A stretch of 64,000 bases of DNA. Origin: Schaalia odontolytica. GTDB lineage: Bacteria; Actinomycetota; Actinomycetes; Actinomycetales; Actinomycetaceae. Position 1 is the stretch's first letter; each line of letters starts with the position of its first letter. Both the position numbers and the translations under genes were made by a program. The stretch covers positions 1,550,001-1,614,000 of the forward strand of contig NZ_CP102197.1 in assembly GCF_024584435.1 (NCBI RefSeq), in the 5' to 3' direction. Below the pieces are notes generated by a model. The model was not told the origin of the DNA. It saw only the letters and a list, made by a program, of their open reading frames with translations, and did no database searches. Below, one piece after another: positions 1 to 64,000 of the stretch.

Positions 1-165
1 CAGGGTCCGGGGTCGGAGCGGGGTCCGGGGTCGGTGCGGGAGTGGGCGTGGGGTCCGGGCTCGGCGTGGGGTCCGGGCTCGGCGTGGGGTCCGGAGAGGG
101 GGCCGGGCTCGGCGTGGGGCCAGGGTCCGGGGTCGGAGCGGGGCCGGGAGAGGGCGTCGGCACGG
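1..165. repeat. Pro-rich wall-spanning tandem repeat (coding)
   Basis: Near-identical 18-base units (GGGTCCGGGCTCGGCGTG and variants) repeat to the left edge of the window. On the minus strand they encode a PSPDPTPSPDP-type spacer typical of the cell-wall-spanning segment of surface proteins. Copy number could vary between strains. Confidence 0.8.
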
Positions 166-2398
166 GTTGGTCATTCCCGCCGGGCGCCGGGCGGTCTGCG
201 TGGTGACCGGCACGCACGACAACCGTGAACGACTGGGGGGCGACGAGCGTACGCTCCCCGCTGCGTGCCCCGACCTCGATGCGGTAGGTCCCCGGCGCGC
301 TGAACACCCAGTTGCCGTGCATGTGGGTGGCCTCGGTCGTGTGAACGACGCCGTCTGCCTTGGTCGAGTCAAAGTGCACCTTGGCCGCGCTCCCGAAGGC
401 CCCTCCCTGGAAGAAAGCGGCACGCGCCCCCTCGGGGGCCTCGGCCAGATGCAGGGTGAGGTCAGCGCCGTCGGGGAGGGCCGCGTAGTCGATCCCCTCC
501 GTGGACAGGCCCGGCCAGACGATGTCGCTGTTCTGGGTTTCGGGGAGCACGTAGGTCGCGCTACCAACCGGACCGAGAACGTCGTAACTGGGATCCGACA
601 GTGACGAGGGCCGCACGAAGCGCGCGTTGGGTGCCACGGCCAGGGTCGTCGAAGACAGGGTGCGCAGCACCGAGGTGCGTGCGGCGGTCAGCGAGTCGTC
701 CTTGACCGCCAGCCCGTAGGTAATGCCGGCGGCGGCGTTCTGCTGGGTCAGGCGCACATCCAGGTGGCCTCGCGCGATCTCGACCGGATCATTGAGGAGG
801 GGCGAGGCAGGCGCCGGGCTGGTTCCTCCACCATTATCGGGACTGGGCGCCGGGTCGGGTGTGGGCGCCGGGTCGGGTGTGGGCGCCGGGTCTGGGGCTG
901 GTTCCTCCGGGACAGAAGCGCCGGCACGCACGTGAAGCGTGGCGGTCAGACCCACGTGCTCGCCGACCGTGACGTCGCTGGCCTCGGCAACTGTCATGAC
1001 GGCGTCTGACAGCGGGTGGGGACGGATCGTGACGCGCATGTGCATGGGCTCGCCCTGGCACACCCCCAGGTCCTGAGCCTTCGTGTCCATGCCTCCCGCA
1101 CCCAGCGTCCCCTCCATGGAGCACCAGGGGCTGAAGTCATACTTGGACTCGAGGAACTCGATCTTATAGGTCGCGCGCAGGCTCGGGTCGGCAGCTCGCA
1201 CGGTCGCGGTGTATTGGTCGGTCGTGCCCGGTTTGAGATCGTAGGAGACATCAACGCGGCGCGACGACAGCGGCAGGCTGTCGGGATTCCACACGGGAGC
1301 GGGATCGGGGTTGGAGGGGCCGAGGAGTTGCTCGCCCGTTCCCACCGAGACCGGTTCCTTATCCCTTTGAGAGTACTGGGCGGCCTGGGAGATCCATCGG
1401 GCCGAGGAGGAATCCTGGGGAATGTAGATCGCCTGGACCGAGGCGGCATCGGCCCCGAGCAGTTCGGAGACAGTGGCACGGCCCGCCTCGACCGGCACCT
1501 CTGTGAGGAAGTAGCCGTTGACGGTGATCCACGCGCGACCGGCGTCGGTGGCCACGCCCGTGTCGATGGTGATGTCGGTGAGATGGTTGTCGCCCGGATG
1601 CTCTCGCTGCGCGTGAGGGGCGAGCGTCAGCGTGGGAACGGCTCCCTGGCCGTCCCCACGCTCGGGGCGTGCGGCGTTGTATGCGCTCGTGATGTCCTTG
1701 ATGGTGCCCTCGGAGGGGTTGGCGCCTCCAACCTGCCAGACGAGCGGGGTGAGGGGCGAGGAGTAGATCGCCTTGCCGTCGGCGCTGCGCGCCGTCATCT
1801 TGTAGGTCGCAACGTAGCGGCCCGGCTGCGTAAACGTGGTGTAGAGATGCGTATGGCGCGGGTTGTACACGCTGCGATAGGCGGTATCGTGGCTCGAGAG
1901 GAAACGATTGACGCTGTCGCCGTTGTCGATGAACATCTCCATGCGTCCCGGGCCATCAACACTCACGAGGTCAAGGGTGTAGGTGTCGCCTTCAAACTTG
2001 TCGGTGTCGCCGATCTCACCAGCTCCCAGACCCGCCCAGATGGGCGTGTTTCCAGGTCCGGGATTCTGCGGCGCGGCGTTGAGGACGCTTCCCTCCGCTC
2101 CGAGGAAGGACAGGTCCGGGCGACCGGCGGGGACGACGAGCTGCGACTTCGCCTCGTCCTTCTCCCCCGTTCCGGTCCATGCCTTGGGTAGCCACAGGAC
2201 TGTCTTCTCCATCGGGAGGTTGATGGTGTTGAGCGAGAAGCTCGAGGTGTCGTCGTGCCAGATGGGGATGGGCGCGTCGACGTGCTGTCCGGTGACGATC
2301 CAGTCCTTGTCCTGGTCGGGTCCGGCCCACGCCGCACTGGGAGCCAGTGCCAGGAACAGGGCGAGCGCTGCGGTGCTCACGCGTCGCAGGTATGACAT
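1..2398 (-). CDS. Choice-of-anchor M surface protein (TIGR03769 type), 3' end outside window
   Basis: This is a secreted, probably wall-attached protein; about 799 codons are present and the C-terminus with any sorting signal lies beyond base 1. The ATG at 2398 follows an AGAGG site and opens a signal peptide ending near SAAWA. The N-terminal region contains HVDAPIPIW and later HTHLYTTFTQPGRY. A second, more canonical actinobacterial surface-anchored domain spans about residues 555-720, with YVLPETQ, WPGLSTEGI and the signature HMHGNWVFSAPGTY. The two regions are separated by a Pro/Asp linker of PDPAPT units, and a second Pro-rich spacer runs off the window edge. In characterised genomes such multi-copy proteins sit next to a metal-type ABC transporter operon whose binding protein carries one copy of the same domain, and they may act as surface receptors; that transporter would be expected to the left. 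A Zur-like palindrome lies 30 bp upstream. The role in zinc capture is inferred. Confidence 0.85.
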   Translation of the reverse strand, partial: MSYLRRVSTAALALFLALAPSAAWAGPDQDKDWIVTGQHVDAPIPIWHDDTSSFSLNTINLPMEKTVLWLPKAWTGTGEKDEAKSQLVVPAGRPDLSFLGAEGSVLNAAPQNPGPGNTPIWAGLGAGEIGDTDKFEGDTYTLDLVSVDGPGRMEMFIDNGDSVNRFLSSHDTAYRSVYNPRHTHLYTTFTQPGRYVATYKMTARSADGKAIYSSPLTPLVWQVGGANPSEGTIKDITSAYNAARPERGDGQGAVPTLTLAPHAQREHPGDNHLTDITIDTGVATDAGRAWITVNGYFLTEVPVEAGRATVSELLGADAASVQAIYIPQDSSSARWISQAAQYSQRDKEPVSVGTGEQLLGPSNPDPAPVWNPDSLPLSSRRVDVSYDLKPGTTDQYTATVRAADPSLRATYKIEFLESKYDFSPWCSMEGTLGAGGMDTKAQDLGVCQGEPMHMRVTIRPHPLSDAVMTVAEASDVTVGEHVGLTATLHVRAGASVPEEPAPDPAPTPDPAPTPDPAPSPDNGGGTSPAPASPLLNDPVEIARGHLDVRLTQQNAAAGITYGLAVKDDSLTAARTSVLRTLSSTTLAVAPNARFVRPSSLSDPSYDVLGPVGSATYVLPETQNSDIVWPGLSTEGIDYAALPDGADLTLHLAEAPEGARAAFFQGGAFGSAAKVHFDSTKADGVVHTTEATHMHGNWVFSAPGTYRIEVGARSGERTLVAPQSFTVVVRAGHHADRPAPGGNDQPVPTPSPGPAPTPDPGPTPSPAPSPDPTPSPDPTPSPDPTPTPAPTPDPAPTPDP
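843..905. repeat. Short 21-base tandem repeat encoding PDPAPT linker
   Basis: About three copies of a 21-base unit (GGCGCCGGGTCGGGTGTG core) encode an inter-domain PDPAPTPDPAP linker in the surface protein on the minus strand. Confidence 0.75.
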
Positions 2399-2427
2399 TC
2401 GGGTGCCTCTTCTAGCTATATTGTTGG

Positions 2428-2442
2428 TGAGAATCATTATCA
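2428..2442. promoter_or_regulatory. Zur/Fur-type operator
   Basis: TGAGAATCATTATCA is a 15-bp near-palindrome (6 of 7 arm pairs match) that fits the actinobacterial Zur box pattern TGAnAATnATTnTCA. It lies between the divergent surface-protein gene (start 2398) and xth (start 2524), 30 bp from the former. Zinc control is inferred from the box and from the family of the downstream protein; another Fur-family regulator is possible. Confidence 0.7.
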
Positions 2443-2523
2443 CTCTGAATAAGCGCTTGCACAACTCACGCACCTCGCGCGTTTCGCCCGGACTCCCCCG
2501 TCGAGCGCCGATAGGCTCGCCTC

Positions 2524-3339
2524 ATGAGATTCGCGACCTGGAACGTCAACTCCATCCGCACACGCATCGATCGCGTCATCGCCTTCCTCGAGCGCTCAGA
2601 CACGGACGTCCTCGCCATGCAGGAGATCAAATGCAGGCCCGACCAGTTCCCCACCGCCCCCTTTGAGGAGGCCGGCTACCAGGTGGCCGTCCACGGCCTC
2701 AACCAGTGGAACGGGGTCGCCGTCGCCTCCCGCCTCGCCATCACGGACGTCCGCGATCACTTTCCTCACCAGCCCAGCTTCGGAGAGCCCGCCACGGTAG
2801 AGGCGCGCGCGCTGGGCGTCACCGTCGACGTGACCGGGGTGCTTGAGGCCCGCGAGGGCTCGCCTTCCTCGCTCACGATCTGGAGCCTCTACGTACCCAA
2901 CGGCCGTGAGCTTGACAACCCTCACTACGCGTATAAGCTCGACTGGCTCGCGACGCTCGCCGAGCAGGGGCGCACGTGGCTCAGCGACTCGCAGGCCCTG
3001 ATCGCACTCGTCGGAGACTGGAACGTGGCTCCCCACGACGAGGATGTGTGGGACATGTCGGTCTTCGAGGGATCCACACACGTCTCACCCGCCGAGCGCG
3101 ACGCCTTCGCGGCCTTTGAACGCGACGGTTGGGTCGAGGTCACCCGAGACCGCGTCACCAACTACACCTACTGGGACTATCAGAAGTTGCGCTTCCCGAA
3201 GAATCAGGGAATGCGCATCGACTTCGCCTACTGCTCGGCGCCGCTGGCGGCGCGCGTGACAGGCGCTCACATTGACCGCGACGAGCGCAAAGGAAAGGGG
3301 GCCTCGGACCACGTGCCGGTCATCGTCGACGTCGCCTAG
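2524..3339 (+). CDS. xth: Exodeoxyribonuclease III (AP endonuclease)
   Basis: This 271-residue exonuclease/endonuclease/phosphatase-fold enzyme acts in base-excision repair by cleaving DNA at abasic sites and trimming 3' blocking groups. It starts MRFATWNVNSIR. It shows the metal-binding Glu in MQEIKC (near residue 38), the Asp/Asn pair in GDWNVAP (near 165) and the terminal GASDHVPV with the catalytic Asp-His. The length is normal for the family. It is transcribed divergently from the zinc-linked surface gene and has no obvious operon partner; the next gene converges on it. Confidence 0.95.
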   Translation: MRFATWNVNSIRTRIDRVIAFLERSDTDVLAMQEIKCRPDQFPTAPFEEAGYQVAVHGLNQWNGVAVASRLAITDVRDHFPHQPSFGEPATVEARALGVTVDVTGVLEAREGSPSSLTIWSLYVPNGRELDNPHYAYKLDWLATLAEQGRTWLSDSQALIALVGDWNVAPHDEDVWDMSVFEGSTHVSPAERDAFAAFERDGWVEVTRDRVTNYTYWDYQKLRFPKNQGMRIDFAYCSAPLAARVTGAHIDRDERKGKGASDHVPVIVDVA

Positions 3340-3348
3340 GCCGACCCG

Positions 3349-4179
3349 TCACCCTTCTCCCCCGGCAACGCCCACCGAGGAGCAGCTTCGAACCGTCTCG
3401 AGGAGCGAGGCGTTGAGAGATGACCAGTTCTCGCGATGCCACTGGCCGAAAGGCTCCTCGCCGACGAAGCAGGCGCTCGCGGTCAGGTCGCGGTCGGCCC
3501 AGACGAAGGACCCTGCCTGTCCGAAGTGTCCGATAGTGCGAGCGCTGGCATCCGGCGCGCTCCAGTGCGGAGCCTTCTCGCCCCGAATCTCCACTCCGAG
3601 CCCCCACGGGCACGGAGTGAACCTTCCATACCCCGGCACGACTCCCGCAAGAGCCGGGAACTGAGACATGGCAGCGAGCGCTGCGAGGGGCTCGCTCACG
3701 AGGGTTGGTCGTGCCAGCTCGGCACCAAAGAGGCTCAGGTCGGCGGCGCTGGCGACGCCTGCGTGCGCCGGGCTGCCCGGAATCTGCGCCGATGCCATGC
3801 CCAGGGGATCGAAGATGACCTGCTTCACCCAGCGGTCGATCTCCATTCCGGTCACGTCCTCCAGGAGTTTTCCGAGCACGTCGAAACCCTCGTTGGAGTA
3901 GATCCGCCGCTTACCCGGGGCGGCCGCGGGCCGGCGCCCTTCGAAGGGCAGGCCCGAGGCGTGTGAGAGCAGGTGGCGCACCGTCGATCCGGGCGGGCCG
4001 GCGGGAGCATCCAAGGTGGTCAGCCCCCGGTCAACGGCTACGAGCACCGACCACGCGACGATGGGCTTGGTCACGGACGCCAGCGGGAAGACCCGATCGA
4101 GGTCGCCGTGCGAATAGAGGACGTCGCCCCCGACACGCAGGACGAGGGCGACGTCAAATGACGGGAGAGGACCGATCAC
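3349..4179 (-). CDS. Serine hydrolase, class C beta-lactamase/esterase family
   Basis: This is a 276-residue penicillin-recognising fold enzyme without a signal peptide, so probably cytoplasmic. It carries the three active-site motifs: SVTK with the nucleophilic Ser, YSN (as YSNEGFDV) and a HFGQAG element in place of KTG. The GTG start at 4179 overlaps the stop of the upstream TetR-family gene by 4 bases (GTGA), which implies translational coupling. Longer readings from upstream starts would run inside the tetR gene and are rejected. The substrate is unknown; family members are often esterases or D-amino-acid peptidases rather than true beta-lactamases. Confidence 0.85.
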   Translation of the reverse strand: MIGPLPSFDVALVLRVGGDVLYSHGDLDRVFPLASVTKPIVAWSVLVAVDRGLTTLDAPAGPPGSTVRHLLSHASGLPFEGRRPAAAPGKRRIYSNEGFDVLGKLLEDVTGMEIDRWVKQVIFDPLGMASAQIPGSPAHAGVASAADLSLFGAELARPTLVSEPLAALAAMSQFPALAGVVPGYGRFTPCPWGLGVEIRGEKAPHWSAPDASARTIGHFGQAGSFVWADRDLTASACFVGEEPFGQWHRENWSSLNASLLETVRSCSSVGVAGGEG

Positions 4180-4955
4180 GCGGTGGCCTCCGGGGCCGCT
4201 GCTTCGGCGGCGGCGGTGGTCTTCTCGCTGATCTTGCGCAGCGTGCGCGCGTACACCTCTGCAACCTCCTCGGGAACCGAGGCCCCCAGCTGCAGCACGT
4301 AGTGCGCGGGCAGGTGCAGGAGCTGGACGCACACGGCCAGGAAGTCGGCGACGAACTCCCGCGCGTCGATCGGCTCGTCGTTGTAGCGCGCGGAGACGAC
4401 GGAGCCGTACCAGTAGCGGATCAGAATCTTCGCGAGGGTGCGAGGGGTGGTGCCGATGTCGGCCCCCTCCTCCTCCACGAAGTTGTGGATCATGACCGCG
4501 AGGGCTTCCTCCATCTGCTGCGTCCGGTACTTGTAGTGGGCGTGCGCGGGGTGCGCCTCCGAGGACGCCTCCGCCCACAGGACACAGTCCAACGCGATGG
4601 CAGCGTCGGCACCGGGCTTCATGGCGAAGCGCATTTCGCCGACCGCCCAGTCGACAAACGAGCCAGCGGTGATGCCACCCTCGTCGAAGCCGCCTTCCAC
4701 CTCGTCGTTAATCGTCACGTCGAAGAGGGCGTTCATGTCCTCGTGACGCTGGATCGCGCTGCGCAGGATCGCTTCCTTGGAAGGAAAGTGATAGACGACA
4801 GCGGGGTGTGAAATACCGACTCGACGACCGAGGTCGCGCAGAGAAAAGCCGTTGTAGCCTCGCTCTGCGATGAGGACCATCGCTGCCGAGAGGATGGATT
4901 CGCGCGTCGCCTGTCCGACGGAGTAGGCGCCACGGGCCTTCCTCTGGGTTGTCAT
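4176..4955 (-). CDS. TetR/AcrR family transcriptional regulator
   Basis: The predicted protein has 259 residues with an N-terminal helix-turn-helix (about residues 20-65: ESILSAAMVLIAERGYNGFS, then a recognition helix in HPAVVYHFPSKEAI). A ligand-binding helical domain and an Ala/Glu-rich tail follow. The ATG at 4955 is preferred over a TTG 27 bases upstream because CAGGAG lies 6 bases before it. The gene is coupled to the downstream serine hydrolase, so it probably controls that gene and itself. The ligand cannot be told from sequence. Confidence 0.9.
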   Translation of the reverse strand: MTTQRKARGAYSVGQATRESILSAAMVLIAERGYNGFSLRDLGRRVGISHPAVVYHFPSKEAILRSAIQRHEDMNALFDVTINDEVEGGFDEGGITAGSFVDWAVGEMRFAMKPGADAAIALDCVLWAEASSEAHPAHAHYKYRTQQMEEALAVMIHNFVEEEGADIGTTPRTLAKILIRYWYGSVVSARYNDEPIDAREFVADFLAVCVQLLHLPAHYVLQLGASVPEEVAEVYARTLRKISEKTTAAAEAAAPEATA

Positions 4956-5030
4956 ATCATCTCCTGCTGTTGCGAACGCCAAATACCAAGCGTCCGAAAT
5001 ACAAACTGGTTGTCAGTGTAGCGCGCTATC

Positions 5031-7643
5031 TCAGGGTTTATCAACATTCATAACAAGCCCGTCGAAGGATTCGTTGATGTCAACAGTCACATTCTGACCA
5101 TCATTGACGTCTCCCGCCAGCACAAACACTGCCAATCGATCGCCAATCTCACGCTGAATTAGGCGGCGCAGCGGGCGTGCCCCGAACGCCGGATCGTAGC
5201 CTGTGCGAGCCAGCCAGCCGCGCGCAGGCTCGGTCACTGTCAAGCCAATACGGCGGTCCACCAGGCGGCGCTGCAGCGACTCAACCAGCAAATCGACGAT
5301 CTCGCCCAGATTTTCGCGGGTGAGCGGATCGAAGACGACAGTCTCATCCAACCGGTTAAGAAACTCCGGTCGGAAGCTCGCGTGCACGACGGACATGACG
5401 GCGTCTCGCTTCCCTTCCGGCGTCAGGTCGGGATCGGCCAGGAACTGCGACCCGAGGTTTGACGTGAGGATCAAGATGGTGTGACGGAAGTCCACCGTCC
5501 GGCCCTGACCGTCGGTGAGGCGGCCGTCGTCAAGAACCTGCAGGAGAACGTCGAAGATCTCGGGATCCGCCTTCTCAACCTCGTCCAGGAGAACGACCGA
5601 ATACGGGCGCCGCCGCACGGCCTCGGTCAGCTGACCCCCCTGCTCGTATCCGACGTACCCCGGAGGGGCGCCAACGAGGCGCGCAACCGAATGCTTCTCC
5701 GAGTACTCGGACATGTCAATGCGGACAATGGCACGCTCGTCATCAAAGAGGAACTCGGCCAGCGACTTGGCAAGCTCGGTCTTTCCCACGCCCGTCGGCC
5801 CTAGGAAGAGGAAGGAACCCGTCGGTCGATTCGGGTCGGCGAGGCCCGCGCGCGAGCGGCGAACCGCGTCCGAGACGGCCCGCACGGCCTCCTTCTGTCC
5901 GATGAGGCGTTTGGCGAGTTCATCCTCCATGTGCAGGAGCTTCTCCGTTTCGGTCTGCAGGAGCTTGCCCGTCGGAATGCCGGTCCACGCTTCGATGACC
6001 TCGGCGATCTCCGCGGGGCCAACCTTCTCCGCGATCATCGGCTCGGCTTCGCCGACACTGTCCTGCGCGTCGGCTCGTGCTTCCTCCTGCGCGATCTGAC
6101 GTTCGACGTCTGGGATCTCGCCGTTCTGGAGACGACCGGCTTCCTCCCAGCGCCCCTCGCGCACCGCCAGCTCCAGCTGCGTGCGCAGCGAGTCGAGCTG
6201 GACGCGCAGGTCGCCGACGCGGTTGTGCCCGGCCTTCTCGGCTTCCCAGCGGGCGGTGAGCGCACGCAGGTTCTCCTCGCGGTCGGCCAGGTCCGCGCGC
6301 AGCTTCGTCAGCCGTTCCGCCGTGGCCTCGTCGCGCCCGTCGGGATCGGACTCGGCAAGGTAGGACTCTTCCATCCGCAGGCGATCCACGCTGCGGCGCA
6401 GCTCGTCGATCTCGACCGGGGAGGAGTCCAGCTCCATCCGCAGACGGGAGGCGGCCTCGTCGATCAAGTCGATCGCCTTGTCGGGAAGCTGACGACCCGA
6501 GATGTAGCGATCCGACAGGGTGGCCGCGGCCACCAGGGCACCATCCGAGATGGTCACCTTGTGGTGAGCCTCGTACTTTGGCGCGATTCCACGCAGGATC
6601 GCGACGGTGTCCTCTACCGAGGGTTCGCCGACGAAGACCTGCTGGAAGCGTCGTTCGAGGGCGGGATCCTTCTCGATGTTCTCCCGGTACTCGTCGAGAG
6701 TCGTCGCACCGACCATGCGCAGTTCCCCGCGCGCCAGCATCGGCTTGAGCATGTTGCCCGCATCCATCGCGCCTTCGGATCCGCCACCGGCTCCGACGAC
6801 GGTGTGAAGCTCGTCGATGAAGGTGATGATCTGTCCGTCGGAGCGAGTGATCTCAGCGAGGACGGCCTTGAGGCGTTCCTCGAACTCTCCGCGATACTTG
6901 GCGCCTGCGACCATCGAGGACACGTCAAGGGAGACGAGGCGCTTGTCCCGCAGGGACTCGGGGACGTCACCGGCGACGATGCGCTGGGCGAGCCCTTCAA
7001 CGACGGCGGTCTTACCAACGCCCGGTTCACCGATGAGAACCGGGTTATTCTTCGTGCGTCTCGACAGGACCTGAATGACGCGCCGGATCTCGTTGTCGCG
7101 CCCGATGACGGGATCGAGCTTGCCTTCGCGCGCAACCTCGGTGAGATCGCGACCGTACTTCGACAGGGCCTCGAAGGATCCCTCGGGGTCGGGCGAGGTG
7201 ATCGGGTCGGGGCGTAGCTGCGCGAGGGCCTGCGCCAGGGCCTCATCGGTCGCACCCCCCTGGGTGAGGATGCGCCCCGCCTCGGTGTCGGAGGCAGCCA
7301 GCGCGATGAGCAAGTGCTCTGTCGACACATACTGGTCCGCACCCTTGTCTGCGCGCTCGCCCGCGTCCTGAACGACTGCGAGCAGGGAACGCGAGGGCTG
7401 GGCGCTCCCCGCGGACGCACCCTGGGTTGAGGGGAGTGCGACGAGCGCGCGTCTGGTCTGCGCACCGATCGCGCGAGAATCGGCTCCCACCGCCTTCAGC
7501 AGGGCAAGCGCTATGCCTCCCTGCTGTTCGATCAGGGCTTCCAGCAGGTGGACGGGCTCGACCTGCGGGTTCCCGGCCGCGGAAGCGGCCTGCAGCGCAG
7601 AGGCAATGGCCTCCTGCGCCTTCGATGTCATCTCACGTGCCAT
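5031..7643 (-). CDS. clpB: ATP-dependent chaperone ClpB
   Basis: This 870-residue Hsp104-class disaggregase extracts polypeptides from aggregates together with DnaK. Domains in order are: Clp-N repeats (about 1-150), first AAA+ module with Walker A GEPGVGKT and Walker B ITFIDELH, the coiled-coil middle domain (about 400-530), the second AAA+ module with GPTGVGKT and [11 protein letters not shown], and the D2-small domain. The presence of the M domain separates it from ClpA and ClpC. The start is the ATG at 7643, 8 bases after GGAGG; an upstream in-frame start would extend through the HspR operator. A HAIR operator lies 77 bp upstream, so heat-shock control by the HspR encoded at 14.4 kb is likely. 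Confidence 0.97.
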
Positions 7644-7719
7644 GAGATCAATCCTCCAATGTGTTGCCGTGTTGCGTCGATGGCCCTCGACGCCTTCTGG
7701 TACACAGAACGACAGCAAA

Positions 7720-7740
7720 GTTGAGTCTATTCCACTCAAC
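7720..7740. promoter_or_regulatory. HAIR operator (HspR binding site) upstream of clpB
   Basis: GTTGAGT-N7-ACTCAAC is an inverted repeat with perfect arms and matches the known HspR inverted repeat CTTGAGT-N7-ACTCAAG with one changed base in each arm. It sits upstream of clpB on the minus strand. The same element precedes dnaK in this window. Confidence 0.92.
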
Positions 7741-7766
7741 GTCACCTTGGGGGATAGATCCGGCTC

Positions 7767-8432
7767 TCAGTTTCCAGGAAGCCAGGTGGGTCCGCCGAAG
7801 CCGCGCTGATGACCACCCGACGGCCCGGCCCCCTCGTCGTCGAGGCCGTAGCGCTCAGCGAGCGCCCGAAAGAGCTGCAGGGTGGTGGCAAGGGCGCACA
7901 TCACCTGCTGGACGAGCTGGGCATCCGTCGCCCCATACTCGTAATCACCATTGACCTCGGCGACGACGCGACCCCCCTCGACCTGGTCCGCGACGTAGGA
8001 CTTCGGCCAGAGAAACTCCCCATGCCAGGCCTGCAGGAAGTCACGCAGGTCCTCGCCGTACTCTGCGGGCACCAGCTGCTTCATAAAGGCGACAATCGAC
8101 AGGACCTCGCTCGAGTTGCCGAGGAAGCGGAAGCAAAACAGGTGTCCCTCCCACAAGCCGCACAGGTCACCATCGCCATCGATGCGCCACGCCCAGCCCT
8201 CGGTATCGAAAAGGAGGCCCAGCCGCTCCTGCGTGATGGGACGAACCATGTCAAAGCGGTTCACTTCGAACTCTGCGCTACCCGTGGCGATTCCTTCCAC
8301 CGTTTCTGCGTTGCCACTGCCCCATTGTTCCACATTGGCGGCGGCGTCGTCCGGCGGGATCGGGCGGCGAGGCGTCTCCTCGCCGTCGGCTCCACCGTCA
8401 GCATCCGCCCGCCATAGCCAGCCCATGATCAT
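7767..8432 (-). CDS. YbjN domain-containing protein
   Basis: The predicted soluble protein has 221 residues and an acidic low-complexity N-terminus. Its central region resembles the YbjN/type III secretion chaperone-like fold (RPITQERLGLLFDTEGWAWR, then LFCFRFLGNSSEVLSI). A second ATG six bases inside (8426) has better spacing to the upstream GTAGGGG and may be the real start. YbjN-fold proteins are thought to act as small regulatory or chaperone-like factors; no specific partner is visible here. It lies upstream of clpB in the same direction with the HAIR operator between them. Confidence 0.75.
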   Translation of the reverse strand: MIMGWLWRADADGGADGEETPRRPIPPDDAAANVEQWGSGNAETVEGIATGSAEFEVNRFDMVRPITQERLGLLFDTEGWAWRIDGDGDLCGLWEGHLFCFRFLGNSSEVLSIVAFMKQLVPAEYGEDLRDFLQAWHGEFLWPKSYVADQVEGGRVVAEVNGDYEYGATDAQLVQQVMCALATTLQLFRALAERYGLDDEGAGPSGGHQRGFGGPTWLPGN

Positions 8433-8774
8433 TCCCCTACTCGCGCTGATCGTCCCCGGCGCACATCGGCACCCTTATCATCGAGGCACACCCGCGTAGG
8501 CAGCCCCCACTGTTCAGCTGCATGCACACGCCCATCGGCCACCTCCAGCGCTCGCCACGATCACCATCAACACGATTGTTAACACCTTCACAGTAGCGCA
8601 GAATCGGCGAAAAACCAACGTTCTCAACGAGTCGCATTCCGAGTTGCCACCTCCGCAGCGCAACCACGGAAGCCATCGTCCCAGCTCATCCGGGTAGCCC
8701 CAGCAACAGAAACAGGTATTGTCTAATGGGTCACATTTTATCCCATCTGTTGCGCAGGCCTACCTCTTCCGCTA
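8433..8774. other. Intergenic region, no gene recognised
   Basis: This 342-base gap lies upstream of the YbjN gene and downstream of the DUF418 gene, both on the minus strand. It contains only an unconvincing 79-codon open frame without a clear ribosome site. It presumably carries the YbjN promoter; no confident element was found. Confidence 0.5.
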
Positions 8775-10136
8775 TTAGGTCGGATCCGTGCCGTCGACGC
8801 CTCCCCACGACGCGCCGGATGCGCTTGCACTCGCCTCATCCTGCGCGGCTGCGACGGGAAGCGCCGGCATCGGCAGCGGCCGCGCGCTGCGAGCAACGAG
8901 TGAGCGCAGCGCACGCTCCGCTGGCCCACGCGAGGACCCCCTGACCTCGGCGAGGATGCACCCGATACCGATCAGGACCCACACGCCGAGCGCAATCAAC
9001 GCGCCCACGGCGCTGCCGACGAAACGGACGCCGAGCACACCGAGCCCACCGAACGCGAGGATGAAGACCAGCGTCTGCGAGAGGTAGGCGGTCATCGAAC
9101 GCCGCCCGATCGCGCTCAGGAAGGTACACACGGTGCCAAGGCTTTCACGCGGGCCGCCACCGATGAGAGCGAGAAGAGCAAGCCACCCGCACGCGCCCAC
9201 GAGACCCGAGAGGTGATAGAGGGGGTTCGCCCACGTCAAGGAGTCTGCGAAGGCCCACCCCAGCTGCCCCAAGGCGAAGGGAATGCCTCCGGCGGCTCCG
9301 ACCGTCAGGCCGCCGGCAGCGATCGCCCCGAGGATTGCGCGATGCCCCGGAGGGTCCTGCAAAAGCCCAAGGCGCGCGACGCCGACGCCGATCATGACCG
9401 ACGGGACCACGAGGGACATCAGGAGCGTCATGGGGGTGACGATGATCCACTCACCCAGGGATATCAGCGGAAAGAGGGGGTGTAGAGCTCCCCGCGGGTG
9501 AGAACCGAGCGTCATCGAGCCACTACCCGCTGCAATCGCTATTCCCCACATCGACAACACGAATACCGCCGTGAACAACGCGCCGATCAGGCTCAGCAGC
9601 CATGCGCGTCCGGAGACCACAACCTCGGCGAAAATGACCGCGACCAGACCGTAGGCGCCGATGATGTCACCCGCAAAGACCATTCCGTGCAGGGCACCGA
9701 AAGCCAGCATCCACCAGCCACGGCGGCGGATGAGACGAGAGGCGGCGCGGCGCGCCCGCCGCTCCACCTCCTCATCGAAAATCTGGTGCTGAACGGGCGC
9801 CCAACCGGCGCTGACCTCGCTCGACACGGCCTCGCGAGCGGCGCGCCGCTCGCGCTCCATGGTGCGCATCGCCATGATCGCCATGCCGAAGCCGAAGAGG
9901 ATCGAGAAGAGGGGATAGGCTCGGCGGTCGACGAAAAGGGAACGCACGATGAACCACCACTGGTCGGCCGCGTTCATGACCTGAAGCAGCTCCGAACGAT
10001 TCGCCGGGTAGTCCGGGAAGTACTTCAGCCACCACGGCACATTCGCCAGGGCGATGAGAGCCAGCATGAAGCCGCGCGCGACATCGGGGGCAGGAAAACG
10101 CAGCTGGCGATCTCCCGTGAAGGAAAGGGCGGGCAT
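8775..10136 (-). CDS. DUF418 (YeiB-like) multipass membrane protein
   Basis: This is a 453-residue integral membrane protein with about nine or ten hydrophobic segments. It shows the family style: N-terminal PDVARGFMLALIALAN with early membrane helix, a LFSILFGFGMAI motif, a positively charged cytoplasmic loop (RRARRAASRLIRRRGW) and the C-terminal SAIGRRSMTAYLSQTL. DUF418 proteins resemble acyltransferase-3 type membrane proteins but their reaction is unknown. The ATG at 10136 is chosen because AAAGAGGA precedes it by 6 bases. The cytoplasmic tail is Ala/Ser-rich. Confidence 0.88.
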   Translation of the reverse strand: MPALSFTGDRQLRFPAPDVARGFMLALIALANVPWWLKYFPDYPANRSELLQVMNAADQWWFIVRSLFVDRRAYPLFSILFGFGMAIMAMRTMERERRAAREAVSSEVSAGWAPVQHQIFDEEVERRARRAASRLIRRRGWWMLAFGALHGMVFAGDIIGAYGLVAVIFAEVVVSGRAWLLSLIGALFTAVFVLSMWGIAIAAGSGSMTLGSHPRGALHPLFPLISLGEWIIVTPMTLLMSLVVPSVMIGVGVARLGLLQDPPGHRAILGAIAAGGLTVGAAGGIPFALGQLGWAFADSLTWANPLYHLSGLVGACGWLALLALIGGGPRESLGTVCTFLSAIGRRSMTAYLSQTLVFILAFGGLGVLGVRFVGSAVGALIALGVWVLIGIGCILAEVRGSSRGPAERALRSLVARSARPLPMPALPVAAAQDEASASASGASWGGVDGTDPT

Positions 10137-10174
10137 GAGTATCCTCTTTCGACGCTTCTCGCTACCTATGAGAA

Positions 10175-10209
10175 GGGGCGAGGCCGGAGAATCTCCCGAG
10201 CCTCGCCCC
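10175..10209 (-). terminator. Stem-loop terminator after the 10222-10902 gene
   Basis: GGGGCGAGGC and GCCTCGCCCC form a perfect 10-bp stem with a 15-base loop, 13 bases after the stop of the minus-strand gene. It is followed on that strand by TTCTCA rather than a long U-run. Confidence 0.65.
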
Positions 10210-10221
10210 GTGACCACCGGC

Positions 10222-10902
10222 TCAACCGATGGCGGACATCATGGCTTGCTGTTGGATCGCTCGACGCTTACCATTCGCTCTGACAACGAGGACGATCCCG
10301 ACGATCAACACGACGATTCCCGAAACGCCGATGACAGTCGACCAGATCATCGCGGAACCCGTTGACGCCATCACGTCGGCGCCGCTCATGTTGAGGCCCA
10401 TCAGTTTTGCACCCGAGTCAAGCCCGTCGCAACGCACGACGTAGTCACCGGCAGCGAGCCCGTCAATGGAATAGACGTTCTTCTCGTTATCGAAGGGACT
10501 CATCTGGTGACTCTGCTGACCCGAGTCGATCAGGGCACACGAATCAGCGGTCCCGGGACTGACCATCACCGTGTAGCTGCCACTGCTCGAGACCGTGACG
10601 CTATCGCCGTTGTCGATGGTTGCGGCTTGTGCGGCGGCCTCGCCGAGCGTACGAAAGCCCGTGGATAGGAGGACGACGAAGACGATGGGGGCCACGACGA
10701 CCATCATGAGGACACCGAGACCGATCAAGATGCCTCCGGGCGCCCGACTCGGGAGCTTCCCCGTCGGCATGACGGCAGGACCGGGGTAGCCGGGTCCAGG
10801 AACGCCACCGGGGTATCCCTGGGGAGCACCGGGCCCATTTTGCCCGTATTGCGGCCAGGGGGTTCCCTGCTCGCCGGGGACACCGTAGGAGGGATTCGAC
10901 AT
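10222..10902 (-). CDS. Two-helix membrane protein, paralogue of the 11090-11743 product
   Basis: I do not recognise a named family. The 226-residue product begins MSNPSYG, then has a Gly/Pro/Gln-rich cytoplasmic tail of about 55 residues, a membrane helix (about 60-83), an extracytoplasmic domain of about 95 residues with cysteines in SCALIDS and YVVRCDG, a second helix and a basic tail (RANGKRRAIQQQ). The ATG at 10902 has AGGAAGG upstream. It shares opening residues, topology, cysteine placement and the VRxNGKRR end with the gene at 11090, so the two arose by duplication. Paired hairpins separate them, so they are probably transcribed independently. Confidence 0.8.
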   Translation of the reverse strand: MSNPSYGVPGEQGTPWPQYGQNGPGAPQGYPGGVPGPGYPGPAVMPTGKLPSRAPGGILIGLGVLMMVVVAPIVFVVLLSTGFRTLGEAAAQAATIDNGDSVTVSSSGSYTVMVSPGTADSCALIDSGQQSHQMSPFDNEKNVYSIDGLAAGDYVVRCDGLDSGAKLMGLNMSGADVMASTGSAMIWSTVIGVSGIVVLIVGIVLVVRANGKRRAIQQQAMMSAIG

Positions 10903-11002
10903 GTTTGTGCCTTCCTGAAGGGGATGATGCTTAAGCATAACAACGGGGCAGCCGCAGCGAACAGTACGTCGCGACAATCGGATCAGATCTCTCTTGATCG
11001 TA

Positions 11003-11035
11003 CGCCGTTTCCTCTCCGAGGGAGGGGAAACGGCG
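11003..11035 (-). terminator. Strong stem-loop between paralogous membrane-protein genes
   Basis: CGCCGTTTCCTCTCC pairs with GGAGGGGAAACGGCG (15-bp stem, one wobble, 3-base loop). It lies directly after another hairpin at 11046-11078, giving tandem hairpins on the minus strand between the two genes. No U-run follows. Confidence 0.5.
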
Positions 11036-11045
11036 GGGCAGAAAA

Positions 11046-11078
11046 GGGCACGACCCCACAATCCTGGGGGTCGCGCCC
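11046..11078 (-). terminator. Rho-independent terminator after the 11090-11743 gene
   Basis: On the minus strand GGGCGCGACCCC and GGGGTCGTGCCC form a 12-bp stem with one mismatch, followed immediately by TTTT. It begins 11 bases after the stop codon. Confidence 0.8.
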
Positions 11079-11089
11079 TCACGGGTTCG

Positions 11090-11743
11090 TCAGCGCACGG
11101 CGCCCGTCATCGCTGCGCCCATGATGCGGCGGCGCTTGCCGTTTACCCTGACCAGAAGCACGATGCCGACGATCACGGCGATCACGCCTGCGACCCCCAC
11201 GATGGTGCCCCACAGAAATGGCATGACGAAAATCTGCGTGACGGCTTCCGGTGCCGTGTTGTACGCGATGACCTTTGTGCCGACGGTGGCAGCAACGCAT
11301 TGAAGCTTGTACTGACCTGCCGGGACGCCCGACGCAACGTACGACTTGCCGTTATCCCCATACGGGTCCAACCGGTACCTCGTGCCGCTCGAATCGATGA
11401 GCGAACACTCGGGGTCCTTACCGGCGACAGCCTTCACCGTGAAGTGTCCGTCCGCGGTCACCGTGACGACGCTGCCGTTGTCGGTGGTACCGCCCTGGAC
11501 CGATCTTCCGGGGGTGCTGGCAATCCCATAGAGCATCGCGGCGAAGAAAGTGATCGGCGCGATGACGATCATCAGAACCGCACCGAGGATGAGCGTGGCG
11601 ACGGCGGGGCCGCGGCCGGGCATCGACGGCACGCTCACCGGCGAAGGAGCACCGTAGCCCCGGGGGTCGCTGCGCGCAGCCTGACCATTGAGCGGGAACG
11701 CCGCGTGCTGATCGCCCGAGGGGCCGTAGGAGGGGTTGGACAT
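11090..11743 (-). CDS. Two-helix membrane protein, paralogue of the 10222-10902 product
   Basis: No family is recognised. The 217-residue product starts MSNPSYGPSG, with a Pro/Ala-rich cytoplasmic tail, a membrane helix at about 48-72, an extracytoplasmic beta-rich segment with cysteines in PECSLIDS and YKLQCVA (possibly a disulphide), a second helix and VRVNGKRRRI at the end. It lies 33 bases after gatD and may be the last gene of the murT-gatD unit; a terminator with a T-run follows. Function is unknown; the exposed domain resembles a small sensor or ligand-binding module but this is a guess. Confidence 0.8.
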   Translation of the reverse strand: MSNPSYGPSGDQHAAFPLNGQAARSDPRGYGAPSPVSVPSMPGRGPAVATLILGAVLMIVIAPITFFAAMLYGIASTPGRSVQGGTTDNGSVVTVTADGHFTVKAVAGKDPECSLIDSSGTRYRLDPYGDNGKSYVASGVPAGQYKLQCVAATVGTKVIAYNTAPEAVTQIFVMPFLWGTIVGVAGVIAVIVGIVLLVRVNGKRRRIMGAAMTGAVR

Positions 11744-11776
11744 GTGGGTGTCTTTCTGACTGATGGACGTGACGCG

Positions 11777-12516
11777 TTAGGGCATCCTCACGCCCGCCAG
11801 GCGCTGCGCACGCAGCTCAGCGACCCCCGGCACCTCGAGCGGAGCCAGCGTCGTGCCGGTTGCGCGCTGCAGCAGCAGGTCCGCGAGCTCGGGGTTGCGG
11901 GCGAGGACAGGGCCATGCATGTAGGTCGCTATGACGGATCCTTGAACGGCGCCGTCGTAGCACACCTCCGGTGCTTCTTCTCCCCGGGGTACGCCGTTGC
12001 CCACGCCCGAGATAACTCGGCCGAGCGGAGCCGCGTCGGGGCCAAGGACGGTGCCGCCTCCGTGGTTTTCGAAGCCGGTGAGGGTTTGCGTGAGGCATTC
12101 AAGGATAGGCGCGCAGACCAGTTCACCAATCGCGCGATGTCCCTGGGGGCGCGTGGTGATGTCGAGGACTCCCATGCCTGCGACGCGTGTGCCCCTCGCG
12201 TCCTCGTACCAGTGGCCGAGAACCTGCAGGGAGGCGCAGATGGCGAGCAGCGGACGACCCGCGTCAAGAGCGCGGGCAAGCCCCGAGGTGCCGCGGAACT
12301 TGTCTGCGCGAGCGCCTGAGCGGTGTCCTCGCCGCCGCCGAGCGTGTAGATATCGAGGCTGTCTGGAATCTCCTCATTCAGTCCAACGTGGACGATCTCA
12401 GCGTCAATGCCGCGCCTGCGGGCTCGCTCCGCCAGGATCAGCGCGTTGCCGCTGTCCCCGTAGGTGCCCAGGACCTCGGGCATCAAAACGCCGATGCGCA
12501 GCGTGGAGGCGCTCAT
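11777..12516 (-). pseudogene. gatD: GatD glutamine amidotransferase, frameshifted
   Basis: GatD supplies ammonia from glutamine to MurT for amidation of D-iso-glutamate in lipid II. The ATG at 12516 overlaps the murT stop (ATGA). The N-terminal part reads correctly (RIGVLMPEVLGTYGDSGNA to LGGGEDTAQAL) and then continues in the wrong frame. The rest of the family sequence resumes in another frame (KFRGTSGLARAL, the nucleophile region LLAICASLQVLGHWY, then ITTRPQGHRAIG and the His motif YMHGPVLARNPELADLLL) to a stop at 11777. The span of 740 bases is one short of a multiple of three, and adding one base near 12310, in a GCGC-rich run, restores a full-length protein of about 246 residues. Either the gene is broken or the assembly has a one-base error. 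Confidence 0.85.
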
Positions 12517-13823
12517 CGCGTGCCCTCCTTTCGATCGAGCAGGACCTTGAAGTCGCGCATGGCCGTGTAGTTGAGGAGCATCTCGACGCGACCGGGATCG
12601 CACGCTGCCAGGGCGTCCATGGGCAGGGGCACGAGGTCGCAGTGAACGCCCGCGTATTCGAGGCGCACGGCGAGGTCTGCGCCCCGTTCGCCGCAGGCGA
12701 GGACGCGGCGGCCGACCTGCTTGACACCGGAGAAGTCAACGTCCCAGAGCCAGGAGAGATCCTGCCCGTCGGGGACCTGTCCGTTGACGCCGATGACGAC
12801 CTGGTCGACACGCGGATCGATCATCGTCATGGCTTCCTGCCATCCGGCGGGGTTCTTGGCCAGCATGAGACGGGCGTTGCGTCCGTTGATGTCGTGGACG
12901 GAGTAGCGTCCGGCAACCTCCGTGACACCGTTGATGGCCTCGGCGGCGGTCGCAGGGTCAATGCCCATGGCGACGGCGGCGGCGACGGCCTGCGCGGCGT
13001 TACCGAGGTTCGCGCGTCCGGGGAGCTTCAGGGCGAGGGGGACGCTCGCGCCGCGAGGTCCGCGCAGCGTCGCGCGCGGGCCCTCGGGGGCGAGCTCGAC
13101 ATCCTCGAGCCACCACTGGGGCTGGGGACGGCGCTTCAGGTCGGGCAGTTCCTCCCCCTCGAAGGCCGGGATCAGGTGCCACCCGTCCTCGCTGCGCGCG
13201 ACGCGCCCCCCTCGGGGATACGCCGCACTGTCGCCTCCCCACCCGGCGCCGGCGGCGACCCACACGACGTTCGGATTGTCCGCGGCCGCAGACACGATCA
13301 GGGGGTCGTCGCAGTTGGCAACGACCGTGGCACTGGGGTGGGCGGATGCCCCTTCGCGCAAGCGGCGTTCGACCGTGCCGATCTCACCGACTCGGTCGAG
13401 CTGGTCACGCGAGAGGTTGAGGTAGACGAAAACGTCGGGATGCACGTCCGCCGCAACGGCCGGAACGTGCATCTCATCGACCTCAAGGGCGGCACGCGTT
13501 GCCCCTTCGCCTCTCATGAGCGCGGTGATGACGCCCGACGTCATGTTGTCACCGTTGGTATTGGAGGCAACCGGCCCGCCTCTTTCCAGGGCGGCTCGCA
13601 CCATCCGTGTTGTCGTCGACTTTCCATTGGTTCCCGTCACGACGACGCAGGAGTACGGGGCGGCGAGTTCCGCGAGGAATCTCGGGGAGATACGCAGGGC
13701 AACCTCGCCCCCGATCATTCCGCCGGAGCCTCGCCCAAGCGCTCGGGACGCACATCGTGCGGCTGTTCCGGCCGCCCGGGCTAGCCGCGAGCGCACCGAC
13801 AGGTGATGCGATGATTTCGTCAT
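12513..13823 (-). CDS. murT: MurT-family lipid II isoglutaminyl synthase, ligase subunit
   Basis: This 436-residue Mur-ligase-like subunit amidates the alpha-carboxyl of D-Glu in lipid II using ammonia from GatD. It shows an N-terminal basic helix, P-loop VVVTGTNGKSTT (near residue 62), the central ligase domain (VYLNLSRDQLDRVGE) and the C-terminal DUF1727 domain with WLWDVDFSGV and NYTAM. In relatives, two CxxC pairs form a zinc ribbon in the central domain; here the matching stretch reads AAYPRGGR and GWHLIP, so the cysteines are gone. The stop overlaps the start of gatD by 4 bases. Confidence 0.9.
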   Translation of the reverse strand: MTKSSHHLSVRSRLARAAGTAARCASRALGRGSGGMIGGEVALRISPRFLAELAAPYSCVVVTGTNGKSTTTRMVRAALERGGPVASNTNGDNMTSGVITALMRGEGATRAALEVDEMHVPAVAADVHPDVFVYLNLSRDQLDRVGEIGTVERRLREGASAHPSATVVANCDDPLIVSAAADNPNVVWVAAGAGWGGDSAAYPRGGRVARSEDGWHLIPAFEGEELPDLKRRPQPQWWLEDVELAPEGPRATLRGPRGASVPLALKLPGRANLGNAAQAVAAAVAMGIDPATAAEAINGVTEVAGRYSVHDINGRNARLMLAKNPAGWQEAMTMIDPRVDQVVIGVNGQVPDGQDLSWLWDVDFSGVKQVGRRVLACGERGADLAVRLEYAGVHCDLVPLPMDALAACDPGRVEMLLNYTAMRDFKVLLDRKEGTR

Positions 13824-14336
13824 GCACCCACGTTAACTCATGCGCCACCGACGCCGCGTCGCCAGGCTCAGGGCGCCCGCTCTCACCCCTCGCCAGGCCG
13901 GGGCGGGAAGGCCGGTGCCTCCCGCACCGCGACACGCCGCATGCTCGCTGACCTGCGAATATAGTTACGCACCCCATATCGGAGTTACCCACGCCATGCC
14001 ACTGTGATCGTCTCGACATATCCCTTTGGTCGATCCTTCGCCATCGCCCGCATGCACGCCGCTCACTCGCGGGTCACAATCGGCAAGATTTCAACGAAAC
14101 TCGCCGATTCTTCGACGCGCCCGCAGCCGCGAGATCACCCGAGGAGAGAGCCGACCCTTGACGCACGCTTCCCCCAACTCGATTGCACATATGTGCGAAC
14201 CGTCTCCCGGGTCGACAATCGACTATCAAAACCGGCTGTGACCTGGTAAAACTATCATCAGCAGGCGAAAGCCTGTCGCCTGTTCCAGGCTTCGATCGTG
14301 GGTCCTGTGTGCCCCCGGATCCTCGATCGAATTACG
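13824..14336. other. Intergenic region between murT and the dnaK-operon terminator
   Basis: This 513-base stretch has no convincing gene. It must contain the murT promoter. A 12-bp perfect palindrome GCACATATGTGC lies at 14185-14196. Base composition from about 13960 to 14340 is more AT-rich than the flanking genes. No RNA gene was recognised. Confidence 0.5.
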
Positions 14337-14369
14337 CTGCGGGACCCATCCGTTGGATGGGTCCCGCAG
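14337..14369 (-). terminator. Perfect 15-bp hairpin ending the dnaK operon
   Basis: CTGCGGGACCCATCC and GGATGGGTCCCGCAG form an uninterrupted 15-bp stem around a 3-base loop, 20 bases after the hspR stop. No long U-run follows, but position and strength suit a terminator. Confidence 0.75.
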
Positions 14370-14389
14370 TTCTATTGCGTCACCAATCG

Positions 14390-14944
14390 CTAGCGGCCAG
14401 GGACGATCGTCCCCTCGATGACCGCTCGCACGCCGCCACGCCTCCGCTGCCTGCCGACGACGGAGGACGCCTGCCCGTCGACAGATGTGAGCGCGGTGAG
14501 CGCGCGCATCGGGTTCCACACCGTGAGAGATCCGCCCGAGGCGACGGAGGACTCCCGCCCCTCCCAGGCTCGCTGGCCTCTCCTCATCGGCATGACCTGA
14601 CCGTCGGGGGAGGCGGCGAAGACACGGTTACGGCGAGCCTCGGAGGCGGCGACCGTGGCACGCAGGCCGTCGCACTCCGCCTCGAGCTCCTCGACGCGGC
14701 GCTCGAGGTCGAGGATGCGCCGGATTCCCGCCAGGTTGATCCCCTCTTCCTGACTCATGCGTTGCACATCGCGCAGCCTCTGCACGTCTCGCTTCGTGTA
14801 GCGCCGCCCCTTCCCCTTCGTGCGCGCCGGAATCACCAGGCCGAGACGGTCGTACTGCCGCAAGGTCTGAGGGTGCATACCGGACAGCTCCGCCGCAACG
14901 GAGATGGCGAAGGTGATCGCCTCGCCTCGCCCCTTCACTGCCAT
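14390..14944 (-). CDS. hspR: Heat-shock repressor HspR (MerR family)
   Basis: This 184-residue MerR-type repressor binds HAIR elements and, in characterised actinobacteria, uses DnaK as co-repressor to shut off dnaK and clpB. The winged HTH is at residues 10-80 (AAELSGMHPQTLRQYDRLGL, then GRRYTKRDVQRLRDV), followed by the conserved EEGINLAGIRRIL and a coiled-coil. The C-terminal tail after residue 125 is longer than in most HspR proteins and lacks recognisable features. It is the last gene of dnaK-grpE-dnaJ-hspR, 3 bases after dnaJ, so it is autoregulated with the operon. Confidence 0.95.
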   Translation of the reverse strand: MAVKGRGEAITFAISVAAELSGMHPQTLRQYDRLGLVIPARTKGKGRRYTKRDVQRLRDVQRMSQEEGINLAGIRRILDLERRVEELEAECDGLRATVAASEARRNRVFAASPDGQVMPMRRGQRAWEGRESSVASGGSLTVWNPMRALTALTSVDGQASSVVGRQRRRGGVRAVIEGTIVPGR

Positions 14945-14947
14945 GGC

Positions 14948-15997
14948 TTACTCCTGCGCCGTCTTCGCCAGGGACGCACGCACGTCGAGGTCTCCCTCGG
15001 CCTGCGCCATCTCCTTCGCAAGTCTCTTCAGCTCACGGTTCGGTTTCTCGGGGACCTGGATGGCCACGCGAGCGACCAGGTCACCGCTCACCTTGGAGGT
15101 TGAGACCCCCTTGCCACGCACCCGAATCTCGGTGCCCGACGAAGAACCCTCGGGCACCTTTACCGCGGCCGTGCCGCCGTCAATCATGGGCACGTCGATG
15201 ACGGTGCCGAGGATCGCCTCGGACACGGTGACAGGCAGCGTCACCACGAGGTCATTGCCCTCGCGCGAGTACACGGGGTGCGGCTTCACCGTCACGGTAA
15301 CCTCAAGGTCGCCGGTGGGGCCGCCGTGCAGGCCGGGCTTCCCGTGACCCTTGACGCGAACCTTCTGGCCATCCTTGATGCCGGCAGGGATGCGGACCTT
15401 GATCGGAGAGCCTCCAACCTTGATGGTCAGGGTCGCCCCATTCAGAGCCTGGCGCAAGGAGATGGACAGCTTGGCGCGCACCGTCCCGCCCTTTTCGGGC
15501 GTAGGTGCGCCGTGCGAGGCCCGGGCGCTGAAGGGAGACCCGTAGGACTCACCCCCGAATCGGGAGCTGCCACCCGCCGCGCCTCCAAAGAGACCGGAGA
15601 GGATATCCTCGAAGCCGGCCCCGCCGCCGGGCATGCCGGAGGCCTGGAAGCGCACGTTGTGGCCACCGCCGCCGAAACTGCCTCCGGCGCCGCTAAAGCC
15701 CCCGAAGAGGTCTTCGAAGCCGCCCGCTCCACCGGATCCTGCGGAGAAGCGCGCACCTCCGCCTGCCATGGCGCGAATCGCGTCGTAGCGCTTGCGTTCC
15801 TCGTCGTTGGACAGGACCGCGTATGCCTCGCCAATCTCCTTGAACCTGGTTTCGGCCGCCGTATCGCCCGGGTTCTGATCCGGGTGCCACTGCCGCGCCA
15901 GCTTACGGTAGGCCTTCGTGATGGCCTTCTTGTCCGCCTTCTTGTCGACTCCCAGGACCTTGTAGAAGTCCTTCGAGAACCACTCTTGTTCGCTCAC
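14948..15997 (-). CDS. dnaJ: DnaJ-type co-chaperone lacking the zinc-finger domain
   Basis: This 349-residue J-domain protein stimulates DnaK ATPase and delivers substrates. The J-domain occupies residues 8-75 with the HPD tripeptide in [10 protein letters not shown] long Gly/Phe region follows ([15 protein letters not shown] and later repeats, to about residue 165). The CxxCxGxG zinc-finger repeats are absent, making it a type II (CbpA/DnaJ1-like) form. The C-terminal peptide-binding domains contain [19 protein letters not shown]. It lies 40 bases after grpE. Confidence 0.95.
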
Positions 15998-16037
15998 GCG
16001 CGTTTCACCTCTCTTTCAGTCACGAGCATGTCGAAAG

Positions 16038-16658
16038 TCATTCAGGGTTGTTCACCAGCACCTTTGCGGCTCGCACGACGCGCTCATCGCGGCGGTAGCC
16101 ACCGGTCAGGACCTGCCCGATCACGGGATGGTCCACATCGGGGCTCGTGGTGGCCATCAGGGCATCGTGCAGGGCAGGATCGAAATCGTCACCCTCGGCT
16201 CCGTAGCGCTCCAGCCCGAAGCGCGTCTTGAGCGTGTCCTCGAGCTTCGCAGCGATCGACGCGAAGGGACCGTCCTCCAGGTCTCCGTGCGCGCGGGCCG
16301 CGGCGATGTCGTCGAGAACGCTGATGAGCGACTCAATGACCTCGTCCTGCCCGGCGGTCTTGTGACCCGGGATAGCTTCCTTGGAGCGACGCACGTAGTT
16401 CGCGTACTCCTGGCCCTGGTTGTAGAGCTCCGCGTTGGCGCGGGCCAGCTGGTCTTCGATGGTTGCGATGCGTTCGAGAGCCTTGGCAAGGTCAGAGTCC
16501 TCGACCTGGTCCTCGAAAGCACTCATATCATCAGCCGGATTCTCGGGCGAGGACGACTCTGCCGCCTGGCCGACCGGGGCCGACTCGAGGGAGTCGGCCC
16601 CGGGGGCGTTCGCGTCCTCGTTGGGCGCCGAGAAACCGTTGGTTTCCTCGGTGCTCAC
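16038..16658 (-). CDS. grpE: Nucleotide exchange factor GrpE
   Basis: This 206-residue protein promotes ADP release from DnaK. An acidic disordered N-terminus (about 1-60) precedes a long coiled-coil ([26 protein letters not shown] region) and the C-terminal beta domain with the family signature ending [25 protein letters not shown]. The GTG start at 16658 overlaps the dnaK stop by 4 bases, so translation is coupled to dnaK. Confidence 0.96.
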
Positions 16659-18490
16659 TTGTTGTTGTCCTCATCCACGATTTCGGCGTCCACGACATCG
16701 TCCTGGGCGGGGGCCGCCTTCTGGGCGTCCTCGGCCTGCTGCTTGGCGTAGATCTCCTGGCCGATCTTCATGCCCGACTCAGACAGGGTCGTCATCGCGG
16801 CCTTCACAGCCTCAATGTCATCTCCCTTGAGGGCTTCCTTCACGGCGTCGACATCCTTCTGGACGGCCGCACGGGTCTCCTCGGAGATCTTGTCGGCCTC
16901 GTCCTTGAGCAGCTTCTCCGTCGAGTAGACGGCCTGCTCAGCCTGGTTACGGGTGTCGGCTTCCTCACGGCGCTTCTTGTCCTCGGCAGCGTGCTCCTCG
17001 GCCTCGCGCACCATGCGGTCGATGTCCTCCTTGGGCAGGGACGATCCACCGGTGATGGTGACCGACTGCTCCTTACCCGTGCCGCGATCCTTCGCGGAGA
17101 CGTGAACGATACCGTTGGCGTCGATGTCGAAGGTCACTTCGATCTGAGGAACGCCGCGCGGAGCGGGAGCAATGCCGGAGAGCTCGAAGGTACCCAGCAG
17201 CTTGTTGTCGCGGGCAAACTCACGCTCGCCCTGGTAGACCTGAATGAGCACGGAGGGCTGGCCATCCTCGGCGGTGGAGAAGATCTCCGAGGCCTTGGTC
17301 GGGATCGCCGTGTTACGGTCGATGAGCTTGGTCATAACGCCACCCTTGGTCTCGATGCCGAGCGACAGGGGGGTCACGTCAATAAGCAGGACATCCTTGC
17401 GGTCACCCTGGATGACGCCGGCCTGCAGGGCAGCGCCCACGGCGACGACCTCATCGGGGTTGACACCCTTGTTGGGCTCACGGCCGCCGGTCAGCTCCTT
17501 GACAACCTCGGTGACGGCGGGCATGCGGGTGGAGCCGCCGACGAGCACGACGTGGTCGATCTCGGAGACGGTCACGTCAGCCTCGGCCATGACGTCGCGG
17601 AAGGGCTTCTTGGTGCGCTCGAGCAGGTCCGCGGTCAGTTCCTCGAACTTGGCGCGCGTCAGGGTCTCATCCAGGTGGATGGGGCCATCGGCGGTCATGG
17701 ACAGGTACTGCAGCGAGATGTTCGTGGAGGTCGCGGAGGACAGCTCCTTCTTGGCCTGCTCAGCGGCTTCCTTGAGACGCTGGAGCGCAACGGGGTCCTT
17801 CGACAGGTCCGCGCCGGTCTTCGCCTTGACCTGGCTGATCAGCCAGTCGACGATGCGCTGATCCCAGTCGTCGCCGCCCAGGTGGTTGTCGCCGGAGGTG
17901 GCACGCACCTGGATGGTGGAGAAGCCGTCATCATCCTTACCCACCTCAAGGAGGGACACGTCGAACGTGCCGCCACCGAGGTCGAAGACCAGGATGAGCT
18001 CGTCTTCCTTGCCCTTTTCGAGACCGTAGGCCAGGGCCGCGGCGGTGGGTTCGTTGACGATGCGTTCGACCTTGAGGCCGGCGATCTGACCGGCGTCCTT
18101 GGTCGCCTGACGCTGCGCGTCATTGAAGTAGGCGGGAACCGTGATGACGGCCTCGGTGACGGGCTCACCCAGGTAGGCTTCGGCGTCCCTCTTCAGCTTC
18201 TGGAGGATGCGCGCGGAGATTTCCTGCGCCGTGTACTTCTTGCCGTCGATCTCCGTCGTCCAGTCGGTGCCCATGTGGCGCTTGACCGAGGAGATGGTGC
18301 GATCAACGTTCGTGACCGCCTGACGCTTGGCGATCTCACCGACGAGAACCTCGCCGGTCTTGGAGAAGGCGACGACCGAAGGAGTCGTGCGAGCGCCTTC
18401 AGCGTTCGGAATGATGGTGGGCTCGCCGCCTTCGAGGACGGCGATAGCGGAGTTGGTGGTGCCGAGGTCGATGCCGACTGCACGTGCCAT
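16655..18490 (-). CDS. dnaK: Molecular chaperone DnaK (Hsp70)
   Basis: The 611-residue Hsp70 has an N-terminal actin-like ATPase domain ([57 protein letters not shown]), linker and substrate-binding domain ([17 protein letters not shown]) and the acidic C-terminal tail. The ATG at 18490 is preceded by AAAGGAA and opens with [10 protein letters not shown] as in actinobacterial DnaK. A HAIR operator lies 90 bp upstream. It heads the operon dnaK-grpE-dnaJ-hspR. Confidence 0.98.
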
Positions 18491-18579
18491 AGTGTGTGTT
18501 CCTTTCATCGGCGAGGCCGACTCCGTCTCACCGGAGCGGCTCGCATTGCTGTCTCGTGCCGGGATGATCCCGACAGACC

Positions 18580-18600
18580 CTTGAGTCTGATGTACTCAAC
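18580..18600. promoter_or_regulatory. HAIR operator (HspR binding site) upstream of dnaK
   Basis: CTTGAGT-N7-ACTCAAC matches the HspR inverted-repeat consensus in all but one base. An additional single half-site CTTGAGT occurs at 18643-18649, about 43 bases farther upstream, with no partner arm. Confidence 0.93.
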
Positions 18601-18718
18601 TTTAGGACCGGGCGTTTTATTCCGCAAGCCGAACACCCGAAACTTGAGTCACGCACGCTCATGCTTGATGGAGGGTGTGCACTCGCCTCGGACCGGAGGC
18701 TTCCCCACGCAAGACAGC

Positions 18719-18747
18719 GGACCCCGGGCCCGTGGGGCCCGGGGTCC
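18719..18747 (-). terminator. GC-rich hairpin downstream of the adhesin gene
   Basis: GGACCCCGGGCCC pairs perfectly with GGGCCCGGGGTCC over a 3-base loop. It starts 32 bases after the adhesin stop on the minus strand and insulates it from the dnaK promoter. No U-run is seen. Confidence 0.7.
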
Positions 18748-18779
18748 AAAGCTCAGCGCTCGCTCAGCCGTTGATCACG

Positions 18780-21700
18780 TCAGCGACGCGCGCGGCGCAG
18801 GGCGAGGAGTCCTCCACCCATTCCCAGCAGGGTCAAGGTCGCCAGGGAGCCACCGAGCACATCGGCGCCGGTCCTGGCCAGGTTGGGACGGTCCCCACCA
18901 TCGTGACCACCGGGGGTCTCGCTCGGCGTCGGAGTCTCGCTCGGCGTCGGGGTTGCCGACGGCGTCGGGTCCGGAACCGGGGTGTAGGTGTTGGTCACCT
19001 CGAGGGTGGCAACCTCGCCCGCCTTGATCACCACGGGATCAATCGTGGAGGTCTGGAGAGTGAAACCATCAACCGAGGCATCCTTCTCCGTCACCGTGCA
19101 GGTCGCACCGGCGGGGATGTCACGGGAGACCTTGGTGTCACCGGCGGCGACGTCCGTGATCGAACCGGAGGTCTTGGCCGCGTCATCACACACGTAGTCG
19201 AAGGAGAACGTCTTGTCGGCAGGAATGTCACCAACAACCTTCTTGGTCACGGCAATGTTGCCCGGAGCCGGGGTGTAGGTGTTGGTCATGAGAAGCGCAG
19301 TAACCTCGCCATCCTTGACGGTAACGGGATCCGCCACAGCACTGTCGAGGATGAAGCCATCAACCGCAGCCTCGGCCTCACGTTCGGTCACCAGACACTC
19401 GGCACCGGCCGGAATGTCACCGGATTCCTTGGTCTCGCCGGCGGCGACGTCCGTAATCGAACCGGAGGTCTTGGCCGGATCATCACACACGTAGTCGAAG
19501 GAGAACGTCTTACCCGCAGGAATGTCACCAACAACTTCCTTCGTCACCGAGATTTTGCCGACCTTCGGCGTGTACGTGTTGGTGACCTCGAGGGTGGCGA
19601 CCTCGCCCGCCTTGACCATCACGGGATCAATCGTGGAGGTCTGGAGAGTGAAACCATCAACCGAGGCATCCTTCTCCGTCACCGTGCAGGTCGCACCAGC
19701 CGGAATATCGCGGGAGACCTTGGTGTCACCGGCGGCGACGTCCGTGATCGAACCGGAGGTCTTAGCCGGATCATCACACACGTAGTCGAAGGAGAACGTC
19801 TTACCCGCAGGAATGTCACCAACAACCTTCTTGGTCACGGCAATGTTGCCAGGAGCCGGGGTATAGGTGTTGGTCATGACAAGCGCAGCAACCTCGCCAT
19901 CCTTGACGGTAACGGGATCCGCCACAGCACTGTCGAGGATGAAGCCATCAACCGCAGCCTCGGCCTCACGTTCGGTCACGAGACACTCGGCACCGTCCGG
20001 GATGTCGCCCGATTCCTTGGTCTCGCCGGCGGCGACGTTCAGGATCGAACCGGAGGTCTTCGCGGCGTCGTCACACACGTAGTCGAAGGAGAACGTCTTA
20101 CCAGCCGGGATGCCACCAACAACTTCCTTCGTCACCGAGATCTTGCCGACCTTCGGCGTGTAGGTGTTGGTCACCTCAACGGCAGCAACCTCGCCCGCCT
20201 TGACCATCACGGGATCAATCGCGGAGGTTTCCAGGTTGCTTCCGTCGATGGAGGCGTCCCGTTCGGTCACCGTGCAGGTCGCGCCAGCGGGAATCTCAGC
20301 GGACTCCTTGGCCTGACCGGGAACGACATCCGTGATCGAGCCGGAGGTCTTCGCCGCATCGTCACACACGTAATCGAAAGCGAAGGTCTTGCCAGCCGGG
20401 ATGTCACCAACAACCTTCTTGGTCACAGCAATCTTGCCGGGAGCCGCGGCTGCGGTGTTGGTCAGCGAGACCGAAGAGACGTTGTTCTCAGCGATGGTGA
20501 AGGAGACCTCGTTCACGGCGCTCGTGGATCCGACGGAGAAGGAGGGATCACCCTGCCAACGCAGAGCGGCCGGCAGCTGTGTGGAGTCGAGGGACTCCGT
20601 GAGCGTCACCTTGGTGCCCTTGGGGAAGGCCACACCGGCCACACCCTGCTCAACGGGAACCTTCATCGTGTAGGGGTTGGCTCCACCCTCGGGAGCGGTC
20701 CACTCGGGGTGGAGAGCCGGGTCCCAGCCAGCGGGGAGCTCGTACTTGACGTTAACCGTGACGGCCGTGGCGGCGGGGATCTGACCGGCGTCGGCACCGA
20801 CCTGCGCTCCGAGGACGTACTTCTTCACGCCGAAGGCCCCGTATCCGGGCTTCATCTCAATGGTGTAGGTGATCGGGTCGCGGTAGCTGATCGCCGAGGT
20901 GATCGGGCCTTCCGCGTCACCCACCAGCGTCGCGCTGTTCGTGTACTGCTTCTCGGGGATGACGTTACCGTCGATCTTCGAGGAGTAGACGATCTCGTAG
21001 TTGATCGCCGGATCGAAGTTGCCGTCGGTACGAGTAAGCGTCACCGTCGCGGACTTGCCGTCTGCGGAGATCGTGCGTTCCAGCGTGTAGTTGCCGTAGG
21101 CCGTGTTGATGCCGGGCTGCCCGACTCGCGCGACCGTGGGGTACTGGTTCGGCGCGCTCTTAGGATCGACTCGAACGTACCAGGTGGAGTCGGCGGGCAG
21201 CAGCGTCTGACCGTCAGCGCCGAGGACATCGTTGAAGACGACCTTGTTCGCGTAGGTGCCTGCGGGCATTCCAGCACGCTCTGAGAGGCGGCGGCCGGAA
21301 CCAGTAATGTGCCAGTTGATCTGGGTCGAGTCACGCTTCAGGGAGTTCGCGTACTTGCCGACGTTCTTCTCGGTCCACAGGCGCTGGACGATGGGCCCAT
21401 CGTTCGGGTTCGGAACCTGAGTCTCGACGCCATTGGCATTGAAGGGAAGCTTCGTCAGCGGCGTTTCCTTCTGAGCCATGAGCATCTGATTCATCGTGCC
21501 CTTGACGTTGCCTTGAGCTGCGACAGCTTGATTGAAGGTACAGGTCATGACATCGGCGGCAGTCACACACTCGCCGACCTGCTCGCGGTTAAACATCAGC
21601 GGATCGCTACGCCCCACCTCGCGGAATCGGTAGTAGTGCGTAATATCAGGCAACGCGGCCCCCGTGGCCGGAAGACCAACCGTGAAGGAGTCGCCCGGCT

Positions 21701-21956
21701 GAGGGTTTGCCTCGGTGGCATCCCACTCGATATACATCCTCACCGGATCCTCAACCTGGGCACCCGCCCCTGGGATCTCCACTCCGTCCTTGTCGGACAG
21801 AACCAGCGGCTTGATCGCAACCTTAATGTTGGGGTTGACGGCGGCCTCGGCAGGCGCGGCCGAAAAGACGCCAAAGACGCCCATCCCGGTCGCGGCGAGG
21901 GCCAGCGCCGAAGCACCGACCGCCGCCCGCGCCCACTTAGCGCGGAGCATCGTCAT
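18780..21956 (-). CDS. Wall-anchored adhesin-like protein with five DUF5979 repeats and LARTG sorting signal
   Basis: The predicted protein has 1,058 residues. It has a signal peptide (cleavage near APAEAA, about residue 37), an N-terminal region of about 510 residues with beta-sandwich-like character, five DUF5979 repeats of about 98 residues each, a short PTPSATPTPSETP wall spacer, the sorting motif LARTG, a membrane helix and RRARR. Each repeat opens with I(A/S)VTK(K/E)VVG and contains FDYVCDD plus a second cysteine (CTVTE or CLVTE), suggesting one disulphide per repeat. LAxTG signals are used by class E sortases in actinobacteria. The ATG at 21956 is 9 bases after GGAGG; longer upstream readings lack a ribosome site. 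Its binding target is unknown. Confidence 0.88.
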   Translation of the reverse strand: MTMLRAKWARAAVGASALALAATGMGVFGVFSAAPAEAAVNPNIKVAIKPLVLSDKDGVEIPGAGAQVEDPVRMYIEWDATEANPQPGDSFTVGLPATGAALPDITHYYRFREVGRSDPLMFNREQVGECVTAADVMTCTFNQAVAAQGNVKGTMNQMLMAQKETPLTKLPFNANGVETQVPNPNDGPIVQRLWTEKNVGKYANSLKRDSTQINWHITGSGRRLSERAGMPAGTYANKVVFNDVLGADGQTLLPADSTWYVRVDPKSAPNQYPTVARVGQPGINTAYGNYTLERTISADGKSATVTLTRTDGNFDPAINYEIVYSSKIDGNVIPEKQYTNSATLVGDAEGPITSAISYRDPITYTIEMKPGYGAFGVKKYVLGAQVGADAGQIPAATAVTVNVKYELPAGWDPALHPEWTAPEGGANPYTMKVPVEQGVAGVAFPKGTKVTLTESLDSTQLPAALRWQGDPSFSVGSTSAVNEVSFTIAENNVSSVSLTNTAAAAPGKIAVTKKVVGDIPAGKTFAFDYVCDDAAKTSGSITDVVPGQAKESAEIPAGATCTVTERDASIDGSNLETSAIDPVMVKAGEVAAVEVTNTYTPKVGKISVTKEVVGGIPAGKTFSFDYVCDDAAKTSGSILNVAAGETKESGDIPDGAECLVTEREAEAAVDGFILDSAVADPVTVKDGEVAALVMTNTYTPAPGNIAVTKKVVGDIPAGKTFSFDYVCDDPAKTSGSITDVAAGDTKVSRDIPAGATCTVTEKDASVDGFTLQTSTIDPVMVKAGEVATLEVTNTYTPKVGKISVTKEVVGDIPAGKTFSFDYVCDDPAKTSGSITDVAAGETKESGDIPAGAECLVTEREAEAAVDGFILDSAVADPVTVKDGEVTALLMTNTYTPAPGNIAVTKKVVGDIPADKTFSFDYVCDDAAKTSGSITDVAAGDTKVSRDIPAGATCTVTEKDASVDGFTLQTSTIDPVVIKAGEVATLEVTNTYTPVPDPTPSATPTPSETPTPSETPGGHDGGDRPNLARTGADVLGGSLATLTLLGMGGGLLALRRARR
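18985..20450. repeat. Five tandem approximately 295-bp repeats in A-B-A-B-A order (coding)
   Basis: Unit starts, judged by the VTKxVVG codons, fall near 19240, 19540, 19830, 20125 and 20420. Alternate units are most alike: the segments near 19000 and 19590 are nearly identical in nucleotides, as are those near 19280 and 19870, which implies recent duplication of a two-unit block of about 590 bp. The farthest unit (about 20165-20450) is the most diverged. Confidence 0.85.
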
Positions 21957-22305
21957 CAATTCATCCTCCGTAGGGTTCGTATGGGTCCGCGCGACCAGGA
22001 CATAGTGGCGGCCACGACGGTTACCAGACAGACTACGTGCGATCAGAAAGGCCCATAGGCCCCAAAGCTCAACAAACCCTGACCACCCCCTGGGAATTAA
22101 CCCGCACACCGAGGAGAGGCCACCGGCACAACCCACAGACCCCACCACCCACAACTTTCCAACCAGTCACAATCCATACTATGCACTTCGTCACAGGCGA
22201 TTCGACGCGCCGGAGCCCTCTCGCAGCAAATCGCGTTCGTCACTACCCTCCGCTAGACTGTCACCGCCTCCAAACCGGAGTTTCTCATCAATCAACGGAG
22301 ACTTG
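21957..22305. other. Divergent intergenic region between adhesin and fucosidase genes
   Basis: This 349-base region must hold promoters for both divergent wall-protein genes. No clear operator was recognised. It is not predicted to encode a protein. Confidence 0.5.
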
Positions 22306-24681
22306 ATGCACATCACGAAACGAGTGGCTGGCACCCTCCTCGCCGGCCTCCTGACACTAGGAATGGCAGGTCCCGCCTTGGCCGACACGCCGACAGCAAA
22401 CAGCCAGCAAACCGGCGACTCCACCCCAACACAGCAGGCCACGTACGACGCTCGCTATGCGATTCCGGCGGCCGTGCCAGCATCCGCCGAGGACAAGGTT
22501 GCCCAGTGGCAGGACATGAAGTACGCCATGTTCATCCATTGGGGCGTCTACTCCTCCTACGCCGGCTGGTACAAGGGGCAAAAGCAGGAGGTCGGGTACC
22601 CCGAGCAGATCAAGGCCTGGGGTCACCAGCAGACGTGGGACAGCCGGATCCCCCTGCAGGGAATCCCACGCGAGGAGTACCTAGCCACCGCTCAGACCTT
22701 CGAGGCCCCGAACTTCGACGCCACCGCATGGTGCCAGCAAGCTAAAGACACCGGCATGAAGATGCTGCTCATCACCTCGAAGCACCACGATGGCTTCGCC
22801 ATGTGGGACACGGTAACGACCGACTACAACTTCACCAAGCAGTCGCCGTCCCACCGCGACCCGCTCCTTGAGCTGTCGCAGGCCTGCAAGAAGGTCGGCA
22901 TCAAGTTCGGTCTCTACTTCTCCAACATCGACTGGGAGAAGCAGCCCGAGAACCCCTGGCAGAACGCCAATACGCTGGACGAAGAGGGCTACATGGAGTA
23001 CATCCACGCCCAGCTGAAGGAACTCCTCGGAGGAAAGTACGGGGAGATCTCCGAACTCTGGTACGACATGGGCAAGCCCAACCCCGCCCAATCCGATCAG
23101 CTGCGCACATGGGCGCACGAGCTGCAGCCGAACATCATGATCAACTCGCGCGTCGGCAACGACCGGGCCGACTTCGAGGTCGGATGGGACAACGAGATGC
23201 AGTCGGAGCAGACCCAGGGCCCCTGGGAATCGGCGGTCTCCATCTTCCACAAGACCTGGGGCTACGCGAACTGGGACGACGCCGCGCCCACGTATAAGGA
23301 CACCGGGTACCCGGACTACTCCGAAGAGGAGTGGGACCATATCCGCCAGGTCGACAACACGACCGCCCTGCGCAAGGCGCCCGGCGGCGCCAAGACGAAG
23401 ACCACCGAGATCGTGGGCAACCTCTTCTCGACGGTCGCCCTGGGCGGACAGTTCCTCTTCAACGTCGGACCGAAGTTCGACGGCTCCTACGACCCGTGGG
23501 ACGCCTCGGTCCTGGCGGGCATCGGTGACTGGAACCGCGCCCACCCTGGAATCCTCAACAATTCCCGACCCGCCCACTTCCCGATCGAGACCTGGGGCAA
23601 GACCATGGTCGACGACTCCCACATCTACATGGGCATCGAGAAGTGGCCCGCAGACGACATGATTACTCTGCGCGGCGCAGGCGCCAACGACATCTCCTCG
23701 GTGAGGCTCGACGGCTCCGACGCGGCTCTGACCTACAAGGTTGAGGGCAACGACCTCGTCATCACCCTGCCCGCCAAGCCCGACGAGATCCTTCCCGTCG
23801 TGACGGTCACCACTAAGGGCACTCCCAACTATGTGCCCACCGGGCTGACCACGATCGGCTCGGAGCCGACCACGATCCCCGCCAGCGGCCTTGAGAAGTT
23901 CAAGGCCCCCACGCCCAAGACCGGCGAGACCAGCTTCACCGCGTCCATTACGTCCGGTGACAAGGTTGCCTCCGGTCTTACTGTCGCCTTCGAGACAAAG
24001 GGCTTCACGGACGACTACGCGAAGTACAAGGTCACCGTCGACGGCCAGGTCATTTCCGGCCTGAGCGTCGCCGACCTGAACGCCGGCGTCGGTCCCTTCG
24101 CAACAGGCCCGAACCAGACCGCGCGCGTCACCCTCGAGTACGACAACCCGGCCTACGCTCTCAAGGGCTTCGGCAAGGACACGTCCGTCACGTCAGTTAC
24201 CGTCAAGGCCGAGACCCTCACCACCCCCGCCGTCACGGTCGAGCCCTCGACCGTCGAAGCTGGCAAGACCGTCACCGTGAAGGGCACGGGCTTCGCCCCC
24301 GAATCCTCCGTGACCCTCACGCTGCACTCCGAGCCCGTCGAGGTCGGCACCGCCACCGTGGGAGAGGACGGATCTCTCACGGCGACCGTGACGGTGCCTG
24401 CCACGACTGAGGCGGGCGAGCACACCCTCGTTGCTGCCTCGGCTTCCCCAAGCGTCACCGCGTCGGCTCCACTGACTGTCACCCGAGCGCCCGCGGCTCC
24501 CACCCAGGAGCCGAGCGCCGCGCCGAGCCCGAGTTCTTCGGCCGCTCCCGCGCCCGACCAGGGAGGCACGGGAGGCCTGGCGCGCACCGGCAGCCACGCG
24601 GTGTTTGCCGGCGTGGTGGCCGCACTGGCTGCGGGGGCGGGCACCGCCTTCGTTCGCCGCTCGCGCCGCGCGAAGGCCTAG
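22306..24681 (+). CDS. Wall-anchored GH29 alpha-L-fucosidase
   Basis: This 791-residue secreted glycosidase is predicted to release L-fucose from glycans such as mucins or milk oligosaccharides at the cell surface. After a signal peptide (ending near GPALA), a GH29 catalytic domain spans about residues 45-420 (KYAMFIHWGVYSSYAGWY, ITSKHHDGFAMWD, and ELWYDMGKPN with the probable nucleophilic Asp). A C-terminal beta domain, an uncharacterised domain and an Ig-like domain (about 640-720) follow. The end has a Ser/Pro spacer, LARTG, a membrane helix and RRSRRAKA. The ATG at 22306 follows CGGAG; a TTG directly before it is less likely. Linkage specificity is not visible. Confidence 0.93.
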   Translation: MHITKRVAGTLLAGLLTLGMAGPALADTPTANSQQTGDSTPTQQATYDARYAIPAAVPASAEDKVAQWQDMKYAMFIHWGVYSSYAGWYKGQKQEVGYPEQIKAWGHQQTWDSRIPLQGIPREEYLATAQTFEAPNFDATAWCQQAKDTGMKMLLITSKHHDGFAMWDTVTTDYNFTKQSPSHRDPLLELSQACKKVGIKFGLYFSNIDWEKQPENPWQNANTLDEEGYMEYIHAQLKELLGGKYGEISELWYDMGKPNPAQSDQLRTWAHELQPNIMINSRVGNDRADFEVGWDNEMQSEQTQGPWESAVSIFHKTWGYANWDDAAPTYKDTGYPDYSEEEWDHIRQVDNTTALRKAPGGAKTKTTEIVGNLFSTVALGGQFLFNVGPKFDGSYDPWDASVLAGIGDWNRAHPGILNNSRPAHFPIETWGKTMVDDSHIYMGIEKWPADDMITLRGAGANDISSVRLDGSDAALTYKVEGNDLVITLPAKPDEILPVVTVTTKGTPNYVPTGLTTIGSEPTTIPASGLEKFKAPTPKTGETSFTASITSGDKVASGLTVAFETKGFTDDYAKYKVTVDGQVISGLSVADLNAGVGPFATGPNQTARVTLEYDNPAYALKGFGKDTSVTSVTVKAETLTTPAVTVEPSTVEAGKTVTVKGTGFAPESSVTLTLHSEPVEVGTATVGEDGSLTATVTVPATTEAGEHTLVAASASPSVTASAPLTVTRAPAAPTQEPSAAPSPSSSAAPAPDQGGTGGLARTGSHAVFAGVVAALAAGAGTAFVRRSRRAKA

Positions 24682-24707
24682 CGCCCGCGTGGGAATGACC
24701 ACCACCT

Positions 24708-24747
24708 AGCGGGGTGGGGCGTACCCGATCGGGTGCCCCACCCCGCT
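24708..24747 (+). terminator. Stem-loop terminator after the fucosidase gene
   Basis: AGCGGGGTGGGGC and GCCCCACCCCGCT form a perfect 13-bp stem with a 14-base loop, 27 bases after the stop. It ends 12 bases before the start of rlmC, so it could also affect rlmC translation. Confidence 0.7.
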
Positions 24748-24759
24748 TACACTTGGGGG

Positions 24760-25923
24760 ATGCGCTGCGACCACTACGACGCCGGGACCTGCCACTCCTG
24801 CTCCCTGCTCCCCCTCCCCTACGATCGTCAGCTCGCCGACAAGGAACACGCCGTCGCGGGCACGCTCTCGCTCGTCCCGGGGGCCGGGAACATCCGATGG
24901 CTCACCCCCGCCTCGTCGGAGCAGTCGGGGTTCCGCACGAGCGTGAAGCTCGTCGTCGGAGGCACTCGCAGGCGCCCCACCCTGGGGGTCCTCGGACCGG
25001 ACCGGCGAGGCGTCGACCTGCCCGGATGTCCGATCCAGCATCCCGCCATCAACCGCGCCACTCCCGGCCTCAAGCGCTTCATTCGTTCCCTGAACCTCAC
25101 CCCCTACGACGTGCCCGCCAGGCGCGGGGAACTCAAGAACATCCTCATCACCGTCGGCGCTGGGCAGCGCCTCATGATCCGCTTCGTGCTTCGCACCCGT
25201 GACCGCGTGTCCGACATACGCTCCGCCCTTCCCCTGTTACGCGATCTGGTGCCGGCCGCTCACGTCGTCACCGCAAACATCCACCCCACCCACGAGGCCA
25301 TCGTCGAGGGTCCCGACGAGATCATCCTGACACGCGCCCGCACCCTCCCGCTGACCGTGGAGGGGCTTGCGCTGGGGCCCCGCTCCTTCGCTCAGACCAA
25401 CGCCCGCGTTGCCGCGGCGCTCTACGAGCAGGCCTCCCGGTGGGCGAGGCTTCCCCTGCCCGACGGGCGCGTGCCGGAGGGCCTGTGGGACCTGTACTGC
25501 GGGGTCGGCGGATTCGCGCTTGCGTGTGCGCGCGGTGGGATCCCCCATGTGACCGGCGTCGAGGTGTCGGCGGGGGCGATCTCGTCCGCGATCACCGCCG
25601 CGCGAACAGCGGGTCTTCGGCGCGACGAGGCCCGTTTTATCTGTGACGACGCGATCGCGTGGGCGCGCGCCCAGCCCGCATCGACCGTCCCCGACGTCAT
25701 CGTCGTCAATCCCCCGCGCCGAGGCATCGGCCCGGATTTGGCCGCATACCTGAACGAATGCGGCGCCCCCCGCGTCATCTACTCCTCGTGCAATCCAACC
25801 TCGCTCGCCCAGGACCTAACGGTGATGCCCGCGCTGCGCCCCGTCGAAGGCAGGGTCTTCGACATGTTTCCGCACACGAGCCACGTGGAGGCAGCCGTGC
25901 TGCTGGAGCGGGCGGGGGCGTAG
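24760..25923 (+). CDS. rlmC: 23S rRNA (uracil(747)-C5)-methyltransferase RlmC-like
   Basis: This 387-residue SAM- and [4Fe-4S]-dependent RNA methyltransferase is of the RlmC/RlmD/TrmA family. The N-terminal MRCDHYDAGTCHSCSLLPLPY is characteristic of RlmC, with cluster cysteines at residues 3, 11 and 14 and a fourth in LPGCPIQHP. Further motifs are GPRSFAQTN, SAM site DLYCGVGGFAL, NPPRRG and the catalytic Cys in YSSCNPTSLAQDL. The ATG at 24760 is chosen because it gives the family N-terminus. The sequence begins very close to the preceding terminator hairpin. Confidence 0.92.
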   Translation: MRCDHYDAGTCHSCSLLPLPYDRQLADKEHAVAGTLSLVPGAGNIRWLTPASSEQSGFRTSVKLVVGGTRRRPTLGVLGPDRRGVDLPGCPIQHPAINRATPGLKRFIRSLNLTPYDVPARRGELKNILITVGAGQRLMIRFVLRTRDRVSDIRSALPLLRDLVPAAHVVTANIHPTHEAIVEGPDEIILTRARTLPLTVEGLALGPRSFAQTNARVAAALYEQASRWARLPLPDGRVPEGLWDLYCGVGGFALACARGGIPHVTGVEVSAGAISSAITAARTAGLRRDEARFICDDAIAWARAQPASTVPDVIVVNPPRRGIGPDLAAYLNECGAPRVIYSSCNPTSLAQDLTVMPALRPVEGRVFDMFPHTSHVEAAVLLERAGA

Positions 25924-26014
25924 CGAGGCTACACGCGGCCGCGGGCGGACCCGCGCCTCGCGCACAACCGTTACACTGACGCAAAACGACACTGCCCACG
26001 AAAGGCTCGCGCCC

Positions 26015-26398
26015 ATGAGGATCGAACACGTCGCGATGTACGTCAACGACCTCGAGGCCGCGCGCGACTTCTTCGTCCGCTACCTTGACGGCCGCTCCGA
26101 CGGCGGCTACCACAACACGACGACGGGTTTTCGATCCTACTTCATCACTTTCGAGGACGGCCCGCGCCTGGAAGTCATGACGAAGCCGCGCATGGACGAT
26201 GCCGTCAAGGGCATCAATCGGACGGGGTACGCGCACATCGCTTTCTCTGTCGGAAGCAAGGAAGCGGTCGACGCGATGACCGCCACGCTCAGGACGGAAG
26301 GATACGAGGTCGTGAGCGGCCCCAGAACAACCGGCGACGGCTACTACGAGAGCTGCGTCGTGGCCATCGAGGGAAACCAGATCGAGATCACGATCTGA
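26015..26398 (+). CDS. VOC-family glyoxalase-like protein
   Basis: This 127-residue single-domain vicinal-oxygen-chelate protein opens MRIEHVAMYVNDLEAARDFFVRYL. It has metal-ligand candidates His5, Glu (in RLEVMTK), His (in GYAHIAFSVGS) and the closing Glu in NQIEITI. It resembles lactoylglutathione lyase-like and antibiotic-resistance VOC proteins; the substrate is unknown. AAAGG lies about 10 bases before the ATG. A TACACT motif at about 25973 may be the -10 element. Confidence 0.87.
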   Translation: MRIEHVAMYVNDLEAARDFFVRYLDGRSDGGYHNTTTGFRSYFITFEDGPRLEVMTKPRMDDAVKGINRTGYAHIAFSVGSKEAVDAMTATLRTEGYEVVSGPRTTGDGYYESCVVAIEGNQIEITI

Positions 26399-26611
26399 TG
26401 CCGCTGCGTGCGCATTATCGTTGATGCGCCCGCCGTCAACCTCACGCGGCTCACCGAGTCGTATGGCGTCCATCGTGGGCGAGTAACTGCACGGAGCACC
26501 CACGTGTCCGCCAACTGGCGTCGCCTCGCAAGACCCCCATTCCACGCTTCGCGCTCTGCTCACGCCTCGCGCTGCGCGCCCGCTACACTGGACCCAGACG
26601 TTAGGAGAACC

Positions 26612-27082
26612 ATGTCCGTCGAACTCATCACCGCCGCCTCCCCCGAGGTCCACGAGGCCATGGGACGCCTCGTCCCCCAGCTTTCCCACTCTGCCACCCC
26701 GATGAGCGCCACCGATGTCGAGCGCTTCCTGTCCCAGCCAGGCGTACACCTCTTCGTGTTCCGTCCCGACCAGGCCGACGCGGAGGGGCAGCGCCCCATC
26801 CTGGGCATGCTGTCCTTGGCCACCTTCGAGATTCCCACTGGCGTGCGCGCCTGGGTCGAAGACGTCGTCGTTGACGAGGCCGCTCGCGGCCAGGGCGCCG
26901 GCCAGTCCCTCGTGGTCGCGGCCATCGAGCACGCCCAGAAGGTCGGTGCCCGCACGGTCGACCTGACGTCGCGGCCCTCGCGCGAGGCAGCCAACCGCCT
27001 CTACCAGCGGGCGGGATTCCAGCTGCGCGAAACCAACGTGTACCGGGTGACGCTTGAGCAGCACAAGAACGGGGCGTTGTAG
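26612..27082 (+). CDS. GNAT family N-acetyltransferase
   Basis: The predicted acetyl-CoA-dependent acetyltransferase has 156 residues. The acetyl-CoA pyrophosphate loop is in DEAARGQGAGQSLV (near residues 88-100), and the C-terminal SREAANRLYQRAGFQLRETNVYR is typical of the fold. The ATG at 26612 follows AGGAG by 6 bases; the upstream in-frame extension is not protein-like. TACACT at 26584-26589 may be its -10 box. The substrate is unknown. Confidence 0.9.
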   Translation: MSVELITAASPEVHEAMGRLVPQLSHSATPMSATDVERFLSQPGVHLFVFRPDQADAEGQRPILGMLSLATFEIPTGVRAWVEDVVVDEAARGQGAGQSLVVAAIEHAQKVGARTVDLTSRPSREAANRLYQRAGFQLRETNVYRVTLEQHKNGAL

Positions 27083-27706
27083 CCTTGGGATGCCAGCATT
27101 GACGAGGAGTCAGCACGCCCACCTGAGGCCCCCTCACGCGCCAGACACGACCGGCCGCGATTGCGGGAGCTAGCTGGCGGCCGGTCAGCAGGCCGATCAG
27201 CACCTGGGGCGGCCCCCGCCCGTGCCACGGATCCCCCGGATCGGCAAGCGCCGCGAGGCCTGCGGCCCGGCGGTTCACGTGGGCACCAAGGTGGCGCCAT
27301 CAGGACTGTCGCGGATAGGTTATGGCCAGGCGGATAGGTTATCGGCACGCGGATACGTTACTAAGCTATCCGCATGCTCATAACCTATCCACGAAGCAAC
27401 AACCTATCCGCGTCGGGAGTGGACTCCGAGCCCACCCGGATCGTCGCAGGCAGGACCCAACAACCTATCCCCGTCGGGAGTGGGCGTTGACACGACTGCA
27501 CTAGTTCCAGAAGCTATCCGCCAGTAGGCGCAGCATGGCACTCGTCACGCAGTACGATGCTGGACCAACCGGTACAATGCGCCTGCGCGACGAATTCAAT
27601 TGCCGATCCCTGAACCCGCCCGATGGAAGGGCGGCGCGGACGGCGAGCGGGCGGGCAGGCCACGCGGCGGTCGGATATCAGGCGGCGCTCAACACCCCCC
27701 GGGACG
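27083..27706. other. Gene-free 624-bp interval with a repeat array
   Basis: No protein gene is supported here. A GACCGGCCGC/GCGGCCGGTC stem (27149-27186) may terminate the GNAT gene. The section from 27310 to 27522 holds eight copies of a GGATAGGTTAT-like element, described separately. The tail toward 27706 is the downstream side of the aldo/keto reductase gene. Confidence 0.6.
27310..27522. repeat. Array of eight GGATAGGTTAT-type elements in both orientations
   Basis: Forward copies are at 27312-27323, 27330-27342 and 27349-27360 (the last reads GCGGATACGTTA). Reverse copies are at 27364-27373, 27380-27390, 27400-27411, 27461-27472 and 27512-27521. GGATAGGTTAT (27332-27342) and ATAACCTATCC (27380-27390) form an 11-bp inverted repeat that encloses a second one, GCGGATA/TATCCGC (27349-27373). 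Two reverse copies extend into a direct repeat of about 24 bases, AACAACCTATCC then CGTCGGGAGTGG, 61 bases apart. Function is unknown; a multi-site operator or recombination target is possible. Confidence 0.8.
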
Positions 27707-28546
27707 TTAGAACTCCTCGTAGACCGCCGGATCCTGGCCCGCCTGGCGGCCGTCGGGCCGACCGAGCGCGCTCATCGCCGCCATGTGCGTGGAAGACAGC
27801 GAGAACGAGAAAATGTCGAGGTTGTCGCGCTGACGCTCGGCAGACCCGGACTTGGGCAGGGGAATCGTGCCGAGCTGGTAGTGCCAGCGCAGGATGAGGC
27901 GCGCGGGGGACACCCCGACCTGCTCGGCCAGCGCAACCACGGCGGGGTCCTCGACGATGCGCCACTTGCGCCCCAGCGGGCTCCAGGACTGCGTGCGTAC
28001 GCCGACACGCTCGTGATAGGCCAGGGCCTCGGGCTGCGGGAAGTAGGGGTGAAGCTCGATCTGGTTGACGCTGGGATACTCCCCCGTTTCTTCCCGCAGG
28101 CGCTCCAGGTGTTCGGGCAGGAAATTGCAGACGCCGACGGATCGCACAAGCCCGCGAGCGCGCGCATCCAACAGAGCCTGGAAAGCCTCGACGTACAGGC
28201 CCCGCTCCGGGTTGGGCCAGTGGATCAGGTACATGTCCCAGTAGTCCAGCCCGGCGCGCATGAGCGATTCTTCGACGGTTTCGAGCGCCTCCTCGTAGCG
28301 TTGGTGTCGGCCGGGGAGCTTGGAGACGAGGCGAAGCTCCTCACGGGGGAGCCCACTGCGGCACACCGCCTGCCCCACGGCCCCCTCGTTCTCGTAGTTG
28401 AAGGCGCTATCGAGCATCCGGTAGCCAGCCTCGATCCCCGACAGCATGGAAGACACACCCCCAAAACCGCGCAGGTTGTAGGTGCCCAGCGCGATCGCGG
28501 GGACGACGAAACCGTCGCTCAGGGTGTATGCGGGAATCTCACTCAT
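27707..28546 (-). CDS. Aldo/keto reductase
   Basis: This 279-residue NADPH-dependent TIM-barrel oxidoreductase shows the family's catalytic tetrad: Asp in MLDSAFNYENE with the Tyr, Lys in LVSKLPG, and His in YLIHWP. The cofactor end contains IPLPKSGSAERQRDNLDIF. A second aldo/keto reductase of the same 2,5-diketo-gluconate reductase-like subgroup lies at 41.6 kb. The physiological substrate is unknown. It is transcribed toward the repeat array and divergently from the aminopeptidase gene. Confidence 0.93.
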   Translation of the reverse strand: MSEIPAYTLSDGFVVPAIALGTYNLRGFGGVSSMLSGIEAGYRMLDSAFNYENEGAVGQAVCRSGLPREELRLVSKLPGRHQRYEEALETVEESLMRAGLDYWDMYLIHWPNPERGLYVEAFQALLDARARGLVRSVGVCNFLPEHLERLREETGEYPSVNQIELHPYFPQPEALAYHERVGVRTQSWSPLGRKWRIVEDPAVVALAEQVGVSPARLILRWHYQLGTIPLPKSGSAERQRDNLDIFSFSLSSTHMAAMSALGRPDGRQAGQDPAVYEEF

Positions 28547-28593
28547 GCCTCAAGCGTAGGCCACCGCTTGGCGCCTCGTTCTACCATTGGGAT

Positions 28594-29898
28594 ATGGCAC
28601 AGCTTGAATTGGACGACGTCCACGCGAACGCAGTGGACTATCAGCATTTCCTCCTCGACTCCCCCTCCCCCTACCACGCCGCCGAGGTCGTGGCTGAGCG
28701 CCTGGTGGACGCCGGCTTCACGCGGGTCGATGAAAAGGACCCGTGGGATGCACGCCCCGGCGGGCACGTCATGGTACGAGGCGGGGCCGTCGCTGCATGG
28801 CTGGTCCCGTCGAACGTGACCGAGGACGCGGGATTCCGCATCGTGGGCGCACACACGGATTCGCCGGCCTTCTCCGTCAAGCCCTCGGTCCAGTCGACCA
28901 CGCCGGACGGCTGGGGTCAGATCGACGTCGAGGTGTACGGCGGAATGATGTGGAACTCGTGGCTGGACCGGGAGCTGACCCTGGCGGGTCGTCTGGTCCT
29001 GCGCGACGGCGAGGTCGTGCTGGCTCGCACCGGACCGATCACTCGCATCCCGCAGTTGGCCATTCACCTGGACCGGGGGGTGAACACGGAGGGGCTGACG
29101 CTCGATCCGCAGAAGCACCTGCACCCCGTGTGGACCGTGGACAATCCCTACGGCAACGTCCTGGAGTACGTTGCGCGGACGGCGGGCCTGGCCGACGCGT
29201 CGGGCGTGGCCGCCTTCGATCTGATCCTCACGCCGAGTCAGGGCCCGGGCTTCTTCGGCGACAAGGGGCAGTTTGTGGCGGCATCGCGACAGGACAACCT
29301 CTCCAGCGTGCACCCGGGCCTGGTGGCGTTGGAGCGCCTCGCCTCCGACGGGGTGCCCGAGTCCGGAGACGTCACGGTCTTCGTGTGTTTCGATCACGAG
29401 GAGGTCGGCTCGGGATCTCGCACGGGCGCGGCGGGCCCGCTGTTGGAGACGGTCCTGCGCCGCACGGCGGCCGCACTTGGCCGCGACGCGGATGGTTACG
29501 AGCGCATGCTCGCCTCCTCCTCGTGCATCAGCGCGGACGCCGCTCACTCGGTGCACCCGAACTACGCGGGTCACCACGACCCGGACAACCGCCCGATGAT
29601 GGGACGCGGCCCGGTTCTCAAGATCAACTCCAAGCAGCGCTACGCGACCGATGGCGAGGGGATCGCCCTGTGGAATCGAGCGTGCGCGGCTGCGGCAGTC
29701 CCCTCGCAGAGCTTCGTGGGCAACAACGCGATGCCGTGCGGGACGACGATCGGCCCGCTGACCGCAACGCGCCTGGGAATCCTGACGGTGGACGTGGGCA
29801 TCGGGCTTTTGTCGATGCACTCGGCCCGGGAAATGAGCCACATTGACGACCTCTATGCCCTGTCGGCGGCCCTGGAGGCTTACTGGCGCGGCGCGTAG
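28594..29898 (+). CDS. M18 family aminopeptidase
   Basis: This 434-residue cytosolic dizinc aminopeptidase of the aspartyl aminopeptidase type removes N-terminal residues from peptides. Metal and catalytic residues are seen in GAHTDSPAF (His), SRQDNLSSV (Asp), FDHEEVGSGS (Glu-Glu), ISADAAHSVHPNY (Asp) and LLSMHSAREM (His). The ATG at 28594 begins MAQLELDD, and the length is usual for the family. A bidirectional terminator separates it from the convergent ohr gene. Confidence 0.95.
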   Translation: MAQLELDDVHANAVDYQHFLLDSPSPYHAAEVVAERLVDAGFTRVDEKDPWDARPGGHVMVRGGAVAAWLVPSNVTEDAGFRIVGAHTDSPAFSVKPSVQSTTPDGWGQIDVEVYGGMMWNSWLDRELTLAGRLVLRDGEVVLARTGPITRIPQLAIHLDRGVNTEGLTLDPQKHLHPVWTVDNPYGNVLEYVARTAGLADASGVAAFDLILTPSQGPGFFGDKGQFVAASRQDNLSSVHPGLVALERLASDGVPESGDVTVFVCFDHEEVGSGSRTGAAGPLLETVLRRTAAALGRDADGYERMLASSSCISADAAHSVHPNYAGHHDPDNRPMMGRGPVLKINSKQRYATDGEGIALWNRACAAAAVPSQSFVGNNAMPCGTTIGPLTATRLGILTVDVGIGLLSMHSAREMSHIDDLYALSAALEAYWRGA

Positions 29899-29930
29899 GA
29901 GAGCGCAGCCTCTTTGCCCCCGCCCCTGCG

Positions 29931-29963
29931 AAAAACCCCGGCCTCATTGAGGCCGGGGTTTTT
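29931..29963. terminator. Bidirectional rho-independent terminator
   Basis: AAAAACCCCGGCCT and AGGCCGGGGTTTTT flank a short loop, giving a GC-rich stem with A-tract and T-tract on either side. It lies between the convergent aminopeptidase and ohr genes and would work for both. Confidence 0.95.
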
Positions 29964-29982
29964 CGTGTCGCTCTGCCCGCGA

Positions 29983-30414
29983 TCAGAGGGCGGGCACCGC
30001 CTTCACCGTGACGGGAACGTTGCCGCGCGTGGCCTTGGAGTAGGGGCACAGCTCGTGGGCTCGATCGGCAAGCGCCTGAACGCGGTCCAGCTCGACGCCG
30101 GGGACGAACACCTCGAGGGTGGCGGTAATCGCGTAGGACTCACCCTCGGGGCCAAAGCCGACGGTGGTGCGCACGACGGAGTTCGCGGTGTCGATGCCCA
30201 TCTGCTTGGCGGCCAGACCCATGGCGCCCTGGAAGCAGGCGCCGTAGCCCATGGCGAAGAGGGCCTCGGGATTGGCCCCGCCGCCGGGGCCACCCAGCTC
30301 CTTGGGGGCGCGCAGGTCGAGGGTGAGGCCCAGCGCGTCAACGGTGGAAGTTCCGGCGCGGCCGCCGGTGGAGTCGGCGGCCACTGAGTAAACGATGTTG
30401 TTTGGTGTATCCAT
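29983..30414 (-). CDS. ohr: Organic hydroperoxide resistance protein (Ohr/OsmC family)
   Basis: This 143-residue thiol peroxidase reduces organic hydroperoxides. The two reactive cysteines are present in GYGACFQGAM and HELCPYSKATRGN, the latter being the Ohr signature. ALGLTLDLRAPKELGGPGGGANPE, written here in part (GGPGGGANPE), is also typical of the Ohr branch. No OhrR regulator is adjacent. Confidence 0.95.
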   Translation of the reverse strand: MDTPNNIVYSVAADSTGGRAGTSTVDALGLTLDLRAPKELGGPGGGANPEALFAMGYGACFQGAMGLAAKQMGIDTANSVVRTTVGFGPEGESYAITATLEVFVPGVELDRVQALADRAHELCPYSKATRGNVPVTVKAVPAL

Positions 30415-30488
30415 GCCTCTATCTCACCACTGGGACTTCAGTCCCGCAAGACGTGCCGCACGCAAGACGCGGCCCGGTCGCCTCGCCG

Positions 30489-31010
30489 TTAGCGCGTCAG
30501 GAAGTCGGCGCGCGGCTGCCCGCTGAGCGCCTTGGCAATCGTGCGCCGGAAGCGCTCGTTCATCGGGGGCAGCTGATCGCCACGGAAAAAGGACGCCTCG
30601 CTGTTCTCTCCGTCCGCGGGTCGGGGGTGACCGGTGAGCCACTGGGCGGCGAAGGCAACATCGAGGTAGGTCGTCACATCGCCGTTGTCGTAGGTGACGG
30701 GGCCGACAACCTCGACGGACAGGAGCCGCCGCACGTCGATATCAACGTCGGTCTCCTCCTTGGCCTCGCGGGCGGCAGCGAGCGCGGGCTCCTCACCGGG
30801 ATCAACGATCCCGGTGACGGGGGTCCAGGCGCCGTTGTCGCTGCGTCGCACGCACAGAATCTCGACGCTCCCGGGGTCGATCGGGCTCTCCCAGTCGATC
30901 GGCGCGTCGGCGCGGGCCGACCGCATGACGACGACCGTTGTTCCCGGCATCCACAGGGGCGCGTGACCCACGTGACGCCGAAGCTCCAGCACGAAGTCGG
31001 GTGTTGCCAT
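30489..31010 (-). CDS. NUDIX hydrolase
   Basis: The predicted protein of 173 residues hydrolyses nucleoside-diphosphate-linked substrates. The Nudix box GX5EX7REUXEEXGU is visible from GIVDPGEEP through REAKEETDVDI (near residues 67-90), with Asp replacing the final conserved Gly. An N-terminal extension (RHVGHAPLWMPGTTVVVMR) is common in actinobacterial members. The specific substrate is unknown. It lies 18 bases after the AspT-like transporter gene and may be co-transcribed. Confidence 0.93.
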   Translation of the reverse strand: MATPDFVLELRRHVGHAPLWMPGTTVVVMRSARADAPIDWESPIDPGSVEILCVRRSDNGAWTPVTGIVDPGEEPALAAAREAKEETDVDIDVRRLLSVEVVGPVTYDNGDVTTYLDVAFAAQWLTGHPRPADGENSEASFFRGDQLPPMNERFRRTIAKALSGQPRADFLTR

Positions 31011-31028
31011 GGCCCCAAGTCTATGCCG

Positions 31029-32603
31029 TCACAGGAAAGATGTGATGACGGGTATCAGGAGGATCTTCACGATGATCGCGAACGCGAAGAGGGTGGCGTA
31101 CGCCCCCTCGATGCGCTCGTCACTCACGCGCGCGTCCGCGGCCTGCAGGACGGCGGGCTGTCCGAGGAAGCCCGCAACGCCTCCGGCCGCACGCGCGGCC
31201 GAGATCCCGATGAGCTTGCCGCCAAAAGCCTGAGCGAGGCAGCAGGCGACAACCATCACGAACGCCAGCAGCGCGGCACGCCACCCCTCGGGACTGCCGA
31301 GCAGGGTCGCGAATTGGGGACCCGCATTGAGCCCCAGGGCCGCAAGGAAGAGCATGAGGCCGATCTGGCGGATGGTGAGATTGGCGGCCGCCGGAAGCGT
31401 CCACACGAGCGGTCCCGTGCGACGCAAGGCCCCCAGGAGCATGCCGACAATCAGCGGCCCCGCAGCCGCGCCAAGCTGGAAGGCTTGGCCGCCCGGCAGG
31501 GGGAAAGACACGATGCCCAGGAGGAGCCCCAGGACCATGCCGATGCCGAAAGCCATGCCGTCAACCTCGGCAACCCTCCTCTCGGAGTCTCCGAGCCACT
31601 CGGCGATGTCATCGAGCTCATCCGTGGGAACCACGACCGCCACGTGGTCGCCGAGCTGCAGGTCGAGGTCGTCGCGGGCCAACAGATCCAGGTCGCCTCT
31701 GCGCACGCGCGTGATGACGGCGCCAAAACGCTTCGTGACGTTCAACTCCGAGACGGCACGCCCCGCAACATCGGGGTTGGAGACGACGATCCGCTCGAAA
31801 GCCAGGTCGGAGCGGTCATCCTCGAGGTTGTGATCCAAGATCTCGCCGACGAGGGGGGCGGTCTCTTGGATGGACGCCGGATCACCGACCAGGACCACGT
31901 GATCCCCCGGTAGCAGGTCTTCTCCGGGAGCGATGACGCGGGTTCGTCCGTCTCGACGCAGGTAGGACAGGCGCACGCGCTGTTGACGCCAGGCGGCAAT
32001 GTCGCGCGTATTGATTCCCTGTGTCACGTGGACGCTGACCGCCTCGAGGGAGGCACCCGCCAGGGAGGGGGTGTCCTTGGGTCCCAGCCACCGCCTCGTC
32101 ACCGTGATGGTCACCACGAGGATTCCAACGATGACGCCGATCGGGTAGCCGAACGCGTAGCCGACGGCCGCGTTGGGGTCCCCCGTGACGCGCGTCGCCG
32201 TGTCGAGGGCGGGCGCCGCCGTCAGCGCTCCCGTGAACAAGCCGGATGTGAGTCCGGGCGACAGGCCGAGGACGTTCCCACCGACGAGCGCGATGAGGGC
32301 ACCCACGAGACACACGACCGTCGTGAGAGCCAGGAGGTTCGTCTGCTTGCGCAGGTCCTGGAAGAACGTCGCACCGGCCGAAATGCCGACCGCGTAGACG
32401 AAGAACGCGAGGCCCATGGCCTGGACGATCGACATGTGGGAACTCACGACCTCGGGATGCATCGCCGACACCACGAGTCCAACGAAGAGAGCGCCTGCGG
32501 CGCCGAATCGCAGCGGACCGATCCTGATGGCGCCAATGGCGGCCCCGAGCGCTACGACAAGAAAGAGCGCAAGAAGGGGTGAGGAGGTGAAGAGAGCGGC
32601 CAT
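31029..32603 (-). CDS. AspT/YidE/YbjL-family transporter with two RCK_C domains
   Basis: This 524-residue integral membrane protein is of the aspartate:alanine exchanger family. Two halves of about five or six helices (residues 1-165 and 355-524) flank a cytoplasmic part with two TrkA-C/RCK_C domains (about 190-270 and 275-355: VLLVG-like DHVVLVGDP and DHVAVVVPT). The duplicated AspT motifs FFVYAVGISAGATFF and LFLAALGLNAGPQF are both present. The ATG at 32603 follows GGCAGG; upstream sequence would run into the divergent DUF2510 gene. The substrate is unknown. Confidence 0.9.
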   Translation of the reverse strand: MAALFTSSPLLALFLVVALGAAIGAIRIGPLRFGAAGALFVGLVVSAMHPEVVSSHMSIVQAMGLAFFVYAVGISAGATFFQDLRKQTNLLALTTVVCLVGALIALVGGNVLGLSPGLTSGLFTGALTAAPALDTATRVTGDPNAAVGYAFGYPIGVIVGILVVTITVTRRWLGPKDTPSLAGASLEAVSVHVTQGINTRDIAAWRQQRVRLSYLRRDGRTRVIAPGEDLLPGDHVVLVGDPASIQETAPLVGEILDHNLEDDRSDLAFERIVVSNPDVAGRAVSELNVTKRFGAVITRVRRGDLDLLARDDLDLQLGDHVAVVVPTDELDDIAEWLGDSERRVAEVDGMAFGIGMVLGLLLGIVSFPLPGGQAFQLGAAAGPLIVGMLLGALRRTGPLVWTLPAAANLTIRQIGLMLFLAALGLNAGPQFATLLGSPEGWRAALLAFVMVVACCLAQAFGGKLIGISAARAAGGVAGFLGQPAVLQAADARVSDERIEGAYATLFAFAIIVKILLIPVITSFL

Positions 32604-32714
32604 GCCTGCCAGGGTACCCGCGCCCTTCGCCGGTGGCCGAGACCAGGAGCTGAGTCGGCGCGTTATGAAGCTCACGGATTGGCTACACTGGGGCCAGAAA
32701 CTGAAAGGATGGTC

Positions 32715-33251
32715 ATGTCTCAACCAGCACCCGGATGGTATCCAGACCCCGCCGGCACGTCGCGCCTGCGGTGGTGGAACGGCGGCATGTGGACGGAGCA
32801 ATTCCAGCCGATGCCCGCCCAGCAGGGCATGCCCTCGCAGGGTGCGCCCCACGCATCCACGTCAGCGCCCGACGGGGGGATGGGCGCCTCGCCCGCGTCG
32901 AACGGCGCCCATCTGCCTGCCAACCAGCAGGCGCCGGCGGTCTCCTCCGCCCTCTACAGCCCCGATCCAGCCTCGCCTCAGCTGCCCGATTCCGGCGTTG
33001 ACGCGCCCGGAGCGTACCAGGTGGCCGCCCAGAAGAAGAGCGGATCCAAGTGGCTGATTGGCGCGATCGCCTCCTGGGTGGCGGTGGGGATTCTGCTGGT
33101 CTCCTCGCTGATCGCGGGAGCGACCTACAAGGCCAGTGGGGAAAAGCTGTCACAGGCCGAGAACGACCGCGCCAGCGCGCAGACCGAGCTCGACAGCGCG
33201 CGGTCCGAACTCGATCAGGCCAAGCAGGAGCTTGAGGAGGCTCAGAAGTGA
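32715..33251 (+). CDS. DUF2510 membrane protein with C-terminal coiled coil (cassette 1, gene A)
   Basis: The 178-residue protein has a DUF2510 domain at residues 4-35 (PGWYPDPAGTSRLRWWNG), a Pro/Ala/Gln-rich linker, one membrane helix (about 113-137) and a C-terminal coiled coil (about 140-178, ending ELDQAKQELEEAQK). The predicted orientation puts DUF2510 inside and the coil outside. An ATG 6 bases upstream (32709) overlaps the AAAGGA site, so 32715 is preferred. Its stop overlaps the next start by 4 bases. Equivalent genes follow at 34047 and 35378. Function is unknown. Confidence 0.85.
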   Translation: MSQPAPGWYPDPAGTSRLRWWNGGMWTEQFQPMPAQQGMPSQGAPHASTSAPDGGMGASPASNGAHLPANQQAPAVSSALYSPDPASPQLPDSGVDAPGAYQVAAQKKSGSKWLIGAIASWVAVGILLVSSLIAGATYKASGEKLSQAENDRASAQTELDSARSELDQAKQELEEAQK

Positions 33252-33964
33252 GTTACATTCCCGCGACGCAATCCGCCCCGCGTCCCGCCTCCCCCGCGAG
33301 CAAGATCCTGACGATCATCGGCGCCGCCGTCGCGCTCCTCCTTCTCGTCGTCTCGGTCATGCTGGGGTTCGGAAGCCACTCGCACAAGCAGCAGGCAGCC
33401 CAGGCCGCCGAGGAGGCACAGTCCCTTCGCAACCAGACCAGGGACGTGGAGACGGAGATCGCAACCGTGCATACGCAGACCACGCAGGCCACGAACAAGA
33501 AGGAGGCGACGGCCTGGTGCGACGGCTTCACGAGCTCCGACTCCTCACCCGATGCCATCGACAAGAAGGCCCGCGCCCTGCTGAGCGCGCCGCAGCCGCG
33601 CAAGGACGCTATCGCCGAGGTCTGCCCGAAGAAGAAGGAGTTTGCCGAGGCGTTCGCGAAGGATGCCGCGGGGAGGGTCGTTGACTCAGACTTTTCGTGC
33701 ATGTCCGACGGCTCCTCCGTCACGGTGTCCGGGACAGCAACCGTGGCTGGTCCCACGCTCGCATCCCTAGGGAGCTACGACGTACGGATCGGCATCGTGG
33801 TCACGTCGGGGGCGGAAACCTCCGGGGTCGCCCCCTCGGACACGATCTCCATGACTATCCCGCAGGGGGGCAGCGCTCCGTTCTCGTCGACCGTTCCGGA
33901 TCCGTCCAACTCGACGGGCCGGTGCGCCGTCAGGACCCTCGGTCTGTGGCCGAGCGGAGTATAG
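33248..33964 (+). CDS. Signal-anchored AWC-domain protein (cassette 1, gene B)
   Basis: I know no named family. The 238-residue protein has a short cytoplasmic tail, a membrane anchor (about 20-41), a coiled coil (47-82) and a Cys-containing extracytoplasmic domain. The domain opens AWC (Cys91), with further cysteines at 126, 151 and 226, a LASLGSYDV element and a WP near the end. The GTG start overlaps the preceding stop (GTGA), so synthesis is coupled to the DUF2510 partner. Facing coiled coils in both products suggest heteromeric pairing, which is inference. Confidence 0.82.
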   Translation: MSYIPATQSAPRPASPASKILTIIGAAVALLLLVVSVMLGFGSHSHKQQAAQAAEEAQSLRNQTRDVETEIATVHTQTTQATNKKEATAWCDGFTSSDSSPDAIDKKARALLSAPQPRKDAIAEVCPKKKEFAEAFAKDAAGRVVDSDFSCMSDGSSVTVSGTATVAGPTLASLGSYDVRIGIVVTSGAETSGVAPSDTISMTIPQGGSAPFSSTVPDPSNSTGRCAVRTLGLWPSGV

Positions 33965-34046
33965 TCGGGTGGTTGCCCACAATCCCTTGGGTCACGGCAT
34001 CCCCTGACCCGCCACCCTTGTCATTCAACACGGAGAGAGACCCACG

Positions 34047-34604
34047 ATGAGCGAGCCCACAGAAGGCTGGTACGCGGACCCCAGCGGGGCCGGGCAGCTG
34101 CGCTGGTGGGACGGACACGCCTGGACGGAGTACGTCGAGCCCTACCAGGCGCAAGCCCCGCACGAAGCCGTCACCGACGAGGCGGCGTCGCCCGGCATCG
34201 AGGAGACGACCGAGGCCTATGCTCCCGCGTCCTCGGCAAGCACCCCGACTTTCGACGCGACGGCGGCCGGCCTCGAACCCGCTACGCCCTCAACGCCGAG
34301 CCCAGCGGCCCCCGCACACGCGACCGGCTCGAACGAGGACCTCGCCGACGAGGCCGACCGGAACGACCCCGGGGGGCAAGCGCGCCCCTCGGGAATGCTC
34401 AAGTGGATCCTCGGCTGCGCTGCCTCGTGGCTGCTCGTCGTGGCGTTCATCGCCGTCCTCGCCCTCGCGTGGTCCCACTTGGGCCCCAGCGGCCGCATCC
34501 ACGAGGACGCCAAGGCGCGAGCCGAGAAGGCTCAGCAGGAGCTCGATACCGCCCGATCCACCCTTGAGGACATCAACCGGCAGATCGAGGAGGCCAACAA
34601 GTGA
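34047..34604 (+). CDS. DUF2510 membrane protein with C-terminal coiled coil (cassette 2, gene A)
   Basis: The 185-residue paralogue of the 32715 gene has DUF2510 at residues 4-35 (EGWYADPSGAGQLRWWDG), an acidic Ala/Thr/Pro-rich linker, a membrane helix (about 118-143) and a coiled coil (about 152-185, ending LEDINRQIEEANK). A GGAGAGAG site precedes the ATG. Its stop overlaps the following gene by 4 bases, as in the other cassettes. The linker has diverged most, the two ends least. Confidence 0.85.
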   Translation: MSEPTEGWYADPSGAGQLRWWDGHAWTEYVEPYQAQAPHEAVTDEAASPGIEETTEAYAPASSASTPTFDATAAGLEPATPSTPSPAAPAHATGSNEDLADEADRNDPGGQARPSGMLKWILGCAASWLLVVAFIAVLALAWSHLGPSGRIHEDAKARAEKAQQELDTARSTLEDINRQIEEANK

Positions 34605-35296
34605 ACACCGCCCCCGCTCCCCTTCGCGCCGCAACCGTCGCGGGTGCGATCCTCGCCGTCATCTTCATCATTCTGTCCGCCGTCGTCGGCGGCATCAACG
34701 CCTGGCGCTCCCAGTCCTCATCCGCCTATGAAGCCCAGGCCACCAAGGCTCAGTCCGACAAGGCGGGAGTCGACGAGCAGATCACGGAGGCCAAGGCGCG
34801 CCTGGACGCGGCGAGCGTCCGCAAGGACGCGAAGGCGTGGTGCGACTCCATCAATCGAGACACGGCCTCCTCCATTCGAGACGCCATCAAGACCTACGAT
34901 TCGGCGACGTCAGCTGTCAAGGAAGCGATTCACGAGGAGTGCAGCGCGAAGGAGACCCTCGCCAATGCCCAACGCACGGCCTCTGACTCTGACTTCACGA
35001 TCACCATGGGCGAATGCACGACAGACGAGACGACCACCACGGTCACCGGCACCTTCTCCGTCAACGCGTCAAGCTCCATCGCGTCGCTGGGCTCTCTCGA
35101 CGTCACCATCGTGGGATACACAGCGGACAAGGGCGCCAGCTTCAACCCATCGACTCCCTACCAGGGAACGACGACGATCGCCGTCACGCCGGGGGCTTCC
35201 ATGCCCTTCACGGTGAGCGTGCCATACGATCCGGCGACGAGCGCGACCACCGAGTGCGTCGCGACGATGCACAAGTGGTGGCCTACCAACATGTAA
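34601..35296 (+). CDS. Signal-anchored AWC-domain protein (cassette 2, gene B)
   Basis: The 231-residue paralogue of the 33248 product has a membrane anchor (about 12-34), a coiled coil (about 38-72) and an extracytoplasmic domain with AWC (Cys81) and cysteines at 114, 139 and 219. It shares SIASLGSLDV and a terminal WWP with cassette 1. Cys spacing between the first three positions is 33 and 25, against 35 and 25 in cassette 1. The GTG start overlaps the upstream stop. Confidence 0.82.
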   Translation: MNTAPAPLRAATVAGAILAVIFIILSAVVGGINAWRSQSSSAYEAQATKAQSDKAGVDEQITEAKARLDAASVRKDAKAWCDSINRDTASSIRDAIKTYDSATSAVKEAIHEECSAKETLANAQRTASDSDFTITMGECTTDETTTTVTGTFSVNASSSIASLGSLDVTIVGYTADKGASFNPSTPYQGTTTIAVTPGASMPFTVSVPYDPATSATTECVATMHKWWPTNM

Positions 35297-35377
35297 AGTC
35301 GCGGTGGGATGACTCACCACCGAGGACGGTTCCGCGCTGAATTAGGATTGTGGGGACACAGTGAAAGGAGCTTCCCC

Positions 35378-35788
35378 ATGAGCACCCCCGTTCCCGGTTG
35401 GTACGCCGATCCGGCAGGCAGCCCCCAGCTCCGCTGGTGGGATGGCACGCAATGGACGCAGCAGTACCGTCCCGCCAACTCTGAGCAGGCGAGCCCAAAC
35501 GCGCAAGCGAATGCAGCACCCGCATCCCAGGTTGCGGCCCAGGGGCCCGCAACCGCTCAGGGCGCCGCCTCCGGCTACACCCCCGTCGCCGCCAAGCCAC
35601 GCACCAAGGCGACCGGCGGCCAGATAGCGATCGCCGTTCTCTCCTCAGTCCTCGTCATCGTTTTCGGCGTGACCGCGCTACTCTCCGCGGGACTCTTCAT
35701 CCAGAAGGGGCGGGACTACCAGCGCGTTGAAAGCGACCTGCAGCAGGCGCAGCAAGAGCTTGAGCAGGCCAAGGAGGGATCCAAGTGA
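35378..35788 (+). CDS. DUF2510 membrane protein with C-terminal coiled coil (cassette 3, gene A)
   Basis: This 136-residue paralogue is the shortest of the three. DUF2510 is at residues 4-35 (PGWYADPAGSPQLRWWDG), followed by a Gln/Ala linker, a membrane helix (about 80-106) and a coiled coil (about 110-133, LQQAQQELEQAKEGSK). AAAGGAG lies 8 bases before the ATG. Its stop overlaps the next start (GTGA). The tandem order and identical joining of genes support triplication of a two-gene unit. Confidence 0.85.
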   Translation: MSTPVPGWYADPAGSPQLRWWDGTQWTQQYRPANSEQASPNAQANAAPASQVAAQGPATAQGAASGYTPVAAKPRTKATGGQIAIAVLSSVLVIVFGVTALLSAGLFIQKGRDYQRVESDLQQAQQELEQAKEGSK

Positions 35789-36537
35789 GCGATCAGCACA
35801 CCCCGGCGCCGAGCACTCCCGCCGCACCGGCCCCTCTCGTAGCCACGACACCCGCTCGTGAGACGTCCAAGCCCGCAAAGAGCAAGGGACTGTCGATCTT
35901 CAACCGCGTCGCCCTCACACTTATCGTCGTGCTCCTCGCGCTGACGATCGGTCTCTTCGCAGGCGCCGCCCAAAGGAATAAGGCCACGGAAAGGATGCGC
36001 GACGAGATCGAGACGGTCCGCGATCAGACCGAGCAGGTGGCCGCCGCCTCGATAGCGCCCGCCTGGTGCGAGAAGGTCACCGCCGCCAACGCCGACGGGA
36101 TGAAGGACATCTACCAGGAGTACAACCACGCATCCCAACAGGTGAAGGACGCCATCGACAAGCAGTGCGCAACGCGCGTTGACATCGCTCGCATGGTGAG
36201 CAGCCAGCAGGCGGACGCCGCCTTCGATACGTCGAACAGCAGCTGCGCGATCGCCGCGTCCGGTACATCCATCCACTGCTCTGTTGACGTCAAGCCGGCC
36301 AGCGACGGCATCAAGTCGCAGCTGGCGAAGTTCTCGTCAACGACCGTGACGCTGGAGATGTGGTTTGATGACGGGCCCCTGTCCATCACCTTCAACCCGA
36401 AGCATAAGATCGACAACGTCGCCACGGCCACCCTCGACTCCTCCGGCAGCGGAACCGTGGAGTTCGATGCCGACTACGACCCCAGCTGGGGTCAGAAGTA
36501 CGGAATCGGAGTGGTCTCGTTCTTCCCGAACGAGTAG
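35785..36537 (+). CDS. Signal-anchored AWC-domain protein (cassette 3, gene B)
   Basis: The 250-residue third copy has a Pro/Thr/Ala tail, a membrane anchor (about 40-62), a coiled coil (about 65-88) and the AWC domain with cysteines at 95, 128 and 154 (spacing 33 and 26). The fourth cysteine is at 165 rather than near the C-terminus, so this copy is the most diverged. The end reads VVSFFPNE, echoing the WP-containing ends of the other copies. Function is unknown. Confidence 0.82.
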   Translation: MSDQHTPAPSTPAAPAPLVATTPARETSKPAKSKGLSIFNRVALTLIVVLLALTIGLFAGAAQRNKATERMRDEIETVRDQTEQVAAASIAPAWCEKVTAANADGMKDIYQEYNHASQQVKDAIDKQCATRVDIARMVSSQQADAAFDTSNSSCAIAASGTSIHCSVDVKPASDGIKSQLAKFSSTTVTLEMWFDDGPLSITFNPKHKIDNVATATLDSSGSGTVEFDADYDPSWGQKYGIGVVSFFPNE

Positions 36538-36554
36538 CCCGTTCCCTCTCCGGC

Positions 36555-36585
36555 GGTCCCGGTACCCCCTGCGGGTGCCGGGACC
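36555..36585 (+). terminator. Stem-loop after the third cassette
   Basis: GGTCCCGGTACCC pairs with GGGTGCCGGGACC (13 bp, one wobble) 17 bases after the stop. No comparable strong hairpin separates the cassettes from each other, so all three may be read as one unit. Confidence 0.6.
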
Positions 36586-36650
36586 ACTCGCACTGGGGCG
36601 AGGGCCGCCTGGCGGTGGTTAACCCGGCCTGCGGCCGCGCGCTGCGGCGT

Positions 36651-37073
36651 TCAGTAGTGCTCGTGGGAGTCGTAGCCGCGCAACCGATCCAACTCGCGGC
36701 GCTCCTTCTTGGTGGGACGCCCGCTCCCCTTCTCGCGCGTGGCGACGGGAATGTGAACGCGGGGACGTTCCGGCGTGCGATCATCGTAGGCCGTGCGTGC
36801 CTGAGGATACGACAGGCGCCGAGCCAACAGCAGGACGACACCGAGGATGCGGTCGAAGCCCTCGACCCGCAGTCGCACCTCGTCCCCCACCCGGAGCTTG
36901 TGAGCGGCTTTGACCGCCTCCCCGTTCACGCGCACGTGCCCGGCCCGCACGGCCGCAGTGGCCTGCGAGCGAGACTTGAGCTGGCGCGTGGCCCACAGCC
37001 AGGTGTCGACCCGTACGCTCGTTGCGGCCAGCGCGCCCGGGGGGATGGTCACCGTTTCGGGGGTATCGCTCAT
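36651..37073 (-). CDS. S4-domain RNA-binding protein (Hsp15-like)
   Basis: This 140-residue protein has an S4 RNA-binding domain at about residues 20-70 (VRVDTWLWATRQLKSRSQATA, then AGHVRVNGEAVK and VGDEVRL) and a basic tail with GSGRPTKKERRELDRLR. Hsp15 relatives bind stalled 50S subunits; this role is assumed by homology. It lies 7 bases after the permease gene on the same strand. Confidence 0.92.
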   Translation of the reverse strand: MSDTPETVTIPPGALAATSVRVDTWLWATRQLKSRSQATAAVRAGHVRVNGEAVKAAHKLRVGDEVRLRVEGFDRILGVVLLLARRLSYPQARTAYDDRTPERPRVHIPVATREKGSGRPTKKERRELDRLRGYDSHEHY

Positions 37074-37080
37074 GGGAGCC

Positions 37081-39801
37081 CTAATTGATGCGGCGCAGGC
37101 GCCTCTGATGGTGGGGCGTCAGGACGATGGCAACCAGCGCGCACAGCAGGGGCATCCCGATGAGCATCCCTGCCAGCGCCCCCCACGGCACGACCGGCCA
37201 GAGGGTTCCCAGCGTGGGGAAGATGCCGGATCGGGCGAAGGTGATGACCGCGAGGACTCCGACGACGAGTCCCGACAGGACGGCCGTCGGGATCGCGTTG
37301 AGTGCCAGCACGATGCCCTGCCAGGTGGTCACGTGCCGGCGCATGGCCGGGGCCGCCCCAATCGCGTCGAGGGTATCGAGGTCCGGCCGCATGTCGGAGG
37401 CGGACAGGGCGACGACAAGCGCGACCGTGGCCCCCGCAGCAACGATAGCGATGATCGCCGCGACGTAGGGCAGGACGAGGGAGCGCACCGTCGGGACGAT
37501 AACCTGGGCGGATGCTCCCGGCACCTGGCGCGCAATGGTTGCCTGGAAGGCGGAGGCCTCCATGGGACCCACGGGCTTGTCGATGCTCAGCAGTTGGCCC
37601 AGCGGCAGCGACTGGAGGCCCAGGGCCGAGGCCGCAGTCGGCGACAGCACCATGACGTTGATTCGCGTCAGAGGCGAGGCCGCGAAGGACCGGGTCGTCA
37701 TGACGTGCGCGTCGGGTAGCGCATCGTCGGAGGCGCCGGCTGCCTTCGCCTCCGCAATGTCGCTCATATCGAGGCTGCGCAGCTGCACCTGGCCCGCGCC
37801 GTCAATGTACGCCGGATCGGGAACAAGCACCCCTCCGGCGTTGAGCGTCGCGACGGCGCGCACCATGTCGTCGCCGCTGAGGTATCCCGCCTGACGCAGG
37901 AACGTCCCGTCGTCCACCATGTAGGCCAGGTCCAGCTCGGCCATGGTGCCCATGTCGGGGGCGAGCGTGAAGGTTGAGCCGTCGAAGGGCGACACGGCCT
38001 CGACCATGCGCGTCGGTCCGCCCGGACCGCTGTTCCAGACCATGCCGTTGAGCACCGCCTCAGAGGTGATCGTTCGCTCCCCGTCGACCGCCTCGTAGGC
38101 GGCATTGAGAAGCTCGCGGGAACGCTTCACGGAGTCGGTCTTGTCGGTGGTCGAGATGAAGACCTGACCGCGCTGGCCGACGTGGGGACGAGAGTTCCAG
38201 CCGGCCTCGTTGGAGGAGGACAGGGTGATGAGGAGCCCGCAGGCGACGAAGACGGTCGTCAGGATCGAGGCCATGGCCGGGAACGTGCGATGCCCGTTGC
38301 GCACCGCGTCGCGCAACGCGAGGCGCATGCTCATGGAAGCGCGCCCGTGCGGAACACGCCAGCGCGTGAAGACATAGGGAATCGAGCCAATGAGGCCGAC
38401 CTCCACGAGCGCGACTCCGGCGACGAGGGCAAGAATCGAACCGAGCCACGCGGCAATCCCCAGGAGTGGCAGGCCGGCCAGGAGGGCAATCGGGTAGATC
38501 ATGCGACGGCGCACCAGCCGGGAGGGTTCCCACACCCTCCCGCCGATGACGGCGGAGGTGTCGATGCGGGAGGAGGTGTGCGCGGGCGACACGGAGGCGA
38601 GGAGGGAGAGCAGGATCGGCAGAAGCGCGGACAGCGCCAGAGGCCACCAGGGCACGATCCCGATGCCCAGGCCGGACCACAGCCCGATGCCAACCATGGA
38701 GGCGGCGGACAGGAGCACCGAGAAGACGACAGAGTAGGAGCCGATGACGAAACCGTGGGCGATCGTCAGGCGCCGCCCGTCGCTGCGGTCTCCACCGTTG
38801 GCGACGATCATGGCGGCGGTACGCATGACCGAGCGCTGGGCGACCGTGTAGAGGGGCGAGATGAGGAGGATCATCTCGGTGAGGATGAGGAGGATACCGG
38901 CGACGAGGAGCAGGTACTGCCAGGGACTCGCGGTGCGCGTGGATCGGGGCGCCTCGTACTGGGCGATCTGCGCGGGCAGGGCCGAGGCATCGGGTGGGCT
39001 GGCAAGCACGTCGCGGGAGAGAACGGAAAAGCCCGAGGCGTTGAGCTCGCGGACCTTCGCCCACGAGACGGGCGCGGGGCCGGTGACATACCAGGCCGTC
39101 TGCGTCCTCCCGGCGACCGCGAGGCGGTCGATCGGCAACGTGCCGTCACCAACGATCGTGCGTGACGAGCCGCCGATGATTGCGTCAATGACGACGCTAC
39201 CGGACAGCGATTGGGTGGTGCGTTCCTTGGCGAGCGTGAGCGACAGGCTGAGAGTGTCTCCCTCGGAGGCCTTCAGCGTGCGGGCAACATCCTCAGAGAT
39301 CACGGCATGATCGGCTGCGAGCGCGCCGTGGCGTCCTCCCGCTTCGACCCGCGGAGCGTCCAGGGATGCCGTCTGGGTACCGGCGTCCACGGTGATGGCG
39401 GTGCCATCTTGCGCGGTGAGCCGCAGCTGATAGAGGGTGTCAACGGCGATCAGTTGGTCGCCCGGTGGCACCCATGCCGTGAGCGTGTCCATGCCGACGC
39501 GCACCTCCTCGTCGGAGGAGGTCTTCGAGAGCCTATCGGCCGTAAAGTCCTGCTCGAGGGCCGTCGAGGAACGGTGTAGCGTCACCGCCTGAACCGCTGA
39601 ATCGTGTCCGAGCCAGGAAGCCGCCTGGTAACGCTGGGACGTCGTCACGTCCCAGAAGGTGATGGCGGCGATGGCGATGATGATGGGAAGCGAGATGAGA
39701 ATGACCGCGGCGAGCGTGCGCCCAAGGCTTTGGCGCGCGTCGCGAGAGGCGATGCGGAGTACCACTCCCCATCGCCTCATTCGCGCGCTCACTCGACTCA
39801 T
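37081..39801 (-). CDS. FtsX-like ABC transporter permease
   Basis: This 906-residue permease has an N-terminal helix, a large extracytoplasmic domain, a cluster of central helices (about 330-520), a second exterior domain and C-terminal helices, the arrangement of duplicated FtsX/MacB-type exporters. The ATG at 39801 shares one base with the stop of the ATPase gene (TGATG), so they are coupled. With the ATPase and PadR regulator it forms a three-gene unit; such units commonly export peptides or confer resistance to cell-wall antibiotics. Substrate unknown. Confidence 0.9.
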   Translation of the reverse strand: MSRVSARMRRWGVVLRIASRDARQSLGRTLAAVILISLPIIIAIAAITFWDVTTSQRYQAASWLGHDSAVQAVTLHRSSTALEQDFTADRLSKTSSDEEVRVGMDTLTAWVPPGDQLIAVDTLYQLRLTAQDGTAITVDAGTQTASLDAPRVEAGGRHGALAADHAVISEDVARTLKASEGDTLSLSLTLAKERTTQSLSGSVVIDAIIGGSSRTIVGDGTLPIDRLAVAGRTQTAWYVTGPAPVSWAKVRELNASGFSVLSRDVLASPPDASALPAQIAQYEAPRSTRTASPWQYLLLVAGILLILTEMILLISPLYTVAQRSVMRTAAMIVANGGDRSDGRRLTIAHGFVIGSYSVVFSVLLSAASMVGIGLWSGLGIGIVPWWPLALSALLPILLSLLASVSPAHTSSRIDTSAVIGGRVWEPSRLVRRRMIYPIALLAGLPLLGIAAWLGSILALVAGVALVEVGLIGSIPYVFTRWRVPHGRASMSMRLALRDAVRNGHRTFPAMASILTTVFVACGLLITLSSSNEAGWNSRPHVGQRGQVFISTTDKTDSVKRSRELLNAAYEAVDGERTITSEAVLNGMVWNSGPGGPTRMVEAVSPFDGSTFTLAPDMGTMAELDLAYMVDDGTFLRQAGYLSGDDMVRAVATLNAGGVLVPDPAYIDGAGQVQLRSLDMSDIAEAKAAGASDDALPDAHVMTTRSFAASPLTRINVMVLSPTAASALGLQSLPLGQLLSIDKPVGPMEASAFQATIARQVPGASAQVIVPTVRSLVLPYVAAIIAIVAAGATVALVVALSASDMRPDLDTLDAIGAAPAMRRHVTTWQGIVLALNAIPTAVLSGLVVGVLAVITFARSGIFPTLGTLWPVVPWGALAGMLIGMPLLCALVAIVLTPHHQRRLRRIN

Positions 39802-40538
39802 CAATTCCCTGGTGCTGTGTCTGCGAGCAGATCCCTGAGCGTGTCTCCACGCGATCGATCGACGATGCGACCGTCGCGCAGGAAGACCGTCCGATCTGCC
39901 CATGCGGCCATTCGGGCCTCATGAGTCACGAGAATACCGGCTACTCCCGCATCTATGTGATCACGCAACACCAACATGATCTGTTCTCCCGTGTGGGAGT
40001 CGAGAGCCCCGGTCGGCTCGTCGGCAAGAATGACCGAACGGTTACCCACGAGGCCGCGGGCAATGGCGATCCGCTGACGTTGGCCGCCCGAAAGCCTCTC
40101 GGGGAAACGGTCGGCAAGGTCGGCGACGCCGACCTCCTCGAGCGCGGCCATGGCTGCTTCGCGCACCTTCGCGGGGCTGACCCCGTCCAGCTGAAGAGGC
40201 ATCTCAACGTTCTCGAGGGCCGACAGGGAAGGAATGAGGTTGTAGTCCTGAAAGACGTAGCCGATCGAGCGACGGCGCACCTGCGCGCGGCGAACCGCGT
40301 CCATCGTGGCCAGATCGATACCGTTGATGTACACGCTGCCGCACGTCGGGCGCTCAAGCCCGCCCGCGATCGACAACAGCGTTGACTTACCCGATCCCGA
40401 AGGGCCCATAACAGCGAGAAGCTCGCCGGGTGCGACCTCAAGGTCGATCCCGTCGAGCGCTCTCACTCGGATGCCGTCGGCGCCAAACTCGTGTCCGACA
40501 CCCGCCATCCTGATCGGTAGCGGAACAGGCTGGTTCAT
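39801..40538 (-). CDS. ABC transporter ATP-binding protein (MacB/LolD type)
   Basis: The 245-residue ATPase shows Walker A GPSGSGKST, Q-loop VFQDYNLIP, signature LSGGQRQRIAIARGL, Walker B VILADEPTGALD and switch His in LVTHEARMA. It energises the downstream FtsX-like permease. The ATG at 40538 is embedded in the padR stop (TGATG); a GTG three bases earlier is also possible. Confidence 0.95.
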   Translation of the reverse strand: MNQPVPLPIRMAGVGHEFGADGIRVRALDGIDLEVAPGELLAVMGPSGSGKSTLLSIAGGLERPTCGSVYINGIDLATMDAVRRAQVRRRSIGYVFQDYNLIPSLSALENVEMPLQLDGVSPAKVREAAMAALEEVGVADLADRFPERLSGGQRQRIAIARGLVGNRSVILADEPTGALDSHTGEQIMLVLRDHIDAGVAGILVTHEARMAAWADRTVFLRDGRIVDRSRGDTLRDLLADTAPGN

Positions 40539-41143
40539 CACACCCCGGCGCGCTCCGACATACCTGCCTCGGCCTGAGACCAGTTCATCATGCGACCCTT
40601 CGCGGCGGCGAAGGCGGCGCGGCGCGCGGCCTCGGACACCGCACCGGACTCGATGTGGTCAAGCCAGTTGAGTTCTGCCTCAAGGTCAAAAATGTGACGC
40701 TCAAGGATCAGCTTCCAGGCGAGCTCACCCTCATCGGCGGAGGCCTTCAGCCGGGTGACATCGCGCAGGGAACCCAGGGTTGCGCGGCGCTGGGTCTGAA
40801 TCATGGATTCGACGTCGACCGTGGGGTCAGCAGCGGCCACGGCAAGCTTCATGACGAGCTCATCGCGCTCGGGGTGCTCGCGAGGAACAGGGGTGGACCA
40901 CCAAGCGCTGAGGACTTCGCGACCGACGTCGGTCAGCTCAAAGACCTCCGAATCGCGGCCTGCATTGGTCTCGGCGTGAGACACAACCTGGCCGTCGCGC
41001 TCGAGGCGCTGCATCGTCTGGTAGACCTGCCCAATGTTGAGCGGCCATGCTCCGCACGTCTGTTCCTCGAACATCTGCTTCAGGCGGTAGACGCCCGCGG
41101 GCTGCTGCGCAACGAGTGCCAACAGTGCATTGCGAACCGACAT
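40538..41143 (-). CDS. PadR family transcriptional regulator
   Basis: The 201-residue regulator has an N-terminal winged helix (MSVRNALLALVAQQPAGVYRL and IGQVYQTMQRLERDGQVVS) and a C-terminal helical dimerisation domain of the Vir_act_alpha_C type. GGGAGAG precedes the ATG. It is the first gene of a coupled padR-ATPase-permease unit, an arrangement in which PadR normally represses its own exporter until an inducing compound appears. Confidence 0.93.
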   Translation of the reverse strand: MSVRNALLALVAQQPAGVYRLKQMFEEQTCGAWPLNIGQVYQTMQRLERDGQVVSHAETNAGRDSEVFELTDVGREVLSAWWSTPVPREHPERDELVMKLAVAAADPTVDVESMIQTQRRATLGSLRDVTRLKASADEGELAWKLILERHIFDLEAELNWLDHIESGAVSEAARRAAFAAAKGRMMNWSQAEAGMSERAGV

Positions 41144-41620
41144 ATCTCTCCCGTTCGTTGTAGTGACGTGTTAGGCGATCGTGGTTGAACAGTATCTATC
41201 GTACGCCAATTTCGTCGACACAGGGGAGATTTAGCGGTGGCCTAGCTAACACAATCCCTACCGAGTGGTTAAAGACGGCCGTGTGGCATTCCGGGCCATT
41301 CCGAGGAATTGAACCTGTCAGACAATTCGACTCCCAACCGCGTTGCAGAGGATATCGGCGGTTTTCTTAGTCAAACACCAATATTTTTCGCTCACTCGGT
41401 CAGAAGCAGCTCCCGCGCGCCCGCCGCGATCGCCCGACGGAGCGCGCGAACACCCAGGACGCTCTTGACCAAGATGACAGACAAATTCTACTCACAAATC
41501 GTCTCAGATCCCGAGACCTGCCACGCTCCGTGGGCGTCCGCACGTCCGCCGCCCGGCCCATCGGCGACAGCCGGGGCGCTCGCCCGCGAGTACACTGGAG
41601 GCGACCAGGAGGATTCACCG
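41144..41620. other. Divergent intergenic region upstream of padR and an aldo/keto reductase
   Basis: This 477-base gap has locally lower GC content (41,190-41,400). It should hold the padR and reductase promoters. TACACT at about 41592 may be the -10 element of the reductase gene. A stretch near 41260 resembles a tRNA D-arm but does not fold as a tRNA. No gene is supported. Confidence 0.5.
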
Positions 41621-42499
41621 ATGAACGTTCCTATTCCCGGGCAGGCCGCCCCGGCCTCGCCTCCCATCCCCCACCTCACCCTCGCGACGGGCGCCCCTAT
41701 CCCCGTCCTGGGCTTCGGCACCTACAAGATCGCCCCAACCGACGCCTACGACGCGGTGAGCCGCGCACTCGATGCCGGATACCGCCACATCGACACCGCA
41801 CAGATGTACGGCAACGAGGCGGAGGTCGGCGCTGCCCTTGAGGCCTCGGGGATAGCGCGCGAGGAACTCTTCGTCACCACGAAGGTCGACAATTCCAACC
41901 ACGAACCCGAACGAGCAGCCCGATCGATCGCCCATTCCCTGGAGCGGCTACGCACCGACTACGTCGATCTCCTGCTCGTCCACTGGCCCCTTCCCACCCT
42001 CTACGGGGGCAACGTAGCACTGCCGTGGCCGGCCCTCGAAGAGTCCTACGCGGCGGGGCAGGCGCGCGCAATCGGCCTGTCGAACTACGAACGCATCCAC
42101 GTCGAAGCCGTTCGCGCCGTCGCCCGCATCGCCCCGCACGTCCTCCAGGTGGAGGCCCACCCGTTCTTTCCCAACGGCGCGTTGCGCCGCTACGCCCACG
42201 AACTCGGCATGGTCTTTGAGGCCTGGTCGCCGTTGGCGCGCGGTCGGGTCACCACCGACCCAACACTTCTCGAGGTCGCCGAGGAACTTGGCGTCGGACC
42301 CGCGCAGGTCGCCCTACGGTGGGCCCTGGACCGCGGACACGTCGTCTTCCCCAAGACACTCAACCCAACGCGCATGGCCTCCAACATTGACGTCTTCTCG
42401 TTCGCGCTCACCTGCGATCAGCGCAAGCGAATTGACGCCCTCGACTCCGGCGAATCCGGACGCACCGGGTCGCATCCGGCGACCATGGATCGACTGTAG
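41621..42499 (+). CDS. Aldo/keto reductase
   Basis: This 292-residue NADPH-dependent reductase belongs to the 2,5-diketo-D-gluconate reductase-like subgroup. It shows GFGTYKIAPTDAYDAV, the catalytic Asp and Tyr in HIDTAQMYGNE, Lys in FVTTKVDNS, His in LLLVHWPLP, and the cofactor region VVFPKTLNPTRMASNIDVF. AGGAGG sits 7 bases before the ATG. It is followed 19 bases later by a DUF4921/GalT-like gene and may be co-transcribed with it. The substrate is unknown. Confidence 0.94.
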   Translation: MNVPIPGQAAPASPPIPHLTLATGAPIPVLGFGTYKIAPTDAYDAVSRALDAGYRHIDTAQMYGNEAEVGAALEASGIAREELFVTTKVDNSNHEPERAARSIAHSLERLRTDYVDLLLVHWPLPTLYGGNVALPWPALEESYAAGQARAIGLSNYERIHVEAVRAVARIAPHVLQVEAHPFFPNGALRRYAHELGMVFEAWSPLARGRVTTDPTLLEVAEELGVGPAQVALRWALDRGHVVFPKTLNPTRMASNIDVFSFALTCDQRKRIDALDSGESGRTGSHPATMDRL

Positions 42500-42518
42500 G
42501 GGCGGGTACGATACAGGC

Positions 42519-43838
42519 ATGGCTTCCAAGCTCACGCGCGCCGACCGCGCCATCGTGCGTCTGGCCGATGGCACCGTCAAACAACAGAATCTGCTCACCG
42601 GTACCGAAGTGTGGACCGTTCCCGGACGGGGCAACCGTCCGCTGTCCGCCCCGCGCACCGATCACAACCCCATCGACCACGAGGCGGACGGCCACCACTG
42701 CGCATTCTGCTCCGGGCGCTACCTCGAGACTCCGCCGGAGAAGTCTCGCCTCGTGCGCCACCGCGACGGCACCTGGCAGCAACTGAACGGGCTCGGCGCC
42801 GACAGGCTACACAACACGGTCGCCGAGTTCCGACGCATCCCCAACCTCTTCGAGATCGTTTCCTACAACTACTGGCACCTCAACCACGGCCACGTGCCCT
42901 CCGAGGAGGACCGCCATCGCATGGCGCACTACCTTGCCTCGGACGTGGGATACGAGCACGTCATGAACGTTGTGCGGGCACGAATGCTCGCCTCGGGCAT
43001 GAGCGAGGGAGAGTTCGCGGCCACCAGCGAGACCGCGCGGCTCCAGTCCGCCAACGGCTTTTTCTCCGGCGGGCACGATCTCATCGTGGCCAGGCGCCAC
43101 TACGTGGACGGCGCCTCGGAAGCCCACCAGCTCGCCGGATCCGGCACACTCACCCCGGAGGAGCACGCTCACTACACCGCCTACACCGCCCGCTCCATGC
43201 GCGACCTGTACAACCTGGACCCCGCCGTGCGTTACGTCGCCACATTCCAAAACTGGCTGCGGCCAGCCGGGGCCTCCTTCGACCACCTGCACAAGCAGCT
43301 CGTGGCAATCGACGACCTCGCCGTCCAGACGGAGGCCGAGCTGGAACGCCTGCGCGCCCAGCCCGACATCTACGACCAGATCTTCACGGTCGCCGCCACA
43401 CGCAAGCTCCTCATCGCTCAGAACGACCACGCGGTCGCCCTGGCCGGTTTCGGCCACCGATTCCCGGGCATCGCGATCTGGCCGCTGGGCGAGCCGACAA
43501 ACCCCTGGGAAGTCAGCGAGGAAGCCATGGCGGGCATCTCCGATATCCTGCACGCCGCCCACGCGGCGACGGGCGTCGAGGTGCCGGCCAATGAAGAGTG
43601 GTATCACCGCCCGCCGACGGTCTCGACCCCCATGAGGTGGCGGATCCTGCTCAAGTGGCGGATCTCGACGCTGGCCGGATTCGAAGGGGGGACGCGCATC
43701 TACCTCAACACCATCGACCCCTGGAAGGTCGTTGAGCGCACCGTTCCCCGTCTCCTTGAGCTACGCGACAGGGGCATGATTGCCCCCATGCGCATCGGCG
43801 AGGAATGCAAGGTCAGCCCCTCAATGCTGCACGAGTAG
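42519..43838 (+). CDS. DUF4921 family protein, GalT/HIT-like
   Basis: The 439-residue protein resembles galactose-1-phosphate uridylyltransferases of the HIT superfamily. It has a CAFCSGR motif (CxxC, possible zinc site), the NYWHLNHGH segment and a HIT-like FDHLHKQLVAI (near residue 255) in place of the GalT HPHPQ motif. Nucleotidyl transfer or hydrolysis via the histidine is inferred. The length is greater than typical GalT. No other galactose genes are nearby. Confidence 0.8.
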   Translation: MASKLTRADRAIVRLADGTVKQQNLLTGTEVWTVPGRGNRPLSAPRTDHNPIDHEADGHHCAFCSGRYLETPPEKSRLVRHRDGTWQQLNGLGADRLHNTVAEFRRIPNLFEIVSYNYWHLNHGHVPSEEDRHRMAHYLASDVGYEHVMNVVRARMLASGMSEGEFAATSETARLQSANGFFSGGHDLIVARRHYVDGASEAHQLAGSGTLTPEEHAHYTAYTARSMRDLYNLDPAVRYVATFQNWLRPAGASFDHLHKQLVAIDDLAVQTEAELERLRAQPDIYDQIFTVAATRKLLIAQNDHAVALAGFGHRFPGIAIWPLGEPTNPWEVSEEAMAGISDILHAAHAATGVEVPANEEWYHRPPTVSTPMRWRILLKWRISTLAGFEGGTRIYLNTIDPWKVVERTVPRLLELRDRGMIAPMRIGEECKVSPSMLHE

Positions 43839-43854
43839 CGGGCGAGAGCCTCAG

Positions 43855-45129
43855 CTAGTCCTCGTCCTCCGTGTCCGTCCCCGGGTCGGGCGCGGAGGGC
43901 CGGGTGACGACGGGGGCGGGGCTGGGCGCGGCGGGCTCATCCCCGTCCTCGCCCTCGGGCTGCGTCGAAGCGGGTGCGGACAGGGCGGAGTTCCAGGTGG
44001 CCAGCCACGCGGTGATTGCCTCCGGGGACGCGACCGTCTCGTCTGGTACCACCGCATCCCCCGAGATCCCCATCAGCCAGGCGGCCTTCGTATCGGCCGC
44101 CACGCCACCGTCGATCGGGTAGGCGCTGCCCGCCGTGGCCAACAAGCGCTGCGCTCGCTCGCCCTGTAGCCAGGCAATCAGGGACTCCGCCCCGTCGGAG
44201 GCGGGCGAAGCGGTCGGAGCCGCATAGAGGATGCGGGCAATGCACGTCGAAGAGACCGGCGCACCGTAGGAGTCGGCTCCCGTGTTCGTCGCCGCCGCGG
44301 CGGCCAGAGAACGCGGAGCAACCACCAGCGGATACGCACCCGAGGCCTCGGCTTCCCCGCCCACGAGCTGCCCAACGTACCCCTGCGAGACGTGCCCGCC
44401 CGCCGTCCACACACCCACAGCCGCGCCCAGAGACGGGTCGATGCGCGGGCTGAGCGACTGCGCGAAGGCGCCCAGCCCCTCGCCAGTCTGGGCGGCCGCC
44501 TCCTGAACGAATGCGCGGCCCACGGAGGAGGAGGTCGGGTCGGGCACCGCCAGCAGCGAACGCACGCGCGGGGAGGTCAGGTCCGCGAAGGAAGTCGGAA
44601 GGGAGCGCCCGTTCGCGCTGAGCCAAGACTTGTCCGCAATCACGCACACGTCGTCGCGTCCGTAGGCGATCGCGGCCGCCGCGCCCTCCACGGCTGTGCC
44701 CGCCAGGGTGGACGTGTCCCGCGGGGCGGTGGAGGCGATGGTCCCCGCAGCGCTGGCCGCGACCGCGTCCGCGCCATCAAGCCCCAGGACGACATCCGCG
44801 CTCGTCTTGGGCAGGCTTCCCACGCCGTCGATCGATACGACCGCAACCGTGAAGCCCGTCGCTTCAGTGAACGCCTGGGCGGTCTCGGTCGGCAGCTGCG
44901 CGCCGCCCACCAACGCGACCGTGACCGTGCCCGAACCCGAGCGAGGGCTCGGAGCGTCGATCGTTGCGCGCCCGCCACCCGCGGAGGCCCGCGCGCTCTG
45001 ACCGGGCACGATGGGGGACGCAAAAGGATCCCGCGGCGCGCTGGAGGACACTGCCGGGGTGCAGGCCGCCAGGGCACTCGCAGCGAGGGCAAGGGCCGAC
45101 AACGCAAAAACGGAGCGGAAGCGAGCCAT
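43855..45129 (-). CDS. ABC transporter substrate-binding lipoprotein, thiamine-binding-like
   Basis: The 424-residue predicted lipoprotein has a signal peptide ending in ALAAC, with Cys23 as lipidated residue. The body follows the iron/thiamine-type binding-protein fold: ETAQAFTEATGFTVAVVS, then YGRDDVCVIADKSWL, which resembles the YGD...CxxxD region of thiamine-binding proteins, and GAESLIAWLQGERAQ near the end. An acidic Pro-rich tail closes the protein. The ATG at 45129 follows GAAGGA. No permease or ATPase gene adjoins it and no TPP riboswitch was seen upstream, so the ligand is uncertain. Confidence 0.8.
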   Translation of the reverse strand: MARFRSVFALSALALAASALAACTPAVSSSAPRDPFASPIVPGQSARASAGGGRATIDAPSPRSGSGTVTVALVGGAQLPTETAQAFTEATGFTVAVVSIDGVGSLPKTSADVVLGLDGADAVAASAAGTIASTAPRDTSTLAGTAVEGAAAAIAYGRDDVCVIADKSWLSANGRSLPTSFADLTSPRVRSLLAVPDPTSSSVGRAFVQEAAAQTGEGLGAFAQSLSPRIDPSLGAAVGVWTAGGHVSQGYVGQLVGGEAEASGAYPLVVAPRSLAAAAATNTGADSYGAPVSSTCIARILYAAPTASPASDGAESLIAWLQGERAQRLLATAGSAYPIDGGVAADTKAAWLMGISGDAVVPDETVASPEAITAWLATWNSALSAPASTQPEGEDGDEPAAPSPAPVVTRPSAPDPGTDTEDED

Positions 45130-45269
45130 GAGGAATCCTTCGGACGGGAACACTACTGTCCAAGCATAAGACAGGGGGACCGTGGGCCTCGCGCGAGAGC
45201 TCCGCGTGGGGCATGATGGAATTACGCATTCGTGCGCCGGGACAACCGCAGTCACGCCAGGAGTCACTC

Positions 45270-45548
45270 ATGGATTCAGAAACCATCGACAAGGTCGCCA
45301 CGACCGTCGTCATCGCCGGGGCCGCTTTCGTTGCCTCCAAGCTCTTCGAGATCGGCTGGAAGGCCGCCACCAGGCGCCCGGTCCCCGCCGAGGACGCCGA
45401 CGACGTCACGATGGCCTCCCTCGTTGTCTTCGCGGCCACGTCGGCGGCCATCGCCGCCGTCGCCCAGCGCTACGCTTACAAGGGCACGCAGAAGTGGCTG
45501 ACTCCTAAGCTCTCCGCACGCTTCGGCGCGCCGGCCATTGAGGCCTGA
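45270..45548 (+). CDS. DUF4235 family small membrane protein
   Basis: The 92-residue protein has two hydrophobic segments (about 8-26 and 46-66) and the DUF4235 pattern KLFEIGWKAATRRPVPAEDA followed by YKGTQKWL. AGGAG lies 7 bases before the ATG at 45270; an upstream in-frame start is not favoured. The family is common in actinobacteria and has no known function. Confidence 0.88.
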   Translation: MDSETIDKVATTVVIAGAAFVASKLFEIGWKAATRRPVPAEDADDVTMASLVVFAATSAAIAAVAQRYAYKGTQKWLTPKLSARFGAPAIEA

Positions 45549-45588
45549 CCCGAGCACATTCGCGGCCACGCACACCGGACAGCCGGCG

Positions 45589-45957
45589 TCACACGAGGGG
45601 CAGGTAGGGCGCCAAGTCGGTCCGCTGCCCTGACGCCGCGACGCGCCCGGAGGACACGGCCTCCTCCCAGGTGAGCAATCCCGACACCAGTGACAGCCAC
45701 GTGCGCGCGTCGGTTTCCACCACCGCAGGCGGCGTCCCCCGCCGATGCGTTGCGCCGGGCAGGATCTGCACCGCCCCCGCGGGAGGCACCCGAACCTCCA
45801 CCGAGCGACCGGGGTGGAGCGCCCCAATCTCCTCGAGGGTAAAACGCACCGCCGTCACAACCACCGTTCGGTCCGCATCCACGCCGCGCTCCTCGCGCTC
45901 GCGCCACGCCCGCAGGGCGGCCATTCCCTCGGCGGGATCAATCCGTCGCTTCGTCAT
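45589..45957 (-). CDS. Sterol carrier family protein (actinobacterial SCP2-like)
   Basis: The 122-residue protein opens MTKRRIDPAEGMAALRAW and has the SCP2-like core GRSVEVRVPPAGAVQIL and TWLSLVSGLLTWEEAVSSGRV, ending ASGQRTDLAPYLPLV, which is typical of the small actinobacterial sterol-carrier family. Its ligand and role are not established. It converges with the DUF4235 gene. Confidence 0.88.
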   Translation of the reverse strand: MTKRRIDPAEGMAALRAWREREERGVDADRTVVVTAVRFTLEEIGALHPGRSVEVRVPPAGAVQILPGATHRRGTPPAVVETDARTWLSLVSGLLTWEEAVSSGRVAASGQRTDLAPYLPLV

Positions 45958-46054
45958 GCGTCGATTCTACGTCCCTACACTCGGACCACCGCGTGCCATT
46001 GGATGGCACTCTCGGGCACAATTGAGACGACTCACTCCCAACGAGAGGACCCCC

Positions 46055-46963
46055 GTGACCGACACAGCATCCCTCATCACGCTGCGCTCGATCCTCGACC
46101 TCGCGAGCGCACGCTCCTACCAGTGGGATGCGGCAACCATCATCGCCGTCTCGGGCGTCGACCGCGCCGGGGACCTGACGACCCGCGTCATCGAGGACCC
46201 CGGGGTCCTCTGCGACATCGCCGACGAGGGTTTCTCACCCCACTCGCCGGTCGGCCACGCGCTCTCCCACGCGCTTCACGACGCAATCCAACGCCGGGTG
46301 CGCCTATGGATCACGGTCGTCCCCACCGCCAAGCTCGACCGCCTGCGCGAGGCGCTCGGCGGGGACCTCATTCACGAGGCCGGGCTCCCCTCGGGCGGGC
46401 ATACCCCCGTCGCGATGTCTCCCCTCGAGCTGCTTGAGACCTGGTCGAGGGGCAACGCCGAGCAGCGCGAATTCATGCGCGTCGCCATGGCTGGGCTTGA
46501 CACCCTCACGACTTCCTCGCGCGCCACCCGTGCCTCGCGCTCGGTGGGTGCCTCCATCATCGAGCGCTCGCTCGTCCTCAAGCTGTGCCGCAATCCGAAG
46601 TTCATCGCCTACGTCGTCGTCCTCGTCTACTCCATGGCGCGTGCCGTGCCCGTCATGTTCGTGCCCCACTTCGGGGGTGACTGGCGCATCCTGTGGCTCA
46701 TCGACATGGTCACCGCGATCCCCTACACGTGGGGCCTCATCGAGATGGTCGCCGGACAGAAGCTCTGGCATCGCATCATTGGCGCCGTGACCGCCGCCGT
46801 GACCTTCCTTGCCCCCTACGTCTACTTCCTGATCTATGGGCGACACGCGCCTTTGGGGATCTGGTTCGCTATCGCGTGTATCTTCTTCGGCGGCATCATC
46901 CTCGAAGTCTTGCGCTACATGCGTGACCGTGCCGTCAAGGAGGGGCTGGCTGCCCACCCCTAG
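46055..46963 (+). CDS. Unrecognised membrane protein with soluble N-terminal domain
   Basis: No family is recognised. The 302-residue product has a hydrophilic N-terminal domain of about 185 residues and then four hydrophobic segments (about 188-205, 220-240, 250-270 and 275-293). The GTG start follows GAGAGGA. The membrane half begins KLCRNPKFIAYVVVLVYSMA. The N-terminal domain has no catalytic motif that I can identify. It lies between the sterol-carrier and CDP-alcohol transferase genes, with no operon partner. Confidence 0.78.
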   Translation: MTDTASLITLRSILDLASARSYQWDAATIIAVSGVDRAGDLTTRVIEDPGVLCDIADEGFSPHSPVGHALSHALHDAIQRRVRLWITVVPTAKLDRLREALGGDLIHEAGLPSGGHTPVAMSPLELLETWSRGNAEQREFMRVAMAGLDTLTTSSRATRASRSVGASIIERSLVLKLCRNPKFIAYVVVLVYSMARAVPVMFVPHFGGDWRILWLIDMVTAIPYTWGLIEMVAGQKLWHRIIGAVTAAVTFLAPYVYFLIYGRHAPLGIWFAIACIFFGGIILEVLRYMRDRAVKEGLAAHP

Positions 46964-47003
46964 TCGGGGCGACGTCGGCCGCTGCCCGCCCGCGGCGCCC
47001 GCT

Positions 47004-47030
47004 CCGGGGGAAGTAGGAATCGTCCCCCGG
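47004..47030. terminator. Hairpin between convergent genes
   Basis: CCGGGGGA and TCCCCCGG form an 8-bp stem with an 11-base loop between the gene ending at 46963 and the convergent one ending at 47076. No T-tract is present. Confidence 0.45.
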
Positions 47031-47075
47031 AACCTGGGGGACCGGGGGACGAGTCGGGTGGCGGGAGGGGCGAGG

Positions 47076-47852
47076 CTAGAGCTTGTCCTCGCCGGTCGCC
47101 GTGCGAATGAAACCGGCGAGCATGAACCAGCCTCCGCCAACCCAGAACAGGATGAGCACCCAGACGGGCTGCACCGGGTAGACGATGACCAGGTAGGCGC
47201 ACGCAACAATCCATGCGGCGGCGCCGATGATGTTCGGGATCCGGAAGCGCTTGACGCGCGCGGGATGCGTGTAGTGGATGGGAACGAGCGTCAGGATCGC
47301 GAGAATGATCGTCGCGGCAATATTGACCCAGGCGGGGGTCTGCAGGACGTACATGACGATCGCCACGCAGTTCCACGCTGCTGGGAATCCAACGAAGTAG
47401 TTGTCGTTGGACTTCTCGCCGTCGTTGGCGTAGCAGAACACGGAAGAGACGATGATGATCACCATCATGATGACCGGGATGGGCCTGGGCCCAAAGGGCA
47501 GGTACATCGCCATGAAGAGGGCGGGCAGGAAGGTCCACGTCAGGTAGTCGACGAGATTGTCCACGACGCCGCCATCGAACCACGGGACCACCTGCCGGAC
47601 ACCGACCTTGCGGGCAAGGGTACCGTCCACGCCGTCCACGATCAGGGCAATGACGAACCACAACCACATCATCGGGATGTCGTTGGTGAGCATGGCGAAG
47701 AGGGCGAGGGTCGCCCACGCGAGGCCCGAGATCGTAAACGCATGGACCGCCCAGGCCGCGATGACGCGACCGAGGCTAGGTTTGCTGGGGGCGCCGGGCG
47801 AGGCCGGGGCGGCCTCCTGCTCGGGGGTGGCGGTGACGGGTTGTTCAGGCAC
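47076..47852 (-). CDS. CDP-alcohol phosphatidyltransferase, phosphatidylcholine-synthase-like
   Basis: The 258-residue integral membrane enzyme has about seven or eight helices. The CDP-alcohol phosphotransferase motif is seen as DGVDGTLARKVGVRQ then WFDGGVVDNLVDYLTW. The WFDG/DN/VDYLTW ending matches the Pcs (phosphatidylcholine synthase) branch, which condenses CDP-diacylglycerol with choline. That specificity is inferred from motif style and would need external choline; another head group is possible. The cytoplasmic N-terminus (1-28) is Pro/Ala/Glu-rich. Confidence 0.85.
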   Translation of the reverse strand: MPEQPVTATPEQEAAPASPGAPSKPSLGRVIAAWAVHAFTISGLAWATLALFAMLTNDIPMMWLWFVIALIVDGVDGTLARKVGVRQVVPWFDGGVVDNLVDYLTWTFLPALFMAMYLPFGPRPIPVIMMVIIIVSSVFCYANDGEKSNDNYFVGFPAAWNCVAIVMYVLQTPAWVNIAATIILAILTLVPIHYTHPARVKRFRIPNIIGAAAWIVACAYLVIVYPVQPVWVLILFWVGGGWFMLAGFIRTATGEDKL

Positions 47853-47975
47853 GAACGTCTCCTGTCGTGATGGTTGTTTTCCGCACCCAAGTATGCCAAA
47901 GATTGGGACGACGGACGTAGGGCGTGAGACGCGATGGCCCGCGGGTGCCGACCCACCTGGCGTGCGGGCGGATAC

Positions 47976-48011
47976 GGTGAGGGGCCCGGGTCAGTGCCCG
48001 CGCCCCTCACC
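47976..48011 (-). terminator. Stem-loop terminator of the purine operon
   Basis: GGTGAGGGGC and GCCCCTCACC pair perfectly around a 16-base GC-rich loop, 22 bases after the purL stop on the minus strand. Confidence 0.75.
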
Positions 48012-48033
48012 GGCAGTGCTTCCACCGGGCGCC

Positions 48034-50391
48034 TCAGAAGTGGCGGCGACCCGACTCGCTCAGCTCGCGTAGCTCATTGAGAGAAATCACCCAGCCACCG
48101 CCTTCGCCTTCGGCGGCCAGCAGGTCAATGCCGCTGATGGCCAGCATGTCCCCGCCCGTCGTGCCGATGCGTGTCGCCTCAACGCCCTCGGCCTCGGCGG
48201 CGGCGTAGACGGCCTTCACCGCGGCCTCGGGCACGACGACGAAGGCACGGGCCTGAGACTCCGAGAGCAGCATCTCGTGGTCGCCGACGCCGTCGCGGCG
48301 GGCGGCGGCGGCCACGTCGAAGACGCCGCCGATGCCGAAACGCAGCGCGGAATCCGCGAGGGACTGCACGAGTCCGCCGTTGGAGAGGTCGTGAGCCGCT
48401 CGAACGAGAGGGCGCCCATCCGGGCCATCGGCGGCGCTCAGGGCACGCACGACGTTTCCGAGGGCCACCTCGGCCTTCAGGTCGACCTCGGGCGGCAGAC
48501 CACCCAGGTGGGAGCGGGCTATGCGCGCCCACGCAGACCCGTCAAACTCCTCGCGAGTCGCGCCCAGGAGGATGACAGCGAGCCCCTCCTCGGTGAAGCC
48601 CGAGGGGTTGGCCCGGGTCACGTCGGAGAGGATGCCGAGCATCCCGATGACGGGAGTCGGGTTGATTGACGAGTTCGGCTGCCCCTTCTCGGTCCCCGAG
48701 GAGTTGTAGAGCGAGACGTTACCGCCAGTCACCGGGATCTCCAACTCAATGCACCCGTCGGCCAGCGCGGTCATGGCGGTCACCAGCTGCCACATGGCAT
48801 CCGTGTCCTCGGGGTTGCCGAAGTTCAGGCAATCGGTGATGGCCACCGGCTCGGCTCCCACGACGGCGACGTTACGGTAGGATTCCGCGAGCGCCTGGCG
48901 GGCACCCGCCGCCGGGTCCAGCTTCGTGTACCAGCCGTTTGCGTCCGTCGCGAGGGCAACACCCAGGCCGCTTTCCTCATCCACGCGGATGACTCCGGCA
49001 TCGTCGGGCTGCGCGAGGGCGGTGTTGCCCTGCACGTACCGATCGTATTGGTCGGTCACCCACGCTTTGGACGCCTGGTTGACGTCGGCGAGGACGGCGC
49101 GCACGTCGGCGATCAGCTCGTCGCGGCTGGCCGGACGGGGCAGGTTCTCGGAGGTGGCGGCCTGCAGGTCGTCCTGCCAGGCGGGGCGCGCGTAGGGACG
49201 ATCGTAGACGGGCCCCTCGTGTGCGACGGTCTTCGGATCGACGTCGACGATGCGGTGACCGTGGTGGTCGATCGTCAGGCGCCCGTCACCCGTCAGGTGG
49301 CCGATGACCGCGGCCTCGACGTCCCACCGGTCGATGATCTCGAAGAAGCGCTCCCGGTCCTGCGGGGTCACGATGGCCATCATGCGCTCCTGCGACTCGC
49401 TCATGAGGATTTCTCCCGCGGTGAGCGTGGGGTCGCGAAGGAGCACGTTCTCCAGGTCAACGTGCATGCCGGAGTCTCCGTTGGAAGCCAGCTCGGAGGT
49501 GGCGCAGGAGATGCCCGCTGCCCCCAGGTCCTGGATTCCCTGGACGACGCCGGCCTCGAACAGATCGAGGCAGCATTCGATGAGGACCTTCTCCATGAAG
49601 GGGTCGCCCACCTGGACGGAGGGGCGCTTGGCAGGCATCCCGTCCTCGAAGGTCTCGGAGGCCAGGATGGATGCCCCGCCGATGCCGTCGCCGCCCGTGC
49701 GGGCACCGAAGAGCACCACGAGGTTGCCCTCGCCGGTCGCGTTAGCCAGGTGGATGTCGTCGTGGCGCAGCTTGCCGATGCACAGCGCGTTGACGAGAGG
49801 ATTTCCCTGATAGGAGGGGTCGAACTCGGTTTCGCCGCCGATGTTGGGCAGGCCCAGGCAGTTTCCGTAGCCGCCGACTCCGGAGACGACGCCGTGGACG
49901 ACGCGCGCCGTGTCGGGGTGGTCGACCGCGCCGAAGCGCAGCTGGTCCATGACGGCGATGGGCCGGGCGCCCATGGAGATGATGTCGCGGACGATGCCGC
50001 CGACTCCGGTGGCCGCCCCCTGGTAGGGCTCGACGAAGGAGGGGTGGTTGTGGGACTCGACCTTGAAGGTCACGGCCCAGCCGCCGCCGATGTCGACGAC
50101 GCCGGCGTTTTGCCCCATCCCGACCAGGAGGTGTTTCTTCATGGAGGGGGTGGTGCGCGCGCCGAATTGCTCGGCGAGGTGCTTCTTGGAGGACTTGTAG
50201 GAGCAGTGCTCGGACCACATGACGGAGTACATGGCCAGCTCCGCGTTCGTGGGACGACGTCCCAGGATGTCGCAGATGCGGGCGTACTCGTCTTCTTTGA
50301 GGCCGAGCTCCTTCCAGGGCATCTCCTGGCCGGGGGTGGCGGCCGCGTTCTCGACGGTGTCGGGCAGCTCACGGGTGTTTTCTGTGCTCAT
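48034..50391 (-). CDS. purL: Phosphoribosylformylglycinamidine synthase subunit PurL
   Basis: PurL uses ammonia from PurQ and ATP to convert FGAR to FGAM in purine synthesis. The 785-residue protein is the small, Bacillus-type form, which works as a complex with PurS and PurQ. It contains [14 protein letters not shown], the substrate-binding [31 protein letters not shown], and the two AIRS-type halves ([31 protein letters not shown]). An alternative ATG four codons upstream (50403) cannot be excluded. It is the last gene of the cluster, 68 bases after purQ. Confidence 0.97.
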
Positions 50392-50412
50392 TCGTGTTTC
50401 CATTCGTGTCGT

Positions 50413-50461
50413 GGACGAGGCGGCGGCCCCCTCCTTCCGGAGGGCGCGGACCCTCCTCGTC
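50413..50461 (-). other. Nested stem-loop between purQ and purL
   Basis: An outer GACGAGG/CCTCGTC stem (50414-50420 with 50455-50461) encloses a CCCTCC/GGAGGG hairpin (50429-50444). It overlaps the purQ stop codon and ends about 20 bases before the purL start, so it could damp or couple purL translation; this is inference. Confidence 0.45.
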
Positions 50462-51167
50462 AGCCGACGAGGGATGCGAGGACGGAACGGAAGATGCCCA
50501 GGCCGTCGGTGCCGCCGTGGTGGCGGGCTCCGTCCGGGCCGGTGGCAAGCGGGCCGAAGCCCTGTTCGGTTGCGTGTTCAGGGTGGGGCATCAGACCCAC
50601 GACGTTGCCCGAGGCGTTGGTGACCCCGGCGATGTCTCCCGCGCTGCCGTTGGGGTTGCCCTCGACGTAGCGGAAGACGACGCGGCCTTCGCCCTCGAGC
50701 CGCTTCAGCTCGTCCGGGGACGCCTGGAAGTTGCCTTCCCCGTTCTTGAGGGGAACGGTGATCGTCTGGCCGGCGCTGAACTCCCGGGTCCACGCCGTAT
50801 CGGGGTTCTCCACGCGCAGCACCTGGTCGCGACACAGGAACTTCTGATGGTCGTTGCGAATGAGGGCGCCGGGCAGCAGGTGAGATTCGCACAGGATCTG
50901 GAAGCCGTTGCAGATGCCGAGGACGGGAAGGCCTCGTCCGGCCTCGCGAACGATCTCGGCCATGACGGGGGCGGTCGCGGCGATCGCGCCGCAGCGCAGG
51001 TAGTCCCCGTAGGAAAAGCCTCCGGGGATGATGACCGCGTCAACGCCGCGCAGGTCGGCGTCCTTATGCCACAGCGCCACGGCTCGGGCGCCGGCGATCG
51101 TGGCGGCGCGGGCGGCGTCGCGATCGTCAAGCGTTCCCGGGAAGGTGACGACTCCGATGCGGCTCAC
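50460..51167 (-). CDS. purQ: Phosphoribosylformylglycinamidine synthase subunit PurQ
   Basis: This 235-residue class I glutamine amidotransferase provides ammonia to PurL. The nucleophilic Cys lies in GICNGFQIL and the His/Glu of the triad in MPHPEHATE. The N-terminus [21 protein letters not shown] and [14 protein letters not shown] are diagnostic. The ATG overlaps the purS stop by 4 bases. Confidence 0.97.
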
Positions 51168-51445
51168 TGGGCCCCTCCCGCGTAACGGGGGTCCGCCTCG
51201 TCCATGGCCTCGACCCGCACGACGTCCTCAATGATCGGGTTGGACAGGACCTCTTCGGCGGCCTTGCGGGCCTGGTCGAGGAGCTCGTCGGTGACGGGTC
51301 CCTCCACGCTCAGGTGGAAGCACTTGCCCTGGCGCACGGCCTCAAAGCTCGTGATTCCGAGCCTCGGTAGCGCCGAGCCGACGGCCTTACCCTGCGGGTC
51401 CAGGATCTCAGGCTTCGGCATCACTTCCACGATGATTCGCCCCAC
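51164..51445 (-). CDS. purS: Phosphoribosylformylglycinamidine synthase subunit PurS
   Basis: The 93-residue PurS bridges PurL and PurQ in the FGAM synthase complex. It starts at a GTG after AAGGAGG and reads [20 protein letters not shown], the standard family opening, with [13 protein letters not shown] in the middle. The overlap with purQ supports the start and the operon. Confidence 0.95.
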
Positions 51446-51508
51446 GGCGTTCCTCCTTGTGTTGTTGGTGAGGATCCCGCCGCGCACCTTGCCCGGCGGG
51501 CAGGTCTG

Positions 51509-52510
51509 TTACAGGATGGGGTCGGCGCCCGTCAGCAGACGGTAGACCTCCACGTAGCGTTGGGTCGTCGCGGCAACCACGGAGTCGGGCAGAGCGGGAG
51601 GATTGTCCCCGGACGCACGGTCCCATCCGGATTCGGCCGAGGTGAGCCAGTCCCGCACGTACTGCTTGTCGTAGCTGGGGGTCACCTCTCCCTCCACCCA
51701 TCTGTGGGCCGGCCAGAAGCGGGAGGAGTCCGGGGTGAGGATCTCGTCGGCTAGCACGAGCGCGCCGGTGGAGACGTCAATGCCGAACTCGAACTTCGTG
51801 TCGGCGATGATGATGCCGCGCTCGGCCGCAATGTCGCGCGCCGCCTTGTACAGGGCGATCGACAGGTCGCGGATGGCGACGGCTATCTCCTCGCCCACGA
51901 GGTCGGCTGCGCGCTCGAAGGAGATGTTCTCGTCGTGGCTCCCCATGTCGGCCTTGGCGGCCGGCGTGAAGATGGGCTCGTCGAGGCGGGAGGCTTCCGT
52001 GAGCCCCTCCGGGAGCGTCAAGCCGCAGACCGTGCCGCTTCGTCGGTACTCTTCCAGGCCCGAGCCCGTCAGGTATCCGCGCACCACGCACTCGATGGGG
52101 ATCATGTGCAGGCTGCGGCACACAACGGCGCGCCCGTCGAACTCGGCGGGGACCGTGAAGCGTGTGGCGGGGGCTCCCGCGAGCGCCTGCGCCGCCTCGG
52201 CGGGGGCCTTCGCCCCCACATCGAGCAGGTGATTCTCGACGAGCGGGCGGAGCTTGCCCATCCACCAGATCGCCAGCTGGTTGAGAACCGCCCCCTTGCC
52301 GGGGATGAGCGTGGGCAGCACGTAGTCGTAGGCGCTGATGCGATCCGACGTCACCATGAGGAGTGCTTCCGGACCGGGCTTGGCGTGACGGGGCCTTCCC
52401 GCCGCCGGTGGCGCCTGCGGGGGTTCTCCGACGACGGCTTCGTCGGGGACATAGATGTCGCGAACCTTGCCCGAAGCCAGGGAAATCCAACCGTGCGGGG
52501 AGGCGGGCAT
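51509..52510 (-). CDS. purC: Phosphoribosylaminoimidazole-succinocarboxamide synthase
   Basis: PurC (SAICAR synthetase) joins aspartate to CAIR in an ATP-dependent step. The 333-residue protein shows SGKVRDIY, VTSDRISAYDYV, ECVVRGYLTGSG, IADTKFEFG and DEILTPDSSRFW. A Pro/Ala-rich insertion at about residues 27-46 (EPPQAPPAAGRPRHAKPGPE) is unusual and sits in a surface loop after the first strands. It lies 22 bases after purD. Confidence 0.97.
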   Translation of the reverse strand: MPASPHGWISLASGKVRDIYVPDEAVVGEPPQAPPAAGRPRHAKPGPEALLMVTSDRISAYDYVLPTLIPGKGAVLNQLAIWWMGKLRPLVENHLLDVGAKAPAEAAQALAGAPATRFTVPAEFDGRAVVCRSLHMIPIECVVRGYLTGSGLEEYRRSGTVCGLTLPEGLTEASRLDEPIFTPAAKADMGSHDENISFERAADLVGEEIAVAIRDLSIALYKAARDIAAERGIIIADTKFEFGIDVSTGALVLADEILTPDSSRFWPAHRWVEGEVTPSYDKQYVRDWLTSAESGWDRASGDNPPALPDSVVAATTQRYVEVYRLLTGADPIL

Positions 52511-52532
52511 GATGCTCCTCAGTGTCGTTGTG

Positions 52533-53867
52533 TCAGTCGAGGGTGACGGTCAGGTGGTCGGGCCACGTGGCGATGTCACCGCGGTGGTGTTCTCCGTCGA
52601 AGTGGATGAGGTCCACGCCCCGATAGGCCAGGGCACGGGCTTCCTCGATGGTGGCCGCCCGGGCCACGACGTCAAGGACGCGCCCGCCCTTGTTGACCAG
52701 CGCGTACGTGGGCTCGAATCCGCAGCACCCGGCGGCCACGTCGGCGGGGTCATCCGTGATCTCCTCGGAGGTTCCCGCGTGGATGACGTGGACGCCATCG
52801 AGGGCCTCGGCCGCCTCGATGCCGGTGATCTCGTGTCCCGTGTCGGCCTGGCCGGGGTAGCCGCCCGAGGCCATGACGACGGTGACGGCAGCGTCGTCGC
52901 TCCAGACCGGGGCCGGGATCTTCGACAGGGTGCCCGTTGCGGCCGCGTGGAGGAGGGGGGCGAGCGGGGACTCGAGACGTTCGAGGACCGCCTGCGTCTC
53001 GGGGTCGCCGAAACGGACGTTGAATTCAACGACCCGGATGCCCCTGCTGGTCATCGCGAGGCCGCAGTAGAGAAGCCCTCGGAAGGGTGTGCCGCGGCGG
53101 GCCATCTCGGTGATGACGGGCTGCGCCACCTCGTCGACGATGCGCCGGGTGGCCTCCTCGGGCAGCCAGGGCAGGGGACTGTAGGCGCCCATGCCCCCCG
53201 TGTTGGGGCCCTCGTTGCCGTCACCCACTCGCTTAAAATCCTGGGCGGGCTGCAGCGGCACGACCGTCTCCCCGTCGGCGACGCAGAAGAGAGAAACTTC
53301 GGGTCCGTCCAGGTAGTCCTCGACAACGACCGCTCCCCCGTCCCGCGCGAGGCAGGCGCGCGCGTGGGCCGAGGCCTCCTCGCGGTCGGAGGTGACGACC
53401 ACGCCCTTGCCGGCGGCGAGCGCGTCGTCCTTGACGACATGAGGCGCGCCCAGCTCGTCGAAGGCCGCCGAGACCTCCTCCATCGTGGTGCACGTGAAAA
53501 AACGGGCCGTGGCCACGCCCGCGTCGGCCATGATCTCCTTGGCGAAAGACTTCGATGCCTCGAGCCGGGCGGCTCCCTTGGTGGGGCCAAACACCGGAAT
53601 CCCGTAGTCGAGGACTGCATCCGCGACCCCCGCCACCAGGGGCGCCTCGGGTCCGACGACCACGAGATCGACGTTCTCAGAGGTCGCGCGCCGCACGACG
53701 TCCCCGGGATCCAGCGGATCCATCGTCAGGGACCGTCCCAGCTGTTCAAGCGCGGGGTTACCCGCCTGGACGACGAGTGCGACGGGATGCTCGGGGGTGG
53801 ACGTTCGTACGAGTGCGCGGGCAATCGCGTGTTCGCGTCCCCCGTTACCAACGAGAAGAACCTTCAC
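52533..53867 (-). CDS. purD: Phosphoribosylamine-glycine ligase
   Basis: PurD (GAR synthetase) links phosphoribosylamine and glycine with ATP. The 444-residue ATP-grasp enzyme opens with VLLVGNGGREHAIA and contains GPTKGAARLEASKSFAKE, the ATP-binding HVVKDDALAAGKGVVV and VEFNVRFGDPETQ. The start is a GTG at 53867 after CTGGAG. It is the first gene of purD-purC-purS-purQ-purL; other pathway genes are not in the window. Confidence 0.97.
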   Translation of the reverse strand: MKVLLVGNGGREHAIARALVRTSTPEHPVALVVQAGNPALEQLGRSLTMDPLDPGDVVRRATSENVDLVVVGPEAPLVAGVADAVLDYGIPVFGPTKGAARLEASKSFAKEIMADAGVATARFFTCTTMEEVSAAFDELGAPHVVKDDALAAGKGVVVTSDREEASAHARACLARDGGAVVVEDYLDGPEVSLFCVADGETVVPLQPAQDFKRVGDGNEGPNTGGMGAYSPLPWLPEEATRRIVDEVAQPVITEMARRGTPFRGLLYCGLAMTSRGIRVVEFNVRFGDPETQAVLERLESPLAPLLHAAATGTLSKIPAPVWSDDAAVTVVMASGGYPGQADTGHEITGIEAAEALDGVHVIHAGTSEEITDDPADVAAGCCGFEPTYALVNKGGRVLDVVARAATIEEARALAYRGVDLIHFDGEHHRGDIATWPDHLTVTLD

Positions 53868-53957
53868 TACTCCAGCCTATCGGTGTTTGTGGCCTCTTCG
53901 GGCCGTCGGATCAGATTATGGCTACAACTCACAGCGCGGAGTCGAGCGGGCGCGGGC

Positions 53958-54950
53958 CTACCAGGCTCCGTTCGGGTTGCCGCTGCGCCGCTCGTCCTGC
54001 GCGTCGCGCCGGTCTTTGGACCGCTTCCCGTTCTGTTGCTGCAAGTCTTCACGACGCTGCTTCTGTTCCGCGGACTCGCCCTCGTAGGGGTCCTCGGTCG
54101 GGCTGGGACTGGGGCTGGGGTTAGCCTCGCCCTCCTGCCCCGCCTGGTCTTGCTCGCTCTTATCCTCGCCGTCCGATCCGTTCTCACCTTCGGACTGTTC
54201 CTCGGCCTTCTGCTTCTTGTCCTCGACGCGCGACTTGTTCTTATCGGCGGGGTTGTCCGACTCTCCCCCCGACTGCTGGTCGTTGCCCGACTGCTGGTTG
54301 TCGCCGGACTGCCCCTGACCGCCGGACTGACCCTGATCACCGGACTGACCCGAGCTGGAGACGCTCTGGCACGGGGAGATGAGGTCCTCGGCCTCCTGGT
54401 AGGTCGCGGCGGCGTCGGAGAATGAGCCCGCCGCGGCGAGCGCGTCCCCCTGAATCTCGATGCCGATGGCAAGGTTGACCCGCACCTGGCACTCGTAGGA
54501 GAAGGCCTCCAGGCGCCCCGGCTGGACCTCGGTGGCCTTGGGGACGAGGTCGAAGGCGGTGCGCAGCTCGGCGATGCCGTCCTCGATGCGTTCCTCGCGC
54601 AGCAGGGTCGTGCCCAGGTTGTAGTGCGCGACCCACTGTTCCACGCCGAAGCCGGTCCATGCGATCTGTCCGTTGTATCCGGCTTCGGCGGCGTCGTAGC
54701 GCTGCGCCCTCCACTGCCCCAGGGAGGAACGCGACCACAGGGTCATGCCGATCAGGTAGGCGGAGAGCGCGACCACGATGACGAGAACCGGGAGGGAGTA
54801 CCACAGGGGGCGAAGCGCCCGGGAGGATCGCTTGGGCTTGCCGGACGAGGCGGAGGTGGCCGTCGCGCGGACCGAGGGATCGACCGGGTTCTCTTGGGGA
54901 GCCCCGAAAGGAACGAGGTCCTCTTCGGGCAGGGAGTTCTCAGATCGCAT
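53958..54950 (-). CDS. TPR-containing membrane protein of a VWA operon
   Basis: The 330-residue protein has a cytoplasmic N-terminus, one membrane helix (about 50-70) and an exterior TPR-like region (about 80-195: YDAAEAGYNGQIAW, VAHYNLGTTLLREERIEDGI, then GSFSDAAATYQEAEDL). A long hydrophilic tail contains GQSGDQGQSGGQGQSG-type repeats, many Glu/Lys and NPSPSPSP. It resembles BatE-type partners of von Willebrand factor A proteins. Its start overlaps the upstream VWA gene by 11 bases. It is the last gene of the operon. Confidence 0.82.
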   Translation of the reverse strand: MRSENSLPEEDLVPFGAPQENPVDPSVRATATSASSGKPKRSSRALRPLWYSLPVLVIVVALSAYLIGMTLWSRSSLGQWRAQRYDAAEAGYNGQIAWTGFGVEQWVAHYNLGTTLLREERIEDGIAELRTAFDLVPKATEVQPGRLEAFSYECQVRVNLAIGIEIQGDALAAAGSFSDAAATYQEAEDLISPCQSVSSSGQSGDQGQSGGQGQSGDNQQSGNDQQSGGESDNPADKNKSRVEDKKQKAEEQSEGENGSDGEDKSEQDQAGQEGEANPSPSPSPTEDPYEGESAEQKQRREDLQQQNGKRSKDRRDAQDERRSGNPNGAW

Positions 54951-55974
54951 GGGAGTTCCTCAGCTGTTGGGCGCGACGCGCCAGGGTTGCACCCTCCCAG
55001 GCGAGGAGTGCCCCGAGGATGAGCGCGAATGGCCAGATGATGTATCGGTAGGTGGATTGGAGGTTGCGCGTCTCGGAGATGGAGCTAGCTCCCTCGAGAA
55101 CGGATCGCGCGTGGGACTCGATGGCCGACTTGTCCGGCGAGTGCACGTAGTCCAGGCCGATGCGCGAGGCGACCGCCTTGAGCGCGGCTTCGTCGATCTT
55201 GGAGATGGCCACCGGATTGCCGGGCTGGGAGGTGTCGCGGATGTATTCCGGCTCGCCGCCGCTCTGGGAGCCTTCGCTGCGCAGTCGCAACACCTTCATG
55301 GGGCCGCCCTCCGGCGTCCCGTAGCCGAGGATGAGGCCCCCGTCCACGTATTGCTTCACCTGGTCCCAGTCGCTTTCGTCCCCCGCCGGGGCGCTCGACC
55401 AGTGGTCCTGGTTGGACGTCTCGCCATCGGAGAAGACGAAGACGGCTCGAAGATTCTGGGGGTGACGTTCCTTGTTCTTGGCCAGCAGAGCCGCCAAGTC
55501 CTTCGCGGGCCGGTTCACCGACGAGCCCTGCGAGGAGCTGGACAGCTCACGGTCGAAGCTATCCATGTAGGCCTGGACGGCGGAGGCGTCGGTCGTGAGC
55601 GGCATGTCCGTGTGCGCGTTGGAATCCCAGGACACGATGGAGAAACGTGATCCGGTCAGGACGCTCATGAGGATCGCGACGTCATTGCGGACGCCATCGA
55701 TGCGCGGCTTGGTGCCGTCCCAGTCCTCGGCCGCCATCGAACCGGTGCGGTCGATGACGAAGTACACCTCCAGGCTGGAGGTCACCTCCTCGGCTTCGCC
55801 GGGAATGGAGGGACCGGCGCCCATGACGACGACGACCGCGAGAATCATTGACCGCCGGAGGATGTCGATAAAGCTGCGACGCGTGGCTCTCCTGGCGGTG
55901 AGAAAGACGAGGGCGGCGCCGAGGAGGACGATGAGGACAAGAAGGACCAGGTTCACTGCGGGGCGAAAAACCAT
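54940..55974 (-). CDS. VWA domain-containing membrane protein
   Basis: The 344-residue protein has two N-terminal hydrophobic segments (about 8-24 and 38-56), an exterior von Willebrand A domain (about 65-260) with MIDAS residues in VIDRTGSMAAED and the downstream VFSDGETSNQ, and a C-terminal membrane helix. The second MIDAS position is Thr instead of Ser (DRTGS), which is tolerated. It begins one base after the previous VWA gene ends. Such BatA/BatB-like pairs are thought to act with a MoxR AAA+ ATPase in envelope complex maturation. Confidence 0.88.
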   Translation of the reverse strand: MVFRPAVNLVLLVLIVLLGAALVFLTARRATRRSFIDILRRSMILAVVVVMGAGPSIPGEAEEVTSSLEVYFVIDRTGSMAAEDWDGTKPRIDGVRNDVAILMSVLTGSRFSIVSWDSNAHTDMPLTTDASAVQAYMDSFDRELSSSSQGSSVNRPAKDLAALLAKNKERHPQNLRAVFVFSDGETSNQDHWSSAPAGDESDWDQVKQYVDGGLILGYGTPEGGPMKVLRLRSEGSQSGGEPEYIRDTSQPGNPVAISKIDEAALKAVASRIGLDYVHSPDKSAIESHARSVLEGASSISETRNLQSTYRYIIWPFALILGALLAWEGATLARRAQQLRNSHAI

Positions 55975-55975
55975 G

Positions 55976-56995
55976 TCATAGCCTCCCGAGGGCGAGCATG
56001 CCGAACAGGGAGAGAACCCCGACGATGGTCCAGCCGAGGGCGGCGCCGGGGCGGTCCGTCTCCACCATCTTCCCGGCCTTCTCGAGGTCCTGCTTCTGTT
56101 CGGACTCGATCTGCTTGACGACCTCGTCAACGGCTGACGGTGAGGAGGCGTCGTAGAAGTCGCCACCGGTCGACCTGACCTGGTCTCGCAGCTCGTAGGC
56201 CTCCGACGTCATCGCGTACTCCGAGCCGGGGTACAGGGCGGACACCGTCACCTTCTGGCTCTTCGCGAACTCGATGGCCTCGGCGAGGTCGTAGATGCCC
56301 TGCCCGTAGACCTCGTTGTCGGTCGCCAGGAGGATCGTGCGGGAACGCTCCTTGTCGGTGTGATCGAAGCCCAGGACGCACGAGGCTAAGCCGTCGCCCA
56401 CAAGGGAGGCCTTTTCCTCGTCGTCGTCGGGGAGGAGCGGACGCAGGTACTTCTCGAGCGTGGGAGTCACGCTAATGCGCCCCCCGTAGATGGAGAGCCC
56501 TCCGTCGATGGTGTCGGCCATCTCCGTCAAGACGTCGTCGGCCATCTCGTAGTCGTCCGTCAGTGGGAACATCGTCATCGAGTATGCGTTCCACAGCTGC
56601 AGGGAGATCCGCTCGCCCTCGAAGCGGGAGATGATCTTCTTGAAGGATTCCCCGATCTTTGAGTCGTAGGGAAGCATGGAGCCCGAGGCGTCCAGGCAGA
56701 TCACGATGTCTCGGCTCGAAGACTTCTCGTGCTTGACGTAGCGGTCCACGGGGGCGCCCGCGGACACCGAGGCCGCGATAACCGCGATGAGGAAGCAGAC
56801 GATCGCCATCGCGAGGGAGGAGCGCGTACGCCGCACGAGGGCCTGGTACTTGGGCAGGCCCCGCACGTAGCCGGTGTTGGCGACCCAGCCTTTCTCGCCC
56901 GCGCGCTGTCCGGCGCGGCGGGCGAGGAACCAGCCGGCGCAGGTCGCGGCGAGCACGACGCCGAGGACGACGAAGATAAGCCAGGTGAATCTCAT
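55976..56995 (-). CDS. VWA domain-containing membrane protein
   Basis: The 339-residue protein has an N-terminal helix (about 3-23), a second helix (about 58-78) and a VWA domain from about residue 90 with the canonical MIDAS DASGSM in IVICLDASGSMLPYD, plus LLATDNEVYGQG. A C-terminal helix ends the protein. The ATG at 56995 overlaps the preceding stop (ATGA). Long upstream readings in this frame would overlap the preceding gene entirely and are rejected. Confidence 0.88.
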   Translation of the reverse strand: MRFTWLIFVVLGVVLAATCAGWFLARRAGQRAGEKGWVANTGYVRGLPKYQALVRRTRSSLAMAIVCFLIAVIAASVSAGAPVDRYVKHEKSSSRDIVICLDASGSMLPYDSKIGESFKKIISRFEGERISLQLWNAYSMTMFPLTDDYEMADDVLTEMADTIDGGLSIYGGRISVTPTLEKYLRPLLPDDDEEKASLVGDGLASCVLGFDHTDKERSRTILLATDNEVYGQGIYDLAEAIEFAKSQKVTVSALYPGSEYAMTSEAYELRDQVRSTGGDFYDASSPSAVDEVVKQIESEQKQDLEKAGKMVETDRPGAALGWTIVGVLSLFGMLALGRL

Positions 56996-57504
56996 GCGTC
57001 TACCGCCTGCGAGGCGAGGATCAGGATGTCGGTGCCCCCCGCCCCCTGTGCGCCGGTGGGCAGGGAGGGTCCCCCGGTGGCGCCGTCGGCGCGTTCGCCG
57101 ACGAAGCTGGGCGTCTCGCAGGCCTCCAGGACGTGGGCCAGCTGGGGCCAGGTGGGGATGAGGGCACGGATCTCCGCGACGGTGGCCACCTCGAGGTCGC
57201 GGCCGGAGCGCTCGGTGCCGAGGGCACGCATGAGGCCGGCCACCGCCAGGTGCGTTCCGCGCTCGTCGAGTTCGCCGCAGGCGCGGCGCTGGGCGATCTG
57301 GTTGACGTAGTCGTGGTACCGGGCACGCCTGGCCTGGGAGATGGTCTGCAGGTGAGCGACGCTGCCCTCGCGCGAGTGCCACCAGGCCCACAGGCTGTAC
57401 GCCACCCAGCCGAGGAGGGCGAGGAGCAGTGCGACCCCCAGGACCCACATCCAGTGCGGGTATATGACGGGTTCTCGGAGGCTCTCAATGAGGTTGCCGG
57501 ACAT
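56992..57504 (-). CDS. Single-pass membrane protein of the VWA operon
   Basis: The 170-residue protein has one membrane helix (about 18-42: MWVLGVALLLALLGWVAYSL) and a cytoplasmic helical region. It occupies the position between DUF58 and VWA genes usually held by a small accessory membrane protein in MoxR operons. Its function is unknown. It overlaps the next gene by 4 bases. Upstream, instead of the DUF58 gene, comes the fimbrial sortase gene, ending 237 bases away. Confidence 0.82.
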   Translation of the reverse strand: MSGNLIESLREPVIYPHWMWVLGVALLLALLGWVAYSLWAWWHSREGSVAHLQTISQARRARYHDYVNQIAQRRACGELDERGTHLAVAGLMRALGTERSGRDLEVATVAEIRALIPTWPQLAHVLEACETPSFVGERADGATGGPSLPTGAQGAGGTDILILASQAVDA

Positions 57505-57741
57505 TGCCGTGCCTTTCGCCTGGGCGCGGGAGCGGGACGGTTCGGGCGCGATCGGTGCGAGGCACCGCCGTCGCTCGTCGTGTCATTGCACCCCTCTTCC
57601 CCGTCGCCATCGGGGCGTCGGCTTCGACCGTGCATGTTGCGGTCACGCCGACGCCGCGTTCACCTGATTGTGCCACGCCGGGCGCGATAGTGCTAATGCC
57701 CGGTTCTGCTTCGCCCTGCGGAGCGAGCGCCGCCACGGGGC

Positions 57742-58752
57742 CTAATCGGCGACATTTTCTCTCATTTGTTCAGCGTTTGGGCGCTTCTTGGGGCGCGGCG
57801 GGTAGCCGGATCGCCAGATGTACAGACCGATCAGTGAGACTCCCCCCAGGAGGCCGAGCGCCCACCAGGGGAAGCCGGGGACGTCGGGGGTGGCACCCGC
57901 AGCATCGATGTCGTGCTGCGGCGTGGGGTAGACGCGCTCCCCGGTGACGAGGATGCGGTGCGTGTTGATGCCCAGGGGGGTACACGTCACGAGCGTGGCG
58001 AGGTCTCGGCCGGGTTCGGAGCGCAGGGCCTCGGTCTCCTCGGGATTGACGACCTTCTTGTCGAAGACCCGGTAGGTGAGAACCTCCCCGAACACCTCGA
58101 AGGTGAAGGTGTCCCCGACCTGTACCTTGTCGAGGTCGGTGAACATGCGCGCCTCGGCCAGCCCACGGTGTCCGGTGACGACGGTGCGCTGTCCCTGCCC
58201 GCCGACGGGAAGCGACGTTCCCTCCAGGTGTCCGAGGCCGCGCAGGAGCGTCTCATCGTCGGTCCCGTGGTAGATGGGCAGGTCGATGTCGGCGGCAGGG
58301 ACCTTGAGTCGGCCCATGAGCCCGGAGCCGTCGGCGGTGAGAATCGCGTTGTAGTCCAGGCTCGCGTCCCCGCTTGTTCCGTCGCCGGTGGGCACGTTCG
58401 AGTTGGCCTGGAGAACGGCCCCCGAGCTCAGGGCGTCGTTGTAGCGGTGGGCGAGGGCGAGCTGCTCCGCGGCGGAGGGATCGGCCCTACTCACGGAGTC
58501 CTCGTACTGGGCGATGATCTGGGATTGGTTGTATTGAACGATCCACGCCGAGATCGACGGGTAGAGGAAGAGGAGCATTCCCGCTAGGGCGAGGAGGGAG
58601 GGAATCAGGGAGATCAGGGAGAACCTCCACCGGCGCGCGTCGCGAGGGGCGGTCGGGGAGGCACTCGGCGTTGCCTGTGCGGCGTCGGGAGCGGCAGTCA
58701 TAGCGCGCGTGCGCCGGGGGACCCGCCTCGCGGGTCCCCCGGGGCCCGTCAT
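57742..58752 (-). CDS. Class C (pilus-assembly) sortase
   Basis: This 336-residue transpeptidase polymerises pilins by joining a sorting-motif Thr to a pilin Lys. It has an N-terminal membrane helix (about 48-70), a lid region with SRADPS, the catalytic His in VVTGHRGLAEA, Cys in TLVTCTPLGIN and Arg in HRILVTGERV, and a C-terminal membrane helix (about 292-312), the two-anchor layout of class C. The ATG at 58752 overlaps the stop of the tip-pilin gene (ATGA). An internal ATG at 58701 is an alternative start. Confidence 0.95.
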   Translation of the reverse strand: MTGPGGPARRVPRRTRAMTAAPDAAQATPSASPTAPRDARRWRFSLISLIPSLLALAGMLLFLYPSISAWIVQYNQSQIIAQYEDSVSRADPSAAEQLALAHRYNDALSSGAVLQANSNVPTGDGTSGDASLDYNAILTADGSGLMGRLKVPAADIDLPIYHGTDDETLLRGLGHLEGTSLPVGGQGQRTVVTGHRGLAEARMFTDLDKVQVGDTFTFEVFGEVLTYRVFDKKVVNPEETEALRSEPGRDLATLVTCTPLGINTHRILVTGERVYPTPQHDIDAAGATPDVPGFPWWALGLLGGVSLIGLYIWRSGYPPRPKKRPNAEQMRENVAD

Positions 58753-61631
58753 GCCGTGCGGGCCTTGCGGCGCCTGATGCCTGCGGCCGCGCCGGTGGCG
58801 CCCAGACCGGCGATGATGCCGCCGATCACGTAGGCGTCAGCGCCGAATCCACCGGTGAGCGGGATGGCGGGCACGTCCTGCTTGTCGTTGGTGATGGGCG
58901 CGAAGGCGAAGTCGAGCGCGTCCTTGCCGATGGTGAAGGGGCGCGGCGTCGCATCGAGGCGATACCCGGCGGGGGCCTTCTTCTCCGTCAGAGCGTAGGC
59001 GGTGTCGCTCCACGGCAGGCCCGTCACCGCGAAGGAACCTGCGGCAGGGTCGGAGTCGTAGTAGGTCGCGCCCGCCGGCTTGGGGCACTGGGCGGCCGAC
59101 GCGGCCTTGCAGTCCGTGATGGTCACGGCGCCCGGCAGCGCACCACCGCTGATGGTCCATTCCGAACCCTCCAGGGCCGTGGCCGTGTTCGACGCGTCCA
59201 CCTTCTTCCAGGTGAGTGACCCGGTCTTGCGTTCGTTGACGATGGCCGCCCTCAGGGTCGCCTCCAGGGACGCGGGGGCGATCTGCGGGAAGGCCTGGGC
59301 CTGCGGGTTCAGCTGGTAGCCGGCGGGGGCACTGGCCTCGCGCACGGAGTAGGTCCCCCACTTGAGGTCCTTGATCGCGAAGGATCCGGGAGTCGGGTCC
59401 TGGTCCTTGTAGGGCTGGGCGGGGCAGGGCCCTGCGGTGCAGTCCTCGACCGTGGTGTTGCGGGGCACGCCGGGCCCGGTGAGGGTCCAGGTGGTGCCCG
59501 CCAGGGGCGTGACCCCGTCGGAGTCGACCTTGTTCCAGGTCAGCGATCCGGGCTTGGCCGTGTTCGTGATCGTGCACAGGACGCGGTCGGTGCCTCGCAC
59601 GGTCAGCTGCGCCTTCCCGTCCGTCGTGGCACCGCTGAGGGACGAGGAGTAGTTCTCACCCACGGTTCCGGGGGCCTGCTCGCAGCTCCACTGGCCCATC
59701 TCATACCCCGCGCCGCCGGGGTTGGTGGTGGCCTCGGAGAGGTCGTTGCGACCGGTGCGCACGACGGTGGGGCCACCCGTGGTTCCGTTGCCCGTCGCGG
59801 TGTAGGCGCCCGCACCGCCGGTGAGGGTCCACTGGTCGGCGGCGAGGCCCTGAACCTCGGAGGTGGAGTACTTGTTGTCGACGTTCTTGACCAGCTGCAG
59901 GGTCGGCACGCGCACGGCGACGCGGTAGTCCTCGACCTCGCCGGTTGCTGTGCCGCCGGTGGGCTTCTGGCCGTTTCCGTTGTTGTCGGCGGTGATGCGC
60001 AGTCGCATGTAGGTGGCGCTGCTTCCATCCTCGCCGTCGACGGAGCGGACGACGTCGGAGGGCACCGTCCACGCCAGGGCGGCCTTGCCGGCGGTAGAGC
60101 AAGGAACCTCGTTGGACTTCTCGCCGTCGTCGAAGCTGCCGTTGCGGTTCCAGTCGATCCATCCGGCGACCTTCCCGTTGCCCTCACACGTGACGTCCAG
60201 GTTGTAGGTGGCGCCGGGCTGCGTGCGGATCCCGTCGGCGGGCAGGGTGACGGAGTCTTCGTCGCTCGGCTCTCCGACCTTGTCGTCGCCCAAGGCGTCC
60301 GCGCTGAAGGGCTGGGTGTGCTCTGCGTCGATGAGCGCGCCGAGGCGCGGGGAGCCCTTCTCCATGTACATCTCGGCCTGCGGGGAGACCTTGAACAGGT
60401 CGGTGGTTGAGCGCACCTCGCCCCCGCGCCACGACGGCTGGAAGAGGGAGGAAGCGACGCCGTAGGACTCGGGCGCGTCGCCGTAGTCGGTGGCGACCAC
60501 CAGGCCGAGGGCGACGGCGGAGTAGCCCGCGCCCTGCATCGTGATGGTGGCGGAGGTGGCGCCCTCCATGAACATGACGGCGTCGGGGCCGCCGTAGCCG
60601 TTCGGGTTCTTGTAGCTACCGCCCGACTGGTAGACGCACTCGTCGTCCGAGGGCATGAGGCGCAGGGTGCGCGAGCCGCCCGAGAGGATGCCGTCGGTGG
60701 TGACCTGCTTACCGGTGACCTTGCTGATGCAGGCGCGCGAGCGGATGGTGTCCAGGACCCTCCAGCGCGGAGGCTTGTTGCCGGCGGTCTTCTTCACGGT
60801 GGCCTGGACCCACTCGTCCTGCCGGTCGCTGGTGGCCCAGCTCTTGATGTCGAAGCGCCTGGAGGATGCCTCGGCGTCGGCGAAGACCAGGCCCTGGATT
60901 GGCACGTTCGTGATGGAGCCGTCCTTGCCGTATATCTCGGCCTTGCAGCTGTAGTCCACGCTCACCCGGGCGTTGTAGCCCGTGGGTCGGTGGTCGGTGC
61001 TCTCATCCCATTTCTTGCCGTCCCAGGCGTTGCCGCCGTTGTAGGCGTAGCCGTTGGCCAGGCCGATCACCATCTGGTTCTTGTTGACGTAGTCCTGGGG
61101 GTATGTGAGCCCTGAGTGCCACACCTCTGAGCCGTCGCTCCACGAGCCGGGGCCTCCGACGTTGTAGAGGTTGTCGAGGGCGTCGCCCGCCCAGGCGCCG
61201 GGGATGGTGGCCACGAGAGGCCCCTCGGTCTGCTGCTTGGGGGTGCCGGGCGCGGGGGTGTCGTGGGTGAGGTTGGACAGGGTGCAGGTGGTCACCAGGG
61301 AGCCCGCGTCACCGAGGTCGCGGTGGTTGACGAAGTCCTTGGGTCCCTCCCCCACGCCCAGGACGGGGACGTTGGGCTTGTCTTTGCCCTTGAAGTCCTT
61401 GTCGTAGTCGGCCCACTGGAGCCACTGGATGGAGTCCTTGAAGCGTCCGGAGCCTCCCGTGGCGAAGGTCGCGGGGAGCGACCCGCTGGGGACTCCCTCG
61501 GCCGCAGCCTGGGCAGGCTGGGCCGCGTTGGGCAGGATCGGCGCGGAACAGACGGCCGCGCAGACCGCGACCGCGACCGCGAAGCGTGAGAACCGCGTGG
61601 CGCGGCGCTGTGTTCGGGCGTGCTGGGTCAC
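58749..61631 (-). CDS. Large fimbrial tip/adhesive pilin with IPLTGG sorting signal
   Basis: The 960-residue protein has a signal peptide (cleavage near QPAQAAAEG), an N-terminal adhesin-like domain of about 380 residues with several cysteines, a GEVEDYRV domain (about residues 460-610), and two SpaA/prealbumin-like domains each opening GSLTW(N/K)KVD and carrying E-box-like YSVREASAPAGY and YALTEKKAPAGY. It ends with IPLTGG, a membrane helix and RRRKARTA. It is most like the tip subunits of Actinomyces fimbriae. The GTG start follows GGAG. It lies downstream of the shaft gene and is coupled to the sortase. Confidence 0.9.
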   Translation of the reverse strand: MTQHARTQRRATRFSRFAVAVAVCAAVCSAPILPNAAQPAQAAAEGVPSGSLPATFATGGSGRFKDSIQWLQWADYDKDFKGKDKPNVPVLGVGEGPKDFVNHRDLGDAGSLVTTCTLSNLTHDTPAPGTPKQQTEGPLVATIPGAWAGDALDNLYNVGGPGSWSDGSEVWHSGLTYPQDYVNKNQMVIGLANGYAYNGGNAWDGKKWDESTDHRPTGYNARVSVDYSCKAEIYGKDGSITNVPIQGLVFADAEASSRRFDIKSWATSDRQDEWVQATVKKTAGNKPPRWRVLDTIRSRACISKVTGKQVTTDGILSGGSRTLRLMPSDDECVYQSGGSYKNPNGYGGPDAVMFMEGATSATITMQGAGYSAVALGLVVATDYGDAPESYGVASSLFQPSWRGGEVRSTTDLFKVSPQAEMYMEKGSPRLGALIDAEHTQPFSADALGDDKVGEPSDEDSVTLPADGIRTQPGATYNLDVTCEGNGKVAGWIDWNRNGSFDDGEKSNEVPCSTAGKAALAWTVPSDVVRSVDGEDGSSATYMRLRITADNNGNGQKPTGGTATGEVEDYRVAVRVPTLQLVKNVDNKYSTSEVQGLAADQWTLTGGAGAYTATGNGTTGGPTVVRTGRNDLSEATTNPGGAGYEMGQWSCEQAPGTVGENYSSSLSGATTDGKAQLTVRGTDRVLCTITNTAKPGSLTWNKVDSDGVTPLAGTTWTLTGPGVPRNTTVEDCTAGPCPAQPYKDQDPTPGSFAIKDLKWGTYSVREASAPAGYQLNPQAQAFPQIAPASLEATLRAAIVNERKTGSLTWKKVDASNTATALEGSEWTISGGALPGAVTITDCKAASAAQCPKPAGATYYDSDPAAGSFAVTGLPWSDTAYALTEKKAPAGYRLDATPRPFTIGKDALDFAFAPITNDKQDVPAIPLTGGFGADAYVIGGIIAGLGATGAAAGIRRRKARTA

Positions 61632-61694
61632 TTCAACTCCAATGATTAGTTCGACGTAAATCGTTTTCGCACAAGTGTTGATTGGGACGTGCCA

Positions 61695-61740
61695 CGGGTC
61701 GGCGCGGCGGGAGAGCCGTTCTCCCGGCCGCGCCGACCCG
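61695..61740 (-). terminator. Large stem-loop between shaft and tip pilin genes
   Basis: CGGGTCGGCGCGGC pairs perfectly with GCCGCGCCGACCCG (14 bp) and encloses a second GGGAG/CTCCC stem. It lies 46 bases after the shaft stop. No U-run follows, so it may be a partial terminator or a 3' stabiliser that keeps shaft mRNA above tip mRNA. Confidence 0.7.
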
Positions 61741-61786
61741 CGCGGGCTCGGAGTTCAGCGGAAGGATCCGCCGATACACCGGAGCA

Positions 61787-63403
61787 TCAGGCTTCGCTGC
61801 GCTTGCGCGAGCGGATCACCATGGTGGATCCCACGGCGATGAGTCCCAGAGAGATGCCGCCGATGGTCATGAGCAGCTGGCCGTTGGCACCCGTGAGGGG
61901 CAGCTGGGGAACGGGCTGCTTGTTGTTGGCGATCTCCGCGCTGTACGTGGCAGCGGCGAGGGCGCCCTTGGAGACCGAGATGCCGGTCGTGGTCTTCTGC
62001 GGCAGGACGTAGCCCGCGGGGGCCTCGACCTCTTCGACGACGTAGCAGCGCTTGGTCGCGCCCTGGGACCCCTGGCCGGCGGAGCCGACGGAGTCGCCGA
62101 CGTAGAGGCCGTCGATTGCCACGAGGCCCGCGTCATCGGAGACGAACTCGGTCTTGTTGTTCACCGTGATCGCGTCGCCGGCCTTGGTGGCGGCGGAGCA
62201 GTCGGCGGCGTAGGGCTCGGCGGCGTTGTAGACCTTGAACTTCGCGCCCTTGATGCCGGTCTTGGCGGCGCCGGAGTTAGCGTCGAACTTCAGGAGCTGG
62301 GCGTTGCCCCAGTCGGTGGAGACCTCGGGGGAGGTCGGCGGGTTGTTCGGCTCGGTCGGAGGAGTCGACGGCGGCTCGTTCGGAGGAATGGCGCCGTAGT
62401 GCGTGTCCTGGACCAGGTTGGCCTTGTTCTTGATGGTGCCGTCGCCGATGGCGGAGACCGTGCCGGAGAAGATCGCCTCAAGCTTCTTGTTGGGGTTCGC
62501 CTTCAGCTTCGCCAGGCCGGCGCGCGTGAAGGAGACGACGACCAGGCCGCCCGTGTTGGACTGCACGTAGTCGGTGTTTTCGGCCAGCGTATCGGCGCCC
62601 AGGGTGACCTTGTCCACCTTGCCGTCGGAGAGGCGGTCGTCCAGCTGGTCGCGCAGGTAGAAGTAGGTGAAGTTCGTATCAGTGTCGAGGCTGGGGATCG
62701 TCGTGGAGACGGGGAACTGCACGCGCGAGCCGAGGCCTACGCCGTTCACGGTCTGATCGGAGATGGTCTTGTCGATCTCGATCTTCTGGTTCTTGGGGTA
62801 GGCGTGCACGTCGTAGAGCCACTTGCCCTCGCCACCGTTGGTGGTGTTGGGGAAGGGGATCGTGACGACGAAGGGCTTGGCCTTCTCGACGATGTCGGCG
62901 GGAGCCTCGGTCTCACAGACCAGGTACGCCGCGACGGACAGGCCCGCCAGGGTGGTCTTGCCACCGCCTGCGGTCGTCCCCTCAGCGGCAGCCTGAGCAT
63001 CGACGGCGGGCGCATTGTCACCCAGGGTCGGGTGGGCGGGATCCGTGCAGGCATTGGACGGGATGTTGTCGGCCAGGGCGGCGAGCTTGTCCCAGTCGGT
63101 GGGCTTGGACAGGTCCAGGCCCGAGACCTTGTAGGCCTTGAAGGTGACGCCGTCGACGCCATCGCCGCCGGAGTCGGCGGTGCCGTCAACCTTGCCCATG
63201 GTGCCCGTGGCGTTCTTCAGGTGCTTGTGGACGACGATCGAACCCGTTGCGTTCTGGTTGATCGTGCCGTAGGCCGGATCCTCGGCGAAGGTGGCGACGC
63301 TGGTCGCAACGACCCCGGCGACTCCGAGGCTGAGAGCACCCGCGGCGGCGATCATTCGCCGCCCGAGGGGCGCATACTTCCTGCTCACTAGTCTTCCTCT
63401 CAT
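61787..63403 (-). CDS. Fimbrial shaft pilin (SpaA/FimA-type) with LPLTGA sorting signal
   Basis: The 538-residue major pilin has a signal peptide (end near TFAED), an N-terminal D1-type domain, the pilin motif in WLYDVHAYPKNQ with its lysine used for polymerisation, a middle domain (about 205-325), a Pro-rich linker, and a C-terminal Cna-B-like domain with E-box YVVEEVEAPAGY. The end reads LPLTGA, membrane helix and RSRKRSEA. A GTG five codons inside the ATG, preceded by AGAGGAAG, is an alternative start. Isopeptide bonds within the domains are expected but not proven from sequence. The gene order shaft-tip-sortase puts the shaft first. Confidence 0.93.
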   Translation of the reverse strand: MRGRLVSRKYAPLGRRMIAAAGALSLGVAGVVATSVATFAEDPAYGTINQNATGSIVVHKHLKNATGTMGKVDGTADSGGDGVDGVTFKAYKVSGLDLSKPTDWDKLAALADNIPSNACTDPAHPTLGDNAPAVDAQAAAEGTTAGGGKTTLAGLSVAAYLVCETEAPADIVEKAKPFVVTIPFPNTTNGGEGKWLYDVHAYPKNQKIEIDKTISDQTVNGVGLGSRVQFPVSTTIPSLDTDTNFTYFYLRDQLDDRLSDGKVDKVTLGADTLAENTDYVQSNTGGLVVVSFTRAGLAKLKANPNKKLEAIFSGTVSAIGDGTIKNKANLVQDTHYGAIPPNEPPSTPPTEPNNPPTSPEVSTDWGNAQLLKFDANSGAAKTGIKGAKFKVYNAAEPYAADCSAATKAGDAITVNNKTEFVSDDAGLVAIDGLYVGDSVGSAGQGSQGATKRCYVVEEVEAPAGYVLPQKTTTGISVSKGALAAATYSAEIANNKQPVPQLPLTGANGQLLMTIGGISLGLIAVGSTMVIRSRKRSEA

Positions 63404-63602
63404 AACTTCCGCACTATGCGTGACGGGATGGATGGTTCAGCAACAAATATATGAGAGGTGACCCGAGAAAACTATGATTACCGGGAAATTTGAAAGCTAT
63501 CTCACGGCCTTATGTAAAGTACCGGCAATTCTGTGCGTTAGGTCTCAGTTAACTACCACTCGGTAGAGAGAGGTTCGATGGCCGCGGGGGATCAACCCCT
63601 CT
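63404..63602 (-). promoter_or_regulatory. AT-rich leader region of the fimbrial cluster
   Basis: The 199 bases between the DUF58 stop and the shaft start are clearly richer in A and T (for example around 63440-63530) than the flanking genes, as expected for a strong promoter. A candidate -10 TATATT lies near 63447-63452. No definite -35 or operator could be assigned. A CTACC/GGTAG hairpin sits near 63555. Confidence 0.5.
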
Positions 63603-64000
63603 TTATCTGCGGGATCCCGAGCGCTGCAGCGCCTTGAGCAACGCTCGCGGAACCTCCTCCGAGGAGCCTACGCTCACCTGGATGACGCCGCGCATGTCAA
63701 GCATGCGCGCGACAGCGGCGCGCCTTTGCTCAACAACCATGCTCGCCTCGCGGGCGAGCTGTTCGTCCCTGCGCAGAAAGTCCGGAAGGGGCCCCTCGTT
63801 GACGTCGATAACGGTTTTATCCTGGTCAATATCCGCCGGATTCATGTCGGCCACCGACACCTGGATGACCTGATGGCGCACGCTCAGCGACTTGATGATG
63901 TCATCGGCCTCATTCGTGGGGGTCGGCTGCGTCTGATCACTGATGATGACAATCAGCGAGCGACGCCTCGTCGTCGTCAACGCCCGACGCAGCAGCCGGG
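63603..64000 (-). CDS. DUF58 domain-containing protein, C-terminal part
   Basis: Only the last 132 codons are in the window; the gene continues past base 64000. The fragment RLLRRALTTTRRRSLIVIIS, followed by SVRHQVIQVSV and AVARMLDMRGVIQVSVGS, matches the C-terminal third of DUF58 proteins, with ALLKALQRSGSRR at the end. DUF58 proteins are normally encoded between moxR and VWA genes. Here the rest of such an operon appears only after the fimbrial cluster, at 53958-57504. The true start is outside the window. Confidence 0.85.
   Translation of the reverse strand, partial: RLLRRALTTTRRRSLIVIISDQTQPTPTNEADDIIKSLSVRHQVIQVSVADMNPADIDQDKTVIDVNEGPLPDFLRRDEQLAREASMVVEQRRAAVARMLDMRGVIQVSVGSSEEVPRALLKALQRSGSRR

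What the first reader, a model, noticed from the sequence alone, without database searches (positions are those of the whole stretch)
32715..36537. Triplicated two-gene cassette: DUF2510/coiled-coil protein plus Cys-patterned AWC membrane protein
Three tandem pairs share one architecture. Gene A has an N-terminal DUF2510, one membrane helix and an exterior coiled coil. Gene B starts at a GTG overlapping the A stop and has an N-terminal anchor, an exterior coiled coil and a domain opening AWC, with Cys spacings of 35/25, 33/25 and 33/26. The matched coiled coils and translational coupling suggest that each A/B pair forms a heteromeric envelope complex, with DUF2510 as the inner module. Linkers and the fourth Cys have diverged, so the copies may be specialised. 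I know of no described function for this cassette. The sequence pattern is direct; the complex model is inference.
Basis: partly seen in the sequence, partly recalled or inferred. Interest (0 to 1): 0.78.

Follow-up and report, generated by a model that had tools for sequence, protein, structure and literature searches.

The report
Paired surface proteins with swappable ectodomain
Three neighbouring gene pairs in a Schaalia-type bacterium each encode two membrane proteins that very likely work together, and the outside-facing part of one of them differs sharply between close relatives, as if it recognised something that keeps changing.

Summary
The three tandem A/B pairs are real and at the stated coordinates. 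A = DUF2510 + membrane helix + short coil; B = membrane helix + coil + an uncatalogued, Cys-patterned ectodomain (AWC). At the sensitivity used, full-length B occurs only in one genus (Schaalia; 26 of 35 genomes). Of 49 unfused B genes, 47 follow an A gene, 46 with the same 4-nt stop/start overlap; two Schaalia species encode A and B as one chain. New here: three old paralogue classes; class-2 ectodomains are conserved, classes 1 and 3 diverge fast. Between two genomes that share an 11.6-kb block at 96.5% identity, the class-1 ectodomain alone falls to 43% amino-acid identity, with breaks at its borders: allele replacement. Predicted fold of B2: helical hairpin plus Ig-like sandwich. Best reading: A/B complexes display a recognition domain that is polymorphic in class 1. 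The complex was not tested, the ligand is unknown, and crude dN/dS shows no positive selection in ectodomains.

The parts
32715..33251 (+). A1: DUF2510, proline-rich linker, membrane helix, short exterior coil
33248..33964 (+). B1 (class 1): membrane helix, coil, AWC ectodomain with four Cys
33500..33964 (+). B1 ectodomain: the part that is replaced between close relatives elsewhere in the genus
34047..34604 (+). A2: DUF2510, linker, membrane helix, coil
34601..35296 (+). B2 (class 2, conserved): membrane helix, coil, AWC ectodomain; structure model made
35378..35788 (+). A3: DUF2510, linker, membrane helix, shorter coil
35785..36537 (+). B3 (class 3): shorter coil, AWC ectodomain with the fourth Cys moved to 11 residues after the third
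31029..32648 (-). Neighbour, divergently transcribed: Asp-Al_Ex/TrkA_C transporter next to the cassette in 24 of 26 genomes that have B; kept in 6 of 9 that lack B

Best explanation
Each pair encodes one envelope complex. A and B are made together (coupled translation) and associate through their membrane helices and the short coils just outside the membrane. A carries a small cytoplasmic DUF2510 domain, which is optional. B holds up an ectodomain made of a helical hairpin (one Cys-Cys link) and an Ig-like sandwich (a second link). That ectodomain is the working end: a recognition domain for something outside the cell. Class 2 binds a constant partner; class 1, and more mildly class 3, face a changing partner, so their ectodomains diverge fast and class-1 alleles are exchanged by homologous recombination while helix, coil and partner A stay. 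Shown: architecture, adjacency, overlap, fusions, paralogue classes, the allele replacement. Inferred: heteromer, disulfides, surface exposure, recognition role.
For: Adjacency in 47 of 49 unfused B genes, 46 with the 4-nt overlap (B starts were chosen by me as the start over the A stop). Single-chain fusion in two species, one open frame each, 75% identical to each other (named). In the genus 24 of 24 genomes with DUF2510 also have B. A classes follow B classes: least possible 2 changes on the A tree of 32 rows. Three B classes with support 98/94, 99/99 and 100/100. G153 versus G102: B1 helix+coil 99% identical, ectodomain 43%, while A1 is 95%, A2 99%, B2 ectodomain 99%, A3 95%, B3 ectodomain 98%; within the shared 11.6-kb block, 6 of 115 windows of 100 bases fall below 90%, five of them over the B1 ectodomain (54-83%) and one at 87%. 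AU test rejects G153+G102 as a clade for the B1 ectodomain (p 2.8e-8) and G102+G066 for the B2 ectodomain (p 0.005), both groups named after seeing trees. B1 ectodomain is less conserved than B2's in 45 of 45 genome pairs, which are not independent. The variable part leaves the presumed A-B contact unchanged.
Against: No direct evidence that A and B touch, that the Cys are bonded, or that the domain reaches the cell surface. dN/dS of B1 ectodomains is 0.26-0.41 and of class 3 0.35-0.54, not above 1: faster than class 2 (0.03-0.11) but compatible with relaxed constraint. Only one genome pair shows the replacement at full contrast; four of ten B1-bearing genomes are too far from the rest (helix+coil 22-49% identical) to separate domain from whole-gene divergence. 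Contrasts give weak support for coil co-variation. Nine of 35 genomes of the genus lack the cassette, so it is not essential.
Confidence: 0.5

Rival explanations
1. The pairs are accessory subunits or regulators of the neighbouring Asp-Al_Ex/TrkA_C transporter, with the AWC domain binding its substrate outside.
For: The transporter lies next to the cassette, divergently, in 24 of 26 genomes that have B.
Against: Six of nine genomes without B keep the close transporter; G173 has B far from it and G182 has B without a close copy; the transporter is 90% identical where B1 is 35%, so they do not evolve together.
Confidence: 0.12
2. Lineage-specific envelope proteins under relaxed constraint: classes 1 and 3 drift after duplication, and the odd B1 domain in G102/G066 is an ordinary recombination event without a recognition role.
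For: dN/dS below 1 in ectodomains; only one clear replacement; DUF2510 lost in 6 A copies and pair 3 missing in G066.
Against: Three Cys are invariant in 34 of 34 aligned members and the fourth is relocated rather than lost in class 3; reading frames stay open; class 1 is kept in all ten genomes that have three-class arrays; the replacement stops at the domain border.
Confidence: 0.25
3. FtsL/FtsB-like scaffolds: short cytoplasmic end, membrane helix and exterior coil pairing as in divisome proteins, with an added domain.
For: Same topology; weak NCBIfam FtsL matches in 2 of 34 members (best E 0.0033 and 0.011).
Against: All such matches lie far under the curated cut-offs and cover helix+coil only; helix+coil segments match many unrelated proteins (34 of 197 genomes).
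Confidence: 0.08

Closest known systems
DUF2510 membrane proteins (PF10708)
   Same: N-terminal DUF2510 at the membrane, proline-rich linker, in actinobacteria; A1-A3 are over the Pfam cut-off.
   Different: In 35 of 165 other genomes of the family DUF2510 occurs without a full-length AWC domain; the few I read end in other domains or carry DUF2510 at the C-terminus. The split into two coupled genes and the AWC ectodomain were seen only in this genus.
Ig-like sandwich domains of surface and secreted proteins
Polymorphic surface recognition loci in general (recalled, from no call)
   Same: A variable outside domain on a conserved anchor, exchanged by recombination.
   Different: No known family, no ligand, no partner gene that varies with it.

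Membership tests
DUF2510 (PF10708), gene A | Score over Pfam's gathering cut-off (24 bits) | tested here: met
   46.4, 40.1 and 52.0 bits
Any Pfam or NCBIfam family, gene B | Score over a curated cut-off | tested here: not met
   Best for B1: DUF4330, 21.4 bits against 27.6; no NCBIfam match near its cut-off for B1-B3. Of 34 aligned members, 2 match Pfam DUF2510, the two fusions; no other listed family matched more than 3 members (first 25 families shown)
Anti-phage defence proteins (PADLOC) | Profile match over the protein's functional domain | tested here: inconclusive
   B2 matches LeoB at E 1.7e-5 over residues 13-121 (helix, coil, start of AWC), A1 matches LmuB at 0.0096; the other five of seven proteins none. 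No curated cut-off is given; coil matches are unspecific here
Rz-like spanin / superinfection exclusion (PHROGs) | Family match beyond helix and coil | tested here: not met
   Weak matches confined to helix+coil for B1 (best Rz-like E 0.0039; exclusion 0.0083) and A2 (0.00098)
FtsL-type divisome protein | Score over NCBIfam cut-off | tested here: not met
   B1: 15.3 against 50 and 11 against 55 bits
Ig-like fold | Structural match clear of background | tested here: inconclusive
A-B heteromeric complex | Physical association | not testable with these tools
   Only single chains could be modelled; one model made

The most novel reading that the evidence does not exclude
The pairs are a polymorphic cell-surface recognition system of Schaalia: class 1 is an exchangeable receptor-like domain whose alleles are kept diverse by something that preys on, attaches to or discriminates between strains, such as phages, the Saccharibacteria epibionts known to live on Schaalia odontolytica, host defences, or sister cells. 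The epibiont link is my speculation; no call tests it.
Probability: 0.25. Interest if true: 0.85.

Novelty: new variant of a known kind. Interest (0 to 1): 0.55.

Why it matters
DUF2510 is a common actinobacterial domain; the paper library holds no paper naming it (0 hits for DUF2510 and PF10708). Here it sits in a genus-wide, strictly paired system with a defined ectodomain, natural fusions and natural DUF2510-less copies, which makes its role testable. The replaced B1 domain marks where these oral bacteria may face selection from outside. [quoted passage not shown]

Tried and rejected
Considered and dropped: defence or lysis protein (PADLOC and PHROG matches confined to helix+coil); regulation by a known RNA (Rfam: 0 matches in 31000-38000); internal promoters or terminators (0 sigma-70-like, 0 terminator-like sites in 32500-36700, against 0.2 and 2.3 expected). 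Hairpins fold in the gaps B1-A2 and B2-A3 of the window (-26.5, -26.8 kcal/mol), but the B1-A2 gap of G146 gives only -6.1, so no conserved element is claimed. A strong fold follows B3 (-66.6 over 113 nt).

Led nowhere: the full-length profile in the class hit 34 of 197 genomes, in the rows shown apart from the own genome almost only over helix+coil, so I used the ectodomain alone. In one search that profile also matched the helix+coil of several A proteins (to E 1.1e-8 without reading through a stop), stronger than the best class background (4.9e-6): a hint that A and B helices are related, not a proof. Distances on A and B trees correlate within classes (0.54-0.81), but shared species history would do this too. 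Literature searches gave no paper on this locus; most hits were listings only.

Rows dropped: G186's second, identical B copy from the tree; G173 and that copy from the A-B comparisons (no A); 51 of the proteins found were used with the window's own for the structure model, with fragments and near-copies left out.

Full report
What is there. Six genes in the order A1-B1-A2-B2-A3-B3 lie on the + strand at 32715-36537. A proteins carry DUF2510 over Pfam's cut-off, a proline-rich linker, one membrane helix and a short coil that ends the protein. B proteins have an N-terminal membrane helix, a coil and an ectodomain that opens AWC. No family over its cut-off was found for B in Pfam or NCBIfam, and PHROG matches are confined to helix and coil or are weak.

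Distribution. With the ectodomain alone as a profile (alignment A4, 34 rows), 27 of 213 genomes of the taxonomic family match: 26 of the 35 genomes of the window's genus, plus one partial match (G029, E 9.8e-4). In the class, 4 of 296 match: the own genome and three partial matches to the C-terminal sheet in one other genus. Two of the loci were identified by record title as Schaalia sp. Marseille-Q2122 and Schaalia canis; among proteins found with B2, the two with an organism name read Actinomyces sp. ICM58 and Schaalia odontolytica. DUF2510 is broader: 59 of 200 genomes of the family, 24 in the genus and 35 of 165 outside. All 24 also have B; G165 and G173 have B without DUF2510; nine genomes have neither.

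Pairing. Of 49 unfused B genes in 25 genomes plus the two fused ones (one genome, G161, has both), 47 have directly upstream an open frame of 100 aa or more with a membrane helix; in 46 the stop and a GTG or ATG start overlap by 4 nt, in one there is a small gap. B starts are inferred: for several genes the open frame extends further upstream. The exceptions are G173 (a remote member) and one of two identical copies in G186, which lie 2,000 bases apart and may be an assembly duplicate. In G161 and G163 one open frame runs DUF2510-linker-helix-coil-AWC. Six of 47 A proteins lack DUF2510: A3 of G146, G009, G153 and G102, one class-3 A of G085, and the A of G165; in G196 the first DUF2510 lies in another frame upstream, perhaps a frameshift. 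What is constant is helix, coil and overlap.

Evolution. The ectodomain tree (50 rows) has three classes: B1 (10 rows, 98/94), B2 (10, 99/99), B3 (12, 100/100). On the A tree (32 rows, 73 columns) A2 and A3 are single groups (100/100, 100/98) and A1 is the remainder, so pairs were inherited as units. Coil lengths agree between partners (A 44-46 with B 51-55 in classes 1 and 2; A 33-35 with B 28-34 in class 3; Spearman 0.78, n = 47), but with independent contrasts r is 0.37 (p 0.011) and signs agree in only 11 of 21: largely one event.

Polymorphism. G153 and G102 share a block of 11.6 kb at 96.5% identity. Of 115 windows of 100 bases starting at 4401-15801 in that block (L065), 109 are at 90% or more; five over the B1 ectodomain lie at 54-83% and one at 6701 lies at 87%. 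In protein, B1 helix+coil is 99% identical and its ectodomain 43%; all other cassette parts are 95-100%. The drop begins at the AWC border and ends at the gene's end. G146 shares G153's type (90%), G066 shares G102's (78%), G009 has a third (64% to G153). Tree tests reject G153+G102 as a clade for the B1 ectodomain (p 2.8e-8), though named post hoc. Against selection: dN/dS is 0.26-0.41 for B1 ectodomains, 0.35-0.54 for class 3, 0.03-0.11 for B2 (six genome pairs); values above 1 occur only for A1 and A3 of the closest pair, where changes are very few. Elevated dS in the B1 ectodomain (1.37 against 0.02-0.17 in the other parts compared for that pair, apart from class-3 pieces at 0 to 0.07) fits import of a divergent allele.

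Mechanism. I read the pairs as envelope complexes that hold up a recognition domain, with class 1 facing a changing partner. The swap leaves A1 and the B1 helix+coil unchanged, so the variable partner is probably not A. Rivals are a transporter accessory (24 of 26 adjacent, but 6 of 9 B-less genomes keep the transporter), relaxed drift, and a divisome-like scaffold.

Noticed in passing
31029-32648 (-): Asp-Al_Ex/TrkA_C transporter with a second, distant paralogue in most genomes of the genus (about 35% identical).
   Followed up: partly
37081-41143 (-): Large permease-like protein without a Pfam family (905 aa), an ABC ATPase and a PadR regulator; conserved next to the cassette in many relatives.
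   Followed up: no
L064 (G066): Pair 3 is missing as a whole between otherwise conserved neighbours, compared with G102.
   Followed up: no
L083 (G186): Two identical B copies 2,000 bases apart, one without an A gene: possible assembly duplicate.
   Followed up: no
L142 (G165), 5144-5590 (-): An open frame ends in a piece like the last part of the AWC ectodomain (C..WWPT), away from the cassette.
   Followed up: no
L118, L119: Secreted-looking Ser/Gly-rich proteins of another actinobacterial genus whose C-terminal domain partly matches the AWC sheet with a similar Cys pair.
   Followed up: partly
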